A DNA stretch of 64,000 nucleotides from Candidatus Nanoarchaeia archaeon (GTDB lineage: Archaea > Nanobdellota > Nanobdellia > CSSed11-243R1). Location of the stretch: NCBI GenBank assembly GCA_028713895.1, contig JAQTNH010000001.1, positions 369,808-433,807 of the forward strand. The letters are read 5' to 3'. The position numbers and the translations under genes were made by a program. The notes beneath the pieces are model-generated. The model ran no database searches. It was given only the letters and a program-made list of their open reading frames with translations, and was not told the origin of the DNA. Positions 1 to 64,000 of this stretch are shown here, one piece after another. The stretch's first letter is position 1. Every line of letters begins with the position of its first letter.

Positions 1-333
1 AAGATATTCCCAGGAGGGCTTGATTATCTTGTGGGAACTATGGTAGGATGCATCGCGATTGTAGGGAACATTGAAAAATTTGCGCTGATTTGCTTTGCAC
101 CGTGGTTTTTGGAACTGCTTTTGAAAGCACGAAGCGGGTTCAAGGCAGAGAACTTCGGGGTGCTGCAGAAAGACGGGACGCTCAAGGCGCCGTATGAAAA
201 AAACTATTCACTGCTTCACATCATAATGCATGCCGGCAGGTTCAGGGAATGGCAGGTAAGCGCAATAATGACTGGGATTGTATTTGTGTGGTGCAGCGCA
301 GTATCGCTCGTATTCTGGCTCAAGCTTGTTTAA
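1..333 (+). CDS. UDP-GlcNAc:dolichyl-phosphate GlcNAc-1-P transferase, AglH/DPAGT1-like (C-terminal part)
   Basis: The reading frame is open from the first base, so the gene starts outside the window and 110 residues remain. The family (MraY/WecA/DPAGT1, GT4-type) transfers GlcNAc-1-phosphate to a polyprenyl phosphate in the membrane, the first step of N-glycan or polymer assembly. The visible start KIFPGGLDYLVGT matches the NKIFPG/VFVGDT loop seen in DPAGT1-like enzymes. It is followed by a membrane segment and the IVGNIEKFALI stretch I associate with archaeal homologues, then a soluble loop and a last membrane helix. Its 3' end overlaps the convergent flippase gene by 14 nt. It introduces the glycan island that follows. 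The family is fairly certain; the exact acceptor lipid and sugar are inferred. Confidence 0.8.
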   Translation, partial: KIFPGGLDYLVGTMVGCIAIVGNIEKFALICFAPWFLELLLKARSGFKAENFGVLQKDGTLKAPYEKNYSLLHIIMHAGRFREWQVSAIMTGIVFVWCSAVSLVFWLKLV

Positions 334-1552
334 TAAAGATGTTCTTCAGTTTATAGCCAAACACAACGAACAGAACCGCAGCCAGATAAACAAGATTTGA
401 GAATACTAATATTTTGGCGACAGCCAGCAGGCTGCCATGCATGAACACTATCAGCGCAGTCTCCAGTACAAAAACTGCAGCCAGGGGGATTAAAAACATT
501 TTTTTGTCCTGGGCAAGCAGATAGAATGACAGAAGCAATGAAAATGCAAGCAGTATCGAGCTTATGCCAAAAAGCGGGAGAAGTTCAGCAGCCGCAGCAT
601 ATCCGCTCCCAAAAAACAAGTTAACAAGAAACTTTGAAAAGAATGTGTATGCTACAAAAACACAAACACTCATCAGCGCCATAAGATTAAGGCTGTCCCT
701 GAGCACGTGTTTATGCTCTTGTTTGGACATATGAAGTTCTGAAATCTTCGGAAACATCACAAAAGCGAGATTGATTGCGACGCAGAACAAAACTTTTCCG
801 AAAAAAGATGCCAGATTGTAGAACCCCACCAAGTCTGCATTAAAATAATGTTTTACCAAGATTACGTCAATGCTAATCATTGATGTCAGGAACAAAACTG
901 TCAGCAGTATGGGCCATGAATCCAAGAAAAATTTAAAATTTAAGCTTAAATCTTTTATTGAAAATTTGAGTTTTGTCTGGGGTATGGAGACTATAAACGC
1001 AAATGCATAGCCTGATATGAATGCGCCAACAGCTCCATAAACGCGCAGCCCAAGCAGAACTGCAAGAATGCCTATGCCCAGTTTAACAACAGCATCCACT
1101 ATAATGCTTATGCTCAGATGCCCGAACTTTTGAACTCCCTGGAGGTAACCACGCGTTATTGAAAGCAGGAACAAAAAAGGGAGCAGCAATGCACTGAAAA
1201 TCAAAAGGTATCTGGAATCAAAATGAAAAAACTGGTTTAAAGCATCATTAAACACAAAAAGCAGTGCAAATATTACCGCTGAAAAGACAAGGGTGTTGAA
1301 CGTTATGTTAGATATTTTGGCTTCTAAGTCCTCGAGAGAATTGTTGCCAGAAACCAGTTTTGACACTGCTGTCTGCAATGAGTTCTGAACGATTGCCAGC
1401 AAACTGAAAATGGCTATTATTGTTCCAAAGACGCCAAACTCAGCAGGGGTAAGATGTCTCCCGATTAAAAAATAGAAAATGTATACTATGGCGGCATTGA
1501 TTATTGCTGCGCCTACATACAAAAATCCGTGCTTGAATACCGAACTTTGCAT
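320..1552 (-). CDS. Wzx/MATE-like oligosaccharide flippase
   Basis: This 410-residue polytopic membrane protein resembles the polysaccharide biosynthesis/Wzx branch of the MOP flippases, which move lipid-linked glycans across the membrane. About 12 hydrophobic segments are visible. The N-terminal region has the pattern seen in this family: a helix, then a short loop (LIGRHLTPAEFGVFGT), then a second helix. I chose the ATG at 1552 because it precedes the first membrane helix and has a TATA-like box 20-30 nt upstream. The longer frame to 1726 would run into the divergent GT39 gene and encodes nothing flippase-like. It is the first of two flippase genes in the island, the other being at 21448-22962. 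Substrate is unknown. Confidence 0.85.
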   Translation of the reverse strand: MQSSVFKHGFLYVGAAIINAAIVYIFYFLIGRHLTPAEFGVFGTIIAIFSLLAIVQNSLQTAVSKLVSGNNSLEDLEAKISNITFNTLVFSAVIFALLFVFNDALNQFFHFDSRYLLIFSALLLPFLFLLSITRGYLQGVQKFGHLSISIIVDAVVKLGIGILAVLLGLRVYGAVGAFISGYAFAFIVSIPQTKLKFSIKDLSLNFKFFLDSWPILLTVLFLTSMISIDVILVKHYFNADLVGFYNLASFFGKVLFCVAINLAFVMFPKISELHMSKQEHKHVLRDSLNLMALMSVCVFVAYTFFSKFLVNLFFGSGYAAAAELLPLFGISSILLAFSLLLSFYLLAQDKKMFLIPLAAVFVLETALIVFMHGSLLAVAKILVFSNLVYLAAVLFVVFGYKLKNIFIKQA

Positions 1553-1622
1553 GGTAACCCTAACAAAAAAGTCATTTAAATAGTTGGTTAAATTTATATA
1601 ACCCAGCCATCTTTTTAGAGGA
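1553..1622. promoter_or_regulatory. Divergent promoter region, flippase / GT39
   Basis: The 70-nt gap has two TATA-like boxes. On the plus strand, TTTATATA at about 1593-1600 lies about 23-30 nt before the ATG at 1623. On the minus strand, TATTTAAAT at about 1573-1582 lies about 21-30 nt before the ATG at 1552. Both spacings fit archaeal leaderless transcripts. The assignment is by pattern only. Confidence 0.55.
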
Positions 1623-3077
1623 ATGGAAACCAAAATATTCGATGAATTGTTAAAACATAAATACGAAATACTGCTCGGAGTCATTGTTATTGTTTCCCTG
1701 TTTGTCGGCATCAAATATATAGGCATTGACAGCGTGTGGCCGGATGAAGCGTTTTATGCCTGGAATGGATACCAGCTCGTAAGAGAACCTTTCCAGATAA
1801 CTGACGAGATGTTAAAAACCCCTTTGTATGTTCCTTTTCTGCTCATAGGACTCCTAAGCATTTTTGTGGATAAACTCATAGCTGCAAAACTGACAGTGCT
1901 GCTGTTCAGCATTGTCGGCATAATCGCCACGTATTATATAGGAAAAATGCTGAAGAATGAACTTGTGGGAATCATAGCTGCAGGTTTTATGGCTTTCAAT
2001 CCTATTGTGATGTTCCTGACAGGCAGGGCCCTTACAGACATACCAATCGCGGCAATGATGGCTCTTTGTATTTTAGCACTGTTCAAATATGAACAGGAGA
2101 AACACTGGAAATGGGGATTGCTGCTCGGCTTGTGCGTTGCCGGGGCGTTTTTTACAAAGATGAGCGGAGTAATACTTATCCCTGTGTTGGGACTTTATTT
2201 TGTGTTAACACGACGGACAAAAATATTTGGGGAACTAAAAGATAAAAAGTTTTTAAGCCTTCTAGGTGTCGGCATCATAACTTTTGTTCCGTTCTTCATC
2301 TTCAACATGCTCAAATTCGGATCTTTGCTGCCTACAAAGTTATCTGTTTATGGAACATCTTACATCTTCAAGGGCGGACAGTTTTACTACATAACAAGTA
2401 TGCCACAATTTGTAGCCTGGTGGTTACTGCCTTTTTTAGTTATAGGCTTACTATTTGCCGTTCTAAACTTTAAGAGACCCAAACAACTAGCTTTGTTGTT
2501 ATGGTTTGTTATAGGTTTGGTTATTATTTCCGGCATTGGCGAAAAAGATTTGAGATATCTGGGCCCGATAATGCCTGCCATATTCTTGTGCATAGCTTAT
2601 GGAATCTCCAAGTTCAATATCAACAAAAAAGCAGAGTGGATAATACTTGGAATAAGCGCCATCCTGGCAGTCAGCATGTTTATGGGTGGAATAGCGCACA
2701 TTGAATCAAAAGCCAATTCTTACATGGGATTTAAAGAGGCAGGAGAATGGCTGAAGATGAACGTTCCGGAGGACAGCATAATTTATGCAGGCTCTGAAAG
2801 GGCGATAAGAAGTTTCAGCGACATCCAGTATGAAGAATACGGCGGCAGACTCCGCGCGTTCCCAACGAACATCACCACGTTTGAAGAGGAAGTTGCAAAC
2901 AAATCAAATGTTTTCGCTGTTGTGGATGTCTGGGAGTATACGCAGCCAGACTGGATTTATCCGTTAAGCAATGAAAAAATCAATGCCCTGTTTAACATGA
3001 GTTTTAATGTAACTTATTTTGTACAAAGCACTTTGGGCGGGCAAAAAACTGCAACAGTTATAGTACTAGGCAAGTAA
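1623..3077 (+). CDS. GT39-family (PMT/ArnT-like) membrane glycosyltransferase
   Basis: This 484-residue multi-pass membrane protein resembles the GT-C fold dolichyl-phosphate-sugar transferases (GT39/GT83), which move a sugar from a polyprenyl-phosphate donor to a glycan or protein on the outer face. The first extracellular loop after the N-terminal helix contains WPDEAFYAW, with the acidic DE pair at the position of the family's catalytic motif. About ten hydrophobic helices follow, for example around GIIATYYIG and ALFKYEQEKH-flanking segments. A C-terminal soluble domain of roughly 120 residues ends the protein. It lies between the flippase and a GT2 gene, consistent with surface glycan assembly. 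Donor and acceptor cannot be read from the sequence. Confidence 0.8.
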   Translation: METKIFDELLKHKYEILLGVIVIVSLFVGIKYIGIDSVWPDEAFYAWNGYQLVREPFQITDEMLKTPLYVPFLLIGLLSIFVDKLIAAKLTVLLFSIVGIIATYYIGKMLKNELVGIIAAGFMAFNPIVMFLTGRALTDIPIAAMMALCILALFKYEQEKHWKWGLLLGLCVAGAFFTKMSGVILIPVLGLYFVLTRRTKIFGELKDKKFLSLLGVGIITFVPFFIFNMLKFGSLLPTKLSVYGTSYIFKGGQFYYITSMPQFVAWWLLPFLVIGLLFAVLNFKRPKQLALLLWFVIGLVIISGIGEKDLRYLGPIMPAIFLCIAYGISKFNINKKAEWIILGISAILAVSMFMGGIAHIESKANSYMGFKEAGEWLKMNVPEDSIIYAGSERAIRSFSDIQYEEYGGRLRAFPTNITTFEEEVANKSNVFAVVDVWEYTQPDWIYPLSNEKINALFNMSFNVTYFVQSTLGGQKTATVIVLGK

Positions 3078-3079
3078 AA

Positions 3080-4021
3080 TTATCCAGTGGTAAGCACTTT
3101 CAGGACTCCGAAAGGCAGCCCGGACACCCATCCCAACAGCCTGAATATGAATATCAAAATGTAATAACCGAATTCTATCGGGCTCCTGCTTAAACGCAAT
3201 GAATCATAAAATATTATTGAAGCAAGAAGAACCAAAAAAACTGCACCAAGCTTTAAACTGAAGAACATTGCCAACAAGCCCAGCACGAGCAAAAACGGCT
3301 GTACTATCATTGAAGGTTTGGATATTTTATCGCCCTTGACCCCCCCTAAATGTTTTTTAAACAAAAGCGGAACATAAACACCGTTCAAAAACTGCTGCCT
3401 GATGAAATTTTTCCATGTTGACCTGTGGTAGTGATACACGATGGCCTGTGGTATGTATTTTATTTTCCCGTATTTTGAGAGGTTGTATGAAAAATCAGTG
3501 TCATACCCTATCCGCAGGGCTTCATTGAACTTAATCTTCCTGGCCAGTCCTGTTTTAAAAGCAACATTCATTGTCGGCGCCCGCTGCAGGTAATCACCGA
3601 AACTTGTATACCTTGCTTCGAGTTCCCGCCCAAGCAATTCCTGCAGTTTGTTTGGCGATGCTTTTGGAGACGGACAGAAACCAACAGCTTCGACGACACC
3701 CGCCTCCTTAAAACCCGAAACCAGTGTTTTTAACCAGTCTTTTGTAACTACATTATCCCCGTCAATGAGCGCGGTGTATTCCGTTTTTATTTTGTCCAGC
3801 GCCATGTTGTACGCTGCAGGGGGCCAGCCTTTGGTTTGGTGCAGTTTAATTTTGCTGCCATAGCGTTTCAGTATCTCATAAGTGCCGTCTGTAGAAAACG
3901 CATCAACAACAAATATTTCATATTTCTTGTAATCCAGACCCAAGAGGGAATCTATGCATTGTTTTATTGTTGACGCTGAATTTTTTAGTGTAACAAGAAT
4001 CGTAACTGAAGGCTCTTTCAT
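3080..4021 (-). CDS. GT2-family glycosyltransferase with C-terminal membrane helices
   Basis: This 313-residue GT-A enzyme begins with the standard nucleotide-sugar fold (SVTILVTLKNSASTIKQCIDSL, shown in part as VTILVTLKNS). FVVDAFSTDGT and the metal-binding ALIDGDN (DGD, the DxD motif) follow. The last 70 residues contain two or three hydrophobic helices that should hold it at the inner membrane. Start ATG 4021 was chosen because the motif begins two residues later and because the stop codon of the upstream radical SAM gene ends only 1 nt before it. The longer frame would overlap that gene by about 50 nt. The two genes are therefore probably co-transcribed. Sugar specificity is unknown. Confidence 0.85.
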   Translation of the reverse strand: MKEPSVTILVTLKNSASTIKQCIDSLLGLDYKKYEIFVVDAFSTDGTYEILKRYGSKIKLHQTKGWPPAAYNMALDKIKTEYTALIDGDNVVTKDWLKTLVSGFKEAGVVEAVGFCPSPKASPNKLQELLGRELEARYTSFGDYLQRAPTMNVAFKTGLARKIKFNEALRIGYDTDFSYNLSKYGKIKYIPQAIVYHYHRSTWKNFIRQQFLNGVYVPLLFKKHLGGVKGDKISKPSMIVQPFLLVLGLLAMFFSLKLGAVFLVLLASIIFYDSLRLSRSPIEFGYYILIFIFRLLGWVSGLPFGVLKVLTTG

Positions 4022-4022
4022 G

Positions 4023-5393
4023 CTAGTCCTCTTCATTTGGAAGGTCTGATTTTTTAAAGAGCATGTACCTTGCAAAATAAAATGCCGAGCGCACTATGCG
4101 CAAAACCTCGCGCGGCTTAAACATCATGCGCCGTATAAATGCCGGATTGAAGTAACACTCAGTCAATGCTTTTTTACATAAATCCACCATGCGCTGATAG
4201 TTCATGCTTGGCAGGCTGGGGTTGCCCTCTTTGTCCAGATACCCGTTGTCCTTAAGCCATGTGTAATACGGCGTGCACATGTATGGCTTGGGCGGGGCAA
4301 ACTGGTATGTAGCCACCTTTAATTTTTTTGCCCAGTTAATAGTATTCCGCGCTGTTTCCTCAGTTTCGCCAGGCAATCCTATCATGAAGTCTGCGTGTAT
4401 GTCAATCCCTGCCTTGTTCGCCCATTCGGTAAATGTTTCAAGCGTCTTTGTTGTCACGCCTTTGTTCATCCGTTTCAACAGCTCGTCATTGCCGCTCTCA
4501 AAACCCACATGCAGACAGTGGCACCCTGACTGTTTCATCTTTTTCAGGATTTCGGGCGTATGTGTCAAGTCCCCGCGGGCATAACTTGACCACGCAATTT
4601 TAATGCCCCGTTTTAGTATTCCGTCTGCCAAAAGTTCTGCGCGCTCCCCTGAAAGCGTGTCGTCCTGCATGAATATCTCTTTTATGGGCAGATTCTTAAC
4701 AGCCCATTCTATTTCGTCCAACACATCATCAATATTGCGCACTGTGTACGAACCGCCTTTCAGGATTGTGAACGGCCATAAACAAAATATGCACCTGCCC
4801 CAGTAACATTTCCTGCCCGTGAACATGTCAACAAATGGATGCCAGAGGGAGCTCACCTTGTAGTTTTTGAGATTCAGGTGTTTTGCGTAAACTTTAGTGA
4901 CCCAGGGCAGTTCATTTAATTGTTCTGAAGTCAGCCTTGCCGCCTGGATATGCCGGCTATTATTTTTGCCGTTGATAATGTTAAGGGTTTCAAATTCAAA
5001 TTCTCCGCTTATCAGGTAGTCTATCACTTTGTTTTCAAGCAACTTCTCAGGCTCCATAGAGCACCACGGGCCCACAAAAATTATCTTTGAACCTGTCTTC
5101 TCCTTTATTTGTTCTGCAAGAGATATGTTATCTGAAAATCCGCGCTGCGAAATATAAATAACTGTAAAATCAGGCTTGAACTGTTCTGCCATGCCAATCA
5201 GCTGGGCATCTGTTTTGTTCTCAGCTTCAGCATCAACCAACCTGCATTCGTGATTATACTTTTCCAACAAGCCTGTGCAGTAGCCAAGGAATATGGGGTA
5301 CCAGTGCGTGCCTGATATTGTAATTGAATCCCAACGGGCGCTATGGATGTAACCTTTTTCATATTGCGGATTTATTAAAAGCGCTTTCATCAT
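4023..5393 (-). CDS. B12-binding-domain radical SAM protein
   Basis: This 456-residue protein has an N-terminal cobalamin-binding-like Rossmann domain (residues ~1-140, KALLINPQ at the start and IIFVGPWCS near its end). It is followed by a radical SAM TIM-barrel domain and a C-terminal helical region. The cluster-binding segment reads CYWGRCIFC, which is C-x4-C-x2-C rather than the usual C-x3-C-x2-C. FESGNDELLKRMNKG and FMIGLPGETEET are the later family motifs. Such enzymes methylate or rearrange unactivated carbons, often on sugars or lipids. The codon at 5399 is GTG; ATG 5393 was preferred. It lies 1 nt upstream of the GT2 gene, so a glycan-modifying role is inferred from context. Confidence 0.85.
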   Translation of the reverse strand: MMKALLINPQYEKGYIHSARWDSITISGTHWYPIFLGYCTGLLEKYNHECRLVDAEAENKTDAQLIGMAEQFKPDFTVIYISQRGFSDNISLAEQIKEKTGSKIIFVGPWCSMEPEKLLENKVIDYLISGEFEFETLNIINGKNNSRHIQAARLTSEQLNELPWVTKVYAKHLNLKNYKVSSLWHPFVDMFTGRKCYWGRCIFCLWPFTILKGGSYTVRNIDDVLDEIEWAVKNLPIKEIFMQDDTLSGERAELLADGILKRGIKIAWSSYARGDLTHTPEILKKMKQSGCHCLHVGFESGNDELLKRMNKGVTTKTLETFTEWANKAGIDIHADFMIGLPGETEETARNTINWAKKLKVATYQFAPPKPYMCTPYYTWLKDNGYLDKEGNPSLPSMNYQRMVDLCKKALTECYFNPAFIRRMMFKPREVLRIVRSAFYFARYMLFKKSDLPNEED

Positions 5394-5417
5394 TGTCACA
5401 TTTTGCAGGCTAACTGA

Positions 5418-5954
5418 TTATTTTATTGCCGTACCCCTGATGTACGGGCAGGCTATCCTTTTTGGTAAAAAGAAGTTGAGTATATTCACCAGGACAAAAT
5501 TTAGCGGTATGACAGGATTCTTGTCTACCAGTTTGCAATACTCAACTTCGATGTTCCTGAAATTCAAATGCTCTAAGTGATTGTGCAGGTGGTGTGTGGT
5601 ATATAACGCATAATGTAAATCGCGCGGACCGCGTCTGCATCCGCTATTGAGATGGGAATTGTTTTTTAGGAGGGACCACCCCAAAAAACATGCGTTATCA
5701 GTTACTATTACTATCCTGCCATTTTTTTTAAGAACTCGTTTCATTTCACGCAAAACATTTTCAGGGTTCCTAAGATGTTCAAAAACACAGCTGGAATAGA
5801 CCTCATCAAAAAACCCGTCCTTGAATGGCAGCTTTTCTGACTCAATATCGCATTTTTTAACCTCTTCCCGTTTAGGATAGAGGTCGATAAAGTAGTTACC
5901 ATATGTCTGGTTTCCACAACCAATATTCAGTATCTTAGGTTTATCATTGTCCAT
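5418..5954 (-). CDS. Class I SAM-dependent methyltransferase (Methyltransf_11 type)
   Basis: This 178-residue protein is a minimal Rossmann methyltransferase. Motif I is ILNIGCGNQ near residue 10, the acidic ribose-binding residue is in YFIDLYP, and FKDGFFDEVYSSCVFEHL is the motif IV region typical of Methyltransf_11 (FDEVYSS..EHL). LKKNGRIVIVTDN is motif VI. It is short for the family and lacks obvious extra substrate-binding domains. The gene ends 24 nt before the radical SAM gene in the same direction, so they may form one transcript. A role in glycan or lipid methylation is inferred only from the neighbourhood. Confidence 0.85.
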   Translation of the reverse strand: MDNDKPKILNIGCGNQTYGNYFIDLYPKREEVKKCDIESEKLPFKDGFFDEVYSSCVFEHLRNPENVLREMKRVLKKNGRIVIVTDNACFLGWSLLKNNSHLNSGCRRGPRDLHYALYTTHHLHNHLEHLNFRNIEVEYCKLVDKNPVIPLNFVLVNILNFFLPKRIACPYIRGTAIK

Positions 5955-6023
5955 AAAGACGCCCCGATATATGAGAGGCTGTTAAACTTCATTTAGCAAC
6001 ATCTCCCACTGTGAATACGAGTT

Positions 6024-6046
6024 CATAACAACCTTTTGATGTTATG
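6024..6046. repeat. 7-bp inverted repeat
   Basis: CATAACA at 6024-6030 is followed by a 9-nt spacer and the exact reverse complement TGTTATG at 6040-6046. It could be an operator half-site pair or a small hairpin, and chance is also possible in A/T-rich DNA. Confidence 0.35.
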
Positions 6047-6132
6047 GACTGTATATTACAATATTGATAATTCCTTTTAAAAAGGTTACTGCCATGATTT
6101 TTTTATGATTGCGCATTCTTGTAGAGCGTAAC

Positions 6133-6141
6133 TATTTAAAT
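6133..6141 (+). promoter_or_regulatory. TATA-like box for SDR gene
   Basis: TATTTAAAT lies 23-31 nt before the ATG at 6164, the spacing expected for a leaderless archaeal transcript. Confidence 0.5.
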
Positions 6142-6163
6142 ACATTTAAAATAGAGTAGGACT

Positions 6164-7159
6164 ATGAAAGATAAAACGATACTTATAACTGGCGCGACAG
6201 GGCTTATAGGGTCGTATATCGTGGAAAAATTAGTCAAGGACAATGATGTAAGGTGCTTGGTCATAAAAAATAGCGATGTTAGCTTTCTAGAGAATGTCGG
6301 GGCAAAGGTCGTATACGGGGATATAACAGACAAGAGCACACTGGGCCCTGCACTAAAAGATGTTGATATAGTCTTTCACTTGGCGGCGGCTTTCAAAAAA
6401 GATCTGCCTGAAAAGCACACCGAAGCCGTATACTTTAAAATAAATGTAGACGGGACCAGAAACATGCTAGAAGCGGCAAAAGAGAATCATGTTAAACGAT
6501 TTGTGCATTTTGGCGCAGGAGGGGTATATGGCTTTACAGCAAGCGAACCTTCCAATGAAAATTCTCCCTATAACCCCTCTAATGCTTATGAACGATCAAA
6601 ATGTGAAGGCGAGAAGCTGGCTTTAGAATTCAATCAAGCAGGGCTGCCAGTCACAATAATCCAACCGGCTGTCGTTTATGGCCCGAGAGAGAAGGCATCG
6701 ATATTGAAATTTTTCAAGGCTGTCAAGATGGGGATTTTTCCGATAATCGGTAATGGAAAAAACAAGATGGATTTTGTTTTTGTTGAGGATATAGCAGACG
6801 GTGCAATATTAGCTGCTGAGAAAGAAAATGCGGTCGGGCAGAAATACATCATTGGCGGCGATAGAGCATATACGTTCTTGGAAATACTCCAGGTGATTGC
6901 TGATACGCTCAAGGTTCCTGTTCCAAAGATAAAGGTGCCTTATTTCCTTGCAAAGATTGGCGCAGGATTACTGGAGATTGGATGTTCACTGATTGGCATG
7001 AACCCTCCTGTAAAGGTGGCAACGATGGACTTTTTATCAAAGAACAAATTCTATGACACTTCCAAAGCCAGAAAAGAGCTCGGCTATGAACCCAAGGTTG
7101 ACTTGAAAAAGGGCATGGAAATCACGATGAAATGGTATAAAGACAATGGCCTGTTATAG
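6164..7159 (+). CDS. NAD(P)-dependent extended SDR, sugar epimerase/dehydratase family
   Basis: This 331-residue extended short-chain dehydrogenase has the N-terminal dinucleotide motif TGATGLIGSY (GxxGxxG) and VFHLAAAF after strand 4. The catalytic YxxxK pair is in YERSKCEG. In sugar-modifying SDRs these enzymes oxidise, epimerise or dehydrate nucleotide sugars. The C-terminal half (FVEDIADGAILAAE, then KKGMEITMKWY) has the substrate-binding architecture of the family. The residues present do not decide between an epimerase, a reductase and a 3-beta-HSD-like activity. It has its own TATA-like box and a 74-nt gap to the next gene, so it may be monocistronic. Confidence 0.85.
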   Translation: MKDKTILITGATGLIGSYIVEKLVKDNDVRCLVIKNSDVSFLENVGAKVVYGDITDKSTLGPALKDVDIVFHLAAAFKKDLPEKHTEAVYFKINVDGTRNMLEAAKENHVKRFVHFGAGGVYGFTASEPSNENSPYNPSNAYERSKCEGEKLALEFNQAGLPVTIIQPAVVYGPREKASILKFFKAVKMGIFPIIGNGKNKMDFVFVEDIADGAILAAEKENAVGQKYIIGGDRAYTFLEILQVIADTLKVPVPKIKVPYFLAKIGAGLLEIGCSLIGMNPPVKVATMDFLSKNKFYDTSKARKELGYEPKVDLKKGMEITMKWYKDNGLL

Positions 7160-7202
7160 TTACTTCTGTACATGGCATTATTAATTTTTTATAAAGGATA
7201 AA

Positions 7203-7212
7203 TTAATTAAAT
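7203..7212 (+). promoter_or_regulatory. TATA-like box for the 7.2-10.2 kb glycan operon
   Basis: TTAATTAAAT lies about 22-31 nt before the ATG at 7234. It would drive the GT2, epimerase and GT4 genes, which overlap each other by 4 nt. Confidence 0.5.
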
Positions 7213-7233
7213 GCTTGCCTGCTCTCATTTCTT

Positions 7234-7893
7234 ATGAAAACTATTGCTGTTATTCCTGCGTATAACGAGGAGAGGCACATTAAGAGCGTGCTGGAGCGGA
7301 CCAGGAAATATGTTGACAAAATAATAGTTGTGGATGACGGCTCTACAGACAACACTGCAAGGATAGCCAGAAAAGTGCCGGGCATTGAGATTATCCAGTC
7401 AAAAGAAAACAGGGGAAAGGCTGATGCAGTAAGCATAGGCATCAAAAAGGCGTTCCAGTACAAGCCGGACACCATCATCCTGATGGACTCAGACGGGCAG
7501 CACCTGCCTGAAGAGATTCCATTGCTTCTGGAGCACATTAAAAAAGACAATGCTGTTTTTGTTTCAGGAGAACGAGCGCATACAAAAAAGCCGCTGCTTC
7601 GTGCATTTGCAGGGATTGTTGTGGACTTCCTTGTGGGCGGGAAAGACATATTATGCGGGTTCAAGGCAATAAAAGCAGATGCGCTGAAAAAATTTGACTT
7701 GGAAGGCAGCAAGAACTACCTTATTGAAATAGCGCTCCATGATGAAGCACGAAGAAACAAAGTTAGAATTGATTATGTCCCTATCTCAACAGTGTATTCC
7801 AAGCACATCAAATCCAAAATAGACTACAAGCGGGAGTTTTTAAGCTACATTGCGTATAGATTCAACAAGCTGAAAAGGAGCATTAAACAATGA
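7234..7893 (+). CDS. GT2 glycosyltransferase, dolichyl-phosphate mannose synthase-like
   Basis: This 219-residue soluble GT-A enzyme has the compact layout of DPM1-type synthases, which charge a polyprenyl phosphate with a single sugar. Visible motifs are TIAVIPAYNEE at the start, IIVVDDGSTDNT, and ILMDSDGQH, which carries the DxD metal site. There is no C-terminal membrane domain, as in the short DPM class. It starts 27 nt after a TATA-like box and overlaps the UDP-GlcNAc 2-epimerase gene by 4 nt (ATGA), so the two are almost certainly co-translated. It may supply the lipid-linked sugar donor used by the GT39-like enzyme at 1.6-3.1 kb, but this is inference. Confidence 0.85.
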   Translation: MKTIAVIPAYNEERHIKSVLERTRKYVDKIIVVDDGSTDNTARIARKVPGIEIIQSKENRGKADAVSIGIKKAFQYKPDTIILMDSDGQHLPEEIPLLLEHIKKDNAVFVSGERAHTKKPLLRAFAGIVVDFLVGGKDILCGFKAIKADALKKFDLEGSKNYLIEIALHDEARRNKVRIDYVPISTVYSKHIKSKIDYKREFLSYIAYRFNKLKRSIKQ

Positions 7894-8984
7894 TTGCAAT
7901 CATACTCGGAACAAAAGCAGAGTTAATCAAGACAATGCCGCTGATGAAGGAGCTTAGCAGGCGCAAAATGCCGTACACTTTCATTCACACAGGGCAGCAC
8001 AGCCTTGGAGAGCTTTGCGATGATTTCAACATACGCAAGCCGGATATTGTGCTGTATGCACCTCCGAAACTTTCATCGCGATTCATGGTAAAGACGCACA
8101 AGGCGATTTTCTGGGGGCTGACGCTCATACCAAAGATACGAAAGGTTCTGAACAAGCTGCAGCCTGACTTCGTGTTCTATCATGGAGACACGCTCTCAAC
8201 AGCAGCAGCTGCGCTTGCTTCTTCAACACTTCTCGGAAAAAAGAGATGGCTTAACGGGCATCTTGAAGCAGGGCTGCGAAGCAATAACCTGTTTGAGCCG
8301 TTCCCTGAAGAAATTTCAAGAAGAATTGCTGACAGATGCTCTGATTTGCTTTTTGCGCCGTCAAAGCTGAGCGCGGAAAATGTCATGCACCTGAAAGGAA
8401 GAGTTTACATGACTGGAAACACTGTTGTGGATGGGATACAGGAATGCCTTAAAATTGCAAAGCAGCGGAAGCTTCCAGTGATAAAAGGGAAGTATGTTGC
8501 GGTAAATATTCACAGGCACGAGAACATCAAGTCCAGAGCGCGCATGACAAAGATTTACAACATAATCAAGGAAGTCGGCTTGCCAATGATATGGCCGCTG
8601 CATGATAACACAAAAAAACAGATGGCTAAATTCGGGCTGTGGGACAAATTCAACCAGCTGAACATAAAATTCTCTCCGCTCGTAACTTATGTTGAGTTCC
8701 TCTGGATGCTTAACAATGCAACATATTTGATAACAGACGGGGGCTCAATACAGGAAGAGTCGCTGGCTCTTAAGAAGCCGTGCATCCTGCTGCGGGAGAA
8801 AACAGAGCGCATCGAGGGGCTGAGTACAGGGCTTAATTTTCTTACAAAGCTTGATTTGGAATATGCAGAATGGATGATAAGCAGGATTGAGGCTGGAAAG
8901 GTAAATGCGAAAAAATTTGTCAACCCTTACGGAGACGGCAGTGCAAGCAAACAGATTGCTGACGTTCTGGAGAAAATGAAATGA
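7890..8984 (+). CDS. wecB: UDP-N-acetylglucosamine 2-epimerase family protein
   Basis: This 364-residue enzyme belongs to the non-hydrolysing UDP-GlcNAc 2-epimerases, which make UDP-ManNAc, a precursor of uronic and amino sugars in surface glycans. Family landmarks are the N-terminal GTKAELIKTMPL, FIHTGQH, GHLEAGLRS with the conserved acidic residue, NIHRHEN, and ITDGGSIQEE, which binds the UDP moiety. The last motif is slightly altered from the usual TDSGGIQEE. It is coupled by 4-nt overlaps both to the DPM-like gene upstream and to the GT4 gene downstream. No UDP-ManNAc dehydrogenase lies in the window, so the product may be used directly or oxidised by an enzyme encoded elsewhere. Confidence 0.85.
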   Translation: MIAIILGTKAELIKTMPLMKELSRRKMPYTFIHTGQHSLGELCDDFNIRKPDIVLYAPPKLSSRFMVKTHKAIFWGLTLIPKIRKVLNKLQPDFVFYHGDTLSTAAAALASSTLLGKKRWLNGHLEAGLRSNNLFEPFPEEISRRIADRCSDLLFAPSKLSAENVMHLKGRVYMTGNTVVDGIQECLKIAKQRKLPVIKGKYVAVNIHRHENIKSRARMTKIYNIIKEVGLPMIWPLHDNTKKQMAKFGLWDKFNQLNIKFSPLVTYVEFLWMLNNATYLITDGGSIQEESLALKKPCILLREKTERIEGLSTGLNFLTKLDLEYAEWMISRIEAGKVNAKKFVNPYGDGSASKQIADVLEKMK

Positions 8985-10183
8985 AAGTAATGCACATCTT
9001 TGGCGGCATAAGAACGTTCAAGATAGCAAAGTGGCAGGCAGACCAAGGGATTGATGTCCACAATGTTATCATTGAAGATGAAAAGCCGTTTGAAGCATAT
9101 TTCAAAAATACGAGCATGACACTGCACAAGAATAATTTGCTGACAAAAATTTATGAGAGAATAAAAGGAAAAAAGCTCCTGTTCTTCAGGATGCACATGC
9201 TCCTTTACCCGTTCTACCTGCGGCTGATAAGCAAGGCAATCAGGCAGCAAAATCCTGATATAGTGCATGCATACAGGCACACCGGCGCGCTCCTTGCAAT
9301 AATCTCAAAAAAACTCCATAATTTCAAATCAAAGATAGTTTTTGATTACCAGGACCCATGGAGAGGGGAAGATATGCGGAACAAATCAATATTCCACAAG
9401 TTCATTGTTGACACGTTCTACAAATTTGAAAAGTTCATAATAAACAATTCAGACCTTGTCATAACGCAGGGAGAAGAGCAGACTGAAATGCTGAAAAAGC
9501 GGCATAACCTTCAGGACAGCAAATTCAGCTACACAATTAATACGGCGGACACAAATGTTTTCAAAGTTTACACTGAAGGCAGGGAAGAGCTGCGCAAGAG
9601 TTACGGGATAGATGACACAGCAATACTTTATCTCGGCTCAATTGTGGACTCCCATGGAGTCGGGATGCTTCCAAAAGCTGCAAAAGAAGTGCTGGAAGAG
9701 TTCCCTAAAACGAAATTCATAATGCTGGGAGTAATCCGCGACAAGGCTTACTGGGAGTCGCTGAAGAAAGAGATAAAGTCGTACGGGATATGGGATAATT
9801 TTGTAGAGATATATCCGGACAAGAAAGGAGACATACCAAAATATGTTTCCATGTGCGATATCGGGCTCATACTCCACAAGAAAGGCTCTGCAATAAGCGA
9901 AGTTGCAATCCCTTCAAAGCTGTTCGAGTACATGAGCTGCGGGCTGGCTATTGTAACAAGCAACCTGAAGCACATAACCAGATTTGTGCTGCCTGAAAAT
10001 GCCGGTGTTGCATTTGAGCCCAACAGCACAGACAGCCTTGTAGAGACTCTCAAGGCCCTGATTAAAAATCCCGAGCGCATGATGATGCTTGGGAAAAATG
10101 CGCGCAAAGCCGCAGAAACCAAGTATAATTGGGACGCAGACATGGAAAGACTTTTAAAAGCGTATGAGTCTCTTATAAAATAG
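8981..10183 (+). CDS. GT4-family glycosyltransferase
   Basis: This 400-residue GT-B enzyme has a C-terminal nucleotide-sugar domain typical of GT4, including ILYLGSIVDSHG at the domain start. AIPSKLFEYMSCGLAIV holds the E-x7-E type acidic region that binds the donor. The N-terminal acceptor domain begins MKVMHIFGG. Such retaining enzymes add one sugar from an NDP donor at the cytoplasmic face. It overlaps the 2-epimerase gene by 4 nt, suggesting that it may use UDP-ManNAc or a derivative. That specificity is a guess from gene order. Confidence 0.85.
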   Translation: MKVMHIFGGIRTFKIAKWQADQGIDVHNVIIEDEKPFEAYFKNTSMTLHKNNLLTKIYERIKGKKLLFFRMHMLLYPFYLRLISKAIRQQNPDIVHAYRHTGALLAIISKKLHNFKSKIVFDYQDPWRGEDMRNKSIFHKFIVDTFYKFEKFIINNSDLVITQGEEQTEMLKKRHNLQDSKFSYTINTADTNVFKVYTEGREELRKSYGIDDTAILYLGSIVDSHGVGMLPKAAKEVLEEFPKTKFIMLGVIRDKAYWESLKKEIKSYGIWDNFVEIYPDKKGDIPKYVSMCDIGLILHKKGSAISEVAIPSKLFEYMSCGLAIVTSNLKHITRFVLPENAGVAFEPNSTDSLVETLKALIKNPERMMMLGKNARKAAETKYNWDADMERLLKAYESLIK

Positions 10184-10205
10184 GGGTTTATTTCATGATT
10201 ACAAC

Positions 10206-10214
10206 AAAGGTGAT
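10206..10214 (+). promoter_or_regulatory. Shine-Dalgarno site of the C-methyltransferase gene
   Basis: AAAGGTGAT ends 3 nt before the ATG at 10218 and is complementary to the archaeal 16S rRNA 3' end. It marks this gene as SD-led rather than leaderless. Confidence 0.6.
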
Positions 10215-10217
10215 ACT

Positions 10218-11498
10218 ATGTCAGTAAAACTTAGGGAAACATGCAGGGTATGCGGAAATCCAAAGTTAATCCCGATACTTTCACTTGGAGACCAGTATTC
10301 AGTAGGATTTATGGACAAGCCGGACGAAGTCACTGTAAAAGCCCCATTGGACCTTGTCCTGTGCAATGCAAAAGACGGAGGCTGCGGACTGCTGCAACTG
10401 AAACACACGCTTGACCACGACATACTTTACAAGAAGTACTGGTACAAATCAGGGATAAGCACAACAATGGTAAAAGCGCTTAAGGGCATTGTTGACTCTG
10501 CTGAAAAAATAATCAAGCTAAAGCCAGGCGACATACTGATTGACATAGGCTCAAATGACGGGACTCTGTTAAAACAGTGCCTGGCAAAAGGGGTAATCAA
10601 AGTCGGGTTTGAGCCGTCAAACCTGTGGGAGCTCGGAGTTTCAGCAGACACCAAAATAATACACGATTATTTCAACCACGGCTCTTTCAGGAAAGAGTTC
10701 GGCGACAAGAAAGCAAAAATAATCACAAGCATTTCAATGTTTTATGACCTGGAGAACCCGAACACATTTGTTGACGACATCAAAAAGTGCCTGGATGCAA
10801 ATGGTTTGTGGATAATCCAGATGAACTATCTCGGCCTGATGCTTGACGAGAACACATTTGATAACATAAGCCACGAGCACCTTGAGTACTATTCGCTCCT
10901 TTCGCTGAAAAACCTGCTGGACAGGCATGACATGGACATCATAGATGTGGAGCTCAATGACATAAACGGCGGCGGGTTCATGATTTACATAACGCACAAA
11001 AATTCCAAGGCGCAGCCGTTTGCAGGCGGAGCACAGAGAGTAAAGGATCTGCTAAACAAAGAACTGAAACTGGGCTTTGATGACAAGAAAGTTTATGACG
11101 CGTTCTCAAAACGAATAAGCGGCATAAAAGCAAAACTGCTTGATTTCCTGAAAACTGAAACCAAGGCTGGGAAAACTGTGTATATTTACGGGGCATCAAC
11201 AAGAGGGCTTGTTGTGCTGCAGTATGCCGGCATAACAAACAAGCTGATACCTTTTGCAATTGACAAGAACAATGACAAGTGGGGCAAATATATTGTCGGC
11301 ACCGGAATAAAAGTCATTCCGTTTGAGGAATACCGCAAAAATCCTCCGAACTATCTGTTTGTGCTCCCATACCATTTCAAAAAAGAGATAACAAAACAGG
11401 AAGCAGAATTCCTCAAAAACGGCGGAAAGATGATATTCGCACTGCCAAACTTTGAAGTTATAGACAAAACTTATCTGGAAAAAGTGAAGGGTGATTAA
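10218..11498 (+). CDS. Sugar C-methyltransferase, NovU/TylCIII-like
   Basis: This 426-residue protein has the three-part build of SAM-dependent NDP-sugar C-methyltransferases. The N-terminal zinc-binding domain has CRVCGNP and a later CNAKDGGCGLLQL. The central Rossmann methyltransferase domain has LIDIGSNDGTLL (motif I), and SHEHLEYYS carries the conserved His/Tyr. The C-terminal Methyltransf_14-like domain contains VYIYGASTRG and FVLPYHF. Known members methylate C3 of 4-keto-6-deoxy NDP-sugars. It has its own SD site and is followed after 1 nt by an SDR gene, as often seen for such pairs. The predicted product is a branched methyl deoxysugar; the nucleotide and position are not determined. 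Confidence 0.85.
   Translation: MSVKLRETCRVCGNPKLIPILSLGDQYSVGFMDKPDEVTVKAPLDLVLCNAKDGGCGLLQLKHTLDHDILYKKYWYKSGISTTMVKALKGIVDSAEKIIKLKPGDILIDIGSNDGTLLKQCLAKGVIKVGFEPSNLWELGVSADTKIIHDYFNHGSFRKEFGDKKAKIITSISMFYDLENPNTFVDDIKKCLDANGLWIIQMNYLGLMLDENTFDNISHEHLEYYSLLSLKNLLDRHDMDIIDVELNDINGGGFMIYITHKNSKAQPFAGGAQRVKDLLNKELKLGFDDKKVYDAFSKRISGIKAKLLDFLKTETKAGKTVYIYGASTRGLVVLQYAGITNKLIPFAIDKNNDKWGKYIVGTGIKVIPFEEYRKNPPNYLFVLPYHFKKEITKQEAEFLKNGGKMIFALPNFEVIDKTYLEKVKGD
11489..11495 (+). promoter_or_regulatory. Shine-Dalgarno site deciding the SDR start
   Basis: GGGTGAT ends 4 nt before ATG 11500 and overlaps the end of the C-methyltransferase gene. It favours ATG 11500 over the in-frame GTG at 11491. Confidence 0.55.
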
Positions 11499-11499
11499 A

Positions 11500-12480
11500 A
11501 TGAAAAAAGTTCTGATAACAGGCGTAACAGGATTCATCGGCAGCCATCTTGCACAGGCGCTTTCAAAGAAAAAAGAATACGCAGTTTACGGGCTGGTTAA
11601 ACACAGCGCGAGCAGAAATACTGAGGGGCTAAAACCTTTTCTCAAGGACATCAGGATAAAAGAATGCGACATAAGCGACTTTCATTCAGTTTCCAGAACA
11701 TTGAGGGAGATAAACCCAGATGTTGTTGTGCATCTTGCGGCGCTAAGCCCTGTGAGGGACTCATTTGAAAGCCCAATCTCGTATGTGCAGGCAAACATCA
11801 TCGGAACGCTGAACATAGCGCACGCACTGACTGAGACTCCTAATTTTGAAAACAAAAAAATGATTTATGCCTCAACAGCAGAAGTTTACGGGATACTTAA
11901 CGACAAAAAGCCGGCGAATGAAAGCAGGGAACTTTATCCGTCAAGCCCTTACGCAGCCACAAAAAAGATGACTGATGAATACATACGGCTGCTGATGCCG
12001 CTTCTGTACAAACTCAATACAACCGTCATGAGATGCGTTAACAGTTATGGCAGAAAACTTGACACCTCGTTCATGGTTGAATATCTTGTAACAACAATGC
12101 TCAAGGGAGAAAAGGTATACGTGGGCGCGCCTGATTCGCTAAGGGACTACATGTATGTGGACGACCATGTGAATGCGTACATAAAAGCGATTGAGCACCC
12201 TGAGATACGGGGCGAGGCATTCAATGTAAGCACAGGCACTGTGCTTTCAAACAAGGAACTGGCATTCAAAATAGCAGACATTATTGGTTATGACAAGAAA
12301 ATGATTGTTCTCGGGCAGTATCCGCCAGGATATCCATCACGGCCGCTGCAGTCAGACCAGCCGTTCATAAACCTTGACTCAAGCAAAATAAGAAAAAAGA
12401 TGGGGTGGGCGCATACTGTTGAGCTTGATGAAGGGCTCAAGCGCACAGTAGCGTACTGGAAAGAAAAATTAAATGTCTGA
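11500..12480 (+). CDS. NAD-dependent extended SDR, GDP-mannose 4,6-dehydratase-like
   Basis: This 326-residue extended SDR begins with KKVLITGVTGFIGSHL, has VVHLAALSPV after the cofactor strands, and carries YAATKK as the catalytic YxxxK. STAEVYG and YVDDHVNAY are features of the GDP-mannose dehydratase and GDP-sugar epimerase group. Members oxidise C4 of an NDP-sugar and then eliminate water or reduce. It lies 1 nt after the C-methyltransferase gene, with the SD site inside that gene, so the two likely act in one deoxysugar pathway. Its 3' end overlaps by 12 nt the convergent SDR gene at 12469-13662. Whether it is a 4,6-dehydratase or a later-acting reductase is open. Confidence 0.8.
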   Translation: MKKVLITGVTGFIGSHLAQALSKKKEYAVYGLVKHSASRNTEGLKPFLKDIRIKECDISDFHSVSRTLREINPDVVVHLAALSPVRDSFESPISYVQANIIGTLNIAHALTETPNFENKKMIYASTAEVYGILNDKKPANESRELYPSSPYAATKKMTDEYIRLLMPLLYKLNTTVMRCVNSYGRKLDTSFMVEYLVTTMLKGEKVYVGAPDSLRDYMYVDDHVNAYIKAIEHPEIRGEAFNVSTGTVLSNKELAFKIADIIGYDKKMIVLGQYPPGYPSRPLQSDQPFINLDSSKIRKKMGWAHTVELDEGLKRTVAYWKEKLNV

Positions 12481-13662
12481 TTGTTTACTGAAATAATTTA
12501 ACTGGTCCCTTATGATGTCCGCCAGTTTGTACTTTATTTTGAATCCCGTATCCTGAAGCTTTGTCGTGTCAGACATGACAATCGGGACATCAAGGGGCCT
12601 GAACATTTCACTGTCAAACTCAATGGTTACCTTCCCCTTGCCAGTCTCAAGAATTATCCCTTTGTCAGAATTTTCAAAATAAATCTTTCCAGACAGCATC
12701 AGGCTGTCTGCTTTGGTTTTATCAAAAGAAACCCCGAAAAATTTGCTTTTGTTCATTTCAGCGGGATTGCCGATTTTTTTGTTTCCCTTAATTGTCTTTA
12801 GGCTGTGCACACCATAACCTGCCTGTTCAAGCGAAAGCAAAATGTAGCTCAGGACAGAATTTGTGCGCATGCTGCCGACATTGTACGCGCCCCCATTAAT
12901 TCCGTGTTTTGCAAGGTGGATATATGCGCCAATGGTGTCATTAACATGGCTCCAGTCCCTGAACGTGTTCACATTCCCAATCCGGATTTTATCCGCTTTT
13001 CCTGACGCCAGGTCAGAAACCTGCCTGGTTACTGCAGAAGTGACAAACTGAGACGGCCTTCCAGCGCCTTCGTGATTGAATGAGCGGGATGTGACTGTCT
13101 TGATGCCGTAAGTGTAATAGTAATCCCTCATCAAGAACTCGCTGGCAAGCTTTGCAACACCATACGACATCCTCGGCCTGAGGGGGTTGGTTTCTTTCAC
13201 AGGAAGCTCGGGTATATTTACAGGCTCAGGAACCAGAGCCCCGTATTTTTTGACAAGCCCGCTGTAATGCTTTTTAGAAGACACTATCAGCCCGTATTCT
13301 TCGCTGCTGCCTGCAAAAATAATTTTAGGGTCCACCTTGTTTAAGCGCACGCTCTCCAGCAGATTTGCTGTGCCCATAAAGTTTGTATCCAGCGTCTGCA
13401 GCGGGTTTTTGAATGCAGTTGGCATGTCTGCAATCGCAGCCAGATGAAAGATTACATCAGGGGCAGATTGCCCTATCGCCTGTTTTACATCTGACAGTTT
13501 GGTTACATCCCCCTGTATCAGATTGATATTAGACGGCGTATCAGACTTATTGTCTGCAGCCCGGCTTAATCCGTACACCTTGTTCTCATGGCTTAACTTT
13601 TGCGCGAGAATACTGCCTACAAATCCGTTAATCCCTGTTATGAGAATATTTTTTCCTTTCAT
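12469..13662 (-). CDS. GDP-mannose 4,6-dehydratase-like SDR with ~55-residue insertion
   Basis: This 397-residue extended SDR is longer than the usual 320-350 residues. The core is normal: NILITGINGFVGS, IFHLAAIADMP, SSEEYGL, and YGVAKLA with the YxxxK pair. Between the core and the C-terminal RPLDVPIVMSDTTK motif lies an extra, beta-rich stretch of about 55 residues starting near NPAEMNKSKFF. ATG 13662 was chosen because it precedes the dinucleotide fold directly. The longer frame would cover the nucleotidyltransferase gene, whose stop lies 4 nt upstream of this ATG. Pairing with that gene suggests NDP-sugar synthesis followed by C4 oxidation. The function of the insertion is unknown. Confidence 0.8.
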   Translation of the reverse strand: MKGKNILITGINGFVGSILAQKLSHENKVYGLSRAADNKSDTPSNINLIQGDVTKLSDVKQAIGQSAPDVIFHLAAIADMPTAFKNPLQTLDTNFMGTANLLESVRLNKVDPKIIFAGSSEEYGLIVSSKKHYSGLVKKYGALVPEPVNIPELPVKETNPLRPRMSYGVAKLASEFLMRDYYYTYGIKTVTSRSFNHEGAGRPSQFVTSAVTRQVSDLASGKADKIRIGNVNTFRDWSHVNDTIGAYIHLAKHGINGGAYNVGSMRTNSVLSYILLSLEQAGYGVHSLKTIKGNKKIGNPAEMNKSKFFGVSFDKTKADSLMLSGKIYFENSDKGIILETGKGKVTIEFDSEMFRPLDVPIVMSDTTKLQDTGFKIKYKLADIIRDQLNYFSKQSDI

Positions 13663-13666
13663 GGTT

Positions 13667-14374
13667 TTAAAGATGTCCCCAGGATTTAAGATGCGCCTCA
13701 GCGTCTTGGATATCCTTGATGCTGTTAACTGAAATCCATGCTTCATCCTTGGCAAGTTCGTATGCAGCAATTTTTCCATCCTTGGCTATTTTTGCAAACA
13801 ACAAGTCCTCGATAGAGCCTGTGTCGGGTATCAAATCAACAATTTTTTTGTTAAAAATGTAAATGCCTATGCTCACAAGGGTATCCCTGAGCCTTTTGCC
13901 GTATCTGAAACCTGAAACTGTGCAGTCGTCCTCGACATCCACAACGCTGAACCTGCAGTGGAACGGGGCCAAAGCCATTGTAAGAAGAGGGTTATTTTTC
14001 TGGTGTATTCTGTACATATCCCCGAGATTCAGGTTTGTCAATTCATCGCAGTTCATCCCGAGAAAGTCTTCGTCCTTTACATACCTGGAAATTGCAAGCT
14101 TGAATCCCTGCGCTGTGCCGCCTTCAGTAGTGTGCACGCTGATTTGCACGTTAAGGCCGAAATTATTGTTCTCTTTCAGGTAATCAATTATCTTCTCTTT
14201 TTTGAAGGCAACTCCGATAACCACATTTTTGATTCCCTGGAGTTTGAGCCAGTGGATTACCCAGTAAAGCATTGGTTTGCCTGCAATCGGGGCAAGCGCC
14301 TTGGGTATGTCGTTAGTAAGAGGCTTAAGCCGTGAGCCTTCCCCCCCAGCTATGATTACTGCTGTTTGTACCAT
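13667..14374 (-). CDS. Sugar-phosphate nucleotidyltransferase
   Basis: This 235-residue protein is a short NTP_transferase family enzyme that joins a sugar-1-phosphate to an NTP. The signature GGEGSRLKPLTNDIPKALAPI gives the nucleotide-binding loop and the lysine of the PKAL segment. MNCDELTNLN supplies the metal-binding acidic residue, and DEAWISVNSIKDIQDAE closes the fold. There is no C-terminal left-handed beta-helix. It resembles the mannose-1-phosphate guanylyltransferase / HddC group. It has its own TATA-like box and sits 4 nt upstream of the GMD-like SDR gene, so GDP-mannose-type chemistry is a fair inference. Confidence 0.85.
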   Translation of the reverse strand: MVQTAVIIAGGEGSRLKPLTNDIPKALAPIAGKPMLYWVIHWLKLQGIKNVVIGVAFKKEKIIDYLKENNNFGLNVQISVHTTEGGTAQGFKLAISRYVKDEDFLGMNCDELTNLNLGDMYRIHQKNNPLLTMALAPFHCRFSVVDVEDDCTVSGFRYGKRLRDTLVSIGIYIFNKKIVDLIPDTGSIEDLLFAKIAKDGKIAAYELAKDEAWISVNSIKDIQDAEAHLKSWGHL

Positions 14375-14396
14375 ACCAATGAAAAAGAAAAATACG

Positions 14397-14406
14397 TTTT
14401 ATATAA
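14397..14406 (-). promoter_or_regulatory. TATA-like box for nucleotidyltransferase-SDR pair
   Basis: On the minus strand, TTATATAAAA lies about 23-32 nt before the ATG at 14374, in the 46-nt gap after the RfbH gene. It suggests that these two genes can be transcribed separately from the RfbF-RfbH operon. Confidence 0.5.
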
Positions 14407-14420
14407 TTTGCTAAAAGCGT

Positions 14421-15725
14421 TTAATGTTCCCTGATGAATGCGCCTATCTTTGCGATTACGTAGTCTATGTCTTTTTCAGATATCGCAGGGCACACGCCTA
14501 TCCAAAAAGAATCGTTCATGATTCTGTTTGAATTAGTAAAATCCCCAACAACACGGTATTTGATGTTATTGTCTACAAAATAAGGCTGCTTGGTTATGTT
14601 GCCCCCAAACAATAAACGGGTTCCTATCCTGTTTTTGTCAAGATACTCCAGCAAGTCCCTGCGCGTGAACCTGCACTTGTCGGTCAAGGTCATCAAGAAC
14701 CCGAACCATGAGGGCTCAGAATCTTTTGTCGGCTTAGGCAGCATGAAATAATCACTGTATTTTTTCATTTTTTGACTAAGCATTTCAAAATTTCTTTTTC
14801 TCGCTTTCACAAAATCATCCAGCTTGTCCATCTGTGCAAGCCCTATTGCCACATTCAAATCCGTATTTTTGAGATTATATCCCATCTCAGAATATGTGTA
14901 CTTGTGGTCATAGCCATAAGGCAGATTTCCCAACTGCCAGCTGAACCGCTTCCCGCAGGCATTGTCCTGCCCTGTTTTGCAGAAACAGTCCCTGCCCCAG
15001 TCCTTCAATGACTTTAAAATTCTGGCTAGAAGAGCATTGTCTGTAACTATTGCTCCGCCCTCGCCCATTGTTATCTGGTGCGCAGGGTAAAAACTGAATG
15101 TGGCAATGTCCCCGAAGGTGCCGACAGGTTTTCCCTTATACTTTGCGCCCAAGGCATCGCATGCATCCTCTATCAGCCAAAGATTATGTTTTTGGCACGC
15201 CTTTTTGATTTCTTCCAGATTGAACGGGTTCCCGAGAGTGTGCGCAAGGAACACTGCTTTTGTTTTTGGGGATATCGCTTTTTTGAACTGCTCAATATTT
15301 ATGTTGTATGTTTCCAGGTCCACGTCGCAAAAAACAGGCACGCAACCATACAGAATGATGGGATTTATTGTAGTCGGGAATCCTGCTGCAACAGTTATCA
15401 CTTCGTCGCCTGGCTTGATTCTCCGCTCTTTCAATTTTGCAGAGGTTAAGGCTGCAAATGCCAAAAGATTTGCAGAGGAGCCTGAATTGACAACAAGGGT
15501 GTGCTTTGTGCCCAAGAACGCATTCAACTTCTTTTCAAATGCTTCAGTCACCCTGCCCTCGGTCCACCAGCCGTCAAGGGCTGCGTCTACAATTGATATG
15601 ACTTCTTTTTCATCAAATTTTTTGCCGGATACTGGCACGCCTTCTGGTTTCTTGGACAGATAACTCTTGTAATACTCCTTAACCTTTTCAAAGATTTCTT
15701 TTTTGAGTTTATCTTTATGGTCCAT
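14421..15725 (-). CDS. rfbH: CDP-4-keto-6-deoxyglucose 3-dehydrase (E1), RfbH
   Basis: This 434-residue protein has the DegT/DnrJ/StrS fold but is a PMP- and iron-sulfur-dependent dehydrase. The usual PLP lysine is replaced by His in FYPAHQITMGEGG, the hallmark of the E1/ColD branch. The [2Fe-2S] pattern of E1 is complete: the Cys in EDACDALG, then exactly 57 residues to the first Cys of DCFCKTGQDNACG, which itself gives C-X1-C-X7-C. E1 removes the C3 hydroxyl of CDP-4-keto-6-deoxyglucose and normally needs a ferredoxin-reductase-type partner (E3), which is not in the window. It ends the RfbF-RfbG-SDR-ThDP-RfbH run, with an 11-nt gap after the ThDP gene. Confidence 0.93.
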   Translation of the reverse strand: MDHKDKLKKEIFEKVKEYYKSYLSKKPEGVPVSGKKFDEKEVISIVDAALDGWWTEGRVTEAFEKKLNAFLGTKHTLVVNSGSSANLLAFAALTSAKLKERRIKPGDEVITVAAGFPTTINPIILYGCVPVFCDVDLETYNINIEQFKKAISPKTKAVFLAHTLGNPFNLEEIKKACQKHNLWLIEDACDALGAKYKGKPVGTFGDIATFSFYPAHQITMGEGGAIVTDNALLARILKSLKDWGRDCFCKTGQDNACGKRFSWQLGNLPYGYDHKYTYSEMGYNLKNTDLNVAIGLAQMDKLDDFVKARKRNFEMLSQKMKKYSDYFMLPKPTKDSEPSWFGFLMTLTDKCRFTRRDLLEYLDKNRIGTRLLFGGNITKQPYFVDNNIKYRVVGDFTNSNRIMNDSFWIGVCPAISEKDIDYVIAKIGAFIREH

Positions 15726-15736
15726 GTTTGAGCCTT

Positions 15737-17491
15737 CTAGCTTATTTTTTCCAGCATCCCTGAGATTTCTTTCTCTTCTTTTGCATCCAAATCCGGGCTT
15801 AACCTGTTTATGGGCCTGTCAAACCTGAGTTTCGGCGCCAGATAGGTTGTGTAATCAATGTTAATCTCCAAAAGAACAGGCTTGCCATGCTCGCTGAAAA
15901 CTTTGTTTAATGTTTCGTCTATGTCGCGGCTTTTCTCATTTAGTGAATATGACTTTATGCCATAAGCTTCTGCAATTTTCCTGGAGTCTGAAGCAAAATA
16001 ACCTGAGTCCGGATCTGTTGCTGCATACCTGCTTTCGAAATATAAATCCTGGAACTGTTTTATCATGCCCAGGCTGTTGTTGTTAAGAACAATTATGATT
16101 ACAGGAATATTACACCTTGAAACAGTATTGAGCTCCTGTACATTCATCTGGAACCCCCCGTCTCCGCATATAACAACGCATCGCTTTCCTGCGACCCTGT
16201 TAATCCCTATGGCTGCTGGCAATGCAAAACCCATCGGCGCCATGCCGCCGCTATTGATGAATCTCTGGTTGTTCCTTATTTCGATAACCTGCGCAGCCAA
16301 CATCTGATTTTGCCCGACATCAACGCATACAACATCATCCCTGTCAAGCTTGTCAGACACCTTTTTCAGCATCTGGTAGTGCCAATCCTTTTTGTTTTCC
16401 CGTTTTAATTCTGTCAATGGGCCATACTTTTTCTTTAGGAAACCAAGCAGCCCAACAAGCTTTTCCCGTTTTACGCTAATCTTTCCATCAGAAAGGCTGT
16501 TGTTCATTTTTTCCAAAAAAATAGAAACGTCTGACTGTATTTTTACGGTGTTTTTAACCCTGCTGGATTCCATCTCATCCTCATCGAGGTCCACCCATAT
16601 TATGTTCTTGTTTGAAAAAGGCTCGAGCATATTCCCTGTCTGTCTTGAGTCAAGTCTTGAACCCAAAACCAGCAATGTATCACAGGCAGCCAGTAAAAGA
16701 TTCCCGTACCTGTTGCCGTATGACCCTATGAACCCGGCGAACAGAGGATGGTTATTTGGAAAACTGTCCTTGCCCATGAGAGAGACTGCCACTGGAACAT
16801 CAAGACGTTCTGCAAAAGCTATCAGCTTGTTTTTAACTTGTGCAGCGCTGCAACCACCGCCAGCAAGAATCAAAGGCAGTTTTGAATTTTTGAGTTTGGA
16901 TATCACTTCGGTTATTTTGCCCTGGCTAACATTTGATACAACCTTCGGCGTTTCGTAACCAAAATCAGGATTTTTTATTTCTGCACGCTGTATGTCCATG
17001 GGGATATCCAGCAAGACAGGGCCTTTGCGCCCTGAAGTGGCAATCTTGACAGCTTTTTTTAATTCGCTGACAAGCAGTTCCGGCTTGTCTACAAGCGCAC
17101 AATACTTTGTTATGGGCTTAACAATGCTGACTATGTCAGTTTCCTGAAATCCGCGCTGCCTTGTCTTAAGATTGTACTTGAAATCATAAGTGTTCACCTG
17201 CCCGGTTATAAAAAGAACCGGTGTGGAATCAAAAAATGAGTCTGCAATGCCTGTTATCAAATTTGTGGCTCCAGGCCCGCTTGTGGCAACAGCCACCTGC
17301 AGCTCACCTGTCAGCTTTGCCGCCGCACTTGCCTCAAAAGAAGCCGCCTGTTCATGGTAACACGTAACAAAGTTAGTCTTGTTTTTATATATAGAATCAA
17401 AAATGTGGGTAATAGCGCCGCCAGTATAGCCGAATATGCATTTGACGCCAATTTTTTCCAAGTATTTTACAATATAATCGCTTGCTTTCAT
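15737..17491 (-). CDS. ThDP-dependent enzyme of acetolactate synthase family, YerE-like by context
   Basis: This 584-residue protein has all three domains of the acetohydroxyacid synthase superfamily. The N-terminal domain has GYTGGAITHIFD and the catalytic Glu in YHEQAASFEA. The middle domain has LILAGGGCSAAQVK. The C-terminal ThDP site reads GDGGFQMNVQEL and ends about 25 residues later in NNNSLG. RQRGFQETDIVS is also typical. In Yersinia, YerE adds a pyruvate-derived two-carbon unit to CDP-3,6-dideoxy-4-ketoglucose. Here the gene lies between RfbH and an SDR in an operon making exactly that substrate. It overlaps the SDR gene by 4 nt. Plain acetolactate synthase is the alternative, but no small subunit or other ilv gene is nearby. 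Confidence 0.78.
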   Translation of the reverse strand: MKASDYIVKYLEKIGVKCIFGYTGGAITHIFDSIYKNKTNFVTCYHEQAASFEASAAAKLTGELQVAVATSGPGATNLITGIADSFFDSTPVLFITGQVNTYDFKYNLKTRQRGFQETDIVSIVKPITKYCALVDKPELLVSELKKAVKIATSGRKGPVLLDIPMDIQRAEIKNPDFGYETPKVVSNVSQGKITEVISKLKNSKLPLILAGGGCSAAQVKNKLIAFAERLDVPVAVSLMGKDSFPNNHPLFAGFIGSYGNRYGNLLLAACDTLLVLGSRLDSRQTGNMLEPFSNKNIIWVDLDEDEMESSRVKNTVKIQSDVSIFLEKMNNSLSDGKISVKREKLVGLLGFLKKKYGPLTELKRENKKDWHYQMLKKVSDKLDRDDVVCVDVGQNQMLAAQVIEIRNNQRFINSGGMAPMGFALPAAIGINRVAGKRCVVICGDGGFQMNVQELNTVSRCNIPVIIIVLNNNSLGMIKQFQDLYFESRYAATDPDSGYFASDSRKIAEAYGIKSYSLNEKSRDIDETLNKVFSEHGKPVLLEINIDYTTYLAPKLRFDRPINRLSPDLDAKEEKEISGMLEKIS

Positions 17492-18444
17492 GTAACCCCA
17501 ACCTTTTCGTATGCATGCAAATTCTTTTCAAACCAGTTCATTGTCTTTTCCAATCCCTCTTTCAAGCTGTGTTTTGGTTTCCAGTCAAATGCTTTCCGGG
17601 TTTTTGCAATGTCCGCGACCCAGACTGTGTTGTCATAGCTTCTCTTGAATTCCTCTTTTGAAATAATTTTTGAAGTGGATTGTTTGAGTTCGATGCAGGT
17701 TTTTACCACATCAGCAACACTGTGCTGTTTGCCAGTCCCTAAATTGTATGCTTCTCCAGGCTTAATAAGCCCGGGGTTGTCAATAATCTTTTTGAAAAGC
17801 GCTGCAACATCCTCTATGAATATGAAGTCCCTTACTGAGCCAGGGTTTCCTATGGTGATGTCTTCTTTTTTTATACAGTTTATTGAAACAGAAGGTATCA
17901 GCCGCTGTTTTTCCTCAAAATAGCCGTACGGAGAAAAAGGACGCAATGTGATTACAGGCTTGTTGTTCTTTTTTGCGTAATAAGAGGCATATAATGTTGC
18001 CGCAACCTTGGAAACGCCGTAAGCGGTTGTCGGCTCCAGGACATCGCTTTCTTTCATGGGCTTGCTTTTTGTCCCGTACTCAGAGGAAGAGCCTGTGTTT
18101 ATGAAGCATTTGTAATCTATGCCTGAACATGCATTCAACAGATTAAAAAAACCGTCGAAGTTTGTTTTGAATATCGTCTTCTCATCGTCCTGTGCTGGAA
18201 AGCCCCCGTATGTCGCGCAGTGGACTATGTGGGTGGGGTTTATTGTTTTAACAACTTTGCAAAGCGCATTAAAATCAGACAAATCAACATAATGCTTCTT
18301 GATATTTTTGACGCCGTCCAAACGCCAGGTGTTGGAATTTTTCCGGAGAATTATATTAACTTCTGCGTCAATATCCAAGGTTAGAAGCCTAACCAAGTTA
18401 GAGCCTATGAACCCTGTCGCGCCCGTGACAAGTATGCGCTTCAT
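17488..18444 (-). CDS. Extended SDR, NDP-sugar 4-reductase candidate (YerF/abequose-synthase-like role)
   Basis: This 318-residue extended SDR has TGATGFIGSNLV for cofactor binding, IVHCATYGG, and YGVSKVA with the YxxxK pair. STGSSSEYGT-like residues (TGSSSEYG) give the catalytic Ser/Thr. The overall pattern matches the CDP-paratose/abequose synthase and epimerase group. Its gene overlaps both the RfbG-like gene upstream and the ThDP gene downstream by 4 nt, so it is translated with them. In a yersiniose-type pathway the last step is a reduction carried out by such an SDR, and I infer that role. A CDP-3,6-dideoxyhexose 4-reductase acting before, or instead of, carbon branching is also possible. 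Confidence 0.72.
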   Translation of the reverse strand: MKRILVTGATGFIGSNLVRLLTLDIDAEVNIILRKNSNTWRLDGVKNIKKHYVDLSDFNALCKVVKTINPTHIVHCATYGGFPAQDDEKTIFKTNFDGFFNLLNACSGIDYKCFINTGSSSEYGTKSKPMKESDVLEPTTAYGVSKVAATLYASYYAKKNNKPVITLRPFSPYGYFEEKQRLIPSVSINCIKKEDITIGNPGSVRDFIFIEDVAALFKKIIDNPGLIKPGEAYNLGTGKQHSVADVVKTCIELKQSTSKIISKEEFKRSYDNTVWVADIAKTRKAFDWKPKHSLKEGLEKTMNWFEKNLHAYEKVGVT

Positions 18445-19409
18445 TTCTGTATCACTTTTTTATACCAATCAAGAGTCTCTTTTAAGCCGGATTCAAATGA
18501 ATGAATCGGTTCCCAGTTTATGTGCTTCTTTATTTTTTCATATGAAAGGTATTGCTCTGGAATCTCCCCTTTTGCGATATTGAGAATTTTGAAGTTAATC
18601 TTTTGTTTGGCAACCTCCCCAATCTTGTTAACAAGTTCAATCACTGAGAATCTTTTTCCACTGCCGAAATTGTATGCATGCCCTTTTGTTTTTTGTATAT
18701 TTTCAACGAGCATCATAAGCCCGTTAACAACATCCTTGACAAAAAGGTATTCCCTGATTTGTTTTCCATCGGAACGTATCTCCAGAGTCTCATTTTTAAT
18801 CATTGTTGTTATGGCGCCAGGGACTATCCTGCTGAGATTCAGGTCGCCTGGGCCGTAAACGTTCGCAAACCGTGTTATGACAATCGGCAAATCATAAATT
18901 TTGAAATAAGTATTTGCAATCAGGTCCTCGCAGGATTTTGACACGCTGTAAGGGCATTCCCCTTTCAAAGGCATGTCCTCAGTATAAGGCAGTATCTTGC
19001 TTTCCCCGTAAGCTTTGTCGCTTGAAACAATAACAAGGGCTTTGACATTTTTATTTGCCCGCACAGTTTCAAGCACATTGATTGAACCGTCTATGTTTGT
19101 CTTAAAAACCTCAACAGGATTAACTATCGCTTTTCCAACTAAGGGCTGCGCTGCAAGATGAAAAACAATTTCTATCCTGTTCTTAGTTACAGCTTCGAAT
19201 ACCTTATCGCTGTCCTGAACGTTCACATTGAGAAAAACTGATTTTTTGTTCAAGCCCTCTTTGAAATAGTAAAGGTCCGGATTGTTGTTTATGTCCACAA
19301 CAAAAACGTTTGCGCCAGAGCCAACAAGGGCTTCCACCAGATGCCCCCCAATAAACCCAGAACCGCCAGTGACTAAAACATTTTTGTTTTTCCAAAATGT
19401 TTTGTTCAT
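18441..19409 (-). CDS. rfbG: CDP-glucose 4,6-dehydratase-like SDR (RfbG)
   Basis: This 322-residue extended SDR matches the CDP-glucose 4,6-dehydratase pattern: KNVLVTGGSGFIGGHL, then FHLAAQPLVGKAIVNP (the FHLAAQPLV signature), VIVSSDKAYGE, and YSVSKSCEDL with YxxxK. The enzyme oxidises C4 and removes water across C5-C6, making CDP-4-keto-6-deoxyglucose, the substrate of RfbH. The gene overlaps rfbF by 4 nt upstream and the next SDR by 4 nt downstream, so the order matches the biochemical order. It is somewhat shorter than the ~355 residues of enterobacterial RfbG, and the DKCYEN motif is DKAYGE here. A UDP-type SDR is therefore a minor alternative. Confidence 0.78.
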   Translation of the reverse strand: MNKTFWKNKNVLVTGGSGFIGGHLVEALVGSGANVFVVDINNNPDLYYFKEGLNKKSVFLNVNVQDSDKVFEAVTKNRIEIVFHLAAQPLVGKAIVNPVEVFKTNIDGSINVLETVRANKNVKALVIVSSDKAYGESKILPYTEDMPLKGECPYSVSKSCEDLIANTYFKIYDLPIVITRFANVYGPGDLNLSRIVPGAITTMIKNETLEIRSDGKQIREYLFVKDVVNGLMMLVENIQKTKGHAYNFGSGKRFSVIELVNKIGEVAKQKINFKILNIAKGEIPEQYLSYEKIKKHINWEPIHSFESGLKETLDWYKKVIQK

Positions 19410-20206
19410 TTTTTACAAGTCCTCCAAACCAGCCAGGGCGCATTGCCGGAATCCAGCATCTTGTTTAATGTTTCAACATGCTTGTATGTGTCCATTGCAA
19501 ACCAGAATCCGTTGTGTGAAAATGCAGCGAGTTCTTTGTCTCTTGCCAAATTTTTAAGAGGCTCCTGCTCAAAAACACAGGAACTGTCTTTGTCAAGATA
19601 ATCAAATATTTTCCTGTTGCAAACAAAGAAACCGCCATTTATTGTCCCGTCAAGCCTGGGCTTTTCCTGGAATGATTTTACCAGACCGTTTTCCAGGTTT
19701 AGCACCCCAAAATATGAATAGGGCTGGACTGCGATAAGCGTTGCTATCCTGCCTTTTGACTTGTGGAATTTGTACAGTTCGTTTATGTTAACATCGGAAA
19801 GGCCGTCACCATAAGTTAAAAAGAAGTCTTCATCATTTCCTATGTACTCCTTTATTTGGGCGATTCTGGAACCTGTCATGTTTTCTTCGCCAGTATCAAC
19901 AAATGTTATCTTCCAGTCATCCATGCTTTTGGGGTCGCAGTGTGTTGTCACCATTTTTTCTTTTCCAGAAGACAGGTCCAGGGTAAAGTTGCTGTTTAAT
20001 TCGCGGTAATTCAAAAAGTAGTCTTTTATCATTTCCCCTTTGTAGCCAAGGCATAAAATAAAATCCTTAACGCCGTAATGGGAATAAATTTTCATTATAT
20101 GCCATAAGATTGGCATTTTGTCCAGCCTAACTAGAGGTTTGGGCTTGAATTCAGTCTCTTCCTTCATTCGGGTTCCTTTACCGCCACAAAGAATTACGCA
20201 TTTCAT
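19406..20206 (-). CDS. rfbF: Glucose-1-phosphate cytidylyltransferase (RfbF)
   Basis: This 266-residue nucleotidyltransferase makes CDP-glucose from CTP and glucose-1-phosphate, the entry point to CDP-linked 3,6-dideoxy sugars. It starts MKCVILCGGKGTRMKEE and continues with KPKPLVRL, the RfbF form of the signature. GYKGEMIKDYF and TYGDGLSDVN provide the second conserved block and the metal site. DEDFFLTYGDG and NGGFFVCNRKIFDYL are also characteristic. Length fits the ~257-residue family norm. A TATA-like box lies 23-30 nt upstream of ATG 20206, making this the first gene of the five-gene operon. It overlaps the RfbG gene by 4 nt. Confidence 0.92.
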   Translation of the reverse strand: MKCVILCGGKGTRMKEETEFKPKPLVRLDKMPILWHIMKIYSHYGVKDFILCLGYKGEMIKDYFLNYRELNSNFTLDLSSGKEKMVTTHCDPKSMDDWKITFVDTGEENMTGSRIAQIKEYIGNDEDFFLTYGDGLSDVNINELYKFHKSKGRIATLIAVQPYSYFGVLNLENGLVKSFQEKPRLDGTINGGFFVCNRKIFDYLDKDSSCVFEQEPLKNLARDKELAAFSHNGFWFAMDTYKHVETLNKMLDSGNAPWLVWRTCKK

Positions 20207-20228
20207 GTAATTATATAAAAAAATTCGG

Positions 20229-20236
20229 TTTATATT
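20229..20236 (-). promoter_or_regulatory. TATA-like box of the rfbF operon
   Basis: A TATA-like octamer (AATATAAA on the minus strand) lies 23-30 nt before ATG 20206. The 75-nt gap holds a second A/T run nearer the start, which is too close to act as a TATA box. Confidence 0.5.
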
Positions 20237-20281
20237 CCTTTTGTATTCTTACAGGATTTGACATTAAAAACAGCGCTTGCA

Positions 20282-21448
20282 CTATTTTTTGCCTGAATTT
20301 TTGCTTTTTAAAAAGGAGCTTTTGCCTTCGCGGTCGTCATTAGAGTGCAATTGGCCTTTTAGATAACCGTCTATCTGCCTGGCGTATGCAGAATGCAGCT
20401 TAGAATACAGAATAGCCAATATCTTTCTGAAAATAGATGATTTTTCCATAGTTTTGAAGACTAAAACTGCCAAATAAATCCAAAAAGGCATCTTCAGCCG
20501 GCGCTCGCAGCCGTAAACTTTATTTTTCAATGTATCGTAATCGGATTTACCAAGCATTTGAGACAGCAACACCAACTGCACCAAACTTTTAACATAAACG
20601 TAGTTTCCACGAATATTAAGCCAGCGATAAAATGATTCGCGAAGCTTTGAATCCAGATTAAGACCGGATAAAGTATCAGCTCTGCGGTCTACAAAAAGTA
20701 TAAACTCATCTCCGGGGAGAAGTACATTATCCTTTTTGTGTTCTATGCTCTGGCCGTGCAGTATCGGAGGCTCCTTGTTGACGAGGATGCTGCCTTCAAA
20801 GTTTGAAAGCCCGTAAAAGAAAAGAGCCAGGTGATACCAGCCGTATCTTTTGCCTTCCAAAGCCCTAAACGAGTGTTTGAGCAGGCCATTACTAAAAAAG
20901 TAGCATGGAAAGAAACCAAGAATGGGGATATCCTGGTTGGATTTAATAAACCGGCTTGAACTGTTTATTACCGAAATAAAAATATCAATGAATTCCTTGC
21001 TTGAATACTCCTGTTTTGGAAATTTCCGGATTATCATGTCCAAATCTTTTTGTTTGGCCATTGCGCCGGTGATGCCAACCATAAAGGAGCTTTTTTTGTC
21101 CAGCAGCCTGACAAATTTTTGTATGTTCTCCGGAACTACAGTGTCATCGTCTCCAATGCCCCAGCAGTACCTGCCACGCGCCATTTTTAGGCTTGATAAC
21201 AAATTAGAATCAAACCCCAGATTCTTAGGATTCTTCCTGATGTGGATAAATTTGTATTTTTTTTCATAACGTTTTAGCATCTCAAAAGTGCCGTCAGTTG
21301 AGCCATTATCTGAAATGCATATCTCAAGCTTTCCTGCCGCCAGATTCTCAGACTCAACAAGCCCGTGCAAAGTTTGTTCCAAAGCATTTTTACGCTGGAA
21401 AGTCGGGATACATATTGAAAGGACTGGAACGTTCTTATTAACAGCCAT
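20282..21448 (-). CDS. GT2-family glycosyltransferase
   Basis: This 388-residue enzyme has an N-terminal GT-A domain: LSICIPTFQRKNALEQTL, ICISDNGSTDGT, and WGIGDDDTVVPENI with an Asp-rich metal-binding site. The C-terminal 190 residues are not membrane-like apart from a short hydrophobic stretch (FWIYLAVLVF), and end in a basic tail. ATG 21448 was preferred over the TTG one codon earlier. It shares one base with the flippase stop codon (TGATG), so the two genes are coupled. It probably adds one sugar of the repeating unit carried by the upstream flippase. Specificity is unknown. Confidence 0.85.
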   Translation of the reverse strand: MAVNKNVPVLSICIPTFQRKNALEQTLHGLVESENLAAGKLEICISDNGSTDGTFEMLKRYEKKYKFIHIRKNPKNLGFDSNLLSSLKMARGRYCWGIGDDDTVVPENIQKFVRLLDKKSSFMVGITGAMAKQKDLDMIIRKFPKQEYSSKEFIDIFISVINSSSRFIKSNQDIPILGFFPCYFFSNGLLKHSFRALEGKRYGWYHLALFFYGLSNFEGSILVNKEPPILHGQSIEHKKDNVLLPGDEFILFVDRRADTLSGLNLDSKLRESFYRWLNIRGNYVYVKSLVQLVLLSQMLGKSDYDTLKNKVYGCERRLKMPFWIYLAVLVFKTMEKSSIFRKILAILYSKLHSAYARQIDGYLKGQLHSNDDREGKSSFLKSKNSGKK

Positions 21449-22962
21449 CAAGCACCCCTGGTTTTGTGATTGCGCTTAAACAGTCCCCTGACTTTTAATA
21501 AAAGAGAACTTAACAGTTCCTTGTCTGTGTCGGTTAAAACAAATTTATACGAGAGTGGAAGGTAGAATATTACAAACAGCACCCCTGATACTGCAACCCA
21601 AAGCAAGTTTTGCGTTAAAACTGTTCTGTAAACTATGTAAAGCGGCGTAAAAATCAGCAAAACAAGCGCCATTGACTTTATCATGCTCCACGAGAAAGGC
21701 ATTACCCTTGTAATCATGAACAACCTGGCAACAGCAAGTATTGAGATGCTTATCCATGAGATTGCGCTTGCTATTGCAGAGCCGTTCATCCCATAAACAG
21801 GTATTAACAAAATGTTTAGCGCTACATTGCCGAGCGCACAAACAGCAGTTATGACAAAGATGTATTTCGTCTTCTTGTACAGCTGAAGCATTGTGATTGT
21901 CGGCAAGAATACGGAATACACAAACAGCCCCAGGGACAATATGATAAATGCCGTACTTGCTGCAGTATATATCTCCCCAAACAGGAGTCTAAGAATCATT
22001 GTTGCAGCGGTTATAAAAAACAGCAGCACAGGCAGGTTTGCGAGCGTTATCCAGTAAACCACTGTTTTGAACAGCCTGGATATCTCTTCCCCGTTTTTTT
22101 TGGCCAGCAGTTCTGAAAGGACAGGCAACAATAATGCAATCAGAAGGGACGGGACAACATACAGCAAGCTTGCGGTGGGAACTGCAGCGTTATACAAACC
22201 CACGATTTGTTCAGGCAAAAAATATGCCAGCAGGATTGTATCTGTCCACTGAATAACGAAAAAGAAAAGTGTAACAAAAAGCAGCGGCACTGAAAACGCC
22301 AAAATTTCTGCGTGCGCCAGGACAGGTTTTACTTTCTGGGTTATGGAAAACAATTTTTTGTGAATCTTGAAAACCAAAAACAGGACAGCCAGAATGTTTG
22401 CCACCAAGAATGCGATGGCAATACTCTTAAGCCCGTATCCCAAGACTATCAAAATTATTGTGAGAACCAAATTTCCCAGGGGAAATATTATGTTATTGGC
22501 CATAACAGGGTACACTATATTTTTGAATCCCTTAGAAATGCTCATGGAAATCTGCAAAACAGCCAGTATTGGAATCGCTATCGCAAATATCATCAGCGTG
22601 GAAGCCATTCCGGGATTCTGGAACAAATCCGCAAGATTCTTTGAAAAGATTAACAGCAGGACAAATAAAATAATCCCGAAGACAGATGCGTACTTTGAAA
22701 CAAAAAGTATCAGCCCCTTGGTTTTTGATTTGTCCTTATTATACAAAGGAATATATCTTTCCAGCGCGCTGGGAGTCCCAAAAACAGCAATTGCAGCGAG
22801 TATGGACACAACAGCAAGACAAACTGAAAAGATTCCGTATGCTTCAGGCCCAAGCCCTTTTGCCAGGATAACCCTGTGGGTGTATGCAAACAGCTTAGAA
22901 AGTACAGTCCCAATAAGCACGATTAATGCGCCTTTTGCGACTACTTTCAAGTGTTCGGACAT
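21448..22962 (-). CDS. Wzx/MATE-like oligosaccharide flippase (second copy type)
   Basis: This 504-residue membrane protein has about 14 predicted hydrophobic helices and the MOP-superfamily polysaccharide flippase pattern, starting with GALIVLIGTVLSKLFAY and a conserved loop GLGPEAYGIFSV. It should move lipid-linked oligosaccharide across the membrane. It is distinct from, and about 90 residues longer than, the flippase at 320-1552, with the extra length in additional C-terminal helices. It is the first gene of a short minus-strand unit with the GT2 gene. Its divergent neighbour, the RHH-nucleotidyltransferase, begins 90 nt away. Confidence 0.87.
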   Translation of the reverse strand: MSEHLKVVAKGALIVLIGTVLSKLFAYTHRVILAKGLGPEAYGIFSVCLAVVSILAAIAVFGTPSALERYIPLYNKDKSKTKGLILFVSKYASVFGIILFVLLLIFSKNLADLFQNPGMASTLMIFAIAIPILAVLQISMSISKGFKNIVYPVMANNIIFPLGNLVLTIILIVLGYGLKSIAIAFLVANILAVLFLVFKIHKKLFSITQKVKPVLAHAEILAFSVPLLFVTLFFFVIQWTDTILLAYFLPEQIVGLYNAAVPTASLLYVVPSLLIALLLPVLSELLAKKNGEEISRLFKTVVYWITLANLPVLLFFITAATMILRLLFGEIYTAASTAFIILSLGLFVYSVFLPTITMLQLYKKTKYIFVITAVCALGNVALNILLIPVYGMNGSAIASAISWISISILAVARLFMITRVMPFSWSMIKSMALVLLIFTPLYIVYRTVLTQNLLWVAVSGVLFVIFYLPLSYKFVLTDTDKELLSSLLLKVRGLFKRNHKTRGA

Positions 22963-23021
22963 TAAGGAGTGAAGACTTGTTGTTTTTTTAAGTGTTTGCC
23001 CGTGATAAGAGCGACAAAAAG

Positions 23022-23029
23022 CTTTAAAA
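23022..23029 (+). promoter_or_regulatory. TATA-like box of the RHH-nucleotidyltransferase operon
   Basis: CTTTAAAA lies about 24-31 nt before ATG 23053. The 90-nt divergent region 22963-23052 also serves the flippase gene on the minus strand and is the natural place to look for an RHH operator. Confidence 0.5.
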
Positions 23030-23052
23030 GTAATATATTGTCATACTCTCAT

Positions 23053-23901
23053 ATGAAGGAACGCATAACTATTACTCTTGACAAGGACATAATGAAACAA
23101 GTTGACTCACGAGTCGATGGAACTAAAATAAAGAACCGCTCGCATGCTGTTGAATTCTTTTTGTCAAAGGCGCTCGGCAGCAACACGATAAAGACAGCAT
23201 TCATACTTGCGGGCGGAAAAGGAACCCGACTAAAACCATTCACGTATGAAATACCAAAGCCCATGATTCCGGTGCATGGCATGCCCATACTCCAACACGT
23301 TATTGAGCTTTTCAAACGATATGGCATAAACGAGATTATAATTTCCATAGGCTACAAAGGGGACAAAATAAAAGAGTATTTCGGAGACGGAATAAAATTT
23401 GGAGTCAAAATAAGATATATTGAGGAAGACCCAGATGTCCCGCTCGGCACAGCAGGGCCGCTGCTTCTTGCAAAGGAATTTCTGAAGGAAACGTTTGTGA
23501 TGACAAATGCGGATGAGCTCAAGGATATTGACCTGGATGACATGTACAGGCTGCACAAAGAGAGCAAGGCAATGGCGACAATCGCACTGACAACTGTTGA
23601 GGACCCGAGTTCGTACGGAGTTGCGCGCCTGAAAGGCAGCCAGATTGTTGAGTTTGTGGAGAAACCGCGCAGGGAAGAGGCGCCGTCAAAGCTGATTAAT
23701 GCGGGGCTTTACATACTTGAACCTGAGATACTGAAATATATTCCGGACGGAAAGAAAGAGGTAAAGATTGAAAATGATGTTTTCCCAAAGATTGCAAAAA
23801 TGGGGAAACTGTTCGGGTATCCCTTCTCAGGGCAGTGGTTTGACACGGGAACACCAGAGAATTATGAAAAAGCAATAAAAAGGTGGCAGGGGTTAAAATG
23901 A
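23053..23901 (+). CDS. Ribbon-helix-helix domain fused to sugar-phosphate nucleotidyltransferase
   Basis: This 282-residue protein joins two modules. Residues 1-45 form a CopG/Arc-like ribbon-helix-helix: a short strand ERITITLDKDIM, a first helix, a turn, then NRSHAVEFFLSKAL as the second helix. Residues ~48-282 are a complete NTP_transferase enzyme with AGGKGTRLKPFTYEIPKPM, GYKGDKIKEYF, TNADELKDID and FVEKPRREE. The start at 23053 was chosen because an upstream frame to 22969 has no conserved content and the TATA-like box lies 24-31 nt before this ATG. It heads a four-gene NDP-sugar operon and overlaps the next gene by 4 nt. The RHH may dimerise the enzyme or bind DNA and autoregulate. Confidence 0.85.
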   Translation: MKERITITLDKDIMKQVDSRVDGTKIKNRSHAVEFFLSKALGSNTIKTAFILAGGKGTRLKPFTYEIPKPMIPVHGMPILQHVIELFKRYGINEIIISIGYKGDKIKEYFGDGIKFGVKIRYIEEDPDVPLGTAGPLLLAKEFLKETFVMTNADELKDIDLDDMYRLHKESKAMATIALTTVEDPSSYGVARLKGSQIVEFVEKPRREEAPSKLINAGLYILEPEILKYIPDGKKEVKIENDVFPKIAKMGKLFGYPFSGQWFDTGTPENYEKAIKRWQGLK

Positions 23902-24812
23902 AGATACTGATAACAGGGGGGGCTGGATTCATCGGCTCGCATCTGGTGGAGAAACTTTCAAAGGGCAATGAAGTTGTTGTTTTTGATAATTTCTCCGAAG
24001 GGCGCGAAGAGTTCATCAAAGGTTTCAAGTGCAAAATAATCAAAGGAGACATCCTTGACAGAAAAGCAATCGGGGATGCGATGAAAGGAGTTGATGAATG
24101 CTACCATCTTGCAGCGGATTACAGGGTAAAAGAAAGTTATGACATTCCTGTCAAGAATTTTGAGACAGACTGCGCAGGCAGCGTAAATGTGCTTGAGGCG
24201 TGCAGGAAAAACAATGTAAAAAATTTTGTGTTTACGTCAAGCTGTGTTGTTTACGGCATCGCTGACATGCCAACACCCGAGACAGCGCCAATACGCCCAA
24301 TAAGCAATTACGCCGCTGCAAAAGCGGCAAGTGAAAATTACATCATGAGCTACAGCCATCTTTACGGGATAAAGGGAACTATACTCAGGTATGCAAACAT
24401 AATCGGACAGCGCTCAACACACGGAATCTGCTATGATTTTTACAACAAGCTGAAAAAGAACCCGAAAGAGCTTGATATTCTCGGGGACGGCAACCAAAAA
24501 AAATCTTATCTGCATGTAAAGGACACTGTGGACGCGAGCATTTTTGCAAAGGAGCATACAAAAGGGGGATGGGATGTTTTCAATGTGGGCAGCGAGGAGC
24601 AGATAAGCGTGAAGGATATCGCAGGGCAGATTACGGGGTTTATGGGGCTCAAGGACGTCCATTACAGGTTCACTGGCGGAGAAAAAGGCTGGCCAGGCGA
24701 TGTTCCCAGGATGCTTCTTTCCATTGACAAAATGAAAAAGCTTGGCTGGAAGCCAAGATACAACATAAGAGAAGCAATTGCTGACACGCTGAAATACCTG
24801 AAGGAGAACTAA
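23898..24812 (+). CDS. NAD-dependent extended SDR, UDP-sugar 4-epimerase-like
   Basis: This 304-residue extended SDR has MKILITGGAGFIGSHLVEKL-type cofactor binding (GGAGFIGSH), the acidic residue of VVFDNFSEG that prefers NAD, CYHLAADYRV and SNYAAAKAA with the YxxxK pair. TSSCVVYG is the catalytic Ser/Thr strand. These features place it near the UDP-glucose 4-epimerase/dTDP-glucose dehydratase group. ATG 23898 overlaps the upstream stop as ATGA, and the in-frame ATG at 23883 is less likely. The gene is separated by only 2 nt from the GT2-like gene downstream, so it belongs to the RHH-nucleotidyltransferase operon. The exact reaction is not decided by the residues visible. Confidence 0.85.
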   Translation: MKILITGGAGFIGSHLVEKLSKGNEVVVFDNFSEGREEFIKGFKCKIIKGDILDRKAIGDAMKGVDECYHLAADYRVKESYDIPVKNFETDCAGSVNVLEACRKNNVKNFVFTSSCVVYGIADMPTPETAPIRPISNYAAAKAASENYIMSYSHLYGIKGTILRYANIIGQRSTHGICYDFYNKLKKNPKELDILGDGNQKKSYLHVKDTVDASIFAKEHTKGGWDVFNVGSEEQISVKDIAGQITGFMGLKDVHYRFTGGEKGWPGDVPRMLLSIDKMKKLGWKPRYNIREAIADTLKYLKEN

Positions 24813-24814
24813 AA

Positions 24815-25501
24815 ATGTTTACAATTATCATGCCTGCCTACAACAGAGAAGCGAGTCTTGAGGAAAGCGCAGTTAAGGTCAGCGCATGCCTGCAAAAGAA
24901 TTACAGAAATGGCTGGCAGATGATTATTGCTGACTGCGGAAGCACTGACAAGACAACAACAGTTGCGCGCAGGCTTGCACGGACAAACAAAAGAATGAAG
25001 GCGGTGTGCGAAGCATCAATGGCAAAATCTTTCCGTAAATGCACGAAATTTCTGAAGGGGGACGCTGTTGTAATCAAGCCGGAGCTCGCAAATAATGCTG
25101 AACAGATTAAAACGATTATCAAGCTGTTTTCAGACAGGACAAGCGGGCCTGACATTGTAAACGGCTCGCGGTTTGTAAAGGGCGCAAGATATCCGTCATT
25201 CGCAAGGAAGCTGATATGCGGATTTTACAATCTCTTTGTACGGCTGGTGTTCAAAACAAAGAAACTTGATTACCAGTGCGGACTAAATGGATTCAGGGAA
25301 AAAGTGTTCAGGCACCTTTGTGTTGCAACAAAAACAGAAGGCATGCTCTGGCTCACTGAAGCGCTTATCAGGGCCGCGAGAATGGAGTACGACATAGCAC
25401 AAATCCCTGTGGACTATGAGCACAGGTGGCGAATAAATCCTGGCGCACTAACCAAAACGTTTAGGGAGTTATTTGAGATAAAAAGGAGCGTGAGATTATG
25501 A
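24815..25501 (+). CDS. GT2/DPM-like protein lacking the DxD motif
   Basis: This 228-residue protein has the fold pattern of dolichyl-phosphate sugar synthases: FTIIMPAYNREASLEESA, IIADCGSTDKT, and the later region with NGSRFVKGARYPSFARKL and YQCGLNGFREKVF. The metal-binding DxD (normally VMDADLQ) reads VIKPELANN, so both aspartates are lost. The rest of the domain is well preserved, so this is not simple decay. It may be an inactive regulatory subunit or a metal-independent enzyme. It lies within an operon of NDP-sugar enzymes and overlaps the next nucleotidyltransferase gene by 4 nt. Confidence 0.75.
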   Translation: MFTIIMPAYNREASLEESAVKVSACLQKNYRNGWQMIIADCGSTDKTTTVARRLARTNKRMKAVCEASMAKSFRKCTKFLKGDAVVIKPELANNAEQIKTIIKLFSDRTSGPDIVNGSRFVKGARYPSFARKLICGFYNLFVRLVFKTKKLDYQCGLNGFREKVFRHLCVATKTEGMLWLTEALIRAARMEYDIAQIPVDYEHRWRINPGALTKTFRELFEIKRSVRL

Positions 25502-26478
25502 AAGCGGTTATCCTGGCTGGAGGTTTTGGTACGAGGCTGCGTCCGCTGACATTTGCGCGCCCGAAGCACATGCTTCCGATAGTTGACAAGCCCATGCTTG
25601 AACACATAATTGACTACCTGGACTCTTTCAATGTATTCGAAGAAATAATAATCTCGATAGGGCAGCAGGAAGAGTTCAAGATGATAATTGACTACTTCAG
25701 CAAAAAGAGATACGCTGCGAAAGTAAACTTCCTGATGGAAAAACAGAGGATGGGCGGAGTCGGGGCTATAAAATATGTCCTGGACAACAAAGAGATAGAC
25801 GAGCCATTCCTGCTTTATCTCGGAGACAACATAACCGACTTCAACCTGAAAAAGATGATTGCGCTGCATAAGAAACACCCTGCAATGGCGACAATCGCAC
25901 TGAAAGAAAACCCCGAGCCATGGAAATACGGGGTTGCTGTGCTGAAAGGGGACAATATCCTAAAATTTGTTGAGAAGCCTGCAATCGGAAAAGAGCCGAG
26001 CAGGCTTATTTCAACAGGAATATACATTTTTGATTCAAAAATAAAAAGTTTTTTGGACTACAATTTCCTGGACTCAACAGGCATGCTTTTTCCGCTTCTG
26101 CTGGACAGCGGGCACAAGATTAACGGGTATGACATAGGGAAATCTTTCTGGGTGGATGTCGGGCGTCCTGCATCATACCTTGAAGCAACAGCATATGTGC
26201 TTGAAAAATACAAGATGGACAAATGGATTGAGAAGGGCGTTGAGATTGGCGAGAACACAACGTTTACAGGAACTGTCGTGGTTTACAACAACGGCACAAA
26301 AATAGGTAAGAACTGCTTCATCAAAAATTCTGTGATACTGAGCAACAACAGTATAGGGGACGACTGCCATATTGTCAATTCAATACTGGACACTGACTGC
26401 AGGATAGGGAACGGCGTGCATGTCTCCACCACACTTGGAAGGGGCTCTGTCATAAACAAGGACTTTGAGGATAAGTAA
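25498..26478 (+). CDS. NDP-sugar synthase with C-terminal left-handed beta-helix
   Basis: This 326-residue protein combines an N-terminal nucleotidyltransferase (AGGFGTRLRPLTFARPKHMLPI, shown here as GGFGTRLRPL and RPKHMLPI; LYLGDNITD for the metal site) with a C-terminal hexapeptide-repeat region. Repeats such as IEKGVEIGENTT, NGTKIGKNCFI, NNSIGDDCHI and DCRIGNGVHV mark the left-handed beta-helix. It resembles archaeal long RmlA or Man-1-P guanylyltransferase enzymes. It is the last gene of the RHH-led operon, overlapping the upstream gene by 4 nt. That places a second, differently built nucleotidyltransferase in one transcript with the RHH fusion. The sugar substrate is not known. Confidence 0.87.
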   Translation: MKAVILAGGFGTRLRPLTFARPKHMLPIVDKPMLEHIIDYLDSFNVFEEIIISIGQQEEFKMIIDYFSKKRYAAKVNFLMEKQRMGGVGAIKYVLDNKEIDEPFLLYLGDNITDFNLKKMIALHKKHPAMATIALKENPEPWKYGVAVLKGDNILKFVEKPAIGKEPSRLISTGIYIFDSKIKSFLDYNFLDSTGMLFPLLLDSGHKINGYDIGKSFWVDVGRPASYLEATAYVLEKYKMDKWIEKGVEIGENTTFTGTVVVYNNGTKIGKNCFIKNSVILSNNSIGDDCHIVNSILDTDCRIGNGVHVSTTLGRGSVINKDFEDK

Positions 26479-26480
26479 AG

Positions 26481-27239
26481 TTATTTTTCAGCTACTACCA
26501 ATATGCTTTCCATGCCTAACGGCATCTTGTTCAGCATCTTAACAGGCAGTTTGACATATTTTGTCAAAACAGAATCGCCTTTCTTGACATCTATCACTTT
26601 ATAGCCGACATTGCCTGCCAGCCCAGCCAGCTCTCCGGCAGAAAATTCGTGAACGTGCTGCTTTATTTTTAATTTTTTGGAAATCTCAGCGCTGTAGTGG
26701 TGTATTGTATAACGCTCCCCGCCAATGAACAATTTTATCAAGAACAGCTTCAATGCTTCGGGAATCAGATATTTTATCGGGAAAACGACCCACCTCCACC
26801 TGTTTGGTGTCGCTATAAAAACCCTGCCGCCTGGCTTCAGTATCCTGTATATCTCCTTCAATGCGCCCTTAGCATCTGGAAGATGTTCTATGGTTTCAAA
26901 CATTAAGCAGACATCAAATTCAGAATCCTTGAACTGTGTTCTTTTGGTGATATCCCCTACAAAAAACCTTGAGCCAGGGAATAACAGCCTGGCTGATTCT
27001 ATCGCATTTTTAGAAATGTCTATGCCAACAAATTTCCTGATGCCCAGCTCAGACATTTCATATCCATGCCCGCAACCGATAGAAAGCACCTTGCAGCCTT
27101 TTTTAAAATTTTTAACATACTCGTTCCGGATGTAACCATAATAAAATCGTTCATTAAAATCCTTTTTTGTGATGTGTGCCTTTTTGTCCTGCTCATAAAG
27201 GCTGTCGTACAGCTGGGCATATTTATCTTCCAAATGCAT
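26481..27239 (-). CDS. Class I SAM-dependent methyltransferase
   Basis: This 252-residue protein has motif I VLSIGCGHGYE, the acidic residue in FVGIDISKNAI, and motif IV FDVCLMFETIEHLPDAKGAL. LKPGGRVFIATPNRWRW is the post-motif region common in UbiG/COQ3-like and Methyltransf_11 enzymes. The C-terminal 100 residues are less conserved and may bind the substrate. It lies 2 nt from the convergent NDP-sugar synthase gene and is divergent from Trm5, so it sits at the edge of the glycan island. A glycan or lipid substrate is possible. Start ATG 27239 is close behind a GGAGG run, which is tighter than usual. Confidence 0.83.
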   Translation of the reverse strand: MHLEDKYAQLYDSLYEQDKKAHITKKDFNERFYYGYIRNEYVKNFKKGCKVLSIGCGHGYEMSELGIRKFVGIDISKNAIESARLLFPGSRFFVGDITKRTQFKDSEFDVCLMFETIEHLPDAKGALKEIYRILKPGGRVFIATPNRWRWVVFPIKYLIPEALKLFLIKLFIGGERYTIHHYSAEISKKLKIKQHVHEFSAGELAGLAGNVGYKVIDVKKGDSVLTKYVKLPVKMLNKMPLGMESILVVAEK

Positions 27240-27285
27240 CCCTCCGGAGATAATTTTTAATAGTTAAAAGACTTTTAAAAAGGTT
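27240..27285. promoter_or_regulatory. Divergent promoter region, methyltransferase / Trm5
   Basis: The 46-nt gap has TTTTTAATAG at about 27254-27263 for the plus-strand Trm5 gene (23-32 nt upstream). On the minus strand, CTTTTAACT at about 27262-27271 lies 23-32 nt before ATG 27239. The two predicted boxes nearly touch. Confidence 0.45.
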
Positions 27286-28113
27286 ATGACAACACTGAAA
27301 GAAGAGCTCAAAGGAAAGATTTCTGACAAAGAACTTGAACTTGTTAAAAAAGGCTTTGATGTTATCGGAGACGTGGCTGTGCTTGAGATTCCTGACGCGC
27401 TCAAGAAGAAGGAAAAAGTAATCGCAGAGGCTGTGATGAGGCTTTATCCGTGCGTGAAGGTAGCTGCGAAGAAAATCGGCGCGACAAGCGGAGTGGAACG
27501 AATACGAAAAGTCAAAGTCATTCTAGGAGAAAGGCGCACAGAGACGCTGTACATTGAGAACGGGTGCAGGTACAAGCTTGACATCAACAAAGTCTATTTT
27601 TCGCCGCGCCTGGGAAGCGAACATTTGCGCGTTGCTGAGCAGGTTAAGCCGAAAGAAACTGTTTATGACTTGTTCTGCGGGGTTGGGCCGTATGTTATCC
27701 CATGCGCAAAGCGCGGAGCAAAGGTATTTGCAGTTGACATAAACAAGGACGCCATAAAATACCTTGCTGAGAACGTAAAGCTCAACAAAGTCATGGACAA
27801 AGTTGATTTTGCCGCTGGAGACTGCAGGAAAGTCGCGATGAAAAAGGAGCACAGGGGAAAAGCTGACAGGGTGATAATGAACCATCCGAGCGGAGCAGAC
27901 AAATTTTTGGATGTTGCGTTCTATGTCGCAAAGAAAGGCGCAGTCATTCACTTTTATTGTTTTCTGAAAGAAGATGAGTTTGATGCAGGAATAAAACTTA
28001 TACAGGCGGCTGCGAAGAAAGCAAAACGAAAGATTAGAATTCTTAACACAAAAAAATGCGGACAATGGGGGCCAAGAATCTGGCGCTGCGCGATTGAATT
28101 TAAGGCAAATTAA
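27286..28113 (+). CDS. trm5: tRNA (guanine-37-N1)-methyltransferase Trm5
   Basis: This 275-residue protein is a Met10+/Trm5 family enzyme, which methylates N1 of G37 next to the anticodon to prevent frameshifting. The N-terminal domain reads IGDVAVLEIPDAL. The class I methyltransferase domain follows with the RLGSEHLRVAEQV lead-in, the motif I segment VYDLFCGVGPYVIPCAKRG, and VFAVDINKDAIKYL. IMNHPSGADKF is the catalytic N-x-P-S loop. GPRIWRCAIEF closes the protein. It lacks the D1 domain of long Trm5 forms and fits the short archaeal type. Its 3' end overlaps the convergent kinase gene by 14 nt. Confidence 0.92.
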   Translation: MTTLKEELKGKISDKELELVKKGFDVIGDVAVLEIPDALKKKEKVIAEAVMRLYPCVKVAAKKIGATSGVERIRKVKVILGERRTETLYIENGCRYKLDINKVYFSPRLGSEHLRVAEQVKPKETVYDLFCGVGPYVIPCAKRGAKVFAVDINKDAIKYLAENVKLNKVMDKVDFAAGDCRKVAMKKEHRGKADRVIMNHPSGADKFLDVAFYVAKKGAVIHFYCFLKEDEFDAGIKLIQAAAKKAKRKIRILNTKKCGQWGPRIWRCAIEFKAN

Positions 28114-29068
28114 GCATTTGTTTTAGTCCAGATCTTCCCAGGTCAAGCCAGTATTCATTTTCTTTGGGCGTACCAAGCCCTTTTGCTTTGCCATTACTTC
28201 CACCAAGAATGTGCATTGCGTGCGCTAATTTTATGTATGTTGGCAGTGCTGTTAATTCTTGTTCTGTCAACTTAATATTTTTCTGATATTCTTTTAATGC
28301 AATATCAAGATTGTCCTTGCTTTTTGATTCGTTTTTTGTGTCAAAAAGCAGGTTACATGCTAAAACTGCTAATTCCTGAATTCGCGGGTAATAGTTTGAA
28401 ACTGCAAAGTCGATTATCCATAATTGGCCTTTTTTGTCTTTCATTACATTAGTTGAGATTATATCGCCATGCACAAAACAATGAGGCAATCCCTCGAGGT
28501 CAAGGCTCTTGAATTCTTCTATTAGGGGTTTGACTAAGTATGTATCTGGCTTGGACATGAATTTTCCTTTTTTCTTGTATTCTTCAAGGAAATTAACGAT
28601 GGCCCAAGAGTCATAAACAGGTTTTGGTTTTATGTCGATTGAGTTTATCAGTGCAGCTTGTCTAGCAAGAAATTTAATCTCTTTTGGGTTTAGGGGTCCG
28701 TTAGATTCATACAAAGTTTTTCCATCAATAAAGTCCATAACGCAAAGTCTTAGGTTAGCGTCATTAACTTTCAATTTGCAAAGGTATCCTTGTTTTGATT
28801 CCAACAGTCCTGGTGTTTTTATTTGAGCTTCTTTAGCTTTCAACATTACATCAACATATCTTTTGCAATCTTTGTCAGTCCTGTAGTCCCAAAAAACTTT
28901 TACGAAATATTTGCCTTTTGTTGTTTCCAGAGAAAAATTAAAATCTTCATAACCCATAGCAACTAAATTATTAGATAAAAACTCCTCGAGATTGAACTTT
29001 TCACATACTGCAAGAGATATATCTTCTAATCGTCCATTGTATTTAATCCGTTTATACTTCTCATTCAT
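28100..29068 (-). CDS. APH-fold phosphotransferase, homoserine-kinase-II-like
   Basis: This 322-residue kinase-like protein has the aminoglycoside phosphotransferase fold. The catalytic loop reads CFVHGDIISTNVM (HGDxxxxN) and the metal-binding Asp is in LWIIDFAVSNYYP. The N-lobe has KYFVKVFWDYR with the ATP-contacting Lys. Known substrates of this fold include homoserine, choline, sugars and small metabolites, so the substrate here is open. It overlaps the diphthine synthase gene by 4 nt and is therefore translated with it. I know of no direct role for such a kinase in diphthamide synthesis. Confidence 0.8.
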   Translation of the reverse strand: MNEKYKRIKYNGRLEDISLAVCEKFNLEEFLSNNLVAMGYEDFNFSLETTKGKYFVKVFWDYRTDKDCKRYVDVMLKAKEAQIKTPGLLESKQGYLCKLKVNDANLRLCVMDFIDGKTLYESNGPLNPKEIKFLARQAALINSIDIKPKPVYDSWAIVNFLEEYKKKGKFMSKPDTYLVKPLIEEFKSLDLEGLPHCFVHGDIISTNVMKDKKGQLWIIDFAVSNYYPRIQELAVLACNLLFDTKNESKSKDNLDIALKEYQKNIKLTEQELTALPTYIKLAHAMHILGGSNGKAKGLGTPKENEYWLDLGRSGLKQMLNLP

Positions 29069-29814
29069 AGTCCCAGCGCCTCTTTCTCCATAAAATGCAA
29101 TTTTCCTGGAATTACAAGAATGTGCATTGGCGCTCCGAAGCCAAAGTCAAGAAGCTCGGCAATTGTTCCTGCCTTGATTACCTGATTTTTTGAACCTACC
29201 CTAGCGAATCCGACTGCAATTGTATTAAGACTGATTTCTTTTTTTCGCTTTGCTGCGATTTCAAGCAGGACGCGCAGAGCATCATTTACTGTCATGAACT
29301 TCTTTGCCTCGGGATGCAAATCAAGGAAAACAATCGTGTGCGCGTTGTTTTTCATATTCTCGACAATGACATCGTAAAATGACTCCGGCTTGAATTTGTC
29401 GGACCAGAAAGGTATCGAACAGGACTTTCCAAAACTGTAATTAAAAAGCCCGGACTCACATACTGCACTGAGAATTGAAGAAGCGTGAATGATTTGCGTC
29501 TTTATCTTCTGCTTTTTCGCCTCCTGGATGATTTCAATATGAGTTGTTGCGACAGAAGGGTCGCCTCCAATCAGAAGAGCCACATCACTTTTTTTCGCCT
29601 GAGCCATGAACTTTTTGTCCTGCTCAACAGCTTTTCTGTCAAGAACTGTTATGGGTTTTCCAACCAAAGCGCTGATTTTTTCGGGTGTTGTGCCCAGCAT
29701 TACTGAGGTATAGTTCTCAAGATAGACAAAATCGCATTTCTTCGCTGTCTCAAGCCCCTTGACTGAAATATCCTTCTCATCCCACAATCCAAGCCCGATT
29801 AAGTAAAGAGTCAT
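29065..29814 (-). CDS. dph5: Diphthine synthase
   Basis: This 249-residue enzyme adds methyl groups from SAM to the modified histidine of elongation factor aEF2, in the diphthamide pathway. The N-terminal TLYLIGLGLWDEKDISVKG is a close match to archaeal Dph5, followed by YLENYTSVMLG. LLIGGDPSVATTH is the SAM-binding Gly loop, and VFLDLHPEAKKFMTVNDAL is also characteristic. ATG 29814 was chosen over the longer in-frame start because family members begin at MTLYLIG. It overlaps the kinase gene by 4 nt and is divergent from the PHP gene. Confidence 0.93.
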   Translation of the reverse strand: MTLYLIGLGLWDEKDISVKGLETAKKCDFVYLENYTSVMLGTTPEKISALVGKPITVLDRKAVEQDKKFMAQAKKSDVALLIGGDPSVATTHIEIIQEAKKQKIKTQIIHASSILSAVCESGLFNYSFGKSCSIPFWSDKFKPESFYDVIVENMKNNAHTIVFLDLHPEAKKFMTVNDALRVLLEIAAKRKKEISLNTIAVGFARVGSKNQVIKAGTIAELLDFGFGAPMHILVIPGKLHFMEKEALGL

Positions 29815-29851
29815 ACAAACCAATATAAACAAGCTATTTTTAAGTCTTCTT
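29815..29851. promoter_or_regulatory. Divergent promoter region, dph5 / PHP phosphoesterase
   Basis: The 37-nt gap holds CAATATAAAC at 29821-29830 for the plus-strand gene (22-31 nt before ATG 29852). On the minus strand, CTTAAAAATA at about 29836-29845 lies 22-31 nt before ATG 29814. Each gene's predicted TATA box would lie next to the other gene's initiation site. Confidence 0.5.
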
Positions 29852-30586
29852 ATGAATGTGCTAAAAGGCGATTTTCACACCCACACGAAATATTCTATCG
29901 AGCCTAAGTTCGGGCTTATATTTGAGATACGGGCGCTGCACGGGCCAGAACGCCTTATCAAGACAGCGATTAAAAGAGGTTTGACTTCCCTCGCAATAAC
30001 AGACCACGACAACATAAGGGGCGCTGAAATCGGGGAGCAGTACATCAAGAAGCATAAAATAGAAAATTTCACCCTGCTGAAAGGAGAGGAAGTAAGCACA
30101 AACAAAGGGCATATGATTGGAGTTGGGCTGGAAGAGCCAATAAAGCCCGGGCGTTCCCCGCAGGAAACTGCTGATAAGATAAAAGCGCAGGGCGGCGCAG
30201 TGATAGTCCCGCATCCGTACACCCATTACGGGATAAAAGAATACACTGTAACCACAAAAGGCATTGACGCAATTGAAGTTTTCAACACGTTCTACTGGTT
30301 CAATTCCATGCAAAAGTTACGAACTAATTTTTATCCGAAGTTCGCGGAAAGGCACCATCTTGGGCAGGTTGCAGGCACAGACGCACATACGCTGGGGATA
30401 ATAGGAAAAGTTTACACAAAAATAAAGAGCGAACACGGAGTGGACAATGTTGTCAAGGCGGTTAAACAGCACAATACTGAATGCGCACAATACACTACAT
30501 TCCTGCGTTCTGTCAGAGCTGTGCTAAAAACAGCAGGGCTTTTCCCGCTGTTCTGGCGGCCAAAACCAAAAATAAAGAAGGCATAA
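29852..30586 (+). CDS. PHP-domain metal-dependent phosphoesterase
   Basis: This 244-residue protein has the PHP superfamily metal-site motifs: GDFHTHTKYS (HxH), AITDHDN, LLKGEEVSTNKGH (Glu ligand followed by His), VPHPYTHYG and AGTDAHT (DxH). These coordinate two or three divalent metals for phosphoester hydrolysis. Its length and motif order fit stand-alone archaeal PHP proteins, whose substrates range from 3',5'-linked nucleotides to phosphorylated metabolites. It lies 4 nt upstream of the prepilin peptidase gene, in the same direction. Confidence 0.87.
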   Translation: MNVLKGDFHTHTKYSIEPKFGLIFEIRALHGPERLIKTAIKRGLTSLAITDHDNIRGAEIGEQYIKKHKIENFTLLKGEEVSTNKGHMIGVGLEEPIKPGRSPQETADKIKAQGGAVIVPHPYTHYGIKEYTVTTKGIDAIEVFNTFYWFNSMQKLRTNFYPKFAERHHLGQVAGTDAHTLGIIGKVYTKIKSEHGVDNVVKAVKQHNTECAQYTTFLRSVRAVLKTAGLFPLFWRPKPKIKKA

Positions 30587-30590
30587 ACCA

Positions 30591-31439
30591 ATGATATTTG
30601 AGCTGATTGTACTGGGACTTGCATTTGTTGTCCTGATAGTGGCGAGCATCAATGACTTGAAAACGCGGGAAGTCCCTGATTATGTAAGCTACATGCTGCT
30701 TGGAATTGCAATAATCCTGCGGCTGCTCTGGTTTGTTGCAGAAGGGAACGCAAACATAATTCTCTGGGCGCCAATATCCTTCAGCGTATTATTCTTATTT
30801 TCATACCTGATGTACAGGGCTGGACAGTGGGGAGGCGGCGATGTAAAAGTAATGATGGGACTGTCAGTCCTGCTCTCGTGGTTCCCGTGGGGAACCCTGC
30901 CTTTCTTTGTAGATTTCTTTTTGAACAGCCTTATTATCGGAGCATTTTACGGATTAATTTCAGTCTGCCTGATAGGAATACTCCACTGGGACAAGCTCAG
31001 AAAACAGCTGCTTACTGTCGACTATGTGCTGCTGCCAGCAATTGTAATCGCAGTAATACTTGTTTTTAGATTTGTCCCGCTTTTGTTTGCAATACTTATA
31101 TCACTCATCATTGTTGCTGTTGGGCTGTTCAGGTATTTCAGGGTGATTGAAAGCAATTTCCTCAACAAGGAAATTGATGTTGAACAGCTGACAGAAGGCG
31201 ACTGGCTTCTGCATGATGTAAAGGTTGGCGGAAAAAATGTTGTCAAAAAAAGAGATGTGGGGCTGCTTACAGAGGACTTGAAAAAACTCAGGCAGCTCAA
31301 GAGGCAGGGCAAGCTGAAAAAAGTCAGCATAAAAGTCGGGATACCTTTTGTGCCTGCATTTTTAATATCGCTTATAGTAACGCTCGCATTTGGAAATGTT
31401 CTCCTGAGAATTATGAGCTATGGATTCAGCATTATCTAA
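30591..31439 (+). CDS. Archaeal prepilin/preflagellin peptidase (A24B, FlaK/PibD-like)
   Basis: This 282-residue membrane aspartic protease cleaves class III signal peptides of pilins and archaellins. The first catalytic Asp is in ASINDLKTREVPD after the first helix, and the second in WGGGDVKVMMG (GxGD). About six hydrophobic helices are present, with a cytoplasmic region near residues 180-250 that is rich in Lys and Gln, then a final helix. It follows a PHP gene by 4 nt. A candidate substrate in the window is the 61-residue pilin-like protein at 57790-57975. Confidence 0.88.
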   Translation: MIFELIVLGLAFVVLIVASINDLKTREVPDYVSYMLLGIAIILRLLWFVAEGNANIILWAPISFSVLFLFSYLMYRAGQWGGGDVKVMMGLSVLLSWFPWGTLPFFVDFFLNSLIIGAFYGLISVCLIGILHWDKLRKQLLTVDYVLLPAIVIAVILVFRFVPLLFAILISLIIVAVGLFRYFRVIESNFLNKEIDVEQLTEGDWLLHDVKVGGKNVVKKRDVGLLTEDLKKLRQLKRQGKLKKVSIKVGIPFVPAFLISLIVTLAFGNVLLRIMSYGFSII

Positions 31440-31465
31440 CCTTTCTCTTAACAAGAGAAACGTTA
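31437..31465. terminator. Hairpin between convergent genes
   Basis: TTTCTCTT at 31442-31449, an AAC loop and AAGAGAAA at 31453-31460 form a perfect 8-bp stem. After a C-C mismatch the stem continues with TAAC pairing GTTA. It begins at the stop codon of the peptidase gene and lies 20 nt from the stop of the convergent HIT gene, so it may end transcripts from both sides. There is no strong T-run on either side. Confidence 0.5.
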
Positions 31466-31485
31466 GCGAAAGAGAAGCGAGTTAT

Positions 31486-32028
31486 CTACCAGTAGCCGCC
31501 TGTTTTTTGGCGAAGCTGATACACTGGAGACTCAGCTGGTTTTTGCGGAGCTGGCTGCTGCGGCATCTGCTGCTGTGCAGGAGCCTGATAAACAGGAACC
31601 TGCTGCTGAGGCGCTTTGATGAAAGCGGATATCCTGGTGCGAAGCTCGGAAAGTTTTGCCTCATCCATTTTCTGTGGGTCCCAGACAAGATGCACGCTGT
31701 CAGACTTGTACCGCGGGATAATGTGAAGAATCACGTGCGGCACACGCTGCCCTGCTGCCTCGCCCATTGAATGAAGAAAATTGACGCCTTCTGCGCCAAA
31801 CTCAAGAAGAGCAAGCGAAAGAGCGCGGGCGATTACAAAAAAATGCGAGTAATCCTCCACGCCCATCTCCATTATTGTCCTGAAGTGCGCTTTTGTAGCC
31901 AGCACAAGATGCCCCGGATTTGCGGGGTTTATATCAAGAAATGCGAAGAACTTCTCGTCTTCATACACCTTTTGGCTCGGAATTGAACCCTGGCTCAGGG
32001 CGCAAAATATACAATTTTCCATGTGCAT
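31486..32028 (-). CDS. HIT-family protein with altered catalytic triad and Gln/Pro-rich tail
   Basis: This 180-residue protein has an HIT core in residues ~3-125: ENCIFCALSQGSIPS, FLDINPANPGHLVLA, and FLHSMGEAAGQRVPH. The catalytic motif, normally H-x-H-x-H with the middle His as nucleophile, reads PHVILHIIPRY. The middle position is therefore Ile, encoded by ATT. The outer two histidines and the Gln before them remain. Residues ~140-180 form a low-complexity tail rich in Gln, Pro and Ala, ending in GGYW. Canonical HIT proteins hydrolyse or transfer nucleotides; this one may only bind them. The start at 32028 or at the ATG two codons in are both possible. Confidence 0.85.
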   Translation of the reverse strand: MHMENCIFCALSQGSIPSQKVYEDEKFFAFLDINPANPGHLVLATKAHFRTIMEMGVEDYSHFFVIARALSLALLEFGAEGVNFLHSMGEAAGQRVPHVILHIIPRYKSDSVHLVWDPQKMDEAKLSELRTRISAFIKAPQQQVPVYQAPAQQQMPQQPAPQKPAESPVYQLRQKTGGYW

Positions 32029-32072
32029 AATAATAAAATAGCTTAATAAAAAGCCTTTGCTTGAGATAGATT

Positions 32073-32765
32073 ATGAACTACAAGTTTTTGAAAAACGAGC
32101 GCGCAATGATTGCAGAAGACTTCCTTGTAGTCTCTGACCTGCATATCGGATACAAAAAAGAGCTTGAAGCGCGCGGATACAGCATCCCGAACCAGATGAA
32201 AGATTTTGTCCGGAGAATAATTGAGGCTGCAGAAAAAGAAAAAGTGAACAAACTGATTATACTCGGAGATGTCAAGCACAAGGTGCCCGGGGTGGCGCAG
32301 GAAGAAAAGTATGACATACCTGACTTTTTCTATGGGCTCTCAAAACATTTTGAAAAGATTGTTGTGATAAAAGGCAACCATGACGCGCTGATTGAGAAAA
32401 TGGTGCACTTTGACAATGTTGAGATTATTGACGAATACATTGTTGGAAAAATCGGATTTGCCCACGGGCACAAATGGCCCAGCAGGGAATTCATGAAAAA
32501 GTGCGAGATGATTGTAATTGGGCACAGCCATCCAGTGTTCAAGATAAAGGACAGCATGGGATACTCCCATTATTATCCGTGCTGGATGGTGTGCAGGATA
32601 AAAAAAGCGGGAATCAAGCGGTACAAAGAAAGCAGCGTGAAAAATGTGATTGTTGTCCCGCCGTTCAACCAGCTGCTGACTGGAATCAAGAACCTAGCAG
32701 GCGTTTTTGCAAAGGCGCTGCGGATTGAAGAAATCTTTTTGCTGGACTTGACGAAAGTCAGGTAA
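32073..32765 (+). CDS. Archaeal metallophosphoesterase (SbcD-related, Lhr-associated type)
   Basis: This 230-residue calcineurin-like phosphoesterase has the metal-site motifs VVSDLHIGY (DxH), ILGDVKHKVPG (GD), IKGNHDALIEK (GNHD), and GFAHGHKWP with a later VIGHSHPVFK (GHxH). The family is the archaeal SbcD-related group. In several archaea and bacteria such a protein is encoded beside Lhr helicases and is thought to work in nucleic acid repair or processing. An Lhr gene lies 4 kb away at 36802. The gene is 45 nt from the divergent HIT gene, and its stop directly abuts the stop of the convergent Nip7-like gene. Substrate is unproven. Confidence 0.88.
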   Translation: MNYKFLKNERAMIAEDFLVVSDLHIGYKKELEARGYSIPNQMKDFVRRIIEAAEKEKVNKLIILGDVKHKVPGVAQEEKYDIPDFFYGLSKHFEKIVVIKGNHDALIEKMVHFDNVEIIDEYIVGKIGFAHGHKWPSREFMKKCEMIVIGHSHPVFKIKDSMGYSHYYPCWMVCRIKKAGIKRYKESSVKNVIVVPPFNQLLTGIKNLAGVFAKALRIEEIFLLDLTKVR

Positions 32766-33287
32766 TTATTCTTTGCCGCGCAGATACAATCCGATATCCA
32801 TCAGGTTGTTGATTACCTGGACGCGGGACTTTGACTTGAAATCCCCTGTAACAATTCCTACACCCAAAGGCTCGTGCTTCTGGTTGCAGACAACCACTGT
32901 GTCTCCTTTTTCCAGCGTCTTGTCATAGGAAACAATCACTTCGCTGTGAAGGTTCCTGCCGTAAAGGAATTTCTGCTCTGCGCTCCTGTGGATTACAACC
33001 TGATGATAGTCTGAAATCCTGTTATACTCGGTTATTGCGGGAAGGCTGAACCTGATATCATCGTTGTGGTATTCCCCGAAGAAAAGCCCCATCGAGGAAG
33101 GGTGTTTTGAAACCATCAGTTTGTAAGCTTTGAAAATTTCGTCTGAAACAAGGAATATTTCCTTCCGCTCGCCTTCGGATATAACCACATGCCTGCCATG
33201 AAACAAATTTGAGATGCCCTTAAGCTTTGACTCGGCAAGCTTCATGATTTTTCGCTCTTCAGACGGGTTTGAATAGTAGTTTGACAT
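32766..33287 (-). CDS. Nip7-like pre-PUA/PUA domain protein
   Basis: This 173-residue protein has a C-terminal PUA domain (KTLEKGDTVVVCNQKHEPLGVGIV) preceded by a Nip7-like domain with FLYGRNLHSEVIV and LPAITEYNRIS. Nip7 proteins bind RNA during large-subunit rRNA maturation. The archaeal forms have the same two-domain layout and length of about 160-180 residues. It is flanked by the metallophosphoesterase gene (convergent, no gap) and a tiny membrane-protein gene (divergent). A generic archaeal PUA protein is the alternative. Confidence 0.72.
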   Translation of the reverse strand: MSNYYSNPSEERKIMKLAESKLKGISNLFHGRHVVISEGERKEIFLVSDEIFKAYKLMVSKHPSSMGLFFGEYHNDDIRFSLPAITEYNRISDYHQVVIHRSAEQKFLYGRNLHSEVIVSYDKTLEKGDTVVVCNQKHEPLGVGIVTGDFKSKSRVQVINNLMDIGLYLRGKE

Positions 33288-33320
33288 AACTTTTAAAGCG
33301 CAGTATGATTTATAAGAATA
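33288..33320. promoter_or_regulatory. Divergent promoter region, Nip7-like / 57-residue membrane protein
   Basis: The 33-nt gap has TTTTAAAG at 33291-33298, 23-30 nt before ATG 33321. On the minus strand CTTATAAAT at about 33308-33316 lies 21-30 nt before ATG 33287. This supports the very short plus-strand frame as a real gene. Confidence 0.5.
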
Positions 33321-33494
33321 ATGAAAAGGGATGTTTTGCTCAGTATCGCAGCAATCATAAGCATGGCGGCTGGTTTTGTACTTTTTATTATTGGCGCCAG
33401 AGAGATAGCTTTGGTGTTCACCCTTGTTGGAATCTTCATCTATCTATACATCCAAAGAAAAAATAAAAAAGAAGAATCAGCCCAAAACAGCTGA
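33321..33494 (+). CDS. Small two-helix membrane protein (57 aa)
   Basis: This frame encodes 57 residues starting MKRDVLLSIAAIISMAAG. It has two hydrophobic stretches (residues ~5-24 and ~29-45) separated by a short GAREI turn, and ends in a highly basic and acidic tail YIQRKNKKEESAQNS. A TATA-like box 23-30 nt upstream and the clear membrane pattern support it. Its last 18 nt overlap the convergent end of the lipoprotein gene. I recognise no family. Function is unknown; anchoring or small regulatory membrane roles are typical for such proteins. Confidence 0.6.
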   Translation: MKRDVLLSIAAIISMAAGFVLFIIGAREIALVFTLVGIFIYLYIQRKNKKEESAQNS

Positions 33495-34532
33495 TGACGG
33501 CTTGAACAATTGCCCCGCTTCTGCGCCAAGCTTGCAAGGCGCATTGGGCACTCCTGCGTCATTCTCAGTGCAGTCGCCATAATACCAGACTATGTTTCCT
33601 GCTGCATCAGTCTCAACTATCCTGTTGTTTGTTGTGTCTGCCACCAAAAATTTGCTGTTTTCTTCCTCTGCATAAGCCGGGCGGTTAAAGCCGGACAGCG
33701 TGTTTGTTTCTGCCCCCTGCGCGTCAACAGTCACGACTTTGTTGTTGTTTGTATTAACAATAAGGTAGCCTGAGCCTGACTTTGAAGCAAACATCGGGGA
33801 CACCAGGCCATTTTTGTATTCAAAAACAGTTTCCCAGTTTTTTGTAACCTCAATCACCCTGTTGTTTCCTTTGTCTGCAATCAATATGTTTCCGTTCTCC
33901 AGTTCAACTGCTGAATTGGGAACATTCAGCTCGTTTACTTCCTTGCCTGCAACACATTTGTCTGTATTTGACATCCTAAAGCAACCATAAGTCCAAACAA
34001 CTTCTCCGGAAGTTGTGACCTCAATTACACGGTTGTTTACGCTGTCTGTTATCAGAACATTTCCGTTTGACATCGGATATGCAAAAGTCGGAGTGTCCAA
34101 ATCTTTTGAATATGTCCAAACAATTTCCTTGCCCTTGCTCAGTTCGATTACACGGTCATTTCCCTTGTCAGCGATAAGAACGTTTCCATCATCATACACT
34201 GCAGAGGTCGGCAGGTAAAGCTGGTTTGAACTTGCCCCGTAAGTGCATCTCCCTGAAACATAAATGTCAGTGCAGCCATACTGCCATGTAACTGCTTTTG
34301 TGTCCTTGTTTATCTCGATGACACGCTGGTTTTCAGTATCTGCAATCAAAACAAGACTGCCCGCGACAGTTGCTGCCGGCTGGGAAGGAGTTATCTCCAC
34401 TCTTGTTTCGGTAGCAGGCTGTGTTGTCTGAGCCTCTTCAGCTGCCTCCAAATTTGGCTGCGTCTCTTTTGCTGAGCAGCCGAGAACCAAAATTATGACA
34501 AAGATTGTTGCGATGATATATTTTAATTCCAT
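33477..34532 (-). CDS. Beta-propeller (NHL-like) putative lipoprotein
   Basis: This 351-residue protein starts with a hydrophobic signal ending in a lipobox-like LVLGCSAKE, so the mature protein may be lipid-anchored at Cys19. A Thr/Gln/Pro-rich linker (residues ~25-58) follows. Then come about six repeats of a 45-55 residue unit with the core IADxxNNRVIE...G.VVWTYG, for example near SLVLIADTENQRVIE, VLIADKGNDRVIE and ILIADKGNNRVIE. This matches NHL/PQQ-like beta-propellers, which bind ligands or proteins outside the cell. Paired cysteines within loops of repeats 1, 3 and 6 may form disulfides. A GGGGTG stretch upstream of the ATG may be its ribosome binding site. Confidence 0.8.
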   Translation of the reverse strand: MELKYIIATIFVIILVLGCSAKETQPNLEAAEEAQTTQPATETRVEITPSQPAATVAGSLVLIADTENQRVIEINKDTKAVTWQYGCTDIYVSGRCTYGASSNQLYLPTSAVYDDGNVLIADKGNDRVIELSKGKEIVWTYSKDLDTPTFAYPMSNGNVLITDSVNNRVIEVTTSGEVVWTYGCFRMSNTDKCVAGKEVNELNVPNSAVELENGNILIADKGNNRVIEVTKNWETVFEYKNGLVSPMFASKSGSGYLIVNTNNNKVVTVDAQGAETNTLSGFNRPAYAEEENSKFLVADTTNNRIVETDAAGNIVWYYGDCTENDAGVPNAPCKLGAEAGQLFKPSSAVLG

Positions 34533-34565
34533 TTTTCACCCCACTGCTTTTAAAAAATAAGAGAA

Positions 34566-35495
34566 TCAGGCTTTTTTAAGTTTTGCCATGAAAAAGCCCT
34601 GCGTATTGTGGCGGTGCGGGAAAAACCTTCCGCATTTTTCAAGGTATTTTGGATGCTGTTCATCAAAGAACTTGGTGAAGCCTTTTGATGCAAACTGATT
34701 TTTGAGATTAAGAACCTCGAACCCGAGCTTTTCAACCGCGTACTCAACCTGAAGCTCGTTTTCTTCAGGCGCAAGCGAACATGTCGAGTACAGAAGCACG
34801 CCTCCGGGTTTCAGAACTTCCTTTGCAATGCCAATAAGCTCCCGCTGTATGTCAGAATATTTTTTGAATTCATCCAGAACAAGGGTTTTTTTGCGTTCAG
34901 TGTTCTTTGAAAAAGTTCCTTCGCATGTGCATGGCGCATCAAGCAGAACCTTGTCAAACTTGACGCCCAACTCAACAAGCTCCTGAGCCTTGATATTAAG
35001 CAAAATTGTGTTTGTAACGCCGCATCTCTGGATATTGTTGCGCAGCGCCTTCATTTTTTCAGGATCGTGGTCAGACGCAACTATAATGCCCTTGTTTTTC
35101 ATAAGCTGGGCAAGATGGGTGGTTTTCCCGCCTGGCGCTGCAGTCATGTCAAGAACATAATCCTTTTCAGAAGGCGAGAGCTCGATTGCAGGAGCCATGC
35201 TTGTGGCGTCCTGAATGTAGTAGTAACCCAAAAGATGTTCGGTTGTCGCCCCAAGCGAAGCTGAAGTAAGGTCAACAAAGAATCCCTCGTTGCACCAGTT
35301 CACGCGCGATAACCTGAATCCCTTGTGCTCAAGACGCGAACAGCAGGTTTTGATATCGGTGCGCAGCGTGTTTACGCGAATCGCTTTTTTCAGCGGCTCA
35401 GAATTCGCCTTAAGAAGCTTTTCAGTTTCAGACGTCCCGAACATATGGAGGTAGCGCTCTATAATCTCGGGATTGTAGCCGTACTCTTCAAACAT
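34566..35495 (-). CDS. NSUN-type RNA m5C methyltransferase
   Basis: This 309-residue enzyme belongs to the NOL1/NOP2/Sun family, which makes 5-methylcytosine in tRNA or rRNA. The N-terminal RNA-recognition part contains AIRVNTLRTDI. The methyltransferase domain has YYIQDATSMAPA, LDMTAAPGGKTTHLAQL (motif I), ASDHDPEKM, and the two catalytic cysteines in LLDAPCTCEGTFSKN and LLYSTCSLAPEENE. A GFFMAKL end is typical. ATG 35495 is preceded at 7 nt by a strong AAGGAGGGG Shine-Dalgarno site, which decides the start over an upstream in-frame one. It overlaps the CCA-enzyme gene by 8 nt, linking two tRNA-maturation steps. Confidence 0.9.
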   Translation of the reverse strand: MFEEYGYNPEIIERYLHMFGTSETEKLLKANSEPLKKAIRVNTLRTDIKTCCSRLEHKGFRLSRVNWCNEGFFVDLTSASLGATTEHLLGYYYIQDATSMAPAIELSPSEKDYVLDMTAAPGGKTTHLAQLMKNKGIIVASDHDPEKMKALRNNIQRCGVTNTILLNIKAQELVELGVKFDKVLLDAPCTCEGTFSKNTERKKTLVLDEFKKYSDIQRELIGIAKEVLKPGGVLLYSTCSLAPEENELQVEYAVEKLGFEVLNLKNQFASKGFTKFFDEQHPKYLEKCGRFFPHRHNTQGFFMAKLKKA

Positions 35496-36747
35496 CTGCA
35501 AGCCCCTCCTTAAGGACCTTAAGAACAATAGTTTTAACATCAACAGATTCGCGCTTTACATCTACAACCAGATTTGTGTCCTCTGGGCGCGCGTCCTTGT
35601 ACTTGTCAATAAACGCATCAAAGTTATCAGACGGCACCCATACTGGCGGGCCGTAATGTTTCTGGTATTTTGAAAGCTCAAGGGTTGCAATCTCAAAATA
35701 AACATATATCCCCTTGTCGTGCAAAAAGCCGTAGTCGTAGACCTCAATTCCCTGGCGCTCAAGCTCAGAATGAATTTGGGAAACTTTTTTCTTGAGCTTT
35801 GAAAAGAATATGTCATCCTTCTCTTCAGTCTGTTTGACCTCTTTCTTTATAAAAAGAGTCCCGCGCTTTCTGCTTACAGCCTCAAGAGCAGTTATTTTCT
35901 GGGGTTTCTGGACAAAAAATTCCTCTGAAGGCTCCCTGAGGAACTTGCGTATTGCAAACAGGAGCACTGAAAATGTCTTGTAGTTCATTGCAGCTGCTGC
36001 ATTGCGCGCCTTCATGACAGGGTCTATGACAATCATCGGGGAACTGAGCTTTGATTCAGAGAACAGCTTGAAAACATCGTTTGCATCCCCATAATGTTTT
36101 TCAATATCTATCAGTATTTTCGGCTGAAGATTTTCAAAAGCCTCAAGCATGTTCAGGAATCCTCCGTACTTTATAACGAGAAGCTCAGATACGTATCCTG
36201 AAAGCCCGGATATATAAGATTCTGCACCGTACACGCCCTGGGCTTTTGCAAATGCCTTGAACAGCCGTATCTGGTCTGCAATGTTGTTTATGCGGCTGTG
36301 GTTCCTGACATAAGCTATGTGGAACGGGGACGCATCCATGCTGTTCTTTGCAAACTCCGCCTTGTCAATTTTTAGGACAGGGACAAAATCAAAATCATAG
36401 CCCTTGTAGCACAGCTGGTAGTAATCGCGCGAGCCATGGGTTATTTTTGCAGTAGGAAAGACGGATTTTATTATGTTCCCGAGAAGCCCGCCAAGCGATG
36501 TTTCAGGATATTTTGTGCTGAAGCGCACGAAAATGTCAACGTCATGGGTTTCCCTGAGCCAGGTGTTTTTCCCTATGCTTCCGCCGACAACAACATCCGC
36601 GTCCAGCGACTGTTTCTTCAGCTCATCCTCAACCGCCTTTTTAGCAAAATTTATAACAGTATTCAACTTGTCTATCTCTGCTTCAGTCGGCACTATCTGT
36701 TTCAGCACTTTTTTGCAGATGTATTCAGCTTTTTCGCGGCTAATCAT
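35488..36747 (-). CDS. cca: CCA-adding enzyme (archaeal class I)
   Basis: This 419-residue tRNA nucleotidyltransferase adds or repairs the 3' CCA end of tRNA. The catalytic nucleotidyltransferase motif is GGSIGKNTWLRET followed by DVDIFVRF (GS...DxD). The third acidic residue is in DFDFVPVL. The central domain has RLFKAFAKAQGVYGAESY and GLSGYVSELL, which are strong archaeal CCA signatures. The C-terminal domain contains GFLHDKGIYVYFE. Length is close to the ~440-residue norm. It overlaps the NSUN gene by 8 nt, and its promoter region is shared with the divergent Lhr gene. Confidence 0.93.
   Translation of the reverse strand: MISREKAEYICKKVLKQIVPTEAEIDKLNTVINFAKKAVEDELKKQSLDADVVVGGSIGKNTWLRETHDVDIFVRFSTKYPETSLGGLLGNIIKSVFPTAKITHGSRDYYQLCYKGYDFDFVPVLKIDKAEFAKNSMDASPFHIAYVRNHSRINNIADQIRLFKAFAKAQGVYGAESYISGLSGYVSELLVIKYGGFLNMLEAFENLQPKILIDIEKHYGDANDVFKLFSESKLSSPMIVIDPVMKARNAAAAMNYKTFSVLLFAIRKFLREPSEEFFVQKPQKITALEAVSRKRGTLFIKKEVKQTEEKDDIFFSKLKKKVSQIHSELERQGIEVYDYGFLHDKGIYVYFEIATLELSKYQKHYGPPVWVPSDNFDAFIDKYKDARPEDTNLVVDVKRESVDVKTIVLKVLKEGLADV
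35503..35511 (-). promoter_or_regulatory. Shine-Dalgarno site of the NSUN gene
   Basis: On the minus strand AAGGAGGGG ends 7 nt before ATG 35495, inside the end of the CCA-enzyme gene. It sets the start and indicates internal translation initiation in a polycistronic mRNA. Confidence 0.65.
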
Positions 36748-36801
36748 AACATAATAAAGAACAGAGGTATTTTAAAAACAGTATGCTTGAAGTGAATCAG
36801 T
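36748..36801. promoter_or_regulatory. Divergent promoter region, cca / lhr
   Basis: TATTTTAAAA at 36769-36778 lies 24-33 nt before the Lhr ATG at 36802. Read on the minus strand the same near-palindrome lies 22-31 nt before the CCA-enzyme ATG at 36747. One A/T block may therefore serve both directions. Confidence 0.5.
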
Positions 36802-39543
36802 ATGGTTTTCAAAACCCTTAACCCCAAGATAGAAAAATGGCTCCTGAAAAAGGGGTATGTAGAGGCAAGTCTTGCGCAGAAACTGGCTATCCCGCAGATT
36901 CTTGAGAAGAAGAACACGCTCGTTTTTGCGCCAACAGGGCACGGAAAAACCCTTGCAGCTGTGCTTCCAATCTTTTCTGAGCTACTTAAGGACCCTGAAG
37001 CGCCAGGAATACGCATGCTTTACGTGACTCCACTTAAATCGCTCAACAGGGATTTGTTCGACAAGATGGTGAACCTGGCAGAGGAAGTTGGTTTGTCAGT
37101 TGACTTAAGGCATGGAGACACCCCGCAAAAAATAAGGCAGCAGCAGGTTCAGGACCCTGCTGATGTTTTGATAACAACACCTGAAACTCTGCAGAGCCTG
37201 CTGAGCGGAAAGAATATTGTTGAGCTCCTGAAGAATATAGAGTATGTTGTGATTGATGAAATCCACGAATTATGCGAGAACAAGCGCGGAAGCCAGCTCA
37301 GCATTGCACTTGAGCGCATACAGAGATTGTGCAAGAAAGAGTTCCAGAGAATCGGGCTTTCAGCAACAATCGGAGACCCGCAGATGATTTCAAAATATCT
37401 CAGCGGGGGCAGGGAGTGCAGCATTGTTGATGCGCGCACTGAAAAGAAGTATGACATCCAGATTGAGCACCCAAAGCCAGACTCAACAGACAAAGAGCTT
37501 GCAAAAAAACTAAAAGTAACACCTAACGGCGCATTCTGCCTGCGAAGAATAAAGGAACTGGTTGAGAAAAGCGATTCAACGCTGATATTTGTGAATACGC
37601 GAGAAACAGCAGAGAGCCTTGGAGCGAGGTTCAGGAACTGGGCTCCGGAGTTTCCAGTTGCTGTGCATCACTCCTCGCTTTCAAAAGAGGTCAGGATAGA
37701 TGTTGAGCAGAAATTCAAAGACGGAAGGATAAAGGCGATAATTGCCACATCCTCGCTTGAACTTGGGATTGATATCGGAAGCATTGATTTGGTTATACAG
37801 TACGGGTCGCCGCGACAGGTAACAAAGCTCATGCAGAGAATCGGAAGGAGCGGGCACGGGCTCGGCAGAACCTCCAAAGGCGTGCTGCTCTGCACTTCAA
37901 TTGATGATTATCTTGAAGCATCTGCAATACTTGAGAAAAGCAAGAACTGGCTTGAAGAGCCAAAAATGCCGGAGAAACCGTTTGATGTACTGTCGCACCA
38001 GGTAGTCGGCATCTGCATGGATTACAATATTGAAAGGAAAAGCGCGACAAAAAAAGAAATGCTGGAGCTTGTGAAAAAGGCGTATCCTTACAGGAACCTT
38101 TCGGAAGATGAATTTGAGTCGCTGATTTCTGTGATGCGGGACATTTACCTGATTGGAGAAGAAAACGGGAAATATTTCCGAACGCGCAAAGGTTTGCTGT
38201 ATTACTATGCTAACCTAAGCATGATTCCTAATGAGAAGAACTATGACGTGATAAGCGCGGAAATCAACAAGAAAATCGGAGTGCTGCACCAGGGATTTGT
38301 AAGCCAGCACATAAAGCGCGGGGTGGACTTCATAATGAAGGGCGAACCTTGGAGAGTCACAGAGTATGATGACGAGAAAATATTTGTTGTGCAGAGCAAG
38401 AACAGCGAGAGCGCAATTCCAAGCTGGGAAGGAGAGCTTATACCTGTGCCGAAGGAGATTGCAAACCTCGCAGGAGACATGCGCGAGAAGTTTGACTTTG
38501 ATGATTTAAAAACGCAGAAAGAAAGATTTGTTGTGCCTACAAGCAAGAGATTCTACATGGAAAGCTACCAGCTTTACACGATAATACACTCGTGCTTCGG
38601 AAGCAAAATAAACGAGACGCTCGGCAAAGCGCTCGGGGTAATTCTTTCTGCAAAGACAGGAATAACAGTCGGCACACGCAGCGATGCATACAGAATCATT
38701 TTGAAAATGCCGGATTACGGACAGGAACAGGTGCTTGAGGCGCTGCAGGAACTTGAGCCTGAATGGCTTGAGTCAATACTGCGCAAGTCGCTGCGGAACT
38801 CCTCGATGTTCGAGTTCAGGTTCTTCCAGATTGCAAAGAGGTTCGGAGTGATTGGAAGGGATGCAATGTATTCGGGAACAACCCTTTCAAAAATGGTTGA
38901 GGTATATGCCAACACTCCGCTGTTTGAGGAGACAATAAATGAGCTGTTCAGGGAGAAGCTTGACGTCAAAGGAACAATCGAGCTGCTGAAATTGCTCAGA
39001 AGCGGAAAAATAAAACTGGAAACTTCTGCGGGCTATGAAATATCTCCGCTCGGCATAGAAGGGCTTGACTACACAAGCATCTCGCTGGTTAAGCCAAAGG
39101 AAAAAATAAAAGAAATCTACGAACTTGTGCACGAACGCCTGCTGAAAAGAAAGTTCTGGTTCGCATGCATGAAGTGCGGGGACATACTCGGCGTGTTTGC
39201 AGTCAGCAACATCCCAGAAGACTTGAAATGCAAGTGCAAGGCGCGCATAATAGGATTCATCCCTGAGAAAGAAAAGGACTTGGCGCGGAAGGTTCTGAAC
39301 AAACATTTCAAGAAAGAAAAATTGGATGACGCTGAAAAGGAGCTGTTCAGGAAATTCAGCGAGAGCGCAGAGCTGTTCCTCAACTACGGCAAGAAGGCAT
39401 GCTATGTGCTGGCAGGATACGGGGTTGGGCCCACAGTGGGAAAGCGCATCCTTGGAAAAATCCATAAAACTGATGACGAGCTTTTGCGCGACATAGTTGA
39501 CGCTGAAAGGAATTTTGCAAGCACGAAGATGTTCTGGCGCTGA
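36802..39543 (+). CDS. lhr: Lhr-type superfamily 2 DNA helicase
   Basis: This 913-residue helicase is of the Lhr-core type, a 3'-5' DNA translocase linked to repair and recombination. The Q-motif region is KLAIPQILEKKNT. Motif I is FAPTGHGKTLAAV, motif II VVIDEIHELCE (DEIH), motif III GLSATIGD, and motifs IV-VI TLIFVNTRETAESL, TSSLELGIDIG and QRIGRSGHGLGR. The later winged-helix and Lhr-specific beta-barrel regions follow (for example FVSQHIKRGVDFIMKGEPWRV region). The C-terminal ~120 residues hold a CMKCGD and CKCKAR cysteine set that may bind zinc. It is divergent from cca and abuts the convergent TyrRS gene with no gap. Confidence 0.92.
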   Translation: MVFKTLNPKIEKWLLKKGYVEASLAQKLAIPQILEKKNTLVFAPTGHGKTLAAVLPIFSELLKDPEAPGIRMLYVTPLKSLNRDLFDKMVNLAEEVGLSVDLRHGDTPQKIRQQQVQDPADVLITTPETLQSLLSGKNIVELLKNIEYVVIDEIHELCENKRGSQLSIALERIQRLCKKEFQRIGLSATIGDPQMISKYLSGGRECSIVDARTEKKYDIQIEHPKPDSTDKELAKKLKVTPNGAFCLRRIKELVEKSDSTLIFVNTRETAESLGARFRNWAPEFPVAVHHSSLSKEVRIDVEQKFKDGRIKAIIATSSLELGIDIGSIDLVIQYGSPRQVTKLMQRIGRSGHGLGRTSKGVLLCTSIDDYLEASAILEKSKNWLEEPKMPEKPFDVLSHQVVGICMDYNIERKSATKKEMLELVKKAYPYRNLSEDEFESLISVMRDIYLIGEENGKYFRTRKGLLYYYANLSMIPNEKNYDVISAEINKKIGVLHQGFVSQHIKRGVDFIMKGEPWRVTEYDDEKIFVVQSKNSESAIPSWEGELIPVPKEIANLAGDMREKFDFDDLKTQKERFVVPTSKRFYMESYQLYTIIHSCFGSKINETLGKALGVILSAKTGITVGTRSDAYRIILKMPDYGQEQVLEALQELEPEWLESILRKSLRNSSMFEFRFFQIAKRFGVIGRDAMYSGTTLSKMVEVYANTPLFEETINELFREKLDVKGTIELLKLLRSGKIKLETSAGYEISPLGIEGLDYTSISLVKPKEKIKEIYELVHERLLKRKFWFACMKCGDILGVFAVSNIPEDLKCKCKARIIGFIPEKEKDLARKVLNKHFKKEKLDDAEKELFRKFSESAELFLNYGKKACYVLAGYGVGPTVGKRILGKIHKTDDELLRDIVDAERNFASTKMFWR

Positions 39544-40506
39544 TTACTTTTTGAAGTTGTCGCGGATTGGCTTTATGATTTTGATTAACTCGGATGCGAC
39601 TGCAGCCTTCAAATCCATTGGGTGAAGCTTTCCCTGCACATATACGTTTTCCAACTCTTCATATGTTTTGAAAGAAATATCTCCGCCGAACTTTTCAGGG
39701 CGCTTTATGTCCAGCTTCCTGATGCGCGGGAAAATGATAAGCTTTGAAATCTGAAGAAGGGGATTGTCTTCGACCGCTTTTTCAGGGCAGTATGCACCGT
39801 TGATTGATTTTTTGATTTCCTCGTCAGTATCTGTTACATTGACTCCGGAGCCTGGAATTGATTTTGACATTTTTGTGCCAGGGCCTTTGAGCGAAGTTAT
39901 CATGGGTGTATGCACAAAAACAGGTTTGTGATTCGTAATGTGAACTAATTCTCGCGCAAGCATGTGAATCTTGCGCTGGTCAATCCCTGCTTCAGAAACA
40001 TCGCAGCCAAGAGCCTTGATGTCCTCTATCTGCATGAGCGGGTACCATATCTGGGATATTGTTGCGTTCTCCACATCGCGGGCAACTTCCTGCATGCTGC
40101 GCAAGCCGCGATTAATTGTGACTTCCTGCGCCATTTTCATTATCTCCAGCTGGTAGTCTTTGTCGAACTCAAAAGAAGAGCCCAGGACAACCTTGGCATC
40201 AAGCCCGATTGCCTTGATTGTTTTTTTCCAAGCTATAACGTTTTTCGCGATTTCATCCACGTTTCCTTTTCTGTTTAAAAGACCGTGAACATCGGCAAGA
40301 AGGACTATAACATTAAATCCGGCTTTCTGCAAATCAATCAGCTTGGTAATCGTGACAAAATTACCGAGGTGCATGCTTCCAGAAGGCTCGTATCCGCAGT
40401 AAACAGTCGGCTTTTTCTTTTTTGAAAGCAACTCCCTTAGCTCGTCCTCGCTGATTATCTCAGCTGTGTTCTTGCGGATTAGCTCGAGTTTTTCATTGAT
40501 ATCCAT
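39544..40506 (-). CDS. tyrS: Tyrosyl-tRNA synthetase (archaeal type)
   Basis: This 320-residue class I aminoacyl-tRNA synthetase has the compact archaeal build. YCGYEPSGSMHLGNFV holds the HIGH-like signature as HLGN, and GPGTKMSKSIPGSGV holds KMSKS. VLLADVHGLLNRKG and PLMQIEDIKALGCDVSEAGIDQRKIHML match the tyrosine site, including the conserved Asp and Gln residues of TyrRS rather than TrpRS. ATG 40506 was preferred; an ATG four codons upstream is also possible. Its stop abuts that of Lhr. The C-terminal anticodon-binding part is short, as in archaea. Confidence 0.93.
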   Translation of the reverse strand: MDINEKLELIRKNTAEIISEDELRELLSKKKKPTVYCGYEPSGSMHLGNFVTITKLIDLQKAGFNVIVLLADVHGLLNRKGNVDEIAKNVIAWKKTIKAIGLDAKVVLGSSFEFDKDYQLEIMKMAQEVTINRGLRSMQEVARDVENATISQIWYPLMQIEDIKALGCDVSEAGIDQRKIHMLARELVHITNHKPVFVHTPMITSLKGPGTKMSKSIPGSGVNVTDTDEEIKKSINGAYCPEKAVEDNPLLQISKLIIFPRIRKLDIKRPEKFGGDISFKTYEELENVYVQGKLHPMDLKAAVASELIKIIKPIRDNFKK

Positions 40507-40534
40507 ACAAATCAACATGATTTTGGAGTTTTAA

Positions 40535-41236
40535 TTATTTTCCAAAGCGGCGCTGGCGGTTCGCGTAGTCCTTTATAGCGGAATTATATACTCCAGGAAT
40601 AGAATCTGGGAACAGGGTTTCAGTGAAATAAAGCTCTGCATAACTCGCATCCCAAAGAAGAAAACCTGAAAGGCGCTGTTCGCCTCCTGTGCGGATTAAT
40701 AAATCAACAGGGGGCAGGTCTTTCGTGAAAAGATTTTCCTTGATAAGCTCCTTGGTGACTTTTTTTGCATTGCTGTCAACAATTTTCTGGGCGGCATTGA
40801 CAATTTCATCCAGCCCGTCATAACAGATTGCAAAGCGGATGAACTTGTTCTTATGTGATTTTGTGGCATCAACAGCATTCTGTATGGCTTCCTTGAGCTC
40901 TTTATCAGGAAGCAGCTCCCATCTGCCAATCACGTCTATGTTAATCTTTTTTTCAAAAATAATAGGCTCGTCAAGTATTTCTGTGAAGCCCTCTTTTAGA
41001 ACATTGTAAAGGAAATTACGTTCTATCTGGGAGCGCTTTTGGAAATTGTCAAGCGAAAGAGCATAAAGAGTCAGATATTTTGTCTGGCTTTCTGAGTTCG
41101 CAAAATATCTAATAAGTTTCGAAAGTGCTTTTTTGCCTTCTTCATGGCCTTCCCATGGTTTCAAACCATGTTTTTGAGCGTACCTCCTGTTCCCGTCTAA
41201 AATCATGCCGATGTGTAATGGTTCTTTGTATCCCAT
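40535..41236 (-). CDS. uppS: cis-Prenyltransferase (UppS/DHDDS-like)
   Basis: This 233-residue enzyme makes long-chain cis-polyprenyl diphosphate, the precursor of the dolichol-type lipid carrier for glycans. The catalytic Asp and P-loop are in GMILDGNRRYAQKHG. LTLYALSLDNFQKRS is the second conserved block. DLLIRTGGEQRLSGFLLWDASYAELYF holds the diphosphate-binding Arg residues and the C-terminal signature. Length is typical. This links to the glycan island at the left end of the window, whose first gene would use such a carrier lipid. It lies 13 nt downstream of the NFACT gene and 29 nt upstream of the TyrRS gene, in the same direction as both. Confidence 0.93.
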   Translation of the reverse strand: MGYKEPLHIGMILDGNRRYAQKHGLKPWEGHEEGKKALSKLIRYFANSESQTKYLTLYALSLDNFQKRSQIERNFLYNVLKEGFTEILDEPIIFEKKINIDVIGRWELLPDKELKEAIQNAVDATKSHKNKFIRFAICYDGLDEIVNAAQKIVDSNAKKVTKELIKENLFTKDLPPVDLLIRTGGEQRLSGFLLWDASYAELYFTETLFPDSIPGVYNSAIKDYANRQRRFGK

Positions 41237-41248
41237 AGTCCACCTTGA

Positions 41249-43264
41249 TTAAAGATTTCCCCGCGGGATTATCCCGAAAATCTTTGAGTTCTGTATTGCA
41301 TGCTCCTTGACTTCTTCAAGGGAAATTGAATTGACTGTTTCGATATCCTCATTAATGGCCATGTTGAGCCAGTGCTCCTTGATTTCCTTTGCTATGTCAT
41401 CCTTGCTTTTATCGCCTGGGATAAGTATTGCATAGTACTTTGCTTTTCTGCGGACATTATCCACCTGCCCTGATATGACTCCCAGGGGGCTGAATGACAC
41501 TCCGACTGCAATGCGCAGCTCAACATCTTTTATGAAATTCTTTTTTCCGTAAATCATGAATGCGCCGTGGGCAATGTATTCGCCGCTTGGAGCCTGCTTT
41601 GAAATCTGCTCGGGCTTTACATAGTAAACATCCGTGATTTTATCTGCCTGCCATGCCCTGGAGTGGCAAAGCGTGAATATCGCGGCTTCTTTCTTTTCTT
41701 CGTCAGTGGATTCTGCGCCGTTCTTGATTATTGTAAAAGGCGAACCTGGGGACTCTGTATGGAAGATTATGTCGCTGGGCTCTATGTATTTTTTGATTAA
41801 AATCTCGTTCTGAGTTGCATCGCGTCCTGCTATGACAAGCTTTCCTGCAGAAGTGTTGAACCAGTAAAACTTTTCGAACCATTCTTTTTCCCGCTTTTCT
41901 ATCTTTTTGGGAGCCTCTTCCTCAACAACAGCCCCGACATCTGCTTTTTTCTGCCTGAGCTCTTCAAGGACTGCATTTGTTTCCGCTATTGCGGACTCAA
42001 CACCAGGAATCTTTTCATCAAACTTCTTTGCCTTTTCATAAACCGCATTTGCATTGTCAGCAACACTGTGCGTAAAATCAATCTCCAGGCCGTCGCCAAA
42101 GTTAAGGACTACATGCCCTACACTCGGAAGGATTTCCCTTATCCATGATGCTTCCTTGTTGCCCTGCCTCTTTGCATTTTCTATCTTTTCGATTATCTGG
42201 CCCCACTCATAGCGCTTTTCACGGGCAGTCTGGAGAATATGAAAAACGTGGTTTATCTCATTCATGTGCTGATAGATTAAATCTGCTCTTGTCTTCATCT
42301 CAGCGGATTTCTGTCGCAGTTCATCAACATAGTCCTGGTGCTGCTTAAGAAGAAACTCGTACTTGGCTATTTCATGCTCGACTTCAGCTTCTTTTGAAAA
42401 TATTTTCTTCTCTTTTACATAGTTTATATAGTACTCATCTAACGCTTTTGAAAATGTGTCAAAATATTTTTTGTTGTTGTCTTGATACACATCCAAATCA
42501 AAGGGCTGGACATCAATCGGCTCGTTGTTTTCGTCAAGAATTATCTGCGGCTTGAGCTCAGTTTCGCCCGCTTTCTCCAAGACATCACCGTAACTCTTCA
42601 AAATCAATTGGAATTCTTCATCAGTAACCTGTTCAGGCGCTTTTGCCTTGTCAATGCCTGACAGTTTGCATAATTCTTCGGCGTAAACTCCGCCTATTGA
42701 AAGAGCGGAGGCAAGCGACTTGACAATCTGGTTGCGTTCAGAACCCAGCACCCATGCCTTAAAATTTGAACTGTCAATGCTGCCCAAGTCCATCGCTTTC
42801 GGGGGATAATCATACTTCTTCTTCGGCTGTATTGAACGGTCTTTCCATACCTGCGCTTCCATTGGTATGAGAACATTGTACTCGTAATTGCAAAGAATCA
42901 AATTCCCCTTGCTGAACAATTCAACAATTAATATCATTGTTTCGTCGCCTTTCTGGAAAGTGAATTCTATTATCCGCTCGAATGGCGGCTGCCTAACTGC
43001 TGTGAGCCGGGCATTTGTGAGATACTTGCGAAGGAACATTGCGAAGTGAGACGGTGTTTCAGGAACCTCCTCTTTGTAGTTGGACAGGGCGACATAATTC
43101 GGGAGCGAGATATTGAGGATTACCTGTTTTAGCTGGGTATGGTAAAGCTGGATTACTAACTGTCTCCGACTGGGCTGGTATATCTTGTCCACCCTACCGT
43201 TAGCCAGGCTTGCCAGCTCCCGTACAAGGGCTCCTATTTCTAGATAGTTCATAGTGTCTTTCAT
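41249..43264 (-). CDS. rqcH: RqcH/NEMF (NFACT) ribosome quality-control protein
   Basis: This 671-residue protein is the archaeal NEMF/Rqc2/RqcH homologue. These proteins bind peptidyl-tRNA-obstructed large subunits and, in bacteria and eukaryotes, direct C-terminal tailing. The NFACT-N domain begins MNYLEIGALVRELASL and has VDKIYQPSRRQLVIQL. Two long helical stretches (residues ~320-400 and ~440-500) form the coiled-coil arms. The NFACT-R domain has FYWFNTSAGKLVIAGRDATQNE and HGAFMIYGKKNF. The 'DR' pair in the N-domain reads ER (PPFERIIEF). ATG 43264 was chosen because family members begin MK..M; the long frame to 43396 would overlap polB. It is divergent from polB. Confidence 0.92.
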   Translation of the reverse strand: MKDTMNYLEIGALVRELASLANGRVDKIYQPSRRQLVIQLYHTQLKQVILNISLPNYVALSNYKEEVPETPSHFAMFLRKYLTNARLTAVRQPPFERIIEFTFQKGDETMILIVELFSKGNLILCNYEYNVLIPMEAQVWKDRSIQPKKKYDYPPKAMDLGSIDSSNFKAWVLGSERNQIVKSLASALSIGGVYAEELCKLSGIDKAKAPEQVTDEEFQLILKSYGDVLEKAGETELKPQIILDENNEPIDVQPFDLDVYQDNNKKYFDTFSKALDEYYINYVKEKKIFSKEAEVEHEIAKYEFLLKQHQDYVDELRQKSAEMKTRADLIYQHMNEINHVFHILQTAREKRYEWGQIIEKIENAKRQGNKEASWIREILPSVGHVVLNFGDGLEIDFTHSVADNANAVYEKAKKFDEKIPGVESAIAETNAVLEELRQKKADVGAVVEEEAPKKIEKREKEWFEKFYWFNTSAGKLVIAGRDATQNEILIKKYIEPSDIIFHTESPGSPFTIIKNGAESTDEEKKEAAIFTLCHSRAWQADKITDVYYVKPEQISKQAPSGEYIAHGAFMIYGKKNFIKDVELRIAVGVSFSPLGVISGQVDNVRRKAKYYAILIPGDKSKDDIAKEIKEHWLNMAINEDIETVNSISLEEVKEHAIQNSKIFGIIPRGNL

Positions 43265-43302
43265 CGAATAGTTTAAAAAAGCCAAGGATTTAATACGTTT
43301 GT
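43265..43302. promoter_or_regulatory. Divergent promoter region, rqcH / polB
   Basis: In this 38-nt gap GTTTAAAA at 43271-43278 lies 25-32 nt before the polB ATG. On the minus strand TATTAAAT at about 43288-43295 lies 24-31 nt before ATG 43264. Both predict leaderless transcripts with facing promoters. Confidence 0.5.
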
Positions 43303-45816
43303 ATGGGGCGTACAATCCTTGAGTTTTACCCATTTGATTTTGACTATTCTGCAAGCAGAGACGGTAAAACTGTATTAAAGTTATATGGAACCACAAAAGA
43401 CGGGAAAAAGGTTTTGGTTAAGGACTACTCTTTGAACCCTTATTTTTATGTGATAATAAATCCTGAAAAAACTGCCGAGGCTCTTGATTATGCGCTTAGG
43501 ATAAAAGGAATGAACGAAGAAAGAGAGGTAAGTGTGCTGCAGGTTGATGTTGTTAAAAAAAAGCTCAAGGGAAAAGATGTCACTGCAATAAGGATTGAGG
43601 TGCCGCAGCCGTCAGACATTGCAGCAATCAAGGATGAAGTCAAAAGAATGCCCGGATACATTGAACGGGCTGAGATTGACATAAAATTTTACAGGCGCTA
43701 TCTTATTGACAAGCAGATAACACCGTTAACGCTAGTAAGGGCGAGCGGAGAAATAGAGGAAAACCCAAAATATTCGGTTGAGTATGTCTTGCGCGCAGAC
43801 GAGATAACACCTGTAAGCGAGGACACAATAGAACATCCAAAAGTCATTGCATTTGACATTGAAACTTATAATCCCTCTGGGAACCCCACCAGCGGAGTCA
43901 ATCCGATAATCATGATTTCTTTTGCAGCAAGCAATGGCGTAAAGAAGCTGATAACTTGGAAACAATTTGCTAATGCGCCAGAATATGTTGAGTTTGTTGA
44001 CTCGGAGCGGGAGCTTCTGGAAAGAACAAAACACTTCCTGAAAAATGAAAAGCCGGACATCATAACAGGATACAACAGCGACAACTTTGATTTGCCGTAC
44101 ATTATTGCGCGCGCTAACAAGTACAAGATAAAAATGAGTCTTGGAGAGGACGGAAGCGAATTAAAACTTTTGAAGCAGGGACTCGGCTATGTCGGCATGA
44201 TAAGGGGGATTGTACATGTTGACTTGTTCACTTTCATCAAAAACACGCTTGCGCCCACAATGCGGACAGAATCATTCAGCCTGAATGAAGTTTCAAAGGA
44301 GCTGGTTGGCGAAACAAAGATAGACGGGGTTGGATGGGAAGTCATGCACAAAATGTGGGATGCTGGCGGAGACGAAGTACGAAAACTTGTTGATTACAAC
44401 ATGCAGGACTCAAACCTCACGCTGAAGCTGTTCAACAGGGTGTCAAATATTCTTTATGAGCTTACAAAACTGGTAAAGCAGCCGCTGTTTGACGTGAGCA
44501 GGCTGACTTACGGGCAGTGTGTTGAGTGGTATCTTGCGGGCAGGGCGCAGAGATTCAATGAGCTGATACCAGGAAGGCCGTACAGCACAACCGCATGGAT
44601 GAAAAGCTATGAAGGCGCGTTTGTGCTCGAGCCAAAGCCAGGAGTGTACAAAAATATAATTGTCTATGACTTCCGCTCGCTGTATCCTTCAATAATCGTG
44701 TCGCACAACATCTGCCCCACGACAATTTCGTGCGCGTGCTGCAAGGACGGGTATACCACGCCTGAAATAAACGGAAAAACATATTCGTTCTGCAAGAAAA
44801 AGCAGGGGTTCATATCGCATGCAATAGAGGATTTGGTGAACAGGCGCGCAAGAATAAAAGAGATAATGAAAGGCATGGAAAAGAGCGATAAGGATTACAG
44901 GGTGCTTTACGGCAGGAGCTATGCGCTCAAAACAGTTGCAAATGCAATGTACGGATATCTCGGGTTCTCAAAAAGCAGATGGTACTCGCTTGAATGCGCC
45001 TCAAGCATAACCGCATGGGGAAGATATCACATAAAGAAAGTTATAGAAGAAGCTGAGGGCGAAGGATTCGAGGTTGTGTACGGCGACACAGACAGCATCA
45101 TGATTTATCTCAAGGAAAAAAGCATAGAGGACTCCAAAAAGTTCGTGGAAAAGATAAACAAGAAGCTTCCTGAAGGAATGGAACTTGAATACCAGGGATT
45201 CTACCCCAAGGGGATATTTGTCGCCAAGAAAAGTGGGGAGGGGGAGGGCGCGAAGAAAAGATATGCGCTTGTTGACGAAAAGGGGGAGATTACAATCAAA
45301 GGGTTTGAATTTGTGCGCAGGAATGTCAGCAGGATTGCAAAGGACACGCAGATGGCTGTGCTCAAGGCAATACTCGTGGACAATTCAGAGGACAAAGCCC
45401 TGCAGATAATCAAGGGAACTCTTGACAGGCTTAAGAGCGGAAAAGCAGACGCAGAAGAAGTCACAATTTACACGCAGCTCACGCGAAAGGTAGAGCATTA
45501 TGACTCGGTTGGGCCGCATGTTGCTGCGGTGATAAAAGCGCAGGGAGACGGGGCAAAATTCGAGCCTGGGCAGATAATAAAGTACATTGTCACAAAAGGC
45601 GAGGGAAGCATTTCGGACAGGGCATATATTGTAAAGGATTTCAGGGAAAAGAAACTGGAATACGACGCTGAGTATTACATAAACAACCAGGTTGTGCCTG
45701 CTGTGGGGCGGATATTCGAGGTGCTTGGCTACTCAAAGGATGCGCTGCAGGGAAAAATGCAGACAACACTTGGCGGATTTTTAACAAATAAAAAGATTAA
45801 TAAGAGCCAGAAATGA
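43303..45816 (+). CDS. polB: Family B DNA polymerase (PolB)
   Basis: This 837-residue replicative-type polymerase is intact and has no intein. The 3'-5' exonuclease motifs are AFDIETYNPSG (Exo I), GYNSDNFDLPY (Exo II) and YNMQDSNLTLKL (Exo III, Yx3D). The polymerase motifs are VYDFRSLYPSII (A), LKTVANAMYGYLGFS (B), and VYGDTDSIMIYL (C). KKRYALVDEKGEI and TQLTRKVEHYDSVGPHV belong to the thumb. The N-terminal ~130 residues form the uracil-sensing-type domain. A C-terminal ~15-residue tail (TLGGFLTNKKINKSQK) could hold a PCNA-binding peptide. It is followed after 10 nt by MetAP. Confidence 0.95.
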   Translation: MGRTILEFYPFDFDYSASRDGKTVLKLYGTTKDGKKVLVKDYSLNPYFYVIINPEKTAEALDYALRIKGMNEEREVSVLQVDVVKKKLKGKDVTAIRIEVPQPSDIAAIKDEVKRMPGYIERAEIDIKFYRRYLIDKQITPLTLVRASGEIEENPKYSVEYVLRADEITPVSEDTIEHPKVIAFDIETYNPSGNPTSGVNPIIMISFAASNGVKKLITWKQFANAPEYVEFVDSERELLERTKHFLKNEKPDIITGYNSDNFDLPYIIARANKYKIKMSLGEDGSELKLLKQGLGYVGMIRGIVHVDLFTFIKNTLAPTMRTESFSLNEVSKELVGETKIDGVGWEVMHKMWDAGGDEVRKLVDYNMQDSNLTLKLFNRVSNILYELTKLVKQPLFDVSRLTYGQCVEWYLAGRAQRFNELIPGRPYSTTAWMKSYEGAFVLEPKPGVYKNIIVYDFRSLYPSIIVSHNICPTTISCACCKDGYTTPEINGKTYSFCKKKQGFISHAIEDLVNRRARIKEIMKGMEKSDKDYRVLYGRSYALKTVANAMYGYLGFSKSRWYSLECASSITAWGRYHIKKVIEEAEGEGFEVVYGDTDSIMIYLKEKSIEDSKKFVEKINKKLPEGMELEYQGFYPKGIFVAKKSGEGEGAKKRYALVDEKGEITIKGFEFVRRNVSRIAKDTQMAVLKAILVDNSEDKALQIIKGTLDRLKSGKADAEEVTIYTQLTRKVEHYDSVGPHVAAVIKAQGDGAKFEPGQIIKYIVTKGEGSISDRAYIVKDFREKKLEYDAEYYINNQVVPAVGRIFEVLGYSKDALQGKMQTTLGGFLTNKKINKSQK

Positions 45817-45826
45817 GGGGAAGATT

Positions 45827-46726
45827 ATGGAAGAAGAGCTGATTGAGAAATACAAAAAATGCGGAAAAATTGCCAGTGAGGCAAGAGAGTTCTCACGGAC
45901 ATTAATCAAGGAAGGCGCCAAGACGCTGGACATAGCAAATGCGATTGAAGAAAAAATGATGAGTTTAGGCGCGACAGGATTCGCGTTTCCTACAAATCTC
46001 TCAATCAATTCAGTGGCTGCGCATTCAACACCCAGGATAAATGATGATACTGTCCTTAAGAAAGGGGACATATTGAAAGTTGACCTTGGCTGCCATGTTG
46101 ACGGAATACTTTCAGACACAGCGTATACAGTTGAGGTCGGCGGACATGACAACAAAGATTTGGTTGACGCGAGCCATGAAGCTCTAAAAGCTGCGCTTGA
46201 CATTGTGAAGCCTGGCGTAATAGTTTCAAAAATCGGGGCTGTGATTGAGGACGCGATAAAGCAAAAAGGATTCAAGCCGATTGCGAACCTTTCAGGACAC
46301 GAAATCGGAGAGTACGAGCTGCATGCCGGAATTACAATACCTAATTTTGACAACAAAAGCAGTGTGGCACTTGAGGAAGGGATGGTTGTCGCCATTGAGC
46401 CGTTTGCAACAAACGGGTTCGGAAAAGTCATTGACACAAAAGAATCAGAAATATTCAGGCTCACAGGCGAAGAGCGCCCGACAAGACAGGCAAGCGCGCG
46501 TAAAATAATGCAGTTCGCTGCGGAGAGCTACCAGTTCCTCCCGTTCTGCAGGCGATGGATTGCGAAGAAAGTCGGCGGGTTCGGAATTGAGATTGGCATG
46601 ATGGAACTGCTCAGGAACGGAATGCTTCACCAGTATCCTGTGCTGAAAGAAGAAAAGAACGGCATGGTTTCGCAGCATGAGCATACTGTGATTGTGCTGG
46701 ACAAGCCGATTGTCACGACGCTATAA
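45827..46726 (+). CDS. map: Type II methionine aminopeptidase
   Basis: This 299-residue enzyme removes the initiator methionine from nascent proteins. All metal ligands and the substrate His are visible: SINSVAAHSTP (His), KVDLGCHVDGILSDTAY (two Asp), NLSGHEIG (His), AIEPFAT (Glu) and SQHEHTVIV (Glu). The ~60-residue insertion with ARKIMQFAAESYQFLPF between the last two ligands marks it as type II. Length is typical of archaeal forms. It starts 10 nt after polB, with AGGGGAAG upstream as a weak ribosome binding site, so it is likely co-transcribed. It overlaps the convergent topA gene by 6 nt. Confidence 0.94.
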   Translation: MEEELIEKYKKCGKIASEAREFSRTLIKEGAKTLDIANAIEEKMMSLGATGFAFPTNLSINSVAAHSTPRINDDTVLKKGDILKVDLGCHVDGILSDTAYTVEVGGHDNKDLVDASHEALKAALDIVKPGVIVSKIGAVIEDAIKQKGFKPIANLSGHEIGEYELHAGITIPNFDNKSSVALEEGMVVAIEPFATNGFGKVIDTKESEIFRLTGEERPTRQASARKIMQFAAESYQFLPFCRRWIAKKVGGFGIEIGMMELLRNGMLHQYPVLKEEKNGMVSQHEHTVIVLDKPIVTTL

Positions 46727-49105
46727 CCCTCTTGGAGTAACTTCTGCAGGATTATCCAGCTCATTTGCCGGCTTTAGTTTCTTTATTTTTGGAATCTTGA
46801 CTGCCTTTGGCTTGCGGGGAGCTTTGGCGTTTACAGTTTTTGCCTCGCGCTGTTTTGCTTTTTTTAGTTTCTCCTCTCCAGCCCCAACTTTTATTTCTAC
46901 AGTTGGAACGGCTTCTGCAGGTTTTTTGTCCTTGTTCCACTCCTCCTTTGTCTTGCACTTGGGGTCAAGGCACATTGTGAACGGGCGCATTCCCTTTCGT
47001 ATGACTTTTATTATCGGGGTTTTGCACTGTTCGCAAACCTTGTCAGTAGACTCTATTAATCCCCTTGCAGGCAAAGGAAAACCTGTTGCACAAGACGGAG
47101 TCCAGATTTTTTCCTTCCAGGAACATTTGCACTTGCCTTTTTGCCCGCCGCATACCGGACATTTGCACTTGCATGCAGTCTTTGTGAAGCCGCACTTTAT
47201 GCATCTGGTGTAGCTTGAGCATCCGACAAAACGTTTTTTTGTGAATGGGCTGAAAAGAACCTTGAGGGTTCCGTCCGCGCACTTCGGGCACTTTCCAAGC
47301 TCCTGCTTTTTGTTCTTCATCTCGATGACTGCCTTTTCAAGGGCAAGCCCGATTGAAGACTCGTTCTGCTGGAACTCTTTTGAAATATTGCGGATAACAG
47401 ACTCAGCTTTTGAAATGATTGTTTCCCTCTTTGCCTTGCCTTCCTCCACTTTTACCATCTGTTTTTCAAAGTCCCTTGTAAGGTCTTCAGAAACAAGCTC
47501 AGGCGTGAACTCTGCGAGAGTGTCGCCCACCTGCATTCCAAGAGTTGTCACTTCAATGCTTTTCCCGTCAATATATCCCCTGTCATAAAGCGTCTGCAGG
47601 ATTGTTGCCCGCGTGGTTTTTGTTCCGAGATTGTGCTTTTCAAGCTCCTTTACAATCGAACCCTGCGAGTATCTTGCAGGAGGCTGGGTTTCCTTGCTAA
47701 GAATTTCTATTTTCTTTACTTTGTATTTCTCCCCCTTGCTGATTCCAGGCATCTCAATCTCATCGAGCTTCGCATACCTTCCGTAGAACTCCATCCAGTT
47801 TGACTGGAGAGTCTTTGAGCCTGTCGCATTGAATTTTTCTCCGTTAATATCAAAGATGACTTTTGTTGACTCGCGGATTGCCGGGTCCCCGAATGTCGCC
47901 AAAAATCTTCGGGCAATCATGTCGTAAAGATTCCGTTCTTCTGTTTTCAGGGAAGCTATGTCAGGAGGCTCTGAAGTCGGGTAAACAGCAGGATGGGCTG
48001 AATCCTCTTTCTTCCCCTCATTTGGCTTGAGCTCTTTTCGCGCAAGAAGTTTGTTGCAAAGTTTTGTGTAAGACTCTATCCTGCTCAGCTTCTTAAGAAT
48101 GTCAACATATCCAATCTGCGGAGGGAGCTTCTGGCTGCTTGTGCGTGGATAGGAGATATAACCTGCTGTATAAAGGTTCTGCGCGATTCCCACTGTGCGC
48201 TTGGGAGAATAACCAAAGAAACGATACGCTTCAGTCTGAAGCGAAGTCAGGTCGAATGGATGCGGCGGGGCTTTTTCTATCTGCGTTTTGGTGACATCGT
48301 AGACAACTGCGTCACCTGATTTGCATCTGCCGTATGTTTCATCAACTTTTGGCTTTTCCCAGAACTTGTCTGCTTCATGGCTTGTAACAAGCTCAGGGTC
48401 TGTCTTTACCTGCGCTTCGATTTCCCAGAACGGGACTGGTACGAATTTTTCTATTTCTTTTTCGCGCTTGATAAGAAAATAAAGCATCGGTGTCTGCACG
48501 CGCCCCGCTGAAAGAACGTGATAGCTAAGAATTTTCCCTGCATGCTTGATTGAAAGCGTGAGCGCGCGGGAGACATTAATCCCCCACAAATAGTCTAGGA
48601 AGTGGCGCGTTAACCCAGCTTCAATGCGCGGGTAATCAAGAGTTTTTGAAAGGTTGCTGAATGCAGCCTCAAGGTCCTGTTTTGTAAGGGTGGAGAACTC
48701 CATGCGCCTTCCTTTTTCCTTTTTGAAAATAAAGCGCAGAACATTGTATCCTATTACGCTGCCCTCCTCGTCAAGGTCAGTTGCGATTATGAAATCTTCT
48801 GCTTTTGGAACAACTTCCTGGATTGTGTCATAATATTTCTTGGAGAATGCAGCCTTGTCGTTTATCTCAAAAGACGGAGCCCATTCAAGATTAAAAATTG
48901 GGTATGTCCAGCCTTTTCCAGAAACATCTTTCAACCCGAATATGTGGCCTACTGCAGGCACTGCAATGTATTCCTTTCCTGCGCGGTGGAACTGGAAATA
49001 AACAACTCCCTGGCCTGATTTTATGTGTTTAACTTTGTCTTCTGCCAAAGCATACGCTATTTTTTGCGCTGCATCCGGCTTTTCACATATCAAAATTGTT
49101 GCCAT
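46721..49105 (-). CDS. topA: DNA topoisomerase I (type IA)
   Basis: This 794-residue type IA topoisomerase relaxes negatively supercoiled DNA. The Toprim domain reads ATILICEKPDAAQKIA and has the metal residues in ATDLDEEGSVIGYN. The active-site Tyr is in YTAGYISYPRTSSQKLP. LSAGRVQTPML and TRATILQTLYDRGYI are other family blocks. Residues ~625-715 carry cysteine pairs (KCPKCADG, SSYTRCIKCG, CKCKCPVCG and CEQCKTPI) that form several zinc ribbons. The last ~80 residues are a Lys/Ala-rich tail. It is the downstream partner of the ThpR gene's neighbour set: its start is 6 nt from the stop of thpR in the same direction. Confidence 0.93.
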   Translation of the reverse strand: MATILICEKPDAAQKIAYALAEDKVKHIKSGQGVVYFQFHRAGKEYIAVPAVGHIFGLKDVSGKGWTYPIFNLEWAPSFEINDKAAFSKKYYDTIQEVVPKAEDFIIATDLDEEGSVIGYNVLRFIFKKEKGRRMEFSTLTKQDLEAAFSNLSKTLDYPRIEAGLTRHFLDYLWGINVSRALTLSIKHAGKILSYHVLSAGRVQTPMLYFLIKREKEIEKFVPVPFWEIEAQVKTDPELVTSHEADKFWEKPKVDETYGRCKSGDAVVYDVTKTQIEKAPPHPFDLTSLQTEAYRFFGYSPKRTVGIAQNLYTAGYISYPRTSSQKLPPQIGYVDILKKLSRIESYTKLCNKLLARKELKPNEGKKEDSAHPAVYPTSEPPDIASLKTEERNLYDMIARRFLATFGDPAIRESTKVIFDINGEKFNATGSKTLQSNWMEFYGRYAKLDEIEMPGISKGEKYKVKKIEILSKETQPPARYSQGSIVKELEKHNLGTKTTRATILQTLYDRGYIDGKSIEVTTLGMQVGDTLAEFTPELVSEDLTRDFEKQMVKVEEGKAKRETIISKAESVIRNISKEFQQNESSIGLALEKAVIEMKNKKQELGKCPKCADGTLKVLFSPFTKKRFVGCSSYTRCIKCGFTKTACKCKCPVCGGQKGKCKCSWKEKIWTPSCATGFPLPARGLIESTDKVCEQCKTPIIKVIRKGMRPFTMCLDPKCKTKEEWNKDKKPAEAVPTVEIKVGAGEEKLKKAKQREAKTVNAKAPRKPKAVKIPKIKKLKPANELDNPAEVTPRGL

Positions 49106-49111
49106 AACACC

Positions 49112-49684
49112 TCAACCTAATTTGAACTTTTCAATCGGCTCATAAACCGGGCCGCCTGACATAAGCGTGCTCTTAAAAAGCACAAGCTCAGTAACTTTAA
49201 AGCTTCCTATATTAATATGCTGTTTTTGTTTAACTTTTTCCATAAGCTCATTTTTATGTTCGTTTGATTTTAACCTGCAAAGCGTAAGATGCGCCTGGAA
49301 TTCGCGCCCTTCAGAGGGGATTCCTATCCTTGAATAAGCTTTTTCAAGAGAGCCAGCGAGAGACTTGATTTCAGCAGTCCCTTTTTTCATCCCAAGCCAA
49401 ATCACCCGAGGGGATGCCATTGACGGGAAAGCGCCGATATCCTGAATCTCGATTTCAAAACTTTTGGCTGCTGAAACCGCAGCCCTAGTTTCAAAAATAA
49501 CTTTTTTCATCTCTGAATCTGAGAGATATCCGAAGAATTTGAGGTTGTAATGGAAGTTTTCTGCAGGGACCCAGTTGGCGCCTGCATCTGACTTCTTAAG
49601 CAGTGACTGGAGTTCTGCAATAGGTTTTGAGAGCTCAGAAGGCACTTCAATTGCAATGAACGCCCGTGTCTTTGTATCCATCAT
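49112..49684 (-). CDS. thpR: RNA 2',3'-cyclic phosphodiesterase (ThpR/LigT) with one altered HxTx motif
   Basis: This 190-residue 2H phosphoesterase opens RNA 2',3'-cyclic phosphates. The protein begins RAFIAIEVPSELS. The first catalytic motif is NFHYNLKFFGYL, which is H-x-N instead of H-x-T. The second is FQAHLTLCRL, the normal H-x-T. RVIWLGMKKG lies between them as expected. The GTG at 49690 was rejected in favour of ATG 49684; the ATG one codon later is also possible. It lies 6 nt after the giant protease gene and 6 nt before topA, so these three may be co-transcribed. Confidence 0.88.
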   Translation of the reverse strand: MMDTKTRAFIAIEVPSELSKPIAELQSLLKKSDAGANWVPAENFHYNLKFFGYLSDSEMKKVIFETRAAVSAAKSFEIEIQDIGAFPSMASPRVIWLGMKKGTAEIKSLAGSLEKAYSRIGIPSEGREFQAHLTLCRLKSNEHKNELMEKVKQKQHINIGSFKVTELVLFKSTLMSGGPVYEPIEKFKLG

Positions 49685-49690
49685 GTTCAC

Positions 49691-52600
49691 TTATTTGAGC
49701 TTGAACACACCCGGCTCCTTTTTCAGCCCTTCTATAACTTCCTTCTTTTTCCCGCCGCCAAACAACCCGAATATTTTTTTATCTGGAGTTTGGGATTCTG
49801 AAGTCTTTTCTTTCTTGGATTCTTTCAAGGTGGTCTGCTTTGTTTGTCTTGCTTTTTCCAGCTCAAATGCCTTTTTTTGCGCAGCTGCTGACTTTGAACT
49901 CTTTTCTTCAGCAGGCTTTGCACGAGCGACTGGTTTTGGGATAAGTGAAGTTATTACTGACATCAAACCTTCCTTTCCCCCGGAAAACAAGAAGAATGTT
50001 ACTGCAACACCTATAATCACCACTGCAATTGTCAATGGAATCCAGTAAGCCTTTACAAAGCTGATTGTTTTTGATATCGTATTTGAACCAAAGAAAGTGC
50101 AGTTGCCGCAGTCAGCCTGACAGGTAAGGCATGTTTCGTTTTCCCCGCACACGCCATCGCCACAGCTCAGGTTAACAATTTCAGAGGTTACTGTTGTTCC
50201 GTTATTCTCGGTAGCATAGCTTTCTCCTGCAGACACGTTCGGCGTAATCCGCGGCGGCGCATCCGGCGCTGTTATTGCAAAAAATGAAAAGCTTGATGTT
50301 GTTGCAGAGTAAGTGTACTCGCTCCCTTCTTTTTCAACGGTAGATGTTGGCATCGCCTCCCAGCTGGAGCCTGTATAGTGATACATCCTGACTTTTGAGG
50401 AATCATAATTGTTTGTTGTAAACCAGGACTGGGGCACCTTGAATGTCATTGTTGCAGAGGACACCTTGCCGTAAGCAGTGGTTGTAAATTTGAGATATGA
50501 ATACACATGGTTCGGGGCAGCGACAATTCCTGCACTTGACGCGCTTGAACCAAGATTTATGAGCTCAATTGTTACAGGCTCCATTGCCTGGCTTAGCGTA
50601 AACACAAGCTGTGAAAGCGGAATATTTGTTGATGCGACACTCCAGGTTGTCGGCGTGTTTGCAGGGATAACACTCCAGAATGCTGTAATCTTATTTGTGG
50701 TTGTGGTATTGTTTGATGATGAGCCCCCGCCGCCAGTTGGGGAAGGGTCTTCGTCATCCGCAGCTGTTGTTGCAAAATTAAAGTACGAAGATGTGGGGCT
50801 TTCCAAGCAGTTGTTGAAATAGTCACAGCTGCATAAGCCATAGTAATATGTTGTGGACGCGGTGAGCCCTGTCAGTGAAAACAGATGGCTTGAATAAGTC
50901 AGGTCGTTTAAAATCTCCACTTCTCCGTCAAAATTATCGCTCCATCTTTCAGAAATTGAATCTGTACTGGATTTATTAGTCCACTCTCTGCAGTCTGTTA
51001 AGCTTACGCCCCCTGCCACTGAAGTAGATGTTGAGTAGTAAACCACTCCGTAGAAATGCTCATCAGAAGTTACTGTTATTTGTGCGCTGTCTGCATCTGT
51101 TGCTACAGCCTTGCTGACAGAGGGGCCTGTTGAGTCATTGATTGTAAAGTATTGCAATGAACTGTTCAGGTTTGCGCTGTCAGTGCAATACACTGTGATA
51201 TTGTGCAAGCCATTTGATTTGACAATATATCCTATGAAGTAAGAAGTTCCCTGACGGGACATTGATGCGTTTGCCGAGCCATCAACAGACATGTTGCATG
51301 CCGTGGCGTCAGATGAAACAGTAATATTCGCAGTTAAGTTATATGTCTCTGTATTGGCAGTATATGCTGATGAATTCCGCGGAGAATTAAATGTTATCTG
51401 CGGGGGGGTTGAGTCGTTCTCCAGAACTATTGATGACAAGTGATTTGCATACACTGTTGTGTATGTGGTTGTGTTGTTGTAGCAGGAAGTTCCATTATAT
51501 ATTGTGCAGGTTGGGAGTTTTGTGCAGTTGCCTGTTACAGAGGTAATTGTGTCGACATCGCAATATTGCAGTGCGGTAAAGTTCCCGCTGAAATTAACAG
51601 ATACGTTGTAAAGGCTGCTGCTGGAAATAAACTTTGACATATTGTAAACTGAAATAGATTTTGAAACGTTTGTCCCGTAGCTTTCGAACACTGTTCTGAT
51701 TGACGAACTGTTCTCAGTAAGATTAAACACTGGATTCGCAGCCCATGTTGCATTCTGCCCAGGGAAGTTGAGCACAGTCAGGTTGAAGCTTGGCGTGCGC
51801 AAAGTCATGTTCATTGGAACTGAAATGTTCACAGACTCGTTATACGTAATATCCCCTGTTGAATTGCTCACTGTGATTGAGGTAGTTGTTGGGATTGAAA
51901 GATTTGTTGTGCGCGTCCAGTTTGACATGTTCATCAGGAAGAACTCATAGAATGTGAATACTGTTGAGTTTGTGTTGCTGAAAGAGTCGTTTGCATAGAC
52001 TGTTATGTTCTGAAGCCCAGGGTACAACAGGTCAAGCGTTGCATTGACTGAAGACGCTCCAGTATCATCTGTTATTACAGCAGCGCCATTGTTCAGCTTG
52101 TACCAGGTTGTGTTTTTTGACAAGTCTGAAACTGTGTAGTTCAGCCACGGAGTCTGGTTATATTGCGGGAACTGGCTGGCATTCACTGTTATCTGCGGGT
52201 ACTGGTTGTCAAGAGTTATATTTACATAAGCGGAACTAAGATTCCCTGCTGATGTCTGCGCAGAAACATTAACCATGAAACTCCCGTCAGTGATTGCCGA
52301 ACTGTTGAAGCTGTAATACCATGTATCTGTGATTCCTGAACGATTCATGCTAACCCAGGGAGTTACATTTGCTCCGCTGGTGTTCTCAAGCCTGAACTGC
52401 ACAGATGAGATTGCAGAGGTATTTGAATAAACAGACGCGTTTATCCAGAAGTTTGACGCGCTGAACCTCTCATCGTTTAAAGGAGAGGTTATGTTTATCT
52501 GCGGAGCCATGTCAATGGATACAATCGTAATGTTTACTTTGTCTGAGACATTCGGAACAACAGAATCATAGCTTGATGTTGCGTTTACATAGAACTCCCA

Positions 52601-55600
52601 CTGTGAGTTAAGCTGTCCAGTTGCATTAATAATCCATGTGACTGAACAAGAATCTCCGTTCTGCATGTCACTAAGGCAGGAAAGATTTGAAAAGGTTCTG
52701 GGGTTCTGGCTGGTTGTAAAGAACGGCGTCCCTGCATTCATCGGCACTATGCCCTTCTGGGTGACATAATCAGCCATTGCAGCAATCGCAGCTGCAACAT
52801 CTATGCGCGAGAAATTGAATCCGTTGCGAGTGTCATTAATCTGCTTGCCTGTTGAGTTAAGATAATCAACAATAGTATCCGTGTCAAGATTTGAGCCTGT
52901 CTTTGATTTGTAATATTGGTTCATCAAAAGGATTGCGCCTGAAACATGCGGTGTTGCCATGCTTGTGCCGGACATGGCTCCAAATCCCCCTGTGTACAAA
53001 GTTGATGTGATGCTATTCCCTGGCGCAAGCAAATCCAAAATAGACGCTGCATTGCTAGAAGCTACAACGACATCACTCTTTGTAACTGAGCCGACAGAGA
53101 TTGCATTTCCAATGCATGCTGGAGCTGAAATGTTGTATGAGTAGCCATTATTTCCTGACGCCGCTACAACAGATATATCCCGCTCTGTTGCCAGGTTTAT
53201 TGTATAAGTAAATATCGGGTAATGTGCTTCACAGTCTGTTGTGTTATTGAAACCATCCCCTCCTAAGCTCATGCTAATTACAGAAATATTGTATTCTTCA
53301 GCGTGGTCAATGCACCAGTCAATACCTGCGTAGATGTCTACACCCGGACAGACGTCCCCTGTTGAGTCACACGCTTTAACTGAAACAATATTTGCGCCGG
53401 GAGCAACTCCGCGATAAGTTGTGTTGTTTGAAACAATTATCCCTGCAACGTGTGTTCCGTGGCCGCAGTCATCCATAGGGTCGCTGTCATTATTGTAAAA
53501 GTCTGTACCGTTAAGATAAGCATGCGCGAGAGCGGGATGCGAGTAGTTTACGCCGCTGTCAATGATGCAGACTGTCTGCCCTGCGCCGGTAAGATTTCTG
53601 TTGTACCTGTCAAGCATGAGAGATGCATTTGTCGCATTTATCTGGCTCGTGCTGTTGTCAAGGAACAGCGAATATGTTTTTGATTTTTCAACCGCAACAA
53701 CACCAGGGTTTGATTTTATCTCTCCAAGCTGTGCTGCAGTAAGATTAAGCGCGACAACACTCATTGACTTGTATGTCCGGATAACAGACACGCTTTCTGG
53801 TAACGTGTTAATGAAATTAGTTTCGGTTTCTTCAACAGTGTTTCTTCGCTCAGAGACGGATGCTGTTCCGAATGCGCCTGAAACAGGTTTCAGCATTACA
53901 AGATATGTTTCTGGCGCAGATGCGTCTGTAACAGCGGGTTCTTCTGAAAGCGCCGTGGTTTCTGAAGGCGCGGTTATCTCAATAATTGGTTCTAAAACTT
54001 TGCTGTCTTCTGCGATTGGCCTGACTTTTATAGGGTCAAGAAGCGCTGTAACATTTCCGCAGAATCCGTCATTGCAGGTTATGTTGACTGTAAATTCGAA
54101 TGTTCCGTAGCGGGTTACATTCTTGCTGTCAACCGGGCTTAACAGCGCAGTTGACAAAGTTCCGTTTTCAGCTACAGAGAGCGAATAGTTTCCTCCGAAT
54201 AGGCTTGGATCTGAAATCTGGATGTAATAAGTCCCGTCCTCAGTGCAGTCAAATTGTATTTTTGAAAGATAATTTTCAGCTGCTGTGTTTATATCATCGT
54301 GATAAGCAATCAATGTTCTGTTTTCGTCATATAGGCGCATGTAAGTATCTGCCACAGTTATGAAGCCTGTTTCGATTATGTAGGACGTGCCATTTGTTGC
54401 GTTGAATTTTGCCCAATCCTCTTCGCCTATCGGATAGAAAGAATGATTCTGCGAGGTTCCGTTTGTGTATACCCATTGCGCAATTGACATTGTGCTGTCA
54501 GGCTCAAAATCATCCCTGCCTGCTGTGCTGGTGTTGTTTGTTATTGTGATGTTAAAACTTCCGCCCACCTTGTAAGGATCTGAAACTGCAACGTACATTG
54601 TGGTGTTGTTGTACACGTCTGAAGCATACCAAACTATCCTTGACTTGAAGTTACCTGCTGAATAATTTATATCGTCATTGTAATTAAGAATCGTTAAATT
54701 CTCATCATAAAGATACATATATGTGTCAACGCCAGAAGCGCCTGATGTCTGGACTGCATATGTTGTTCCATTGATTGCCGTGAATTTTGCGAACTCAATT
54801 GTCCCTGTTGAACTGAAAGTAATGTTCACAGGTGTGCCGTTTGTATATGCCTGTGCAGCGGATACATTGAAGACAGACACAGAATAATTCCCTGAACGTG
54901 TATGTGCATCAATTATTCTCGCATAATAGTTTGTTGTGTCTGCCTTGAAGACAATCCTTGAATTTGTATTATTGAAATCTGAGCTGGCGAGTATGTCGTC
55001 ATTGGCTGTGATGTAGGAAGTTCCATTGCTTCCGTAAAGCTGCAGGTAGGTATTTGTTAGCAAAGATGTATTAGCTGTCTCTACAACATAAATCTGCCCT
55101 GGAGTTGTAGTGAAATTTATGTAATCCTCATCATTTGTGAAATTTATGAAAGTGTGATTGTAAAATGTCCTGTTCGGGACTTGATTACCTGCACGGTAGT
55201 AGGCATTGTCAATTTCGAAGCGGTCGCCATCGCTTAAATTAAAGAAAGTGAAATTAGTTATTGCAACAGTGTAGCTCCCGCTTTTGTTGTTTATGTCCTG
55301 TATCTGCACAAAATAAGTTCCGTTCTCCTTGCAGAACCATCTTATAAGAGAGTTATTGTTGCTTGGGGCATTAATATTGTTGCTTATGCCTATAGCTATG
55401 TATGTATCAGAATCAACTTTTTCGTAAAGAGTTATTTGCGTATCTGTTGTGGCTGTTAAATTGCTGGTTTGGATGACATACGTTGTGTTGAAGATTCCTG
55501 TAAAATTAATCCAGTCCTCGTCTCCAGGGACATGAAAAGAATGTGTCTGAAAAGAACCGTTTGTGAAAATTGTGTTTGCCAAATCAGGATAATCATCAAG

Positions 55601-55825
55601 CTCGTATGAATCAACTGCAGAAGCCATTGTTGAAAAGCCTGAAGACGCCTGCGCGCTTTCTGCCCTTGGCTCTGGAACATAAATTATGGATTCCATCAGC
55701 TGCGGTTTCAACTCTTCAACGAACGGGCGCTCTTTTGAAATAGCCTGCGCTGGGTTTATTGACGCAATGCTTACAAACAGCACCGCAATTAAAAGACATA
55801 TTATATAGACATACTGCCTCGCCAT
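49691..55825 (-). CDS. Giant membrane-anchored subtilase (S8) with PPC repeats before the pro-domain
   Basis: This 2044-residue protein starts with a signal peptide (ARQYVYIICLLIAVLFVSI). Residues ~72-190, 200-320, 325-430 and 437-552 are four PPC-like beta domains (DEDWINF, ARIIDAHTRSGNYSVSV, GEEDWAKFN). An I9-like pro-domain (~638-722) precedes the S8 domain: Asp756 in IIDSGVN, His789 in CGHGTHVAG, Asn892 in SGNNG, Ser955 in GTSMATPH. A long Ig-like and Asn/Thr-rich region follows, then a PGF-pre-PGF-like domain (SFSFFAITAPDAPP), a cysteine knot (CGDGVCGENETC), one helix (WIPLTIAVVIIGVAV) and a ~97-residue Lys-rich tail inside the cell. ATG 55825 matches the signal peptide and a TATA-like box; the longer frame enters the next gene. 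Confidence 0.92.
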   Translation of the reverse strand: MARQYVYIICLLIAVLFVSIASINPAQAISKERPFVEELKPQLMESIIYVPEPRAESAQASSGFSTMASAVDSYELDDYPDLANTIFTNGSFQTHSFHVPGDEDWINFTGIFNTTYVIQTSNLTATTDTQITLYEKVDSDTYIAIGISNNINAPSNNNSLIRWFCKENGTYFVQIQDINNKSGSYTVAITNFTFFNLSDGDRFEIDNAYYRAGNQVPNRTFYNHTFINFTNDEDYINFTTTPGQIYVVETANTSLLTNTYLQLYGSNGTSYITANDDILASSDFNNTNSRIVFKADTTNYYARIIDAHTRSGNYSVSVFNVSAAQAYTNGTPVNITFSSTGTIEFAKFTAINGTTYAVQTSGASGVDTYMYLYDENLTILNYNDDINYSAGNFKSRIVWYASDVYNNTTMYVAVSDPYKVGGSFNITITNNTSTAGRDDFEPDSTMSIAQWVYTNGTSQNHSFYPIGEEDWAKFNATNGTSYIIETGFITVADTYMRLYDENRTLIAYHDDINTAAENYLSKIQFDCTEDGTYYIQISDPSLFGGNYSLSVAENGTLSTALLSPVDSKNVTRYGTFEFTVNITCNDGFCGNVTALLDPIKVRPIAEDSKVLEPIIEITAPSETTALSEEPAVTDASAPETYLVMLKPVSGAFGTASVSERRNTVEETETNFINTLPESVSVIRTYKSMSVVALNLTAAQLGEIKSNPGVVAVEKSKTYSLFLDNSTSQINATNASLMLDRYNRNLTGAGQTVCIIDSGVNYSHPALAHAYLNGTDFYNNDSDPMDDCGHGTHVAGIIVSNNTTYRGVAPGANIVSVKACDSTGDVCPGVDIYAGIDWCIDHAEEYNISVISMSLGGDGFNNTTDCEAHYPIFTYTINLATERDISVVAASGNNGYSYNISAPACIGNAISVGSVTKSDVVVASSNAASILDLLAPGNSITSTLYTGGFGAMSGTSMATPHVSGAILLMNQYYKSKTGSNLDTDTIVDYLNSTGKQINDTRNGFNFSRIDVAAAIAAMADYVTQKGIVPMNAGTPFFTTSQNPRTFSNLSCLSDMQNGDSCSVTWIINATGQLNSQWEFYVNATSSYDSVVPNVSDKVNITIVSIDMAPQINITSPLNDERFSASNFWINASVYSNTSAISSVQFRLENTSGANVTPWVSMNRSGITDTWYYSFNSSAITDGSFMVNVSAQTSAGNLSSAYVNITLDNQYPQITVNASQFPQYNQTPWLNYTVSDLSKNTTWYKLNNGAAVITDDTGASSVNATLDLLYPGLQNITVYANDSFSNTNSTVFTFYEFFLMNMSNWTRTTNLSIPTTTSITVSNSTGDITYNESVNISVPMNMTLRTPSFNLTVLNFPGQNATWAANPVFNLTENSSSIRTVFESYGTNVSKSISVYNMSKFISSSSLYNVSVNFSGNFTALQYCDVDTITSVTGNCTKLPTCTIYNGTSCYNNTTTYTTVYANHLSSIVLENDSTPPQITFNSPRNSSAYTANTETYNLTANITVSSDATACNMSVDGSANASMSRQGTSYFIGYIVKSNGLHNITVYCTDSANLNSSLQYFTINDSTGPSVSKAVATDADSAQITVTSDEHFYGVVYYSTSTSVAGGVSLTDCREWTNKSSTDSISERWSDNFDGEVEILNDLTYSSHLFSLTGLTASTTYYYGLCSCDYFNNCLESPTSSYFNFATTAADDEDPSPTGGGGSSSNNTTTTNKITAFWSVIPANTPTTWSVASTNIPLSQLVFTLSQAMEPVTIELINLGSSASSAGIVAAPNHVYSYLKFTTTAYGKVSSATMTFKVPQSWFTTNNYDSSKVRMYHYTGSSWEAMPTSTVEKEGSEYTYSATTSSFSFFAITAPDAPPRITPNVSAGESYATENNGTTVTSEIVNLSCGDGVCGENETCLTCQADCGNCTFFGSNTISKTISFVKAYWIPLTIAVVIIGVAVTFFLFSGGKEGLMSVITSLIPKPVARAKPAEEKSSKSAAAQKKAFELEKARQTKQTTLKESKKEKTSESQTPDKKIFGLFGGGKKKEVIEGLKKEPGVFKLK

Positions 55826-55924
55826 AGTATTGTTAGGAGATGGTTGGTTTATATTTATTTTGGTGGCTATTTCACTGGACAACAGTAAGTCAATGTTTAA
55901 ATTAAACAGAAGTTTTACAATAGC
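55826..55924. promoter_or_regulatory. Divergent promoter region, subtilase / 179-aa protein
   Basis: In this 99-nt gap TTTATATTTA at about 55848-55857 (read on the minus strand) lies 23-32 nt before ATG 55825. On the plus strand GTTTAAATTA at 55895-55904 lies 21-30 nt before ATG 55925. Unlike the other divergent gaps, the two promoters here are well separated. Confidence 0.5.
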
Positions 55925-56464
55925 ATGGCTGAGGGGTTCAATACGGTGGAATGTTCTATGCACGGCATTCCAGGGCATATCTCTGTAATTGTAAGTGAAA
56001 CCAATCCATCGCACATACAGCACATTAAAGATAATCTCCTTAAGGACAACCCGATGGTCAGCGCAGTCTATTTATCAGCAAAAAACTGGGAAAGCTGCAA
56101 AGAACTAAGCGAGTGGGCAAAGAAGAACAACCTGAAGACAGGACTGAGCGCAGACGAGATGGGGCTGGAGGATGTAAAGGCTGCGCTGGAAAGCGGATTT
56201 GTTGAATTTGTGCGGCTTAACATCAAAAAACACCCTGAAACAAAAAAGAAAGCAGGACTAATAAGAAGCTCTGGAATAAAACACGAGTTTGTTTTCGGGC
56301 TTGAAGAAAATGACTCAAGCAAGGCAGAGGAAGCCTATCTTTTTGTTTCGCCGTGCGATTCTTTTGTCGTGGAAGCACATCCAAAGCTGAAAGACGAGAC
56401 TAAGAACCTTCTTATGGGGCTGGCTTCAAAATACAAGAGCATGGGGCTAAGATTTCTAAAATAG
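55925..56464 (+). CDS. Uncharacterised 179-residue protein, possible TIM-barrel fragment
   Basis: I do not recognise the family with certainty. The 179 residues alternate hydrophobic strands and amphipathic helices (AVYLSAKNWESCKELSEWAKKNN, KTGLSADEMGLEDVKAALESG, FVRLNIKKHPETKKKAG, EFVFGLEEND, SFVVEAHP). This looks like half a TIM barrel and loosely recalls the later strands of radical SAM activases, but there is no CxxxCxxC cluster. The few cysteines present (VECSMHG, WESCKE, VSPCDS) do not form one. The coding quality is good, with a TATA-like box 21-30 nt upstream and clean codon use. The ATG overlaps no real gene once the subtilase start is set at 55825. Confidence 0.65.
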   Translation: MAEGFNTVECSMHGIPGHISVIVSETNPSHIQHIKDNLLKDNPMVSAVYLSAKNWESCKELSEWAKKNNLKTGLSADEMGLEDVKAALESGFVEFVRLNIKKHPETKKKAGLIRSSGIKHEFVFGLEENDSSKAEEAYLFVSPCDSFVVEAHPKLKDETKNLLMGLASKYKSMGLRFLK

Positions 56465-56515
56465 CGCTTTAGTAAGGGTTAAAAATACGCAAAAGTTTTA
56501 TTAATTTGATACAGA

Positions 56516-57793
56516 ATGATAGATATCAAAATTTTCAGGGAGACTCCTAAATTAATTAAGGAAAGCAACAAGAAGAGAGGGCTTGAAACAAAAGACATAG
56601 ACCTGGTAATCAAGACTGATGAGGGATACAGGAAACTGCAGACTGAAGTGCAGCAGCTGAAGCAAAAAAGGAATGAGGTTACTGAGGACATATCAAAGCT
56701 CAAGAAAGAGGGAAAAAGCGCTGCAAAGCAGATAAAAGAGATGGGCAAAGTGGCCCAGGAAATAAAGGAGACTGACGAAAAGATAAGCAGGCTGTTTGAA
56801 GAAAGAGAAAATTTGCGTAAAAGCATTCCTAATATACTTGATGCAGAAGTTCCGCAGGGAAAGGATGCAACGGACAATAAAGAGCTGCGGAAATGGGGAA
56901 CACTGCCAAGATTTGACTTCGCGCCAAAAGGACATGCTGACATTATCGAGGAGCTTGGGATAGCTGACATGAAACGAGCAGCCAAAGTCTCTGGAGCGAG
57001 ATTCTATTACCTAAAGAATGAACTTGTAATGCTCAGCCTTGCGCTGCAGAAGTTTGCGCTTGACTTTCTGGTTAAAAAAGGATTCGCACCAGTGCAGACG
57101 CCGTATATGCTGAACAGGGCGGCGCTTGGCGGAGCTGTAAGCCTGAAGGATTTCGAGGAAAGCATCTATAAGATTGACGGCGACGACCTTTACCTGATTG
57201 GCACGAGCGAGCATGCCCTTGCTGCGATGCACCAGGACGAGGTTGTTGATGTAAGAGCGCCGATAAAATACGCAGGAATAAGCTCATGCTTCAGGAAAGA
57301 GGCAGGCAGCCATGGGAAGGACACAAAGGGAATCTTCCGCGTACATACTTTTGAAAAAATCGAGCAGTTCAGCCTGTGCAGGCCAGAAGACGAGAAAAAA
57401 GTTTTCGATGAGTTCATACACAACCAGGAAGAAATTTTTAAGCTGTTAAAACTGCCGTATCGTGTGGTTGCGCTGTGCAGCGGAGACATGGGCGGCTCAA
57501 TGGCAAAGACGCATGACCTTGAGGCTTGGTTCCCAGAACAAAAAACTTACAGGGAGCTTGGAAGCACAAGCACTGCAAGGGATTACCAGTCAAACAAGCT
57601 CAACATCAAGTACATCAACGGGAATAACGAAAGAGAACACGTTTACACGCTTAACGGCACGGCAATGAGCGTGCAGAGGACAATGTGCTGCATAATTGAA
57701 AATTACCAGCAGAAGGACGGCAGCGTGAAAATACCTGAAGCCCTTGTGCCTTACATGAACGGAATAAAGGAAATAAAAGCGGTTAAAAAATGA
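56516..57793 (+). CDS. serS: Seryl-tRNA synthetase
   Basis: This 425-residue class II synthetase has the long N-terminal antiparallel coiled coil that contacts tRNA-Ser (residues ~1-110, MIDIKIFRETPKLI at the start and EVQQLKQKRNEV in the arm). Motif 2 is SCFRKEAGSHGKDTKGIFRVH, given here in part as FRKEAGSHG, followed by HTFEKIEQF. Motif 3 is LNGTAMSVQRTMCCIIENY. TYRELGSTSTARDYQS is the serine-site block. It is the standard bacterial/archaeal form, not the rare methanogenic type. It begins a plus-strand operon-like run and overlaps the 61-residue pilin-like gene by 4 nt. Confidence 0.94.
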   Translation: MIDIKIFRETPKLIKESNKKRGLETKDIDLVIKTDEGYRKLQTEVQQLKQKRNEVTEDISKLKKEGKSAAKQIKEMGKVAQEIKETDEKISRLFEERENLRKSIPNILDAEVPQGKDATDNKELRKWGTLPRFDFAPKGHADIIEELGIADMKRAAKVSGARFYYLKNELVMLSLALQKFALDFLVKKGFAPVQTPYMLNRAALGGAVSLKDFEESIYKIDGDDLYLIGTSEHALAAMHQDEVVDVRAPIKYAGISSCFRKEAGSHGKDTKGIFRVHTFEKIEQFSLCRPEDEKKVFDEFIHNQEEIFKLLKLPYRVVALCSGDMGGSMAKTHDLEAWFPEQKTYRELGSTSTARDYQSNKLNIKYINGNNEREHVYTLNGTAMSVQRTMCCIIENYQQKDGSVKIPEALVPYMNGIKEIKAVKK

Positions 57794-57975
57794 AAACAGT
57801 TTTGAGATGGCTGAACAAGAGGGGAATAAGCACGGATGCGTTTGTTATAGTGCTGCTTGTAATCGGGCTTGCGGTTGCGGTTGGAATCCTGATTTATTTT
57901 GTAGTCAACAGCAAATCCGCAGCAACAGACATACTTAATCTTTCAACTCCATTGCAGGAGGCTCTTACAAAATGA
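57790..57975 (+). CDS. Small pilin-like membrane protein (61 aa)
   Basis: This 61-residue protein has a basic N-terminus MKTVLRWLNKRGISTDAF and then a single 20-residue hydrophobic helix (VIVLLVIGLAVAVGILIYFV), ending in a short polar tail. The KRG-IST-D/E boundary before the helix resembles a class III signal peptide processed by the prepilin peptidase encoded at 30591-31439. The gene overlaps both serS and the PIN-ATPase-KH gene by 4 nt, so its position is firmly fixed in this run. A simple membrane anchor or microprotein is an equal alternative. Confidence 0.65.
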   Translation: MKTVLRWLNKRGISTDAFVIVLLVIGLAVAVGILIYFVVNSKSAATDILNLSTPLQEALTK

Positions 57976-59510
57976 AAGTCTATATCCCTGACACCTCCGC
58001 AATAATTGACGGCATTGTCTCAAAAATGATTGAGGAGAAGAAGATAAAGCCCGGCAAAATCCTGATTCACAGGGCTGTAATAGCTGAGCTTGAGTCGCAG
58101 GCAAACTTCGGAAAGGAAAAGGGATTCTGGGGGCTTGAAGAGCTGAAGAAGCTTGCAAATCTTAAGAACAAAAAAATAAAGATAGAATACGTTGGCGAGC
58201 GCCCGAAAGAATTTGAGATAAAATACGCGAAATCAGGCGAGATAGACGCGATGATAAGGGAAGTCGCGCTGCAGAACAAGGACATCATATTCATAACCCG
58301 CGACAAGGTTGACTCAGAAGCCGCAATGGCGAGCGGAATAAAAGTCATGTATATTGAGCAGATAAAAGAGGAAAAAACACTTACATTTACAAAATATTTT
58401 GACAAGACAACGATGAGCGTGCACATAAAGGAAGGGGCGCGCATTGCCGCAAAAAAGGGAAAACCGGGCGACTGGAAATTCGAGAAGATAAGCAAGGAAA
58501 TCAGCAGCGCAGAAGAAGTTGAAACGCTGGCAAAGGAGATAATCGAGCATGCGCGCATGCGAATCGGGAACAGCTTCCTTGAGATAGAGCGAAAGAACAG
58601 CTACATCTGCCAGATTGAGGATTACAGAATCATAATAGCAAAACCTCCGTTCTCAGACGGCTGGGAAATAACAATTGTGCACCCTGTGCGAAAAATGGAA
58701 ATGAAAGATTATAATTTGGACCCCAAAGTAATGGAACTCTTTGAAACAAAAGCAGAGGGCGTCCTTATTTCCGGAGCGCCTGGAAACGGCAAGTCAACAT
58801 TTGCGCAGGCGCTTGCAGAATTTTACAAAGAGCGCGGAAAGATTGTAAAGACAATCGAAGCGCCACGTGACCTTTCGCTTTCAGCAGACATAACCCAGTA
58901 CAGCATTGCACTCGGAACAATGGATGAGATACGGGACATGCTTCTGCTTGGAAGGCCGGACTACACAATCTTTGATGAAATGAGAAATCCGCCAGACTTC
59001 GGGATGTATGCTGATATGAGGCTGGCTGGAGTGGGCATGGTAGGAGTTGTGCATGCAACCTCGCCGATTGACTCTGTGCAGAGGTTCATCAAGAGAGTTG
59101 ATCTTGGGATTATCCCCTCAATAATCGATACAGTCATATTCATACAAAACGGGACAATTGGAAAAATTTATTCTCTTAGCATGACTGTGAAGACACCAGA
59201 AGGAATGACTGAACGCGATCTTGCGAGGCCTGTTGTTGAGATACGCGACTTTTTCACGGGAGCGGCAGAGTATGAAATGTATACATACGGGGACACAACT
59301 GTTGTAATGGCTGTAAAGCGGCGCATAGAAGATGCACATAAAAAAATAGAACAGATGGTCGGGGTGCACTGCGAAGTCGAGATAAAAGGCGGGGCGGCGA
59401 CTGTTTATGTCAAGCACAAGGATGTAAAGCAGGTAATCGGCAAGCGCGGAAAAAATGTACAGTGGATTGAAAAGGAAGCAGGAATGCCTATCCAAGTTGT
59501 GGGGTATTGA
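57972..59510 (+). CDS. PIN domain / PilT-VirB11-like ATPase / KH domain protein
   Basis: This 512-residue protein belongs to a widespread archaeal family of three fused parts. Residues ~1-135 are a PIN nuclease domain (YIPDTSAIIDGIV; later IFITRDKVDSEAA with its acidic residues). Residues ~230-430 are a secretion-ATPase-like domain with Walker A GAPGNGKSTFAQ and Walker B-like FDEMRNPPDFGMY. Residues ~440-512 are a KH RNA-binding domain with the GXXG loop QVIGKRGKNVQW. The family's cellular role is not established; the mix suggests ATP-driven RNA binding or processing. It is translationally coupled by 4-nt overlap to the pilin-like gene and 1 nt from the AK6 gene. Confidence 0.9.
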   Translation: MKVYIPDTSAIIDGIVSKMIEEKKIKPGKILIHRAVIAELESQANFGKEKGFWGLEELKKLANLKNKKIKIEYVGERPKEFEIKYAKSGEIDAMIREVALQNKDIIFITRDKVDSEAAMASGIKVMYIEQIKEEKTLTFTKYFDKTTMSVHIKEGARIAAKKGKPGDWKFEKISKEISSAEEVETLAKEIIEHARMRIGNSFLEIERKNSYICQIEDYRIIIAKPPFSDGWEITIVHPVRKMEMKDYNLDPKVMELFETKAEGVLISGAPGNGKSTFAQALAEFYKERGKIVKTIEAPRDLSLSADITQYSIALGTMDEIRDMLLLGRPDYTIFDEMRNPPDFGMYADMRLAGVGMVGVVHATSPIDSVQRFIKRVDLGIIPSIIDTVIFIQNGTIGKIYSLSMTVKTPEGMTERDLARPVVEIRDFFTGAAEYEMYTYGDTTVVMAVKRRIEDAHKKIEQMVGVHCEVEIKGGAATVYVKHKDVKQVIGKRGKNVQWIEKEAGMPIQVVGY

Positions 59511-59511
59511 A

Positions 59512-60039
59512 ATGTTAATCATAGTTACTGGCGTGCCTGGGACAGGGAAGAGCGAAGTTTCAAAGGCGCTGTCCAAGCTTCTCAAGGCAAAACTCATAGT
59601 TCTCAAGGAAATTGCTGTCAAGCGCGGATTAGTTTCGGGTTATGATGAAGAGCGTTCTGCAATCATAATCAACGAACGGAAGATAAGCTCTGCGCTGCGA
59701 AAAGAAATGAAAGACAACGGCACATATATATTTGAGACGCATCTCGGGCATTATGTTGACAAGAACATTGTCAAGCTCCTTGTAATACTCCGCTGCAACC
59801 CGAAAGTTCTTGAGCAGCGGCTTAAGAAGCGCGGATACAGCCCGAACAAAATATCGGAGAACACCATGTGCGAATACCTTGACACAATCCTTATTGAGGC
59901 GCTGAAGAACGGCTTCAAGAACAAGATTCATGAAATTGACACATCGCGAAAGCAGCCTGAACAGGTTGCGAAAGAAATCGCTGAAGTATTCAAAGGCAAA
60001 AAGCCGAAGGTTTACGGCAAAATAAGCTGGCTGAAATGA
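59512..60039 (+). CDS. AK6/Fap7-type adenylate kinase
   Basis: This 175-residue NMP-kinase-like protein is of the AK6/Fap7 family, which has adenylate kinase or ATPase activity and assists small-subunit 18S/16S rRNA maturation with Rps14/uS11. The P-loop is VTGVPGTGKSEVSK. FETHLGHYV is the NMP-binding block typical of the family, and LEQRLKKRGYSPNKISENT contains the lid Arg residues. ATG 59512 is 1 nt after the PIN-ATPase-KH stop; a longer in-frame start inside that gene was rejected because the P-loop should lie near the N-terminus. It overlaps the hydrolase gene by 4 nt. Confidence 0.88.
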   Translation: MLIIVTGVPGTGKSEVSKALSKLLKAKLIVLKEIAVKRGLVSGYDEERSAIIINERKISSALRKEMKDNGTYIFETHLGHYVDKNIVKLLVILRCNPKVLEQRLKKRGYSPNKISENTMCEYLDTILIEALKNGFKNKIHEIDTSRKQPEQVAKEIAEVFKGKKPKVYGKISWLK

Positions 60040-60578
60040 AAGTAGTCATTATACACGGAGCATACGGTAATCCTGAAGAGAACTGGTTTCCATGGCTGCG
60101 GCTTGAACTCCAAAAACTCGGGCACGATGTTGTAGTCCCAAGACTTCCAACCCCAGAGGGGCAGAACCTCAAAAACTGGATGAACATTATAAAAAGATAC
60201 CAGATTGATGATAACACCATCCTGATAGGACACAGCATTGGAGCGGCTTTAATCTTAAGAATTCTGGAAAAAACAAGGGCAAAGGCTGCTTATCTGATTG
60301 CAGGATTCATTGGCGCGCTTGGCAATGAAGAGGTTGACAGCATAAATTCAACTTTTTTTGAAAAGCCGTTTGAGTGGTATGAAATAAAAAACAACTGCAA
60401 GAAAATAGCCATGTTCAGCTCTGATAATGACCCTTATGTTCCTGCCAAGAAAAGAGACGAGCTTGCAGAAAAGCTTGGGATAAAACCAATAATTGTCAAG
60501 GGCGCAGGGCACTTCAACGTAAAGGCAGGCTATACCAAGTTTGAATTACTGTTAAAAGAACTGCTTCATAATGATTGA
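60036..60578 (+). CDS. RBBP9/YdeN-type alpha/beta hydrolase
   Basis: This 180-residue serine hydrolase has the family's compact layout. VVIIHGAYGNPEENWFPWL is the oxyanion region. The nucleophile Ser is in LIGHSIGAALIL, the catalytic Asp in SSDNDPYVPAK, and the His in VKGAGHFNVKAGY. VPRLPTPEGQNLKNWM is a further conserved block of this group. Members are serine hydrolases of uncertain substrate. It overlaps AK6 by 4 nt upstream and the membrane protein gene by 8 nt downstream. Confidence 0.88.
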   Translation: MKVVIIHGAYGNPEENWFPWLRLELQKLGHDVVVPRLPTPEGQNLKNWMNIIKRYQIDDNTILIGHSIGAALILRILEKTRAKAAYLIAGFIGALGNEEVDSINSTFFEKPFEWYEIKNNCKKIAMFSSDNDPYVPAKKRDELAEKLGIKPIIVKGAGHFNVKAGYTKFELLLKELLHND

Positions 60579-61725
60579 TTTTGCAATCGCGGTATTTTTC
60601 GGGCTTTTGTTCGGGGCGCTGGCGGGGATTGTCCCTGGAATGCATGCGAACTTTATCGGAGCGCTGATACTTGCGGGAACAGTTGGACCTTATTCTCTGG
60701 TAAGCATCATAATAATGCTGGTGTCATCGCAGTTCTTTGAGATACTGCGCGCGGTGTTCTTGTTTGTGCCTGAGGAAGGAAATGTCCTGGCAATGCACCC
60801 AATCTTCAAGTTCGTGAGCGAGGGAAAGGCGCTGGTTGTGCTGAAGCTGAGCCTGCTCGGGCTGGTTATTGCGATGCTACTCGGCGTAATACTTTCCCCT
60901 GCGCTGATTTTTATTATGCCTCCGGTGTTCATGTTTGCAAAAGATTATGCCGTGTTCTTTCTTGCAATCATCGCAGCGTTTCTCATACTGACTGACGAGC
61001 ACAAGTTTTTTGCACTGTTAATATTTGCGCTGGCGGGACTTGTTGGATGGTTCGGGCTCGCTATGCTTAACCAGCCGCTGCTGATACTGCTGACCGGCTT
61101 CTTTGGAGTGCCGCTATTGTTTGAGGCAAAGGCTCACATGCCGAAGCAGATGATGCTGGAGTCTACATTTGTAGACAAAAAATCAATTGCGCGCGGAATC
61201 GGGGCAGCTGGATTGTCCTCCCTGCTGCTGACATTCATACCAGCAGTCGGGCCTGCACAGGCATCTGTATTCACGCGAAGCATCATGAAAAATGTCGAGG
61301 AATTCTTTGTTGCGATAGGCGCGCTGTCAGGGTTTGACACAGTCTTTTCAATGATTCTTCTTTATGCAGTCGGAAAGGCGCGGATAGGCGTGCTTGAGCA
61401 GGCTGGAAACTTTTTCACATTTGATTTCCAGACGCTTGTGCTGGCGCTTGTAATAACGTTCCTTGTGTCTATACTTTCGTATGTTGTTGTGCTGCGGCTT
61501 GGAAAATTCTTTGTGAAGCACATTGAAACTGTGAATTACAGGTGGGTTGGCATTGGCGTGCTTGTACTCATCTGCGGAGCCTCAATCTTTTTTGACGGCG
61601 CGCTTGGAATATTCTTCCTGGCAGCAGCTGCAGGAGTCGGGTGGCTGGCAAACAAGCTTCAGACAAAGATGAGCCACTGCATGGGCTCGCTGATGATTCC
61701 GACAATGATTAACCTCATATTTTAG
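60571..61725 (+). CDS. Polytopic membrane protein, TctA/DUF112-like
   Basis: This 384-residue membrane protein has about ten hydrophobic helices and begins with FFGLLFGALAGIVPGMHANFIGALI, where the GIVPGMHAN loop is typical of the archaeal TctA/DUF112 group. A second similar repeat occurs near residue 220 (TFIPAVGPAQASVFT), consistent with an internally duplicated transporter fold. TctA proteins move carboxylates in three-part TctABC transporters, but no TctB or TctC gene is present. It overlaps the hydrolase gene by 8 nt, and the convergent cupin gene by 11 nt. Substrate is unknown. Confidence 0.8.
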   Translation: MIDFAIAVFFGLLFGALAGIVPGMHANFIGALILAGTVGPYSLVSIIIMLVSSQFFEILRAVFLFVPEEGNVLAMHPIFKFVSEGKALVVLKLSLLGLVIAMLLGVILSPALIFIMPPVFMFAKDYAVFFLAIIAAFLILTDEHKFFALLIFALAGLVGWFGLAMLNQPLLILLTGFFGVPLLFEAKAHMPKQMMLESTFVDKKSIARGIGAAGLSSLLLTFIPAVGPAQASVFTRSIMKNVEEFFVAIGALSGFDTVFSMILLYAVGKARIGVLEQAGNFFTFDFQTLVLALVITFLVSILSYVVVLRLGKFFVKHIETVNYRWVGIGVLVLICGASIFFDGALGIFFLAAAAGVGWLANKLQTKMSHCMGSLMIPTMINLIF

Positions 61726-62062
61726 CGATGTGCTCGTACTGTGGTTCAAATGCTGGTGAATTTATTAAAATTGTTTTAAATGTTCCCTCGAAATGATAAT
61801 CTGTACTCTTTGGAATAAAGACAACGTCTCCAGGCTCTGCTATAAACGTTTTTCCTTGTTTTTTAATGATTAGTTTTCCTTCAAGAACATAATAGACCCT
61901 GTTGCTTACACTGTTCTTTGTGGTTTCAGAATGTTTTATTGCTTCACTAATCGCAACGCTGATGTCATCACTTGAATTTTTTGTAAGGAAATTAGTTACT
62001 TTATAAGTCTTGTTTATGTTTCTTGTAACCCCCTCATTTGCTTTTATCAGCTTTATCCCCAT
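61715..62062 (-). CDS. Small cupin-domain protein
   Basis: This 115-residue protein has a single cupin barrel: NRVYYVLEGKLIIKKQGKTF and GDVVFIPKSTDYHFEG are the two typical strands-and-turn blocks. The usual metal-binding HxH...E and H residues are only partly present (HSETT near residue 53, YHFEG near residue 97), so metal binding is uncertain. ATG 62062 was chosen because the upstream frame overlaps the geranylgeranyl-reductase gene and has no cupin content. It may be a small-molecule-binding or isomerase-type cupin. It ends over the convergent TctA-like gene by 11 nt. Confidence 0.75.
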   Translation of the reverse strand: MGIKLIKANEGVTRNINKTYKVTNFLTKNSSDDISVAISEAIKHSETTKNSVSNRVYYVLEGKLIIKKQGKTFIAEPGDVVFIPKSTDYHFEGTFKTILINSPAFEPQYEHIAKI

Positions 62063-62078
62063 GGCAAATACAAGAAAG

Positions 62079-63476
62079 TCATATCTTAGAAAGCTTTTGC
62101 TGGTAGTCAGACAGCAACGAGCAGAGCTTTTGGGACCAAGCGTCAAGATGCTTTGGCTCTGCTGGATAATCTGCGTACAGCTTCTTTATTTTTTTGCTGA
62201 ATGAGTATGCCCAGAAAAGGCGGTGAAGGGCTTTTCGTCCCTCGCTTCCTGCGAGCGCGAGCTTTGCAAGCTTTCCGAGAATCTTTGCTTTCTCGAAGTT
62301 GTACCCCTGGCCGCTGATGAGAGCCTCAATATCTGTGCTGTCAAGGACAATTTTCATGAGCAGGTTGATTTCCTCGTCAGAAGCGGTCTGCAGTGCGCGG
62401 GAGAAGATGTATTCAGCCCCCTGCTTGGAGCCACCAAGATTTTTTATGTAGTCCAGATTATACTGCCAAAGCTTGGAGTAATCTTTTGTTTTTATGAACT
62501 CTGCGACTGGCTCAGCAAGATAAAACGCCGAGTCCATTGAGTAGCGCATGCCTCCGCCGTGGATGGGGTCAACAGTTGAGCCAACATCTCCCGCATAGAT
62601 AAGCCCGGTTGGTTCATTTTCTTTTACGTCTGCCAGTGACTCAAGGACATGGCGGATTGGTACGATTCCTCCGCTGGCATTAAAGCTGTCAGATGCATTG
62701 AAAAGCTCGTAATTTTTGAACAGTTCGGGATTATCCTTGCGGAACCTGTCAAGCAGTTCTTTTAGGCTTGTGTTTTTTGCTTCAGGCTTTGAGCCCTGAA
62801 CGCCCAAGCCAAAGTTCACGAAGAGCTTGTTGTCTTTGAAGCCCAAGGGAAAATACCAGATGTATCCGCCAGGACAAATCCTTTGGTTGAGATAAATGTA
62901 AGCGTGTTCGGGGTTTATTGATTCATGTTTGTCAACAAGGATGCGCTCGCGATAGCAGACATAAACATCCTTGTTAGCCAAAGATTGCCCTGCTGGTGTT
63001 TTGAAGCGGAACGCTGACATGCCTGTCGCAACAATGACTGCTTTTGCATAAATTGGTTTTTCATTGATTACTGCGCCGTGAATTTTGCTGTTCTCCCAAA
63101 TTAAATCCCCTGCTGTTGAATCAAAAAGAATTTTTGCTCCTGCCTGCTCTGCCTTTTGGATGAGCAGCTGCCCGAAAACATTCCTGTCAATTGCGTATCC
63201 GTCTTTCTGACCGAAGATGAGAGGGATGCGCGTTTGCTTGTTTGGAGAGATGAGCTGCCCGGAGGAAAGATATTGGGAGCATAACCCTTTTGGCGGAGGG
63301 TAAAGCCCTGCGCGCTTGAGCCCTATTGTTGTAAGCCCTTCGCCGCAGACTTTTTTCCCGACATCCTTGCGCTTGTGCTGCTCGACAAGAATTACATTTA
63401 GATTCTTTTCTGCAAGAAACCGCGCTGCGCATGAACCTGCGGGTCCGGCGCCCAAAACCAAAACATCGCATTCCAT
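62079..63476 (-). CDS. Geranylgeranyl reductase family flavoprotein
   Basis: This 465-residue FAD-dependent oxidoreductase begins ECDVLVLGAGPAGSCAARFL (dinucleotide fold), then VCGEGLTTIGLKRAGL. The C-terminal FAD contact GDVGSTVDPIHGGGMRYSMDSA is the family's G-D...P...GGG motif. The archaeal family reduces the double bonds of geranylgeranyl chains in membrane lipids or quinones. It is longer than classical GGR (about 400) by extra C-terminal helices. ATG 63476 is preferred; a GTG at 63488 that overlaps the upstream stop codon is possible. It lies 8 nt after the PolD large-subunit gene. Confidence 0.85.
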   Translation of the reverse strand: MECDVLVLGAGPAGSCAARFLAEKNLNVILVEQHKRKDVGKKVCGEGLTTIGLKRAGLYPPPKGLCSQYLSSGQLISPNKQTRIPLIFGQKDGYAIDRNVFGQLLIQKAEQAGAKILFDSTAGDLIWENSKIHGAVINEKPIYAKAVIVATGMSAFRFKTPAGQSLANKDVYVCYRERILVDKHESINPEHAYIYLNQRICPGGYIWYFPLGFKDNKLFVNFGLGVQGSKPEAKNTSLKELLDRFRKDNPELFKNYELFNASDSFNASGGIVPIRHVLESLADVKENEPTGLIYAGDVGSTVDPIHGGGMRYSMDSAFYLAEPVAEFIKTKDYSKLWQYNLDYIKNLGGSKQGAEYIFSRALQTASDEEINLLMKIVLDSTDIEALISGQGYNFEKAKILGKLAKLALAGSEGRKALHRLFWAYSFSKKIKKLYADYPAEPKHLDAWSQKLCSLLSDYQQKLSKI

Positions 63477-63484
63477 GTTTATTA

Positions 63485-64000
63485 TCACTTTATGAAACCT
63501 TTTAACCCTACCTGCTTTGTAGCTTCCTTTCCGAAGACAGAATCAACAGCGCGCTTGAGAACATCAAGAGTCTGCTTAAGATAGGAAGGCAGCGAGTATT
63601 TTTCCGCGAGGCTCATTGAAGGCTCAAGGTATTTTGATACAGTTCCTTCGGCAACTGTGAAGATTAGTTTTCCAGAGCATTTTGAGCAGCGGCCTGCAAG
63701 AGGTATCCTCCTGTAGCGCTCGTTGCAGCTGACACAGCGGAACTCATTCCTTGAGAACTTTCTCAGGTTTCCCTTGATGTCCTTAAGGAAATGCTTCTCT
63801 ATGATTATGCGGGCGACATCTGACTTGTTGACTGCGCGGGTTTTTTCAGCAAGAGCCATCTGCTCGTTTACCTTGTCAAAGACAGTCACAAGAGTCTTGT
63901 ATGCAGATATGCGGTTTCCTGAATTGATGTTCTCTGTCGGATGAGTATACATCATGCCCTGGTATTGCTCGGGCTTGCCTAGCGTTGACTGAACCTGCTT
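63485..64000 (-). CDS. polC: PolD DNA polymerase large subunit DP2 (C-terminal part)
   Basis: The frame is open to the window edge, so the start lies outside and 171 residues remain. They match the C-terminal end of the archaeal family-D polymerase large subunit: KSDVARIIIEKHFLKDIKGN and NLRKFSRNEFRCV. The zinc module then follows as CVSCNERYRRIPLAGRCSKCSG. The end AEGTVSKYLEPSMSLAEKY and the last helix are also typical. No intein splice junction appears in this part. PolD is the main replicative polymerase in many archaea, so both PolB and PolD are encoded here. The adjacent GGR-family gene is 8 nt downstream. Confidence 0.92.
   Translation of the reverse strand, partial: KQVQSTLGKPEQYQGMMYTHPTENINSGNRISAYKTLVTVFDKVNEQMALAEKTRAVNKSDVARIIIEKHFLKDIKGNLRKFSRNEFRCVSCNERYRRIPLAGRCSKCSGKLIFTVAEGTVSKYLEPSMSLAEKYSLPSYLKQTLDVLKRAVDSVFGKEATKQVGLKGFIK

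Follow-up and report, generated by a model that had tools for sequence, protein, structure and literature searches.

A predicted archaeal pathway for branching a CDP-3,6-dideoxy-4-keto sugar through an exchangeable carboligase

A five-gene operon predicted to make a CDP-linked sugar

The window, by which we mean the whole 64,000-nucleotide stretch of DNA that was analysed, carries a minus-strand cluster of five genes in its open reading frame list (20206-14421), encoding in order RfbF, an RfbG-like protein, an SDR, a ThDP enzyme, and RfbH. The first four genes share 4-nt overlaps (ATGA) at all three of their junctions, and an 11-nt gap precedes RfbH. The ORF coordinates and junction sequences bear out the initial annotation, which had described five co-directional genes with 4-nt overlaps linking the first four. 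The window DNA is archaeal: the archaeal markers cca_archaeal, topA_arch, diphthine synthase, and type II methionyl aminopeptidase all score over cutoff. An ARAGORN search of the window found no tRNA.

The first gene (19406..20206, minus strand) encodes RfbF, a 266-aa glucose-1-phosphate cytidylyltransferase that makes CDP-glucose; it passes NCBIfam model TIGR02623 (323.6 bits, cutoff 300.25) and is 77% identical to RfbF of a related locus, L099. The second gene (18441..19409, minus strand), with 4-nt overlaps at both ends, encodes a 322-aa RfbG-like SDR, presumably a short-type CDP-glucose 4,6-dehydratase. Its top NCBIfam model is TIGR02622, whose cutoff it misses (198.5 against 278.45), a point against our best explanation, and it retains the Ser/Thr-Asp-Lys and Y-X3-K residues (SSDKAYG and YSVSK), which we take to be a dehydratase signature. 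The RfbG proteins of L070 and L099, which occupy the same slot and have the same S-D-K/Y-X3-K residues, pass the TIGR02622 cutoff.

The last gene (14421..15725, minus strand) encodes a 434-aa RfbH (E1), a PMP and [2Fe-2S] 3-dehydrase expected to give a 3,6-dideoxy-4-keto sugar; its top PDB match is 3bcx (548 bits), with 3bb8 at 544. The previously noted His-for-Lys change and exact C-X57-C-X1-C-X7-C pattern of E1 are both present, as H216 within SFYPAHQIT and as C189-X57-C247-X1-C249-X7-C257, and the protein scores 679.2 against PRK15407, over the cutoff of 423. No canonical E3 reductase partner for RfbH came to light, which counts against our best explanation. PF00175, the reductase domain that we assume such a partner would contain, gave no match in a profile search of the window's genome (89.5% complete), one of 8 genomes without a match among the 11 searched.

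A family 2 glycosyltransferase gene (20282..21451, minus strand; PF00535) lies 75 bp upstream of rfbF, and the gene adjoining rfbF in L099 is 57% identical to it. It overlaps by 4 nt the gene for a flippase-like membrane protein (21448..22962, minus strand), a name given by eye without an HMM basis; in L037, L038, and L045, ORFs close to the ThDP gene show 29-35% identity to this protein. Downstream of rfbH is a sugar-1-phosphate nucleotidyltransferase gene (13667..14374, minus strand; PF00483), with a 38% identical counterpart near the L099 operon. Another neighbor of the operon, a GDP-mannose 4,6-dehydratase-like SDR (12469..13779, minus strand; PF16363, with gmd as top model below cutoff), is assigned no pathway role; its real start is probably within the listed ORF.

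The YerE-like ThDP enzyme

The fourth gene (15737..17491, minus strand) encodes a 584-aa protein in which Pfam TPP_enzyme N, M, and C all score over cutoff and the ThDP site residues are present: E47 in HEQ (the catalytic Glu), GDG 443-445, and NN 470-471. Its top NCBIfam model is TIGR00118 (acetolactate synthase), at 465.4 against a cutoff of 538.35. Among PDB sequences, 5ahk tops the matches at 380 bits (~39% identity), followed by plant AHAS at 275; JanthE (28% identity) reaches only 252 bits and is outscored by AHAS chains from plants, yeast, and E. coli. We take 5ahk to be the characterised YerE of Pseudomonas protegens (PpYerE), an identity backed by its PDB title (Pf5, P. protegens) and by Val479, numbering from the first Met; the window counterpart is Ile477. 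The part of PMC12247030 available to us names Val at position 479 for PpYerE, states that structures exist for PpYerE and JanthE, and describes YerE as transferring activated acetaldehyde to CDP-3,6-dideoxy-4-keto-glucose.

In the ThDP tree, the window protein groups with 5ahk and L003 (99/91 support) inside a 15-row clade (100/100) that leaves out E. coli IlvB, IlvI, and Gcl, and plant AHAS. The tree took 22 of 33 match rows; the 11 excluded have at most 32% identity, except a 166-residue G349 fragment at 42%. A loop insertion ending RQxG(F/V/P)QE, found in 5ahk too, marks all 15 members of the YerE clade and none of 17 others. Foldseek places 5ahk and JanthE chains at ranks 1-7 (JanthE at 2 and 4-7) and the first AHAS at rank 8, with weak discrimination as the TM-scores overlap (5ahk 0.84-0.85, JanthE 0.89-0.90, AHAS 0.80-0.87). 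Long branches set the window enzyme apart from 5ahk and JanthE (8rph, 8rpi, 8rpj), and it has no activity data.

IlvH and IlvC gave zero matches in a profile search of the same 89.5% complete genome, and no further relative of the ThDP protein was found there at 1e-5. On the tree, the loop, and the absence of IlvH and IlvC matches in that genome we reject acetolactate synthase identity; the fold agrees but discriminates weakly. The initial annotation would have been overturned by a ThDP protein falling inside IlvB with a small subunit elsewhere, and this is not the case: the protein groups with 5ahk and no IlvH match was found. Glyoxylate carboligase identity is likewise rejected, as Gcl lacks the loop and falls elsewhere in the tree. 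Firmicutes proteins L004-L006 and L008 (32-35% identity) were rejected as YerE relatives, since the tree places them with Gcl. Judged from its sequence, then, the window protein is YerE-like and not IlvB; its activity, keto-sugar acceptance, and FAD binding are inferred at most. CDP-keto-sugar genes lie alongside, since RfbF and RfbH of this operon both pass their models, and on the strength of the 5ahk similarity, tree, and loop insertion we propose that it is a carboligase placing a two-carbon unit onto CDP-3,6-dideoxy-4-keto-glucose.

SDR-A loci and apparent exchange of the ThDP enzyme

The third gene (17488..18444, minus strand) encodes a 318-aa SDR, "SDR-A", which we propose as the branch-ketone reductase (YerF role) from context only, with no YerF sequence compared. 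Its motifs are SSSEYG and YGVSK, with Ser-Ser where RfbG has Asp-Lys, counting back from YG by eye. A fold search with its predicted structure (pLDDT 91.7) returned generic sugar SDRs only, without discrimination. Among the matches listed from plasmids (2 records) and phages (10 listed of 56), identity was at best 28%; an SDR with that identity, carried by a plasmid of Ensifer, lies with RfbG- and RfbH-like genes and without a ThDP match.

SDR-A orthologs occur in nine further genomes of the same archaeal class, making ten loci in all (41-51% identity to the window SDR). Every one of the ten has a ThDP enzyme in the cluster (eight adjacent or fused, two at 3.3 kb): YerE-like in three, a split transketolase in six, and a pyruvate-dehydrogenase-type E1 in one. 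In L076, one of the six, SDR-A is fused in frame to a transketolase subunit, and this fused SDR is the nearest to the window SDR in the SDR tree (93/94). The L099 SDR was left out of the count (27% identity), though the tree nests it in the SDR-A clade on a very long branch; L039, the same contig as L007 (same length, same match), was counted once. The SDRs of L104, L105, and L106 group together (100/99) next to the SDR-A clade (92/95, not starred), and L104 and L105 have no ThDP match.

RfbF, RfbG, ThDP enzyme, SDR, and RfbH co-occur in five other loci (L037, L067, L070, L071, and L076), so the five-gene association is more than chance. RfbF, RfbG, and RfbH all lie within the retrieved stretch at only six of ten SDR-A loci; L007 and L068 have RfbH only, L069 RfbF and RfbG only, and L077 none. 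Across 21 genomes of the class with RfbH, a ThDP gene lies within 4 kb of RfbH in 6/6 loci with SDR-A and 3/15 without (Fisher p 0.0015), and within 5 kb in 6/6 and 5/15 (Fisher p 0.012). A transketolase in L106 (4.2 kb) and an E1-like ORF in L108 (4.9 kb) fall outside the former count and inside the latter. Both values ignore relatedness, and the 5 kb figure is the more cautious because at the SDR-A locus L037 a distance of 3.6 kb separates the ThDP gene from rfbH. Two further Fisher values were set aside, as their rows are related and two of the loci had been picked because they carry SDR-A. Contig ends limit some stretches: L109 stops 0.2 kb past rfbH and L100 begins 3.8 kb before it, and ThDP absence there is unsure.

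On the RfbH tree, close relatives differ in ThDP type within three groups. The window (YerE-type) falls amid L099, L070, and L071, all with transketolase (100/99); L037 (YerE-type) pairs with L076 (transketolase; 97/94); and L067 (E1) pairs with L068 (transketolase; 100/100). In related genomes, two very different enzymes seem to have taken the place of the one that would add the branch. Two-gene transketolases lie beside keto-sugar genes in L068-L071, L076, L077, and L099; in L070 and L071 they are flanked by the SDR gene and RfbH, with ends that overlap, and in L099 they lie next to RfbH. L067 has a two-subunit E1-like alpha/beta pair in an RfbF-RfbG-RfbH cluster. That the window ThDP enzyme acts on the sugar is inferred, with activity untested, and this exchange of superfamilies gives it comparative support. 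The split form is the usual one for archaeal transketolase, which counts against our best explanation; in the part of PMC11237513 available to us, the pair is reported from 441 archaeal assemblies, and this slightly lowers our confidence in the interchangeable use of three superfamilies.

Proposed pathway and alternatives

Overall, we consider it probable, at roughly 0.8, that the product of the operon is a C-branched 3,6-dideoxy octose in CDP-activated form, with a surface glycan as its probable destination. This reading builds on the observed gene order, motifs, families, phylogeny, and fold match, and on the split transketolase or E1 alpha/beta pair replacing the YerE-like enzyme in related operons; the substrates, step order, SDR reaction, and glycan use are inferred, and there are no activity or glycan data. 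RfbF would make CDP-glucose, the RfbG-like SDR would convert it to CDP-4-keto-6-deoxyglucose, and RfbH would take off the 3-hydroxyl to give CDP-4-keto-3,6-dideoxyglucose. The YerE-like enzyme would then decarboxylate pyruvate or another 2-oxo acid with ThDP and add the acyl carbanion to the C4 ketone, leaving a tertiary alcohol and an acetyl branch whose ketone the SDR may reduce to a hydroxyethyl group. The putative users of the finished sugar are the neighboring glycosyltransferase and flippase-like protein.

It is very improbable that the ThDP protein is simply an acetolactate synthase lying by chance in a sugar operon, with the rest making a plain 3,6-dideoxyhexose (paratose/abequose type) and the SDR serving as 4-ketoreductase. 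Its top NCBIfam model, and an RfbF-RfbG-SDR-RfbH locus of the class without a ThDP match in the 17.4 kb retrieved (L104), speak for it; against it stand the missed cutoff, the YerE-type tree placement and loop (less sharply the fold), the genome without IlvH or IlvC matches, and the separate clade formed by the SDRs of L104 and its two relatives. We also think it unlikely that the YerE-like carboligase uses a longer or functionalised 2-oxo acid and makes a branch of more than two carbons (erwiniose/caryophyllose type). Transketolase and E1 transfer two-carbon units by known chemistry. The branching cases reviewed in the available part of PMC12247030 agree, and the window protein falls together with that of P. 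protegens, albeit in a tree without any long-donor enzyme. According to the same source, some YerE-like enzymes, ErwE among them, do not take pyruvate as donor, and the class I aminotransferase fused to the L037 enzyme could supply a 2-oxo acid. The donor could be longer than pyruvate.

A somewhat more serious doubt, though still a minority view, concerns SDR-A, which might act before branching or as an epimerase, so that the final sugar retains the acetyl branch or another configuration. Sequence and fold yield generic matches only, and branch reduction in yersiniose is called uncharacterised in the part of PMC4753412 (2016) available to us; against this, SDR-A accompanies ThDP enzymes of three superfamilies, is fused to transketolase in L076, and has Ser-Ser in place of the RfbG Asp-Lys. 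Finally, the transketolases and E1 pair of the sister operons might be ordinary metabolic enzymes there by chance, uninformative on branching. Split transketolase is common in archaea, with its N part fused to another sugar enzyme in Thaumarchaeota (PMC11237513, in part); the operon copy is the sole Transketolase_N match in four genomes and could serve the whole cell; and the L067 E1 beta passes the pyruvate dehydrogenase model. We doubt this explanation, given the positions and overlaps of these genes in L070, L071, and L099, the SDR frame shared in L076, further Transketolase_N matches outside the SDR locus in G090, G303, and G429, and none in the three YerE-type genomes searched.

We conclude that the operon encodes a predicted archaeal route for branching a CDP-3,6-dideoxy-4-keto sugar, with a carboligase that can be exchanged; enzyme activity and sugar are untested. 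For the class as a whole, we lean only slightly towards a branched-octose pathway of modular build. In it, YerE-type decarboxylase, split transketolase, and pyruvate-dehydrogenase-type E1, members of three ThDP superfamilies, would interchangeably perform the C-C step on a CDP-4-keto-3,6-dideoxy sugar, a dedicated SDR would finish the branch, the transketolase version would add a hydroxyacetyl unit, and RfbH would work without a classical E3 reductase. We know of no description of an octose from such a hydroxyacetyl-adding version. The window shares RfbF, RfbH, and a YerE-type ThDP enzyme with the yersiniose A pathway of Gram-negative O-antigens (RfbF-RfbG-RfbH-YerE plus a branch reductase), and the CDP-keto-sugar chemistry is likely the same; it differs in its archaeal host, its short divergent RfbG, the lack of an E3 reductase domain match in the genome, an SDR defined by context only, and a ThDP slot that varies among related operons. 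The two-gene transketolases resemble those proposed to branch keto sugars in miharamycin and amipurimycin, but lie in CDP-dideoxy-sugar operons of an archaeal class; the 13 split-transketolase sequences of one survey, as given in the available part of PMC12247030, are all from Streptomycetes and none is characterised. The E1-like pair of L067 is likewise akin to the alpha-keto acid dehydrogenase type (E1 alpha/beta) enzymes of aldgamycin, avilamycin, and paulomycin, which serve specialised natural product sugars (PMC12247030, in part), whereas L067 is an RfbF-RfbG-RfbH cluster.

A literature search on archaeal branched or dideoxy sugars gave nothing on point among the matches listed, and the passages of PMC11237513 and PMC12409901 available to us describe no such operons. 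If our reading is true, the occurrence of C-branched octoses extends from bacterial O-antigens and antibiotics to the glycans of archaea, and small archaea have taken up the pathway and rearranged it. The natural swaps offer carboligases of three superfamilies for seemingly the same acceptor. They make testable whether split transketolases accept keto sugars, pending according to the part of the 2025 review PMC12247030 available to us, and what reduces the branch ketone. Genes of this kind are probably mislabelled when automatic annotation calls them "acetolactate synthase", since IlvC scores over cutoff in none of the 11 genomes checked that carry operons of this type or YerE-RfbH pairs (4 have short sub-cutoff matches). 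The best 30 of 1638 plasmid records matching the ThDP protein have acetolactate synthase labels (IlvG, IlvB, IlvI, or similar) or none, and no YerE name. Eight of the 13 YerE-clade proteins of the archaeal class lie in stretches, some of them short, without an RfbF match and with at most weak SDR or aminotransferase matches, and these enzymes may therefore serve other keto sugars.

Operon layout and family assignments

The operon (20206-14421, minus strand) comprises five genes in the order rfbF, an rfbG-like SDR gene, a second SDR gene, the gene for a ThDP enzyme, and rfbH. The initial annotation described five genes in one direction, the first four linked by 4-nt overlaps, and both the coordinates and the ATGA overlaps at the first three junctions agree with this description; 11 nt separate the end of the ThDP gene from the start of rfbH. 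Upstream on the same strand lie a glycosyltransferase gene (PF00535) and then a flippase-like gene overlapping it by 4 nt, and downstream are genes for a nucleotidyltransferase and a GMD-like SDR. The window is archaeal, since several archaeal markers in it score over cutoff, and its genome, 89.5% complete, amounts to 1.07 Mb over 13 contigs, a small size from which we infer an archaeon of the DPANN type. The window also contains an unidentified open frame of 2110 residues (49691-56023, minus strand).

RfbF and RfbH both pass curated family models, and their identities are clear. RfbH is closest to a solved E1 of the 3,6-dideoxyhexose pathway (3bcx; 548 bits) and, as originally claimed, carries the His-for-Lys change (His216) and the exact cysteine pattern of E1 (C189-X57-C247-X1-C249-X7-C257). 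The RfbG-like protein scores under the CDP-glucose dehydratase cutoff (198.5 versus 278.45) and retains S-D-K and YSVSK. RfbG proteins in the same slot of sister operons L070 and L099 (L-handles denote related loci in other genomes) pass this model at 478 and 471 bits. The short RfbG type of the window recurs beside rfbF in L037, L076 and L103, and we infer that it is a divergent dehydratase. The two types, compared between the window (18441-19409) and L070 and L099, share one operon slot at ~33% identity, and only the long type passes TIGR02622 among those scanned. At L103, RfbH (5736-7916, minus strand) bears a ~290-residue N-terminal extension of unknown function. The electron donor for RfbH is unknown and remains a gap in the proposed pathway: we found no PF00175 reductase in the window's genome (89.5% complete), and this family is absent from 8 of 11 genomes searched, the window's included.

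Relationship of the ThDP enzyme to YerE and acetolactate synthase

By sequence, the closest PDB relative of the ThDP enzyme (15737-17491, minus strand) is 5ahk (380 bits; next 275), which we take to be the published YerE of Pseudomonas protegens. JanthE, a YerE-like enzyme with PDB structures, ranks below several acetolactate synthase (AHAS) chains by sequence (252 bits). In a Foldseek search with a model of pLDDT 85, 5ahk and JanthE chains occupy ranks 1-7 and the first AHAS is at rank 8, with overlapping TM-scores for YerE-like and AHAS structures. Foldseek titles 5ahk as AHAS Pf5 of P. protegens; the 5ahk stretch has a valine at position 479, matching a statement on PpYerE in PMC12247030, a review that counts both PpYerE and JanthE among the YerE-like structures.

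Phylogeny, which the initial annotation had proposed as a check, places the enzyme with the presumed YerE. In a maximum-likelihood tree of 32 rows, the window protein groups with 5ahk and a Bdellovibrionales protein (branch support 99/91) within a 15-row clade (100/100) that excludes E. coli IlvB, IlvI and Gcl as well as plant AHAS. A loop insertion ending RQxG(F/V/P)QE occurs in all 15 clade members and in none of the 17 others, and the protein is 39% identical to 5ahk and 32% to both IlvB and IlvI. The window's genome (89.5% complete) yielded neither IlvH nor IlvC, nor a second relative of the ThDP protein at 1e-5. Of 11 genomes that carry such operons or a YerE-RfbH pair, none has an IlvC match over cutoff, and four have short matches below it. 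Overall, the ThDP enzyme is YerE-like.

The ThDP protein has matches in 32 of 378 class genomes, the window's included. The tree took in 22 of 33 match rows, among which the YerE clade holds 13 proteins from 12 genomes. RfbH is present at ≥45% in the fetched stretch for five of these (window, L007, L037, L048 and L049). The stretches fetched for the other eight proteins show no RfbF match, and any SDR or aminotransferase matches there are weak, so some of these enzymes may serve other keto sugars. The full five-gene set occurs at only two YerE-type loci, the window and L037. At L037, a 998-residue open frame (7137-10133, minus strand) joins a class I aminotransferase to the YerE-like enzyme with no stop between, and the aminotransferase may provide the 2-oxo acid donor on the spot. 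On the Bdellovibrionales contig L003 (5914-15500), a YerE-like gene adjoins rfbG and rfbF, with ColD-like and GMD-like genes further on and no close RfbH seen in this stretch. L044 holds two YerE-clade genes; one enzyme (102-2654) has an N-terminal part that appears cupin-like by eye, and an SDR is fused to a ColD/RfbH-like enzyme at 13766-15898.

SDR-A and the proposed exchange of the ThDP superfamily

Searches for the second SDR (17488-18444, minus strand; SDR-A with its orthologs) covered 371 genomes of the phylum and 378 of the class (overlapping sets) and identified ten loci, nine besides the window at 41-51% identity. No locus lacks a ThDP enzyme in the cluster: it is adjacent or fused at eight and 3.3 kb away at two. 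This enzyme is YerE-like at three loci (window, L007 and L037), a split transketolase at six (L068-L071 by Pfam; L076 and L077 by blastp), and a pyruvate-dehydrogenase-type E1 alpha and beta pair at L067. RfbF, RfbG and RfbH are all present at six loci (window, L037, L067, L070, L071 and L076); in the stretches fetched, only RfbH is seen at L007 and L068, only RfbF and RfbG at L069, and none of the three at L077. At L076 (7770-9602, plus strand), a single open frame of 610 residues encodes the SDR-A ortholog together with the transketolase N subunit, and in the SDR tree this fused SDR lies closest to that of the window (93/94). Neighboring the SDR-A clade (92/95) is a clade (100/99) of L104 and L105, with no ThDP match, and L106, with a transketolase 4.2 kb from rfbH.

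As a control count, 21 of the 378 class genomes matched RfbH at 1e-70. The distance from rfbH to a ThDP gene is at most 4 kb at 6/6 loci with SDR-A and 3/15 without (L048 and L049, YerE-like; L099, transketolase; Fisher p 0.0015), and at most 5 kb at 6/6 and 5/15 (p 0.012). Both p values are optimistic because the rows are related, and some stretches end early. SDR-A links the ThDP step to the sugar pathway. The L077 member (7899-8837), next to a split transketolase in a stretch without rfbF, rfbG or rfbH, has histidine in the catalytic tyrosine column, and its contig carries a second transketolase ~7 kb further on.

In the RfbH tree, the window joins L099, L070 and L071, each of which has a split transketolase, in a clade of four rows (100/99). 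The nearest row, L099 (93/89), is 77% identical to the window in rfbF, 71% in rfbH and 57% in the glycosyltransferase, but unlike the window has a long RfbG and an SDR just 27% identical. The cleanest swap is between L037 (YerE-like) and L076 (transketolase), which pair in this tree (97/94) and are 72% identical in rfbF, 67% in rfbG, 61% in the glycosyltransferase, 70% in rfbH and 43% in the SDR, with the ThDP part alone coming from another superfamily. L067 (E1) and L068 (transketolase; no rfbF or rfbG in the fetched stretch) are sisters in both the RfbH (100/100) and SDR (99/98) trees. With differing ThDP types within three groups, the RfbH tree implies that the ThDP superfamily changed three times or more.

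PMC12247030 gives three of nine ThDP superfamilies, the same three found here, as known users of ketone acceptors, and its section 2.3 describes the 13 split transketolases proposed for a branching role as all from Streptomycetes and none characterized. Split transketolases are common in archaea, according to PMC11237513, so the swap argument rests on operon position. The operon copy is the sole Transketolase_N match in genomes G106, G357, G356 and G335; multiple matches occur in each of G090, G303 and G429, and in G469 one lies outside the operon. No match occurs in any of the three searched genomes of YerE type (the window's, G321 and G225).

Proposed pathway

The operon would form CDP-glucose and then CDP-4-keto-6-deoxyglucose, followed by 3-deoxygenation by RfbH and carboligation at the C4 ketone by the ThDP enzyme; the SDR would then reduce the branch. 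The first, third and fourth enzymes are well supported as families, and the SDR step is the weakest. Pyruvate is assumed as donor acid; the L037 aminotransferase fusion leaves other 2-oxo acids open. The chemistry of such a branching pathway is known from bacteria, and the literature matches listed include no report of it in archaea. The operon is a well-supported, real archaeal variant of this known pathway, in which the proposed carboligase is unexpectedly exchangeable.

Large membrane proteins near the operons of L076 (169-3934) and L007 (16-2937) resemble AglB-type oligosaccharyltransferases, by eye and without an HMM, and each is followed by a GlcNAc-1-P transferase-like open frame; such neighbors would fit an N-glycan.
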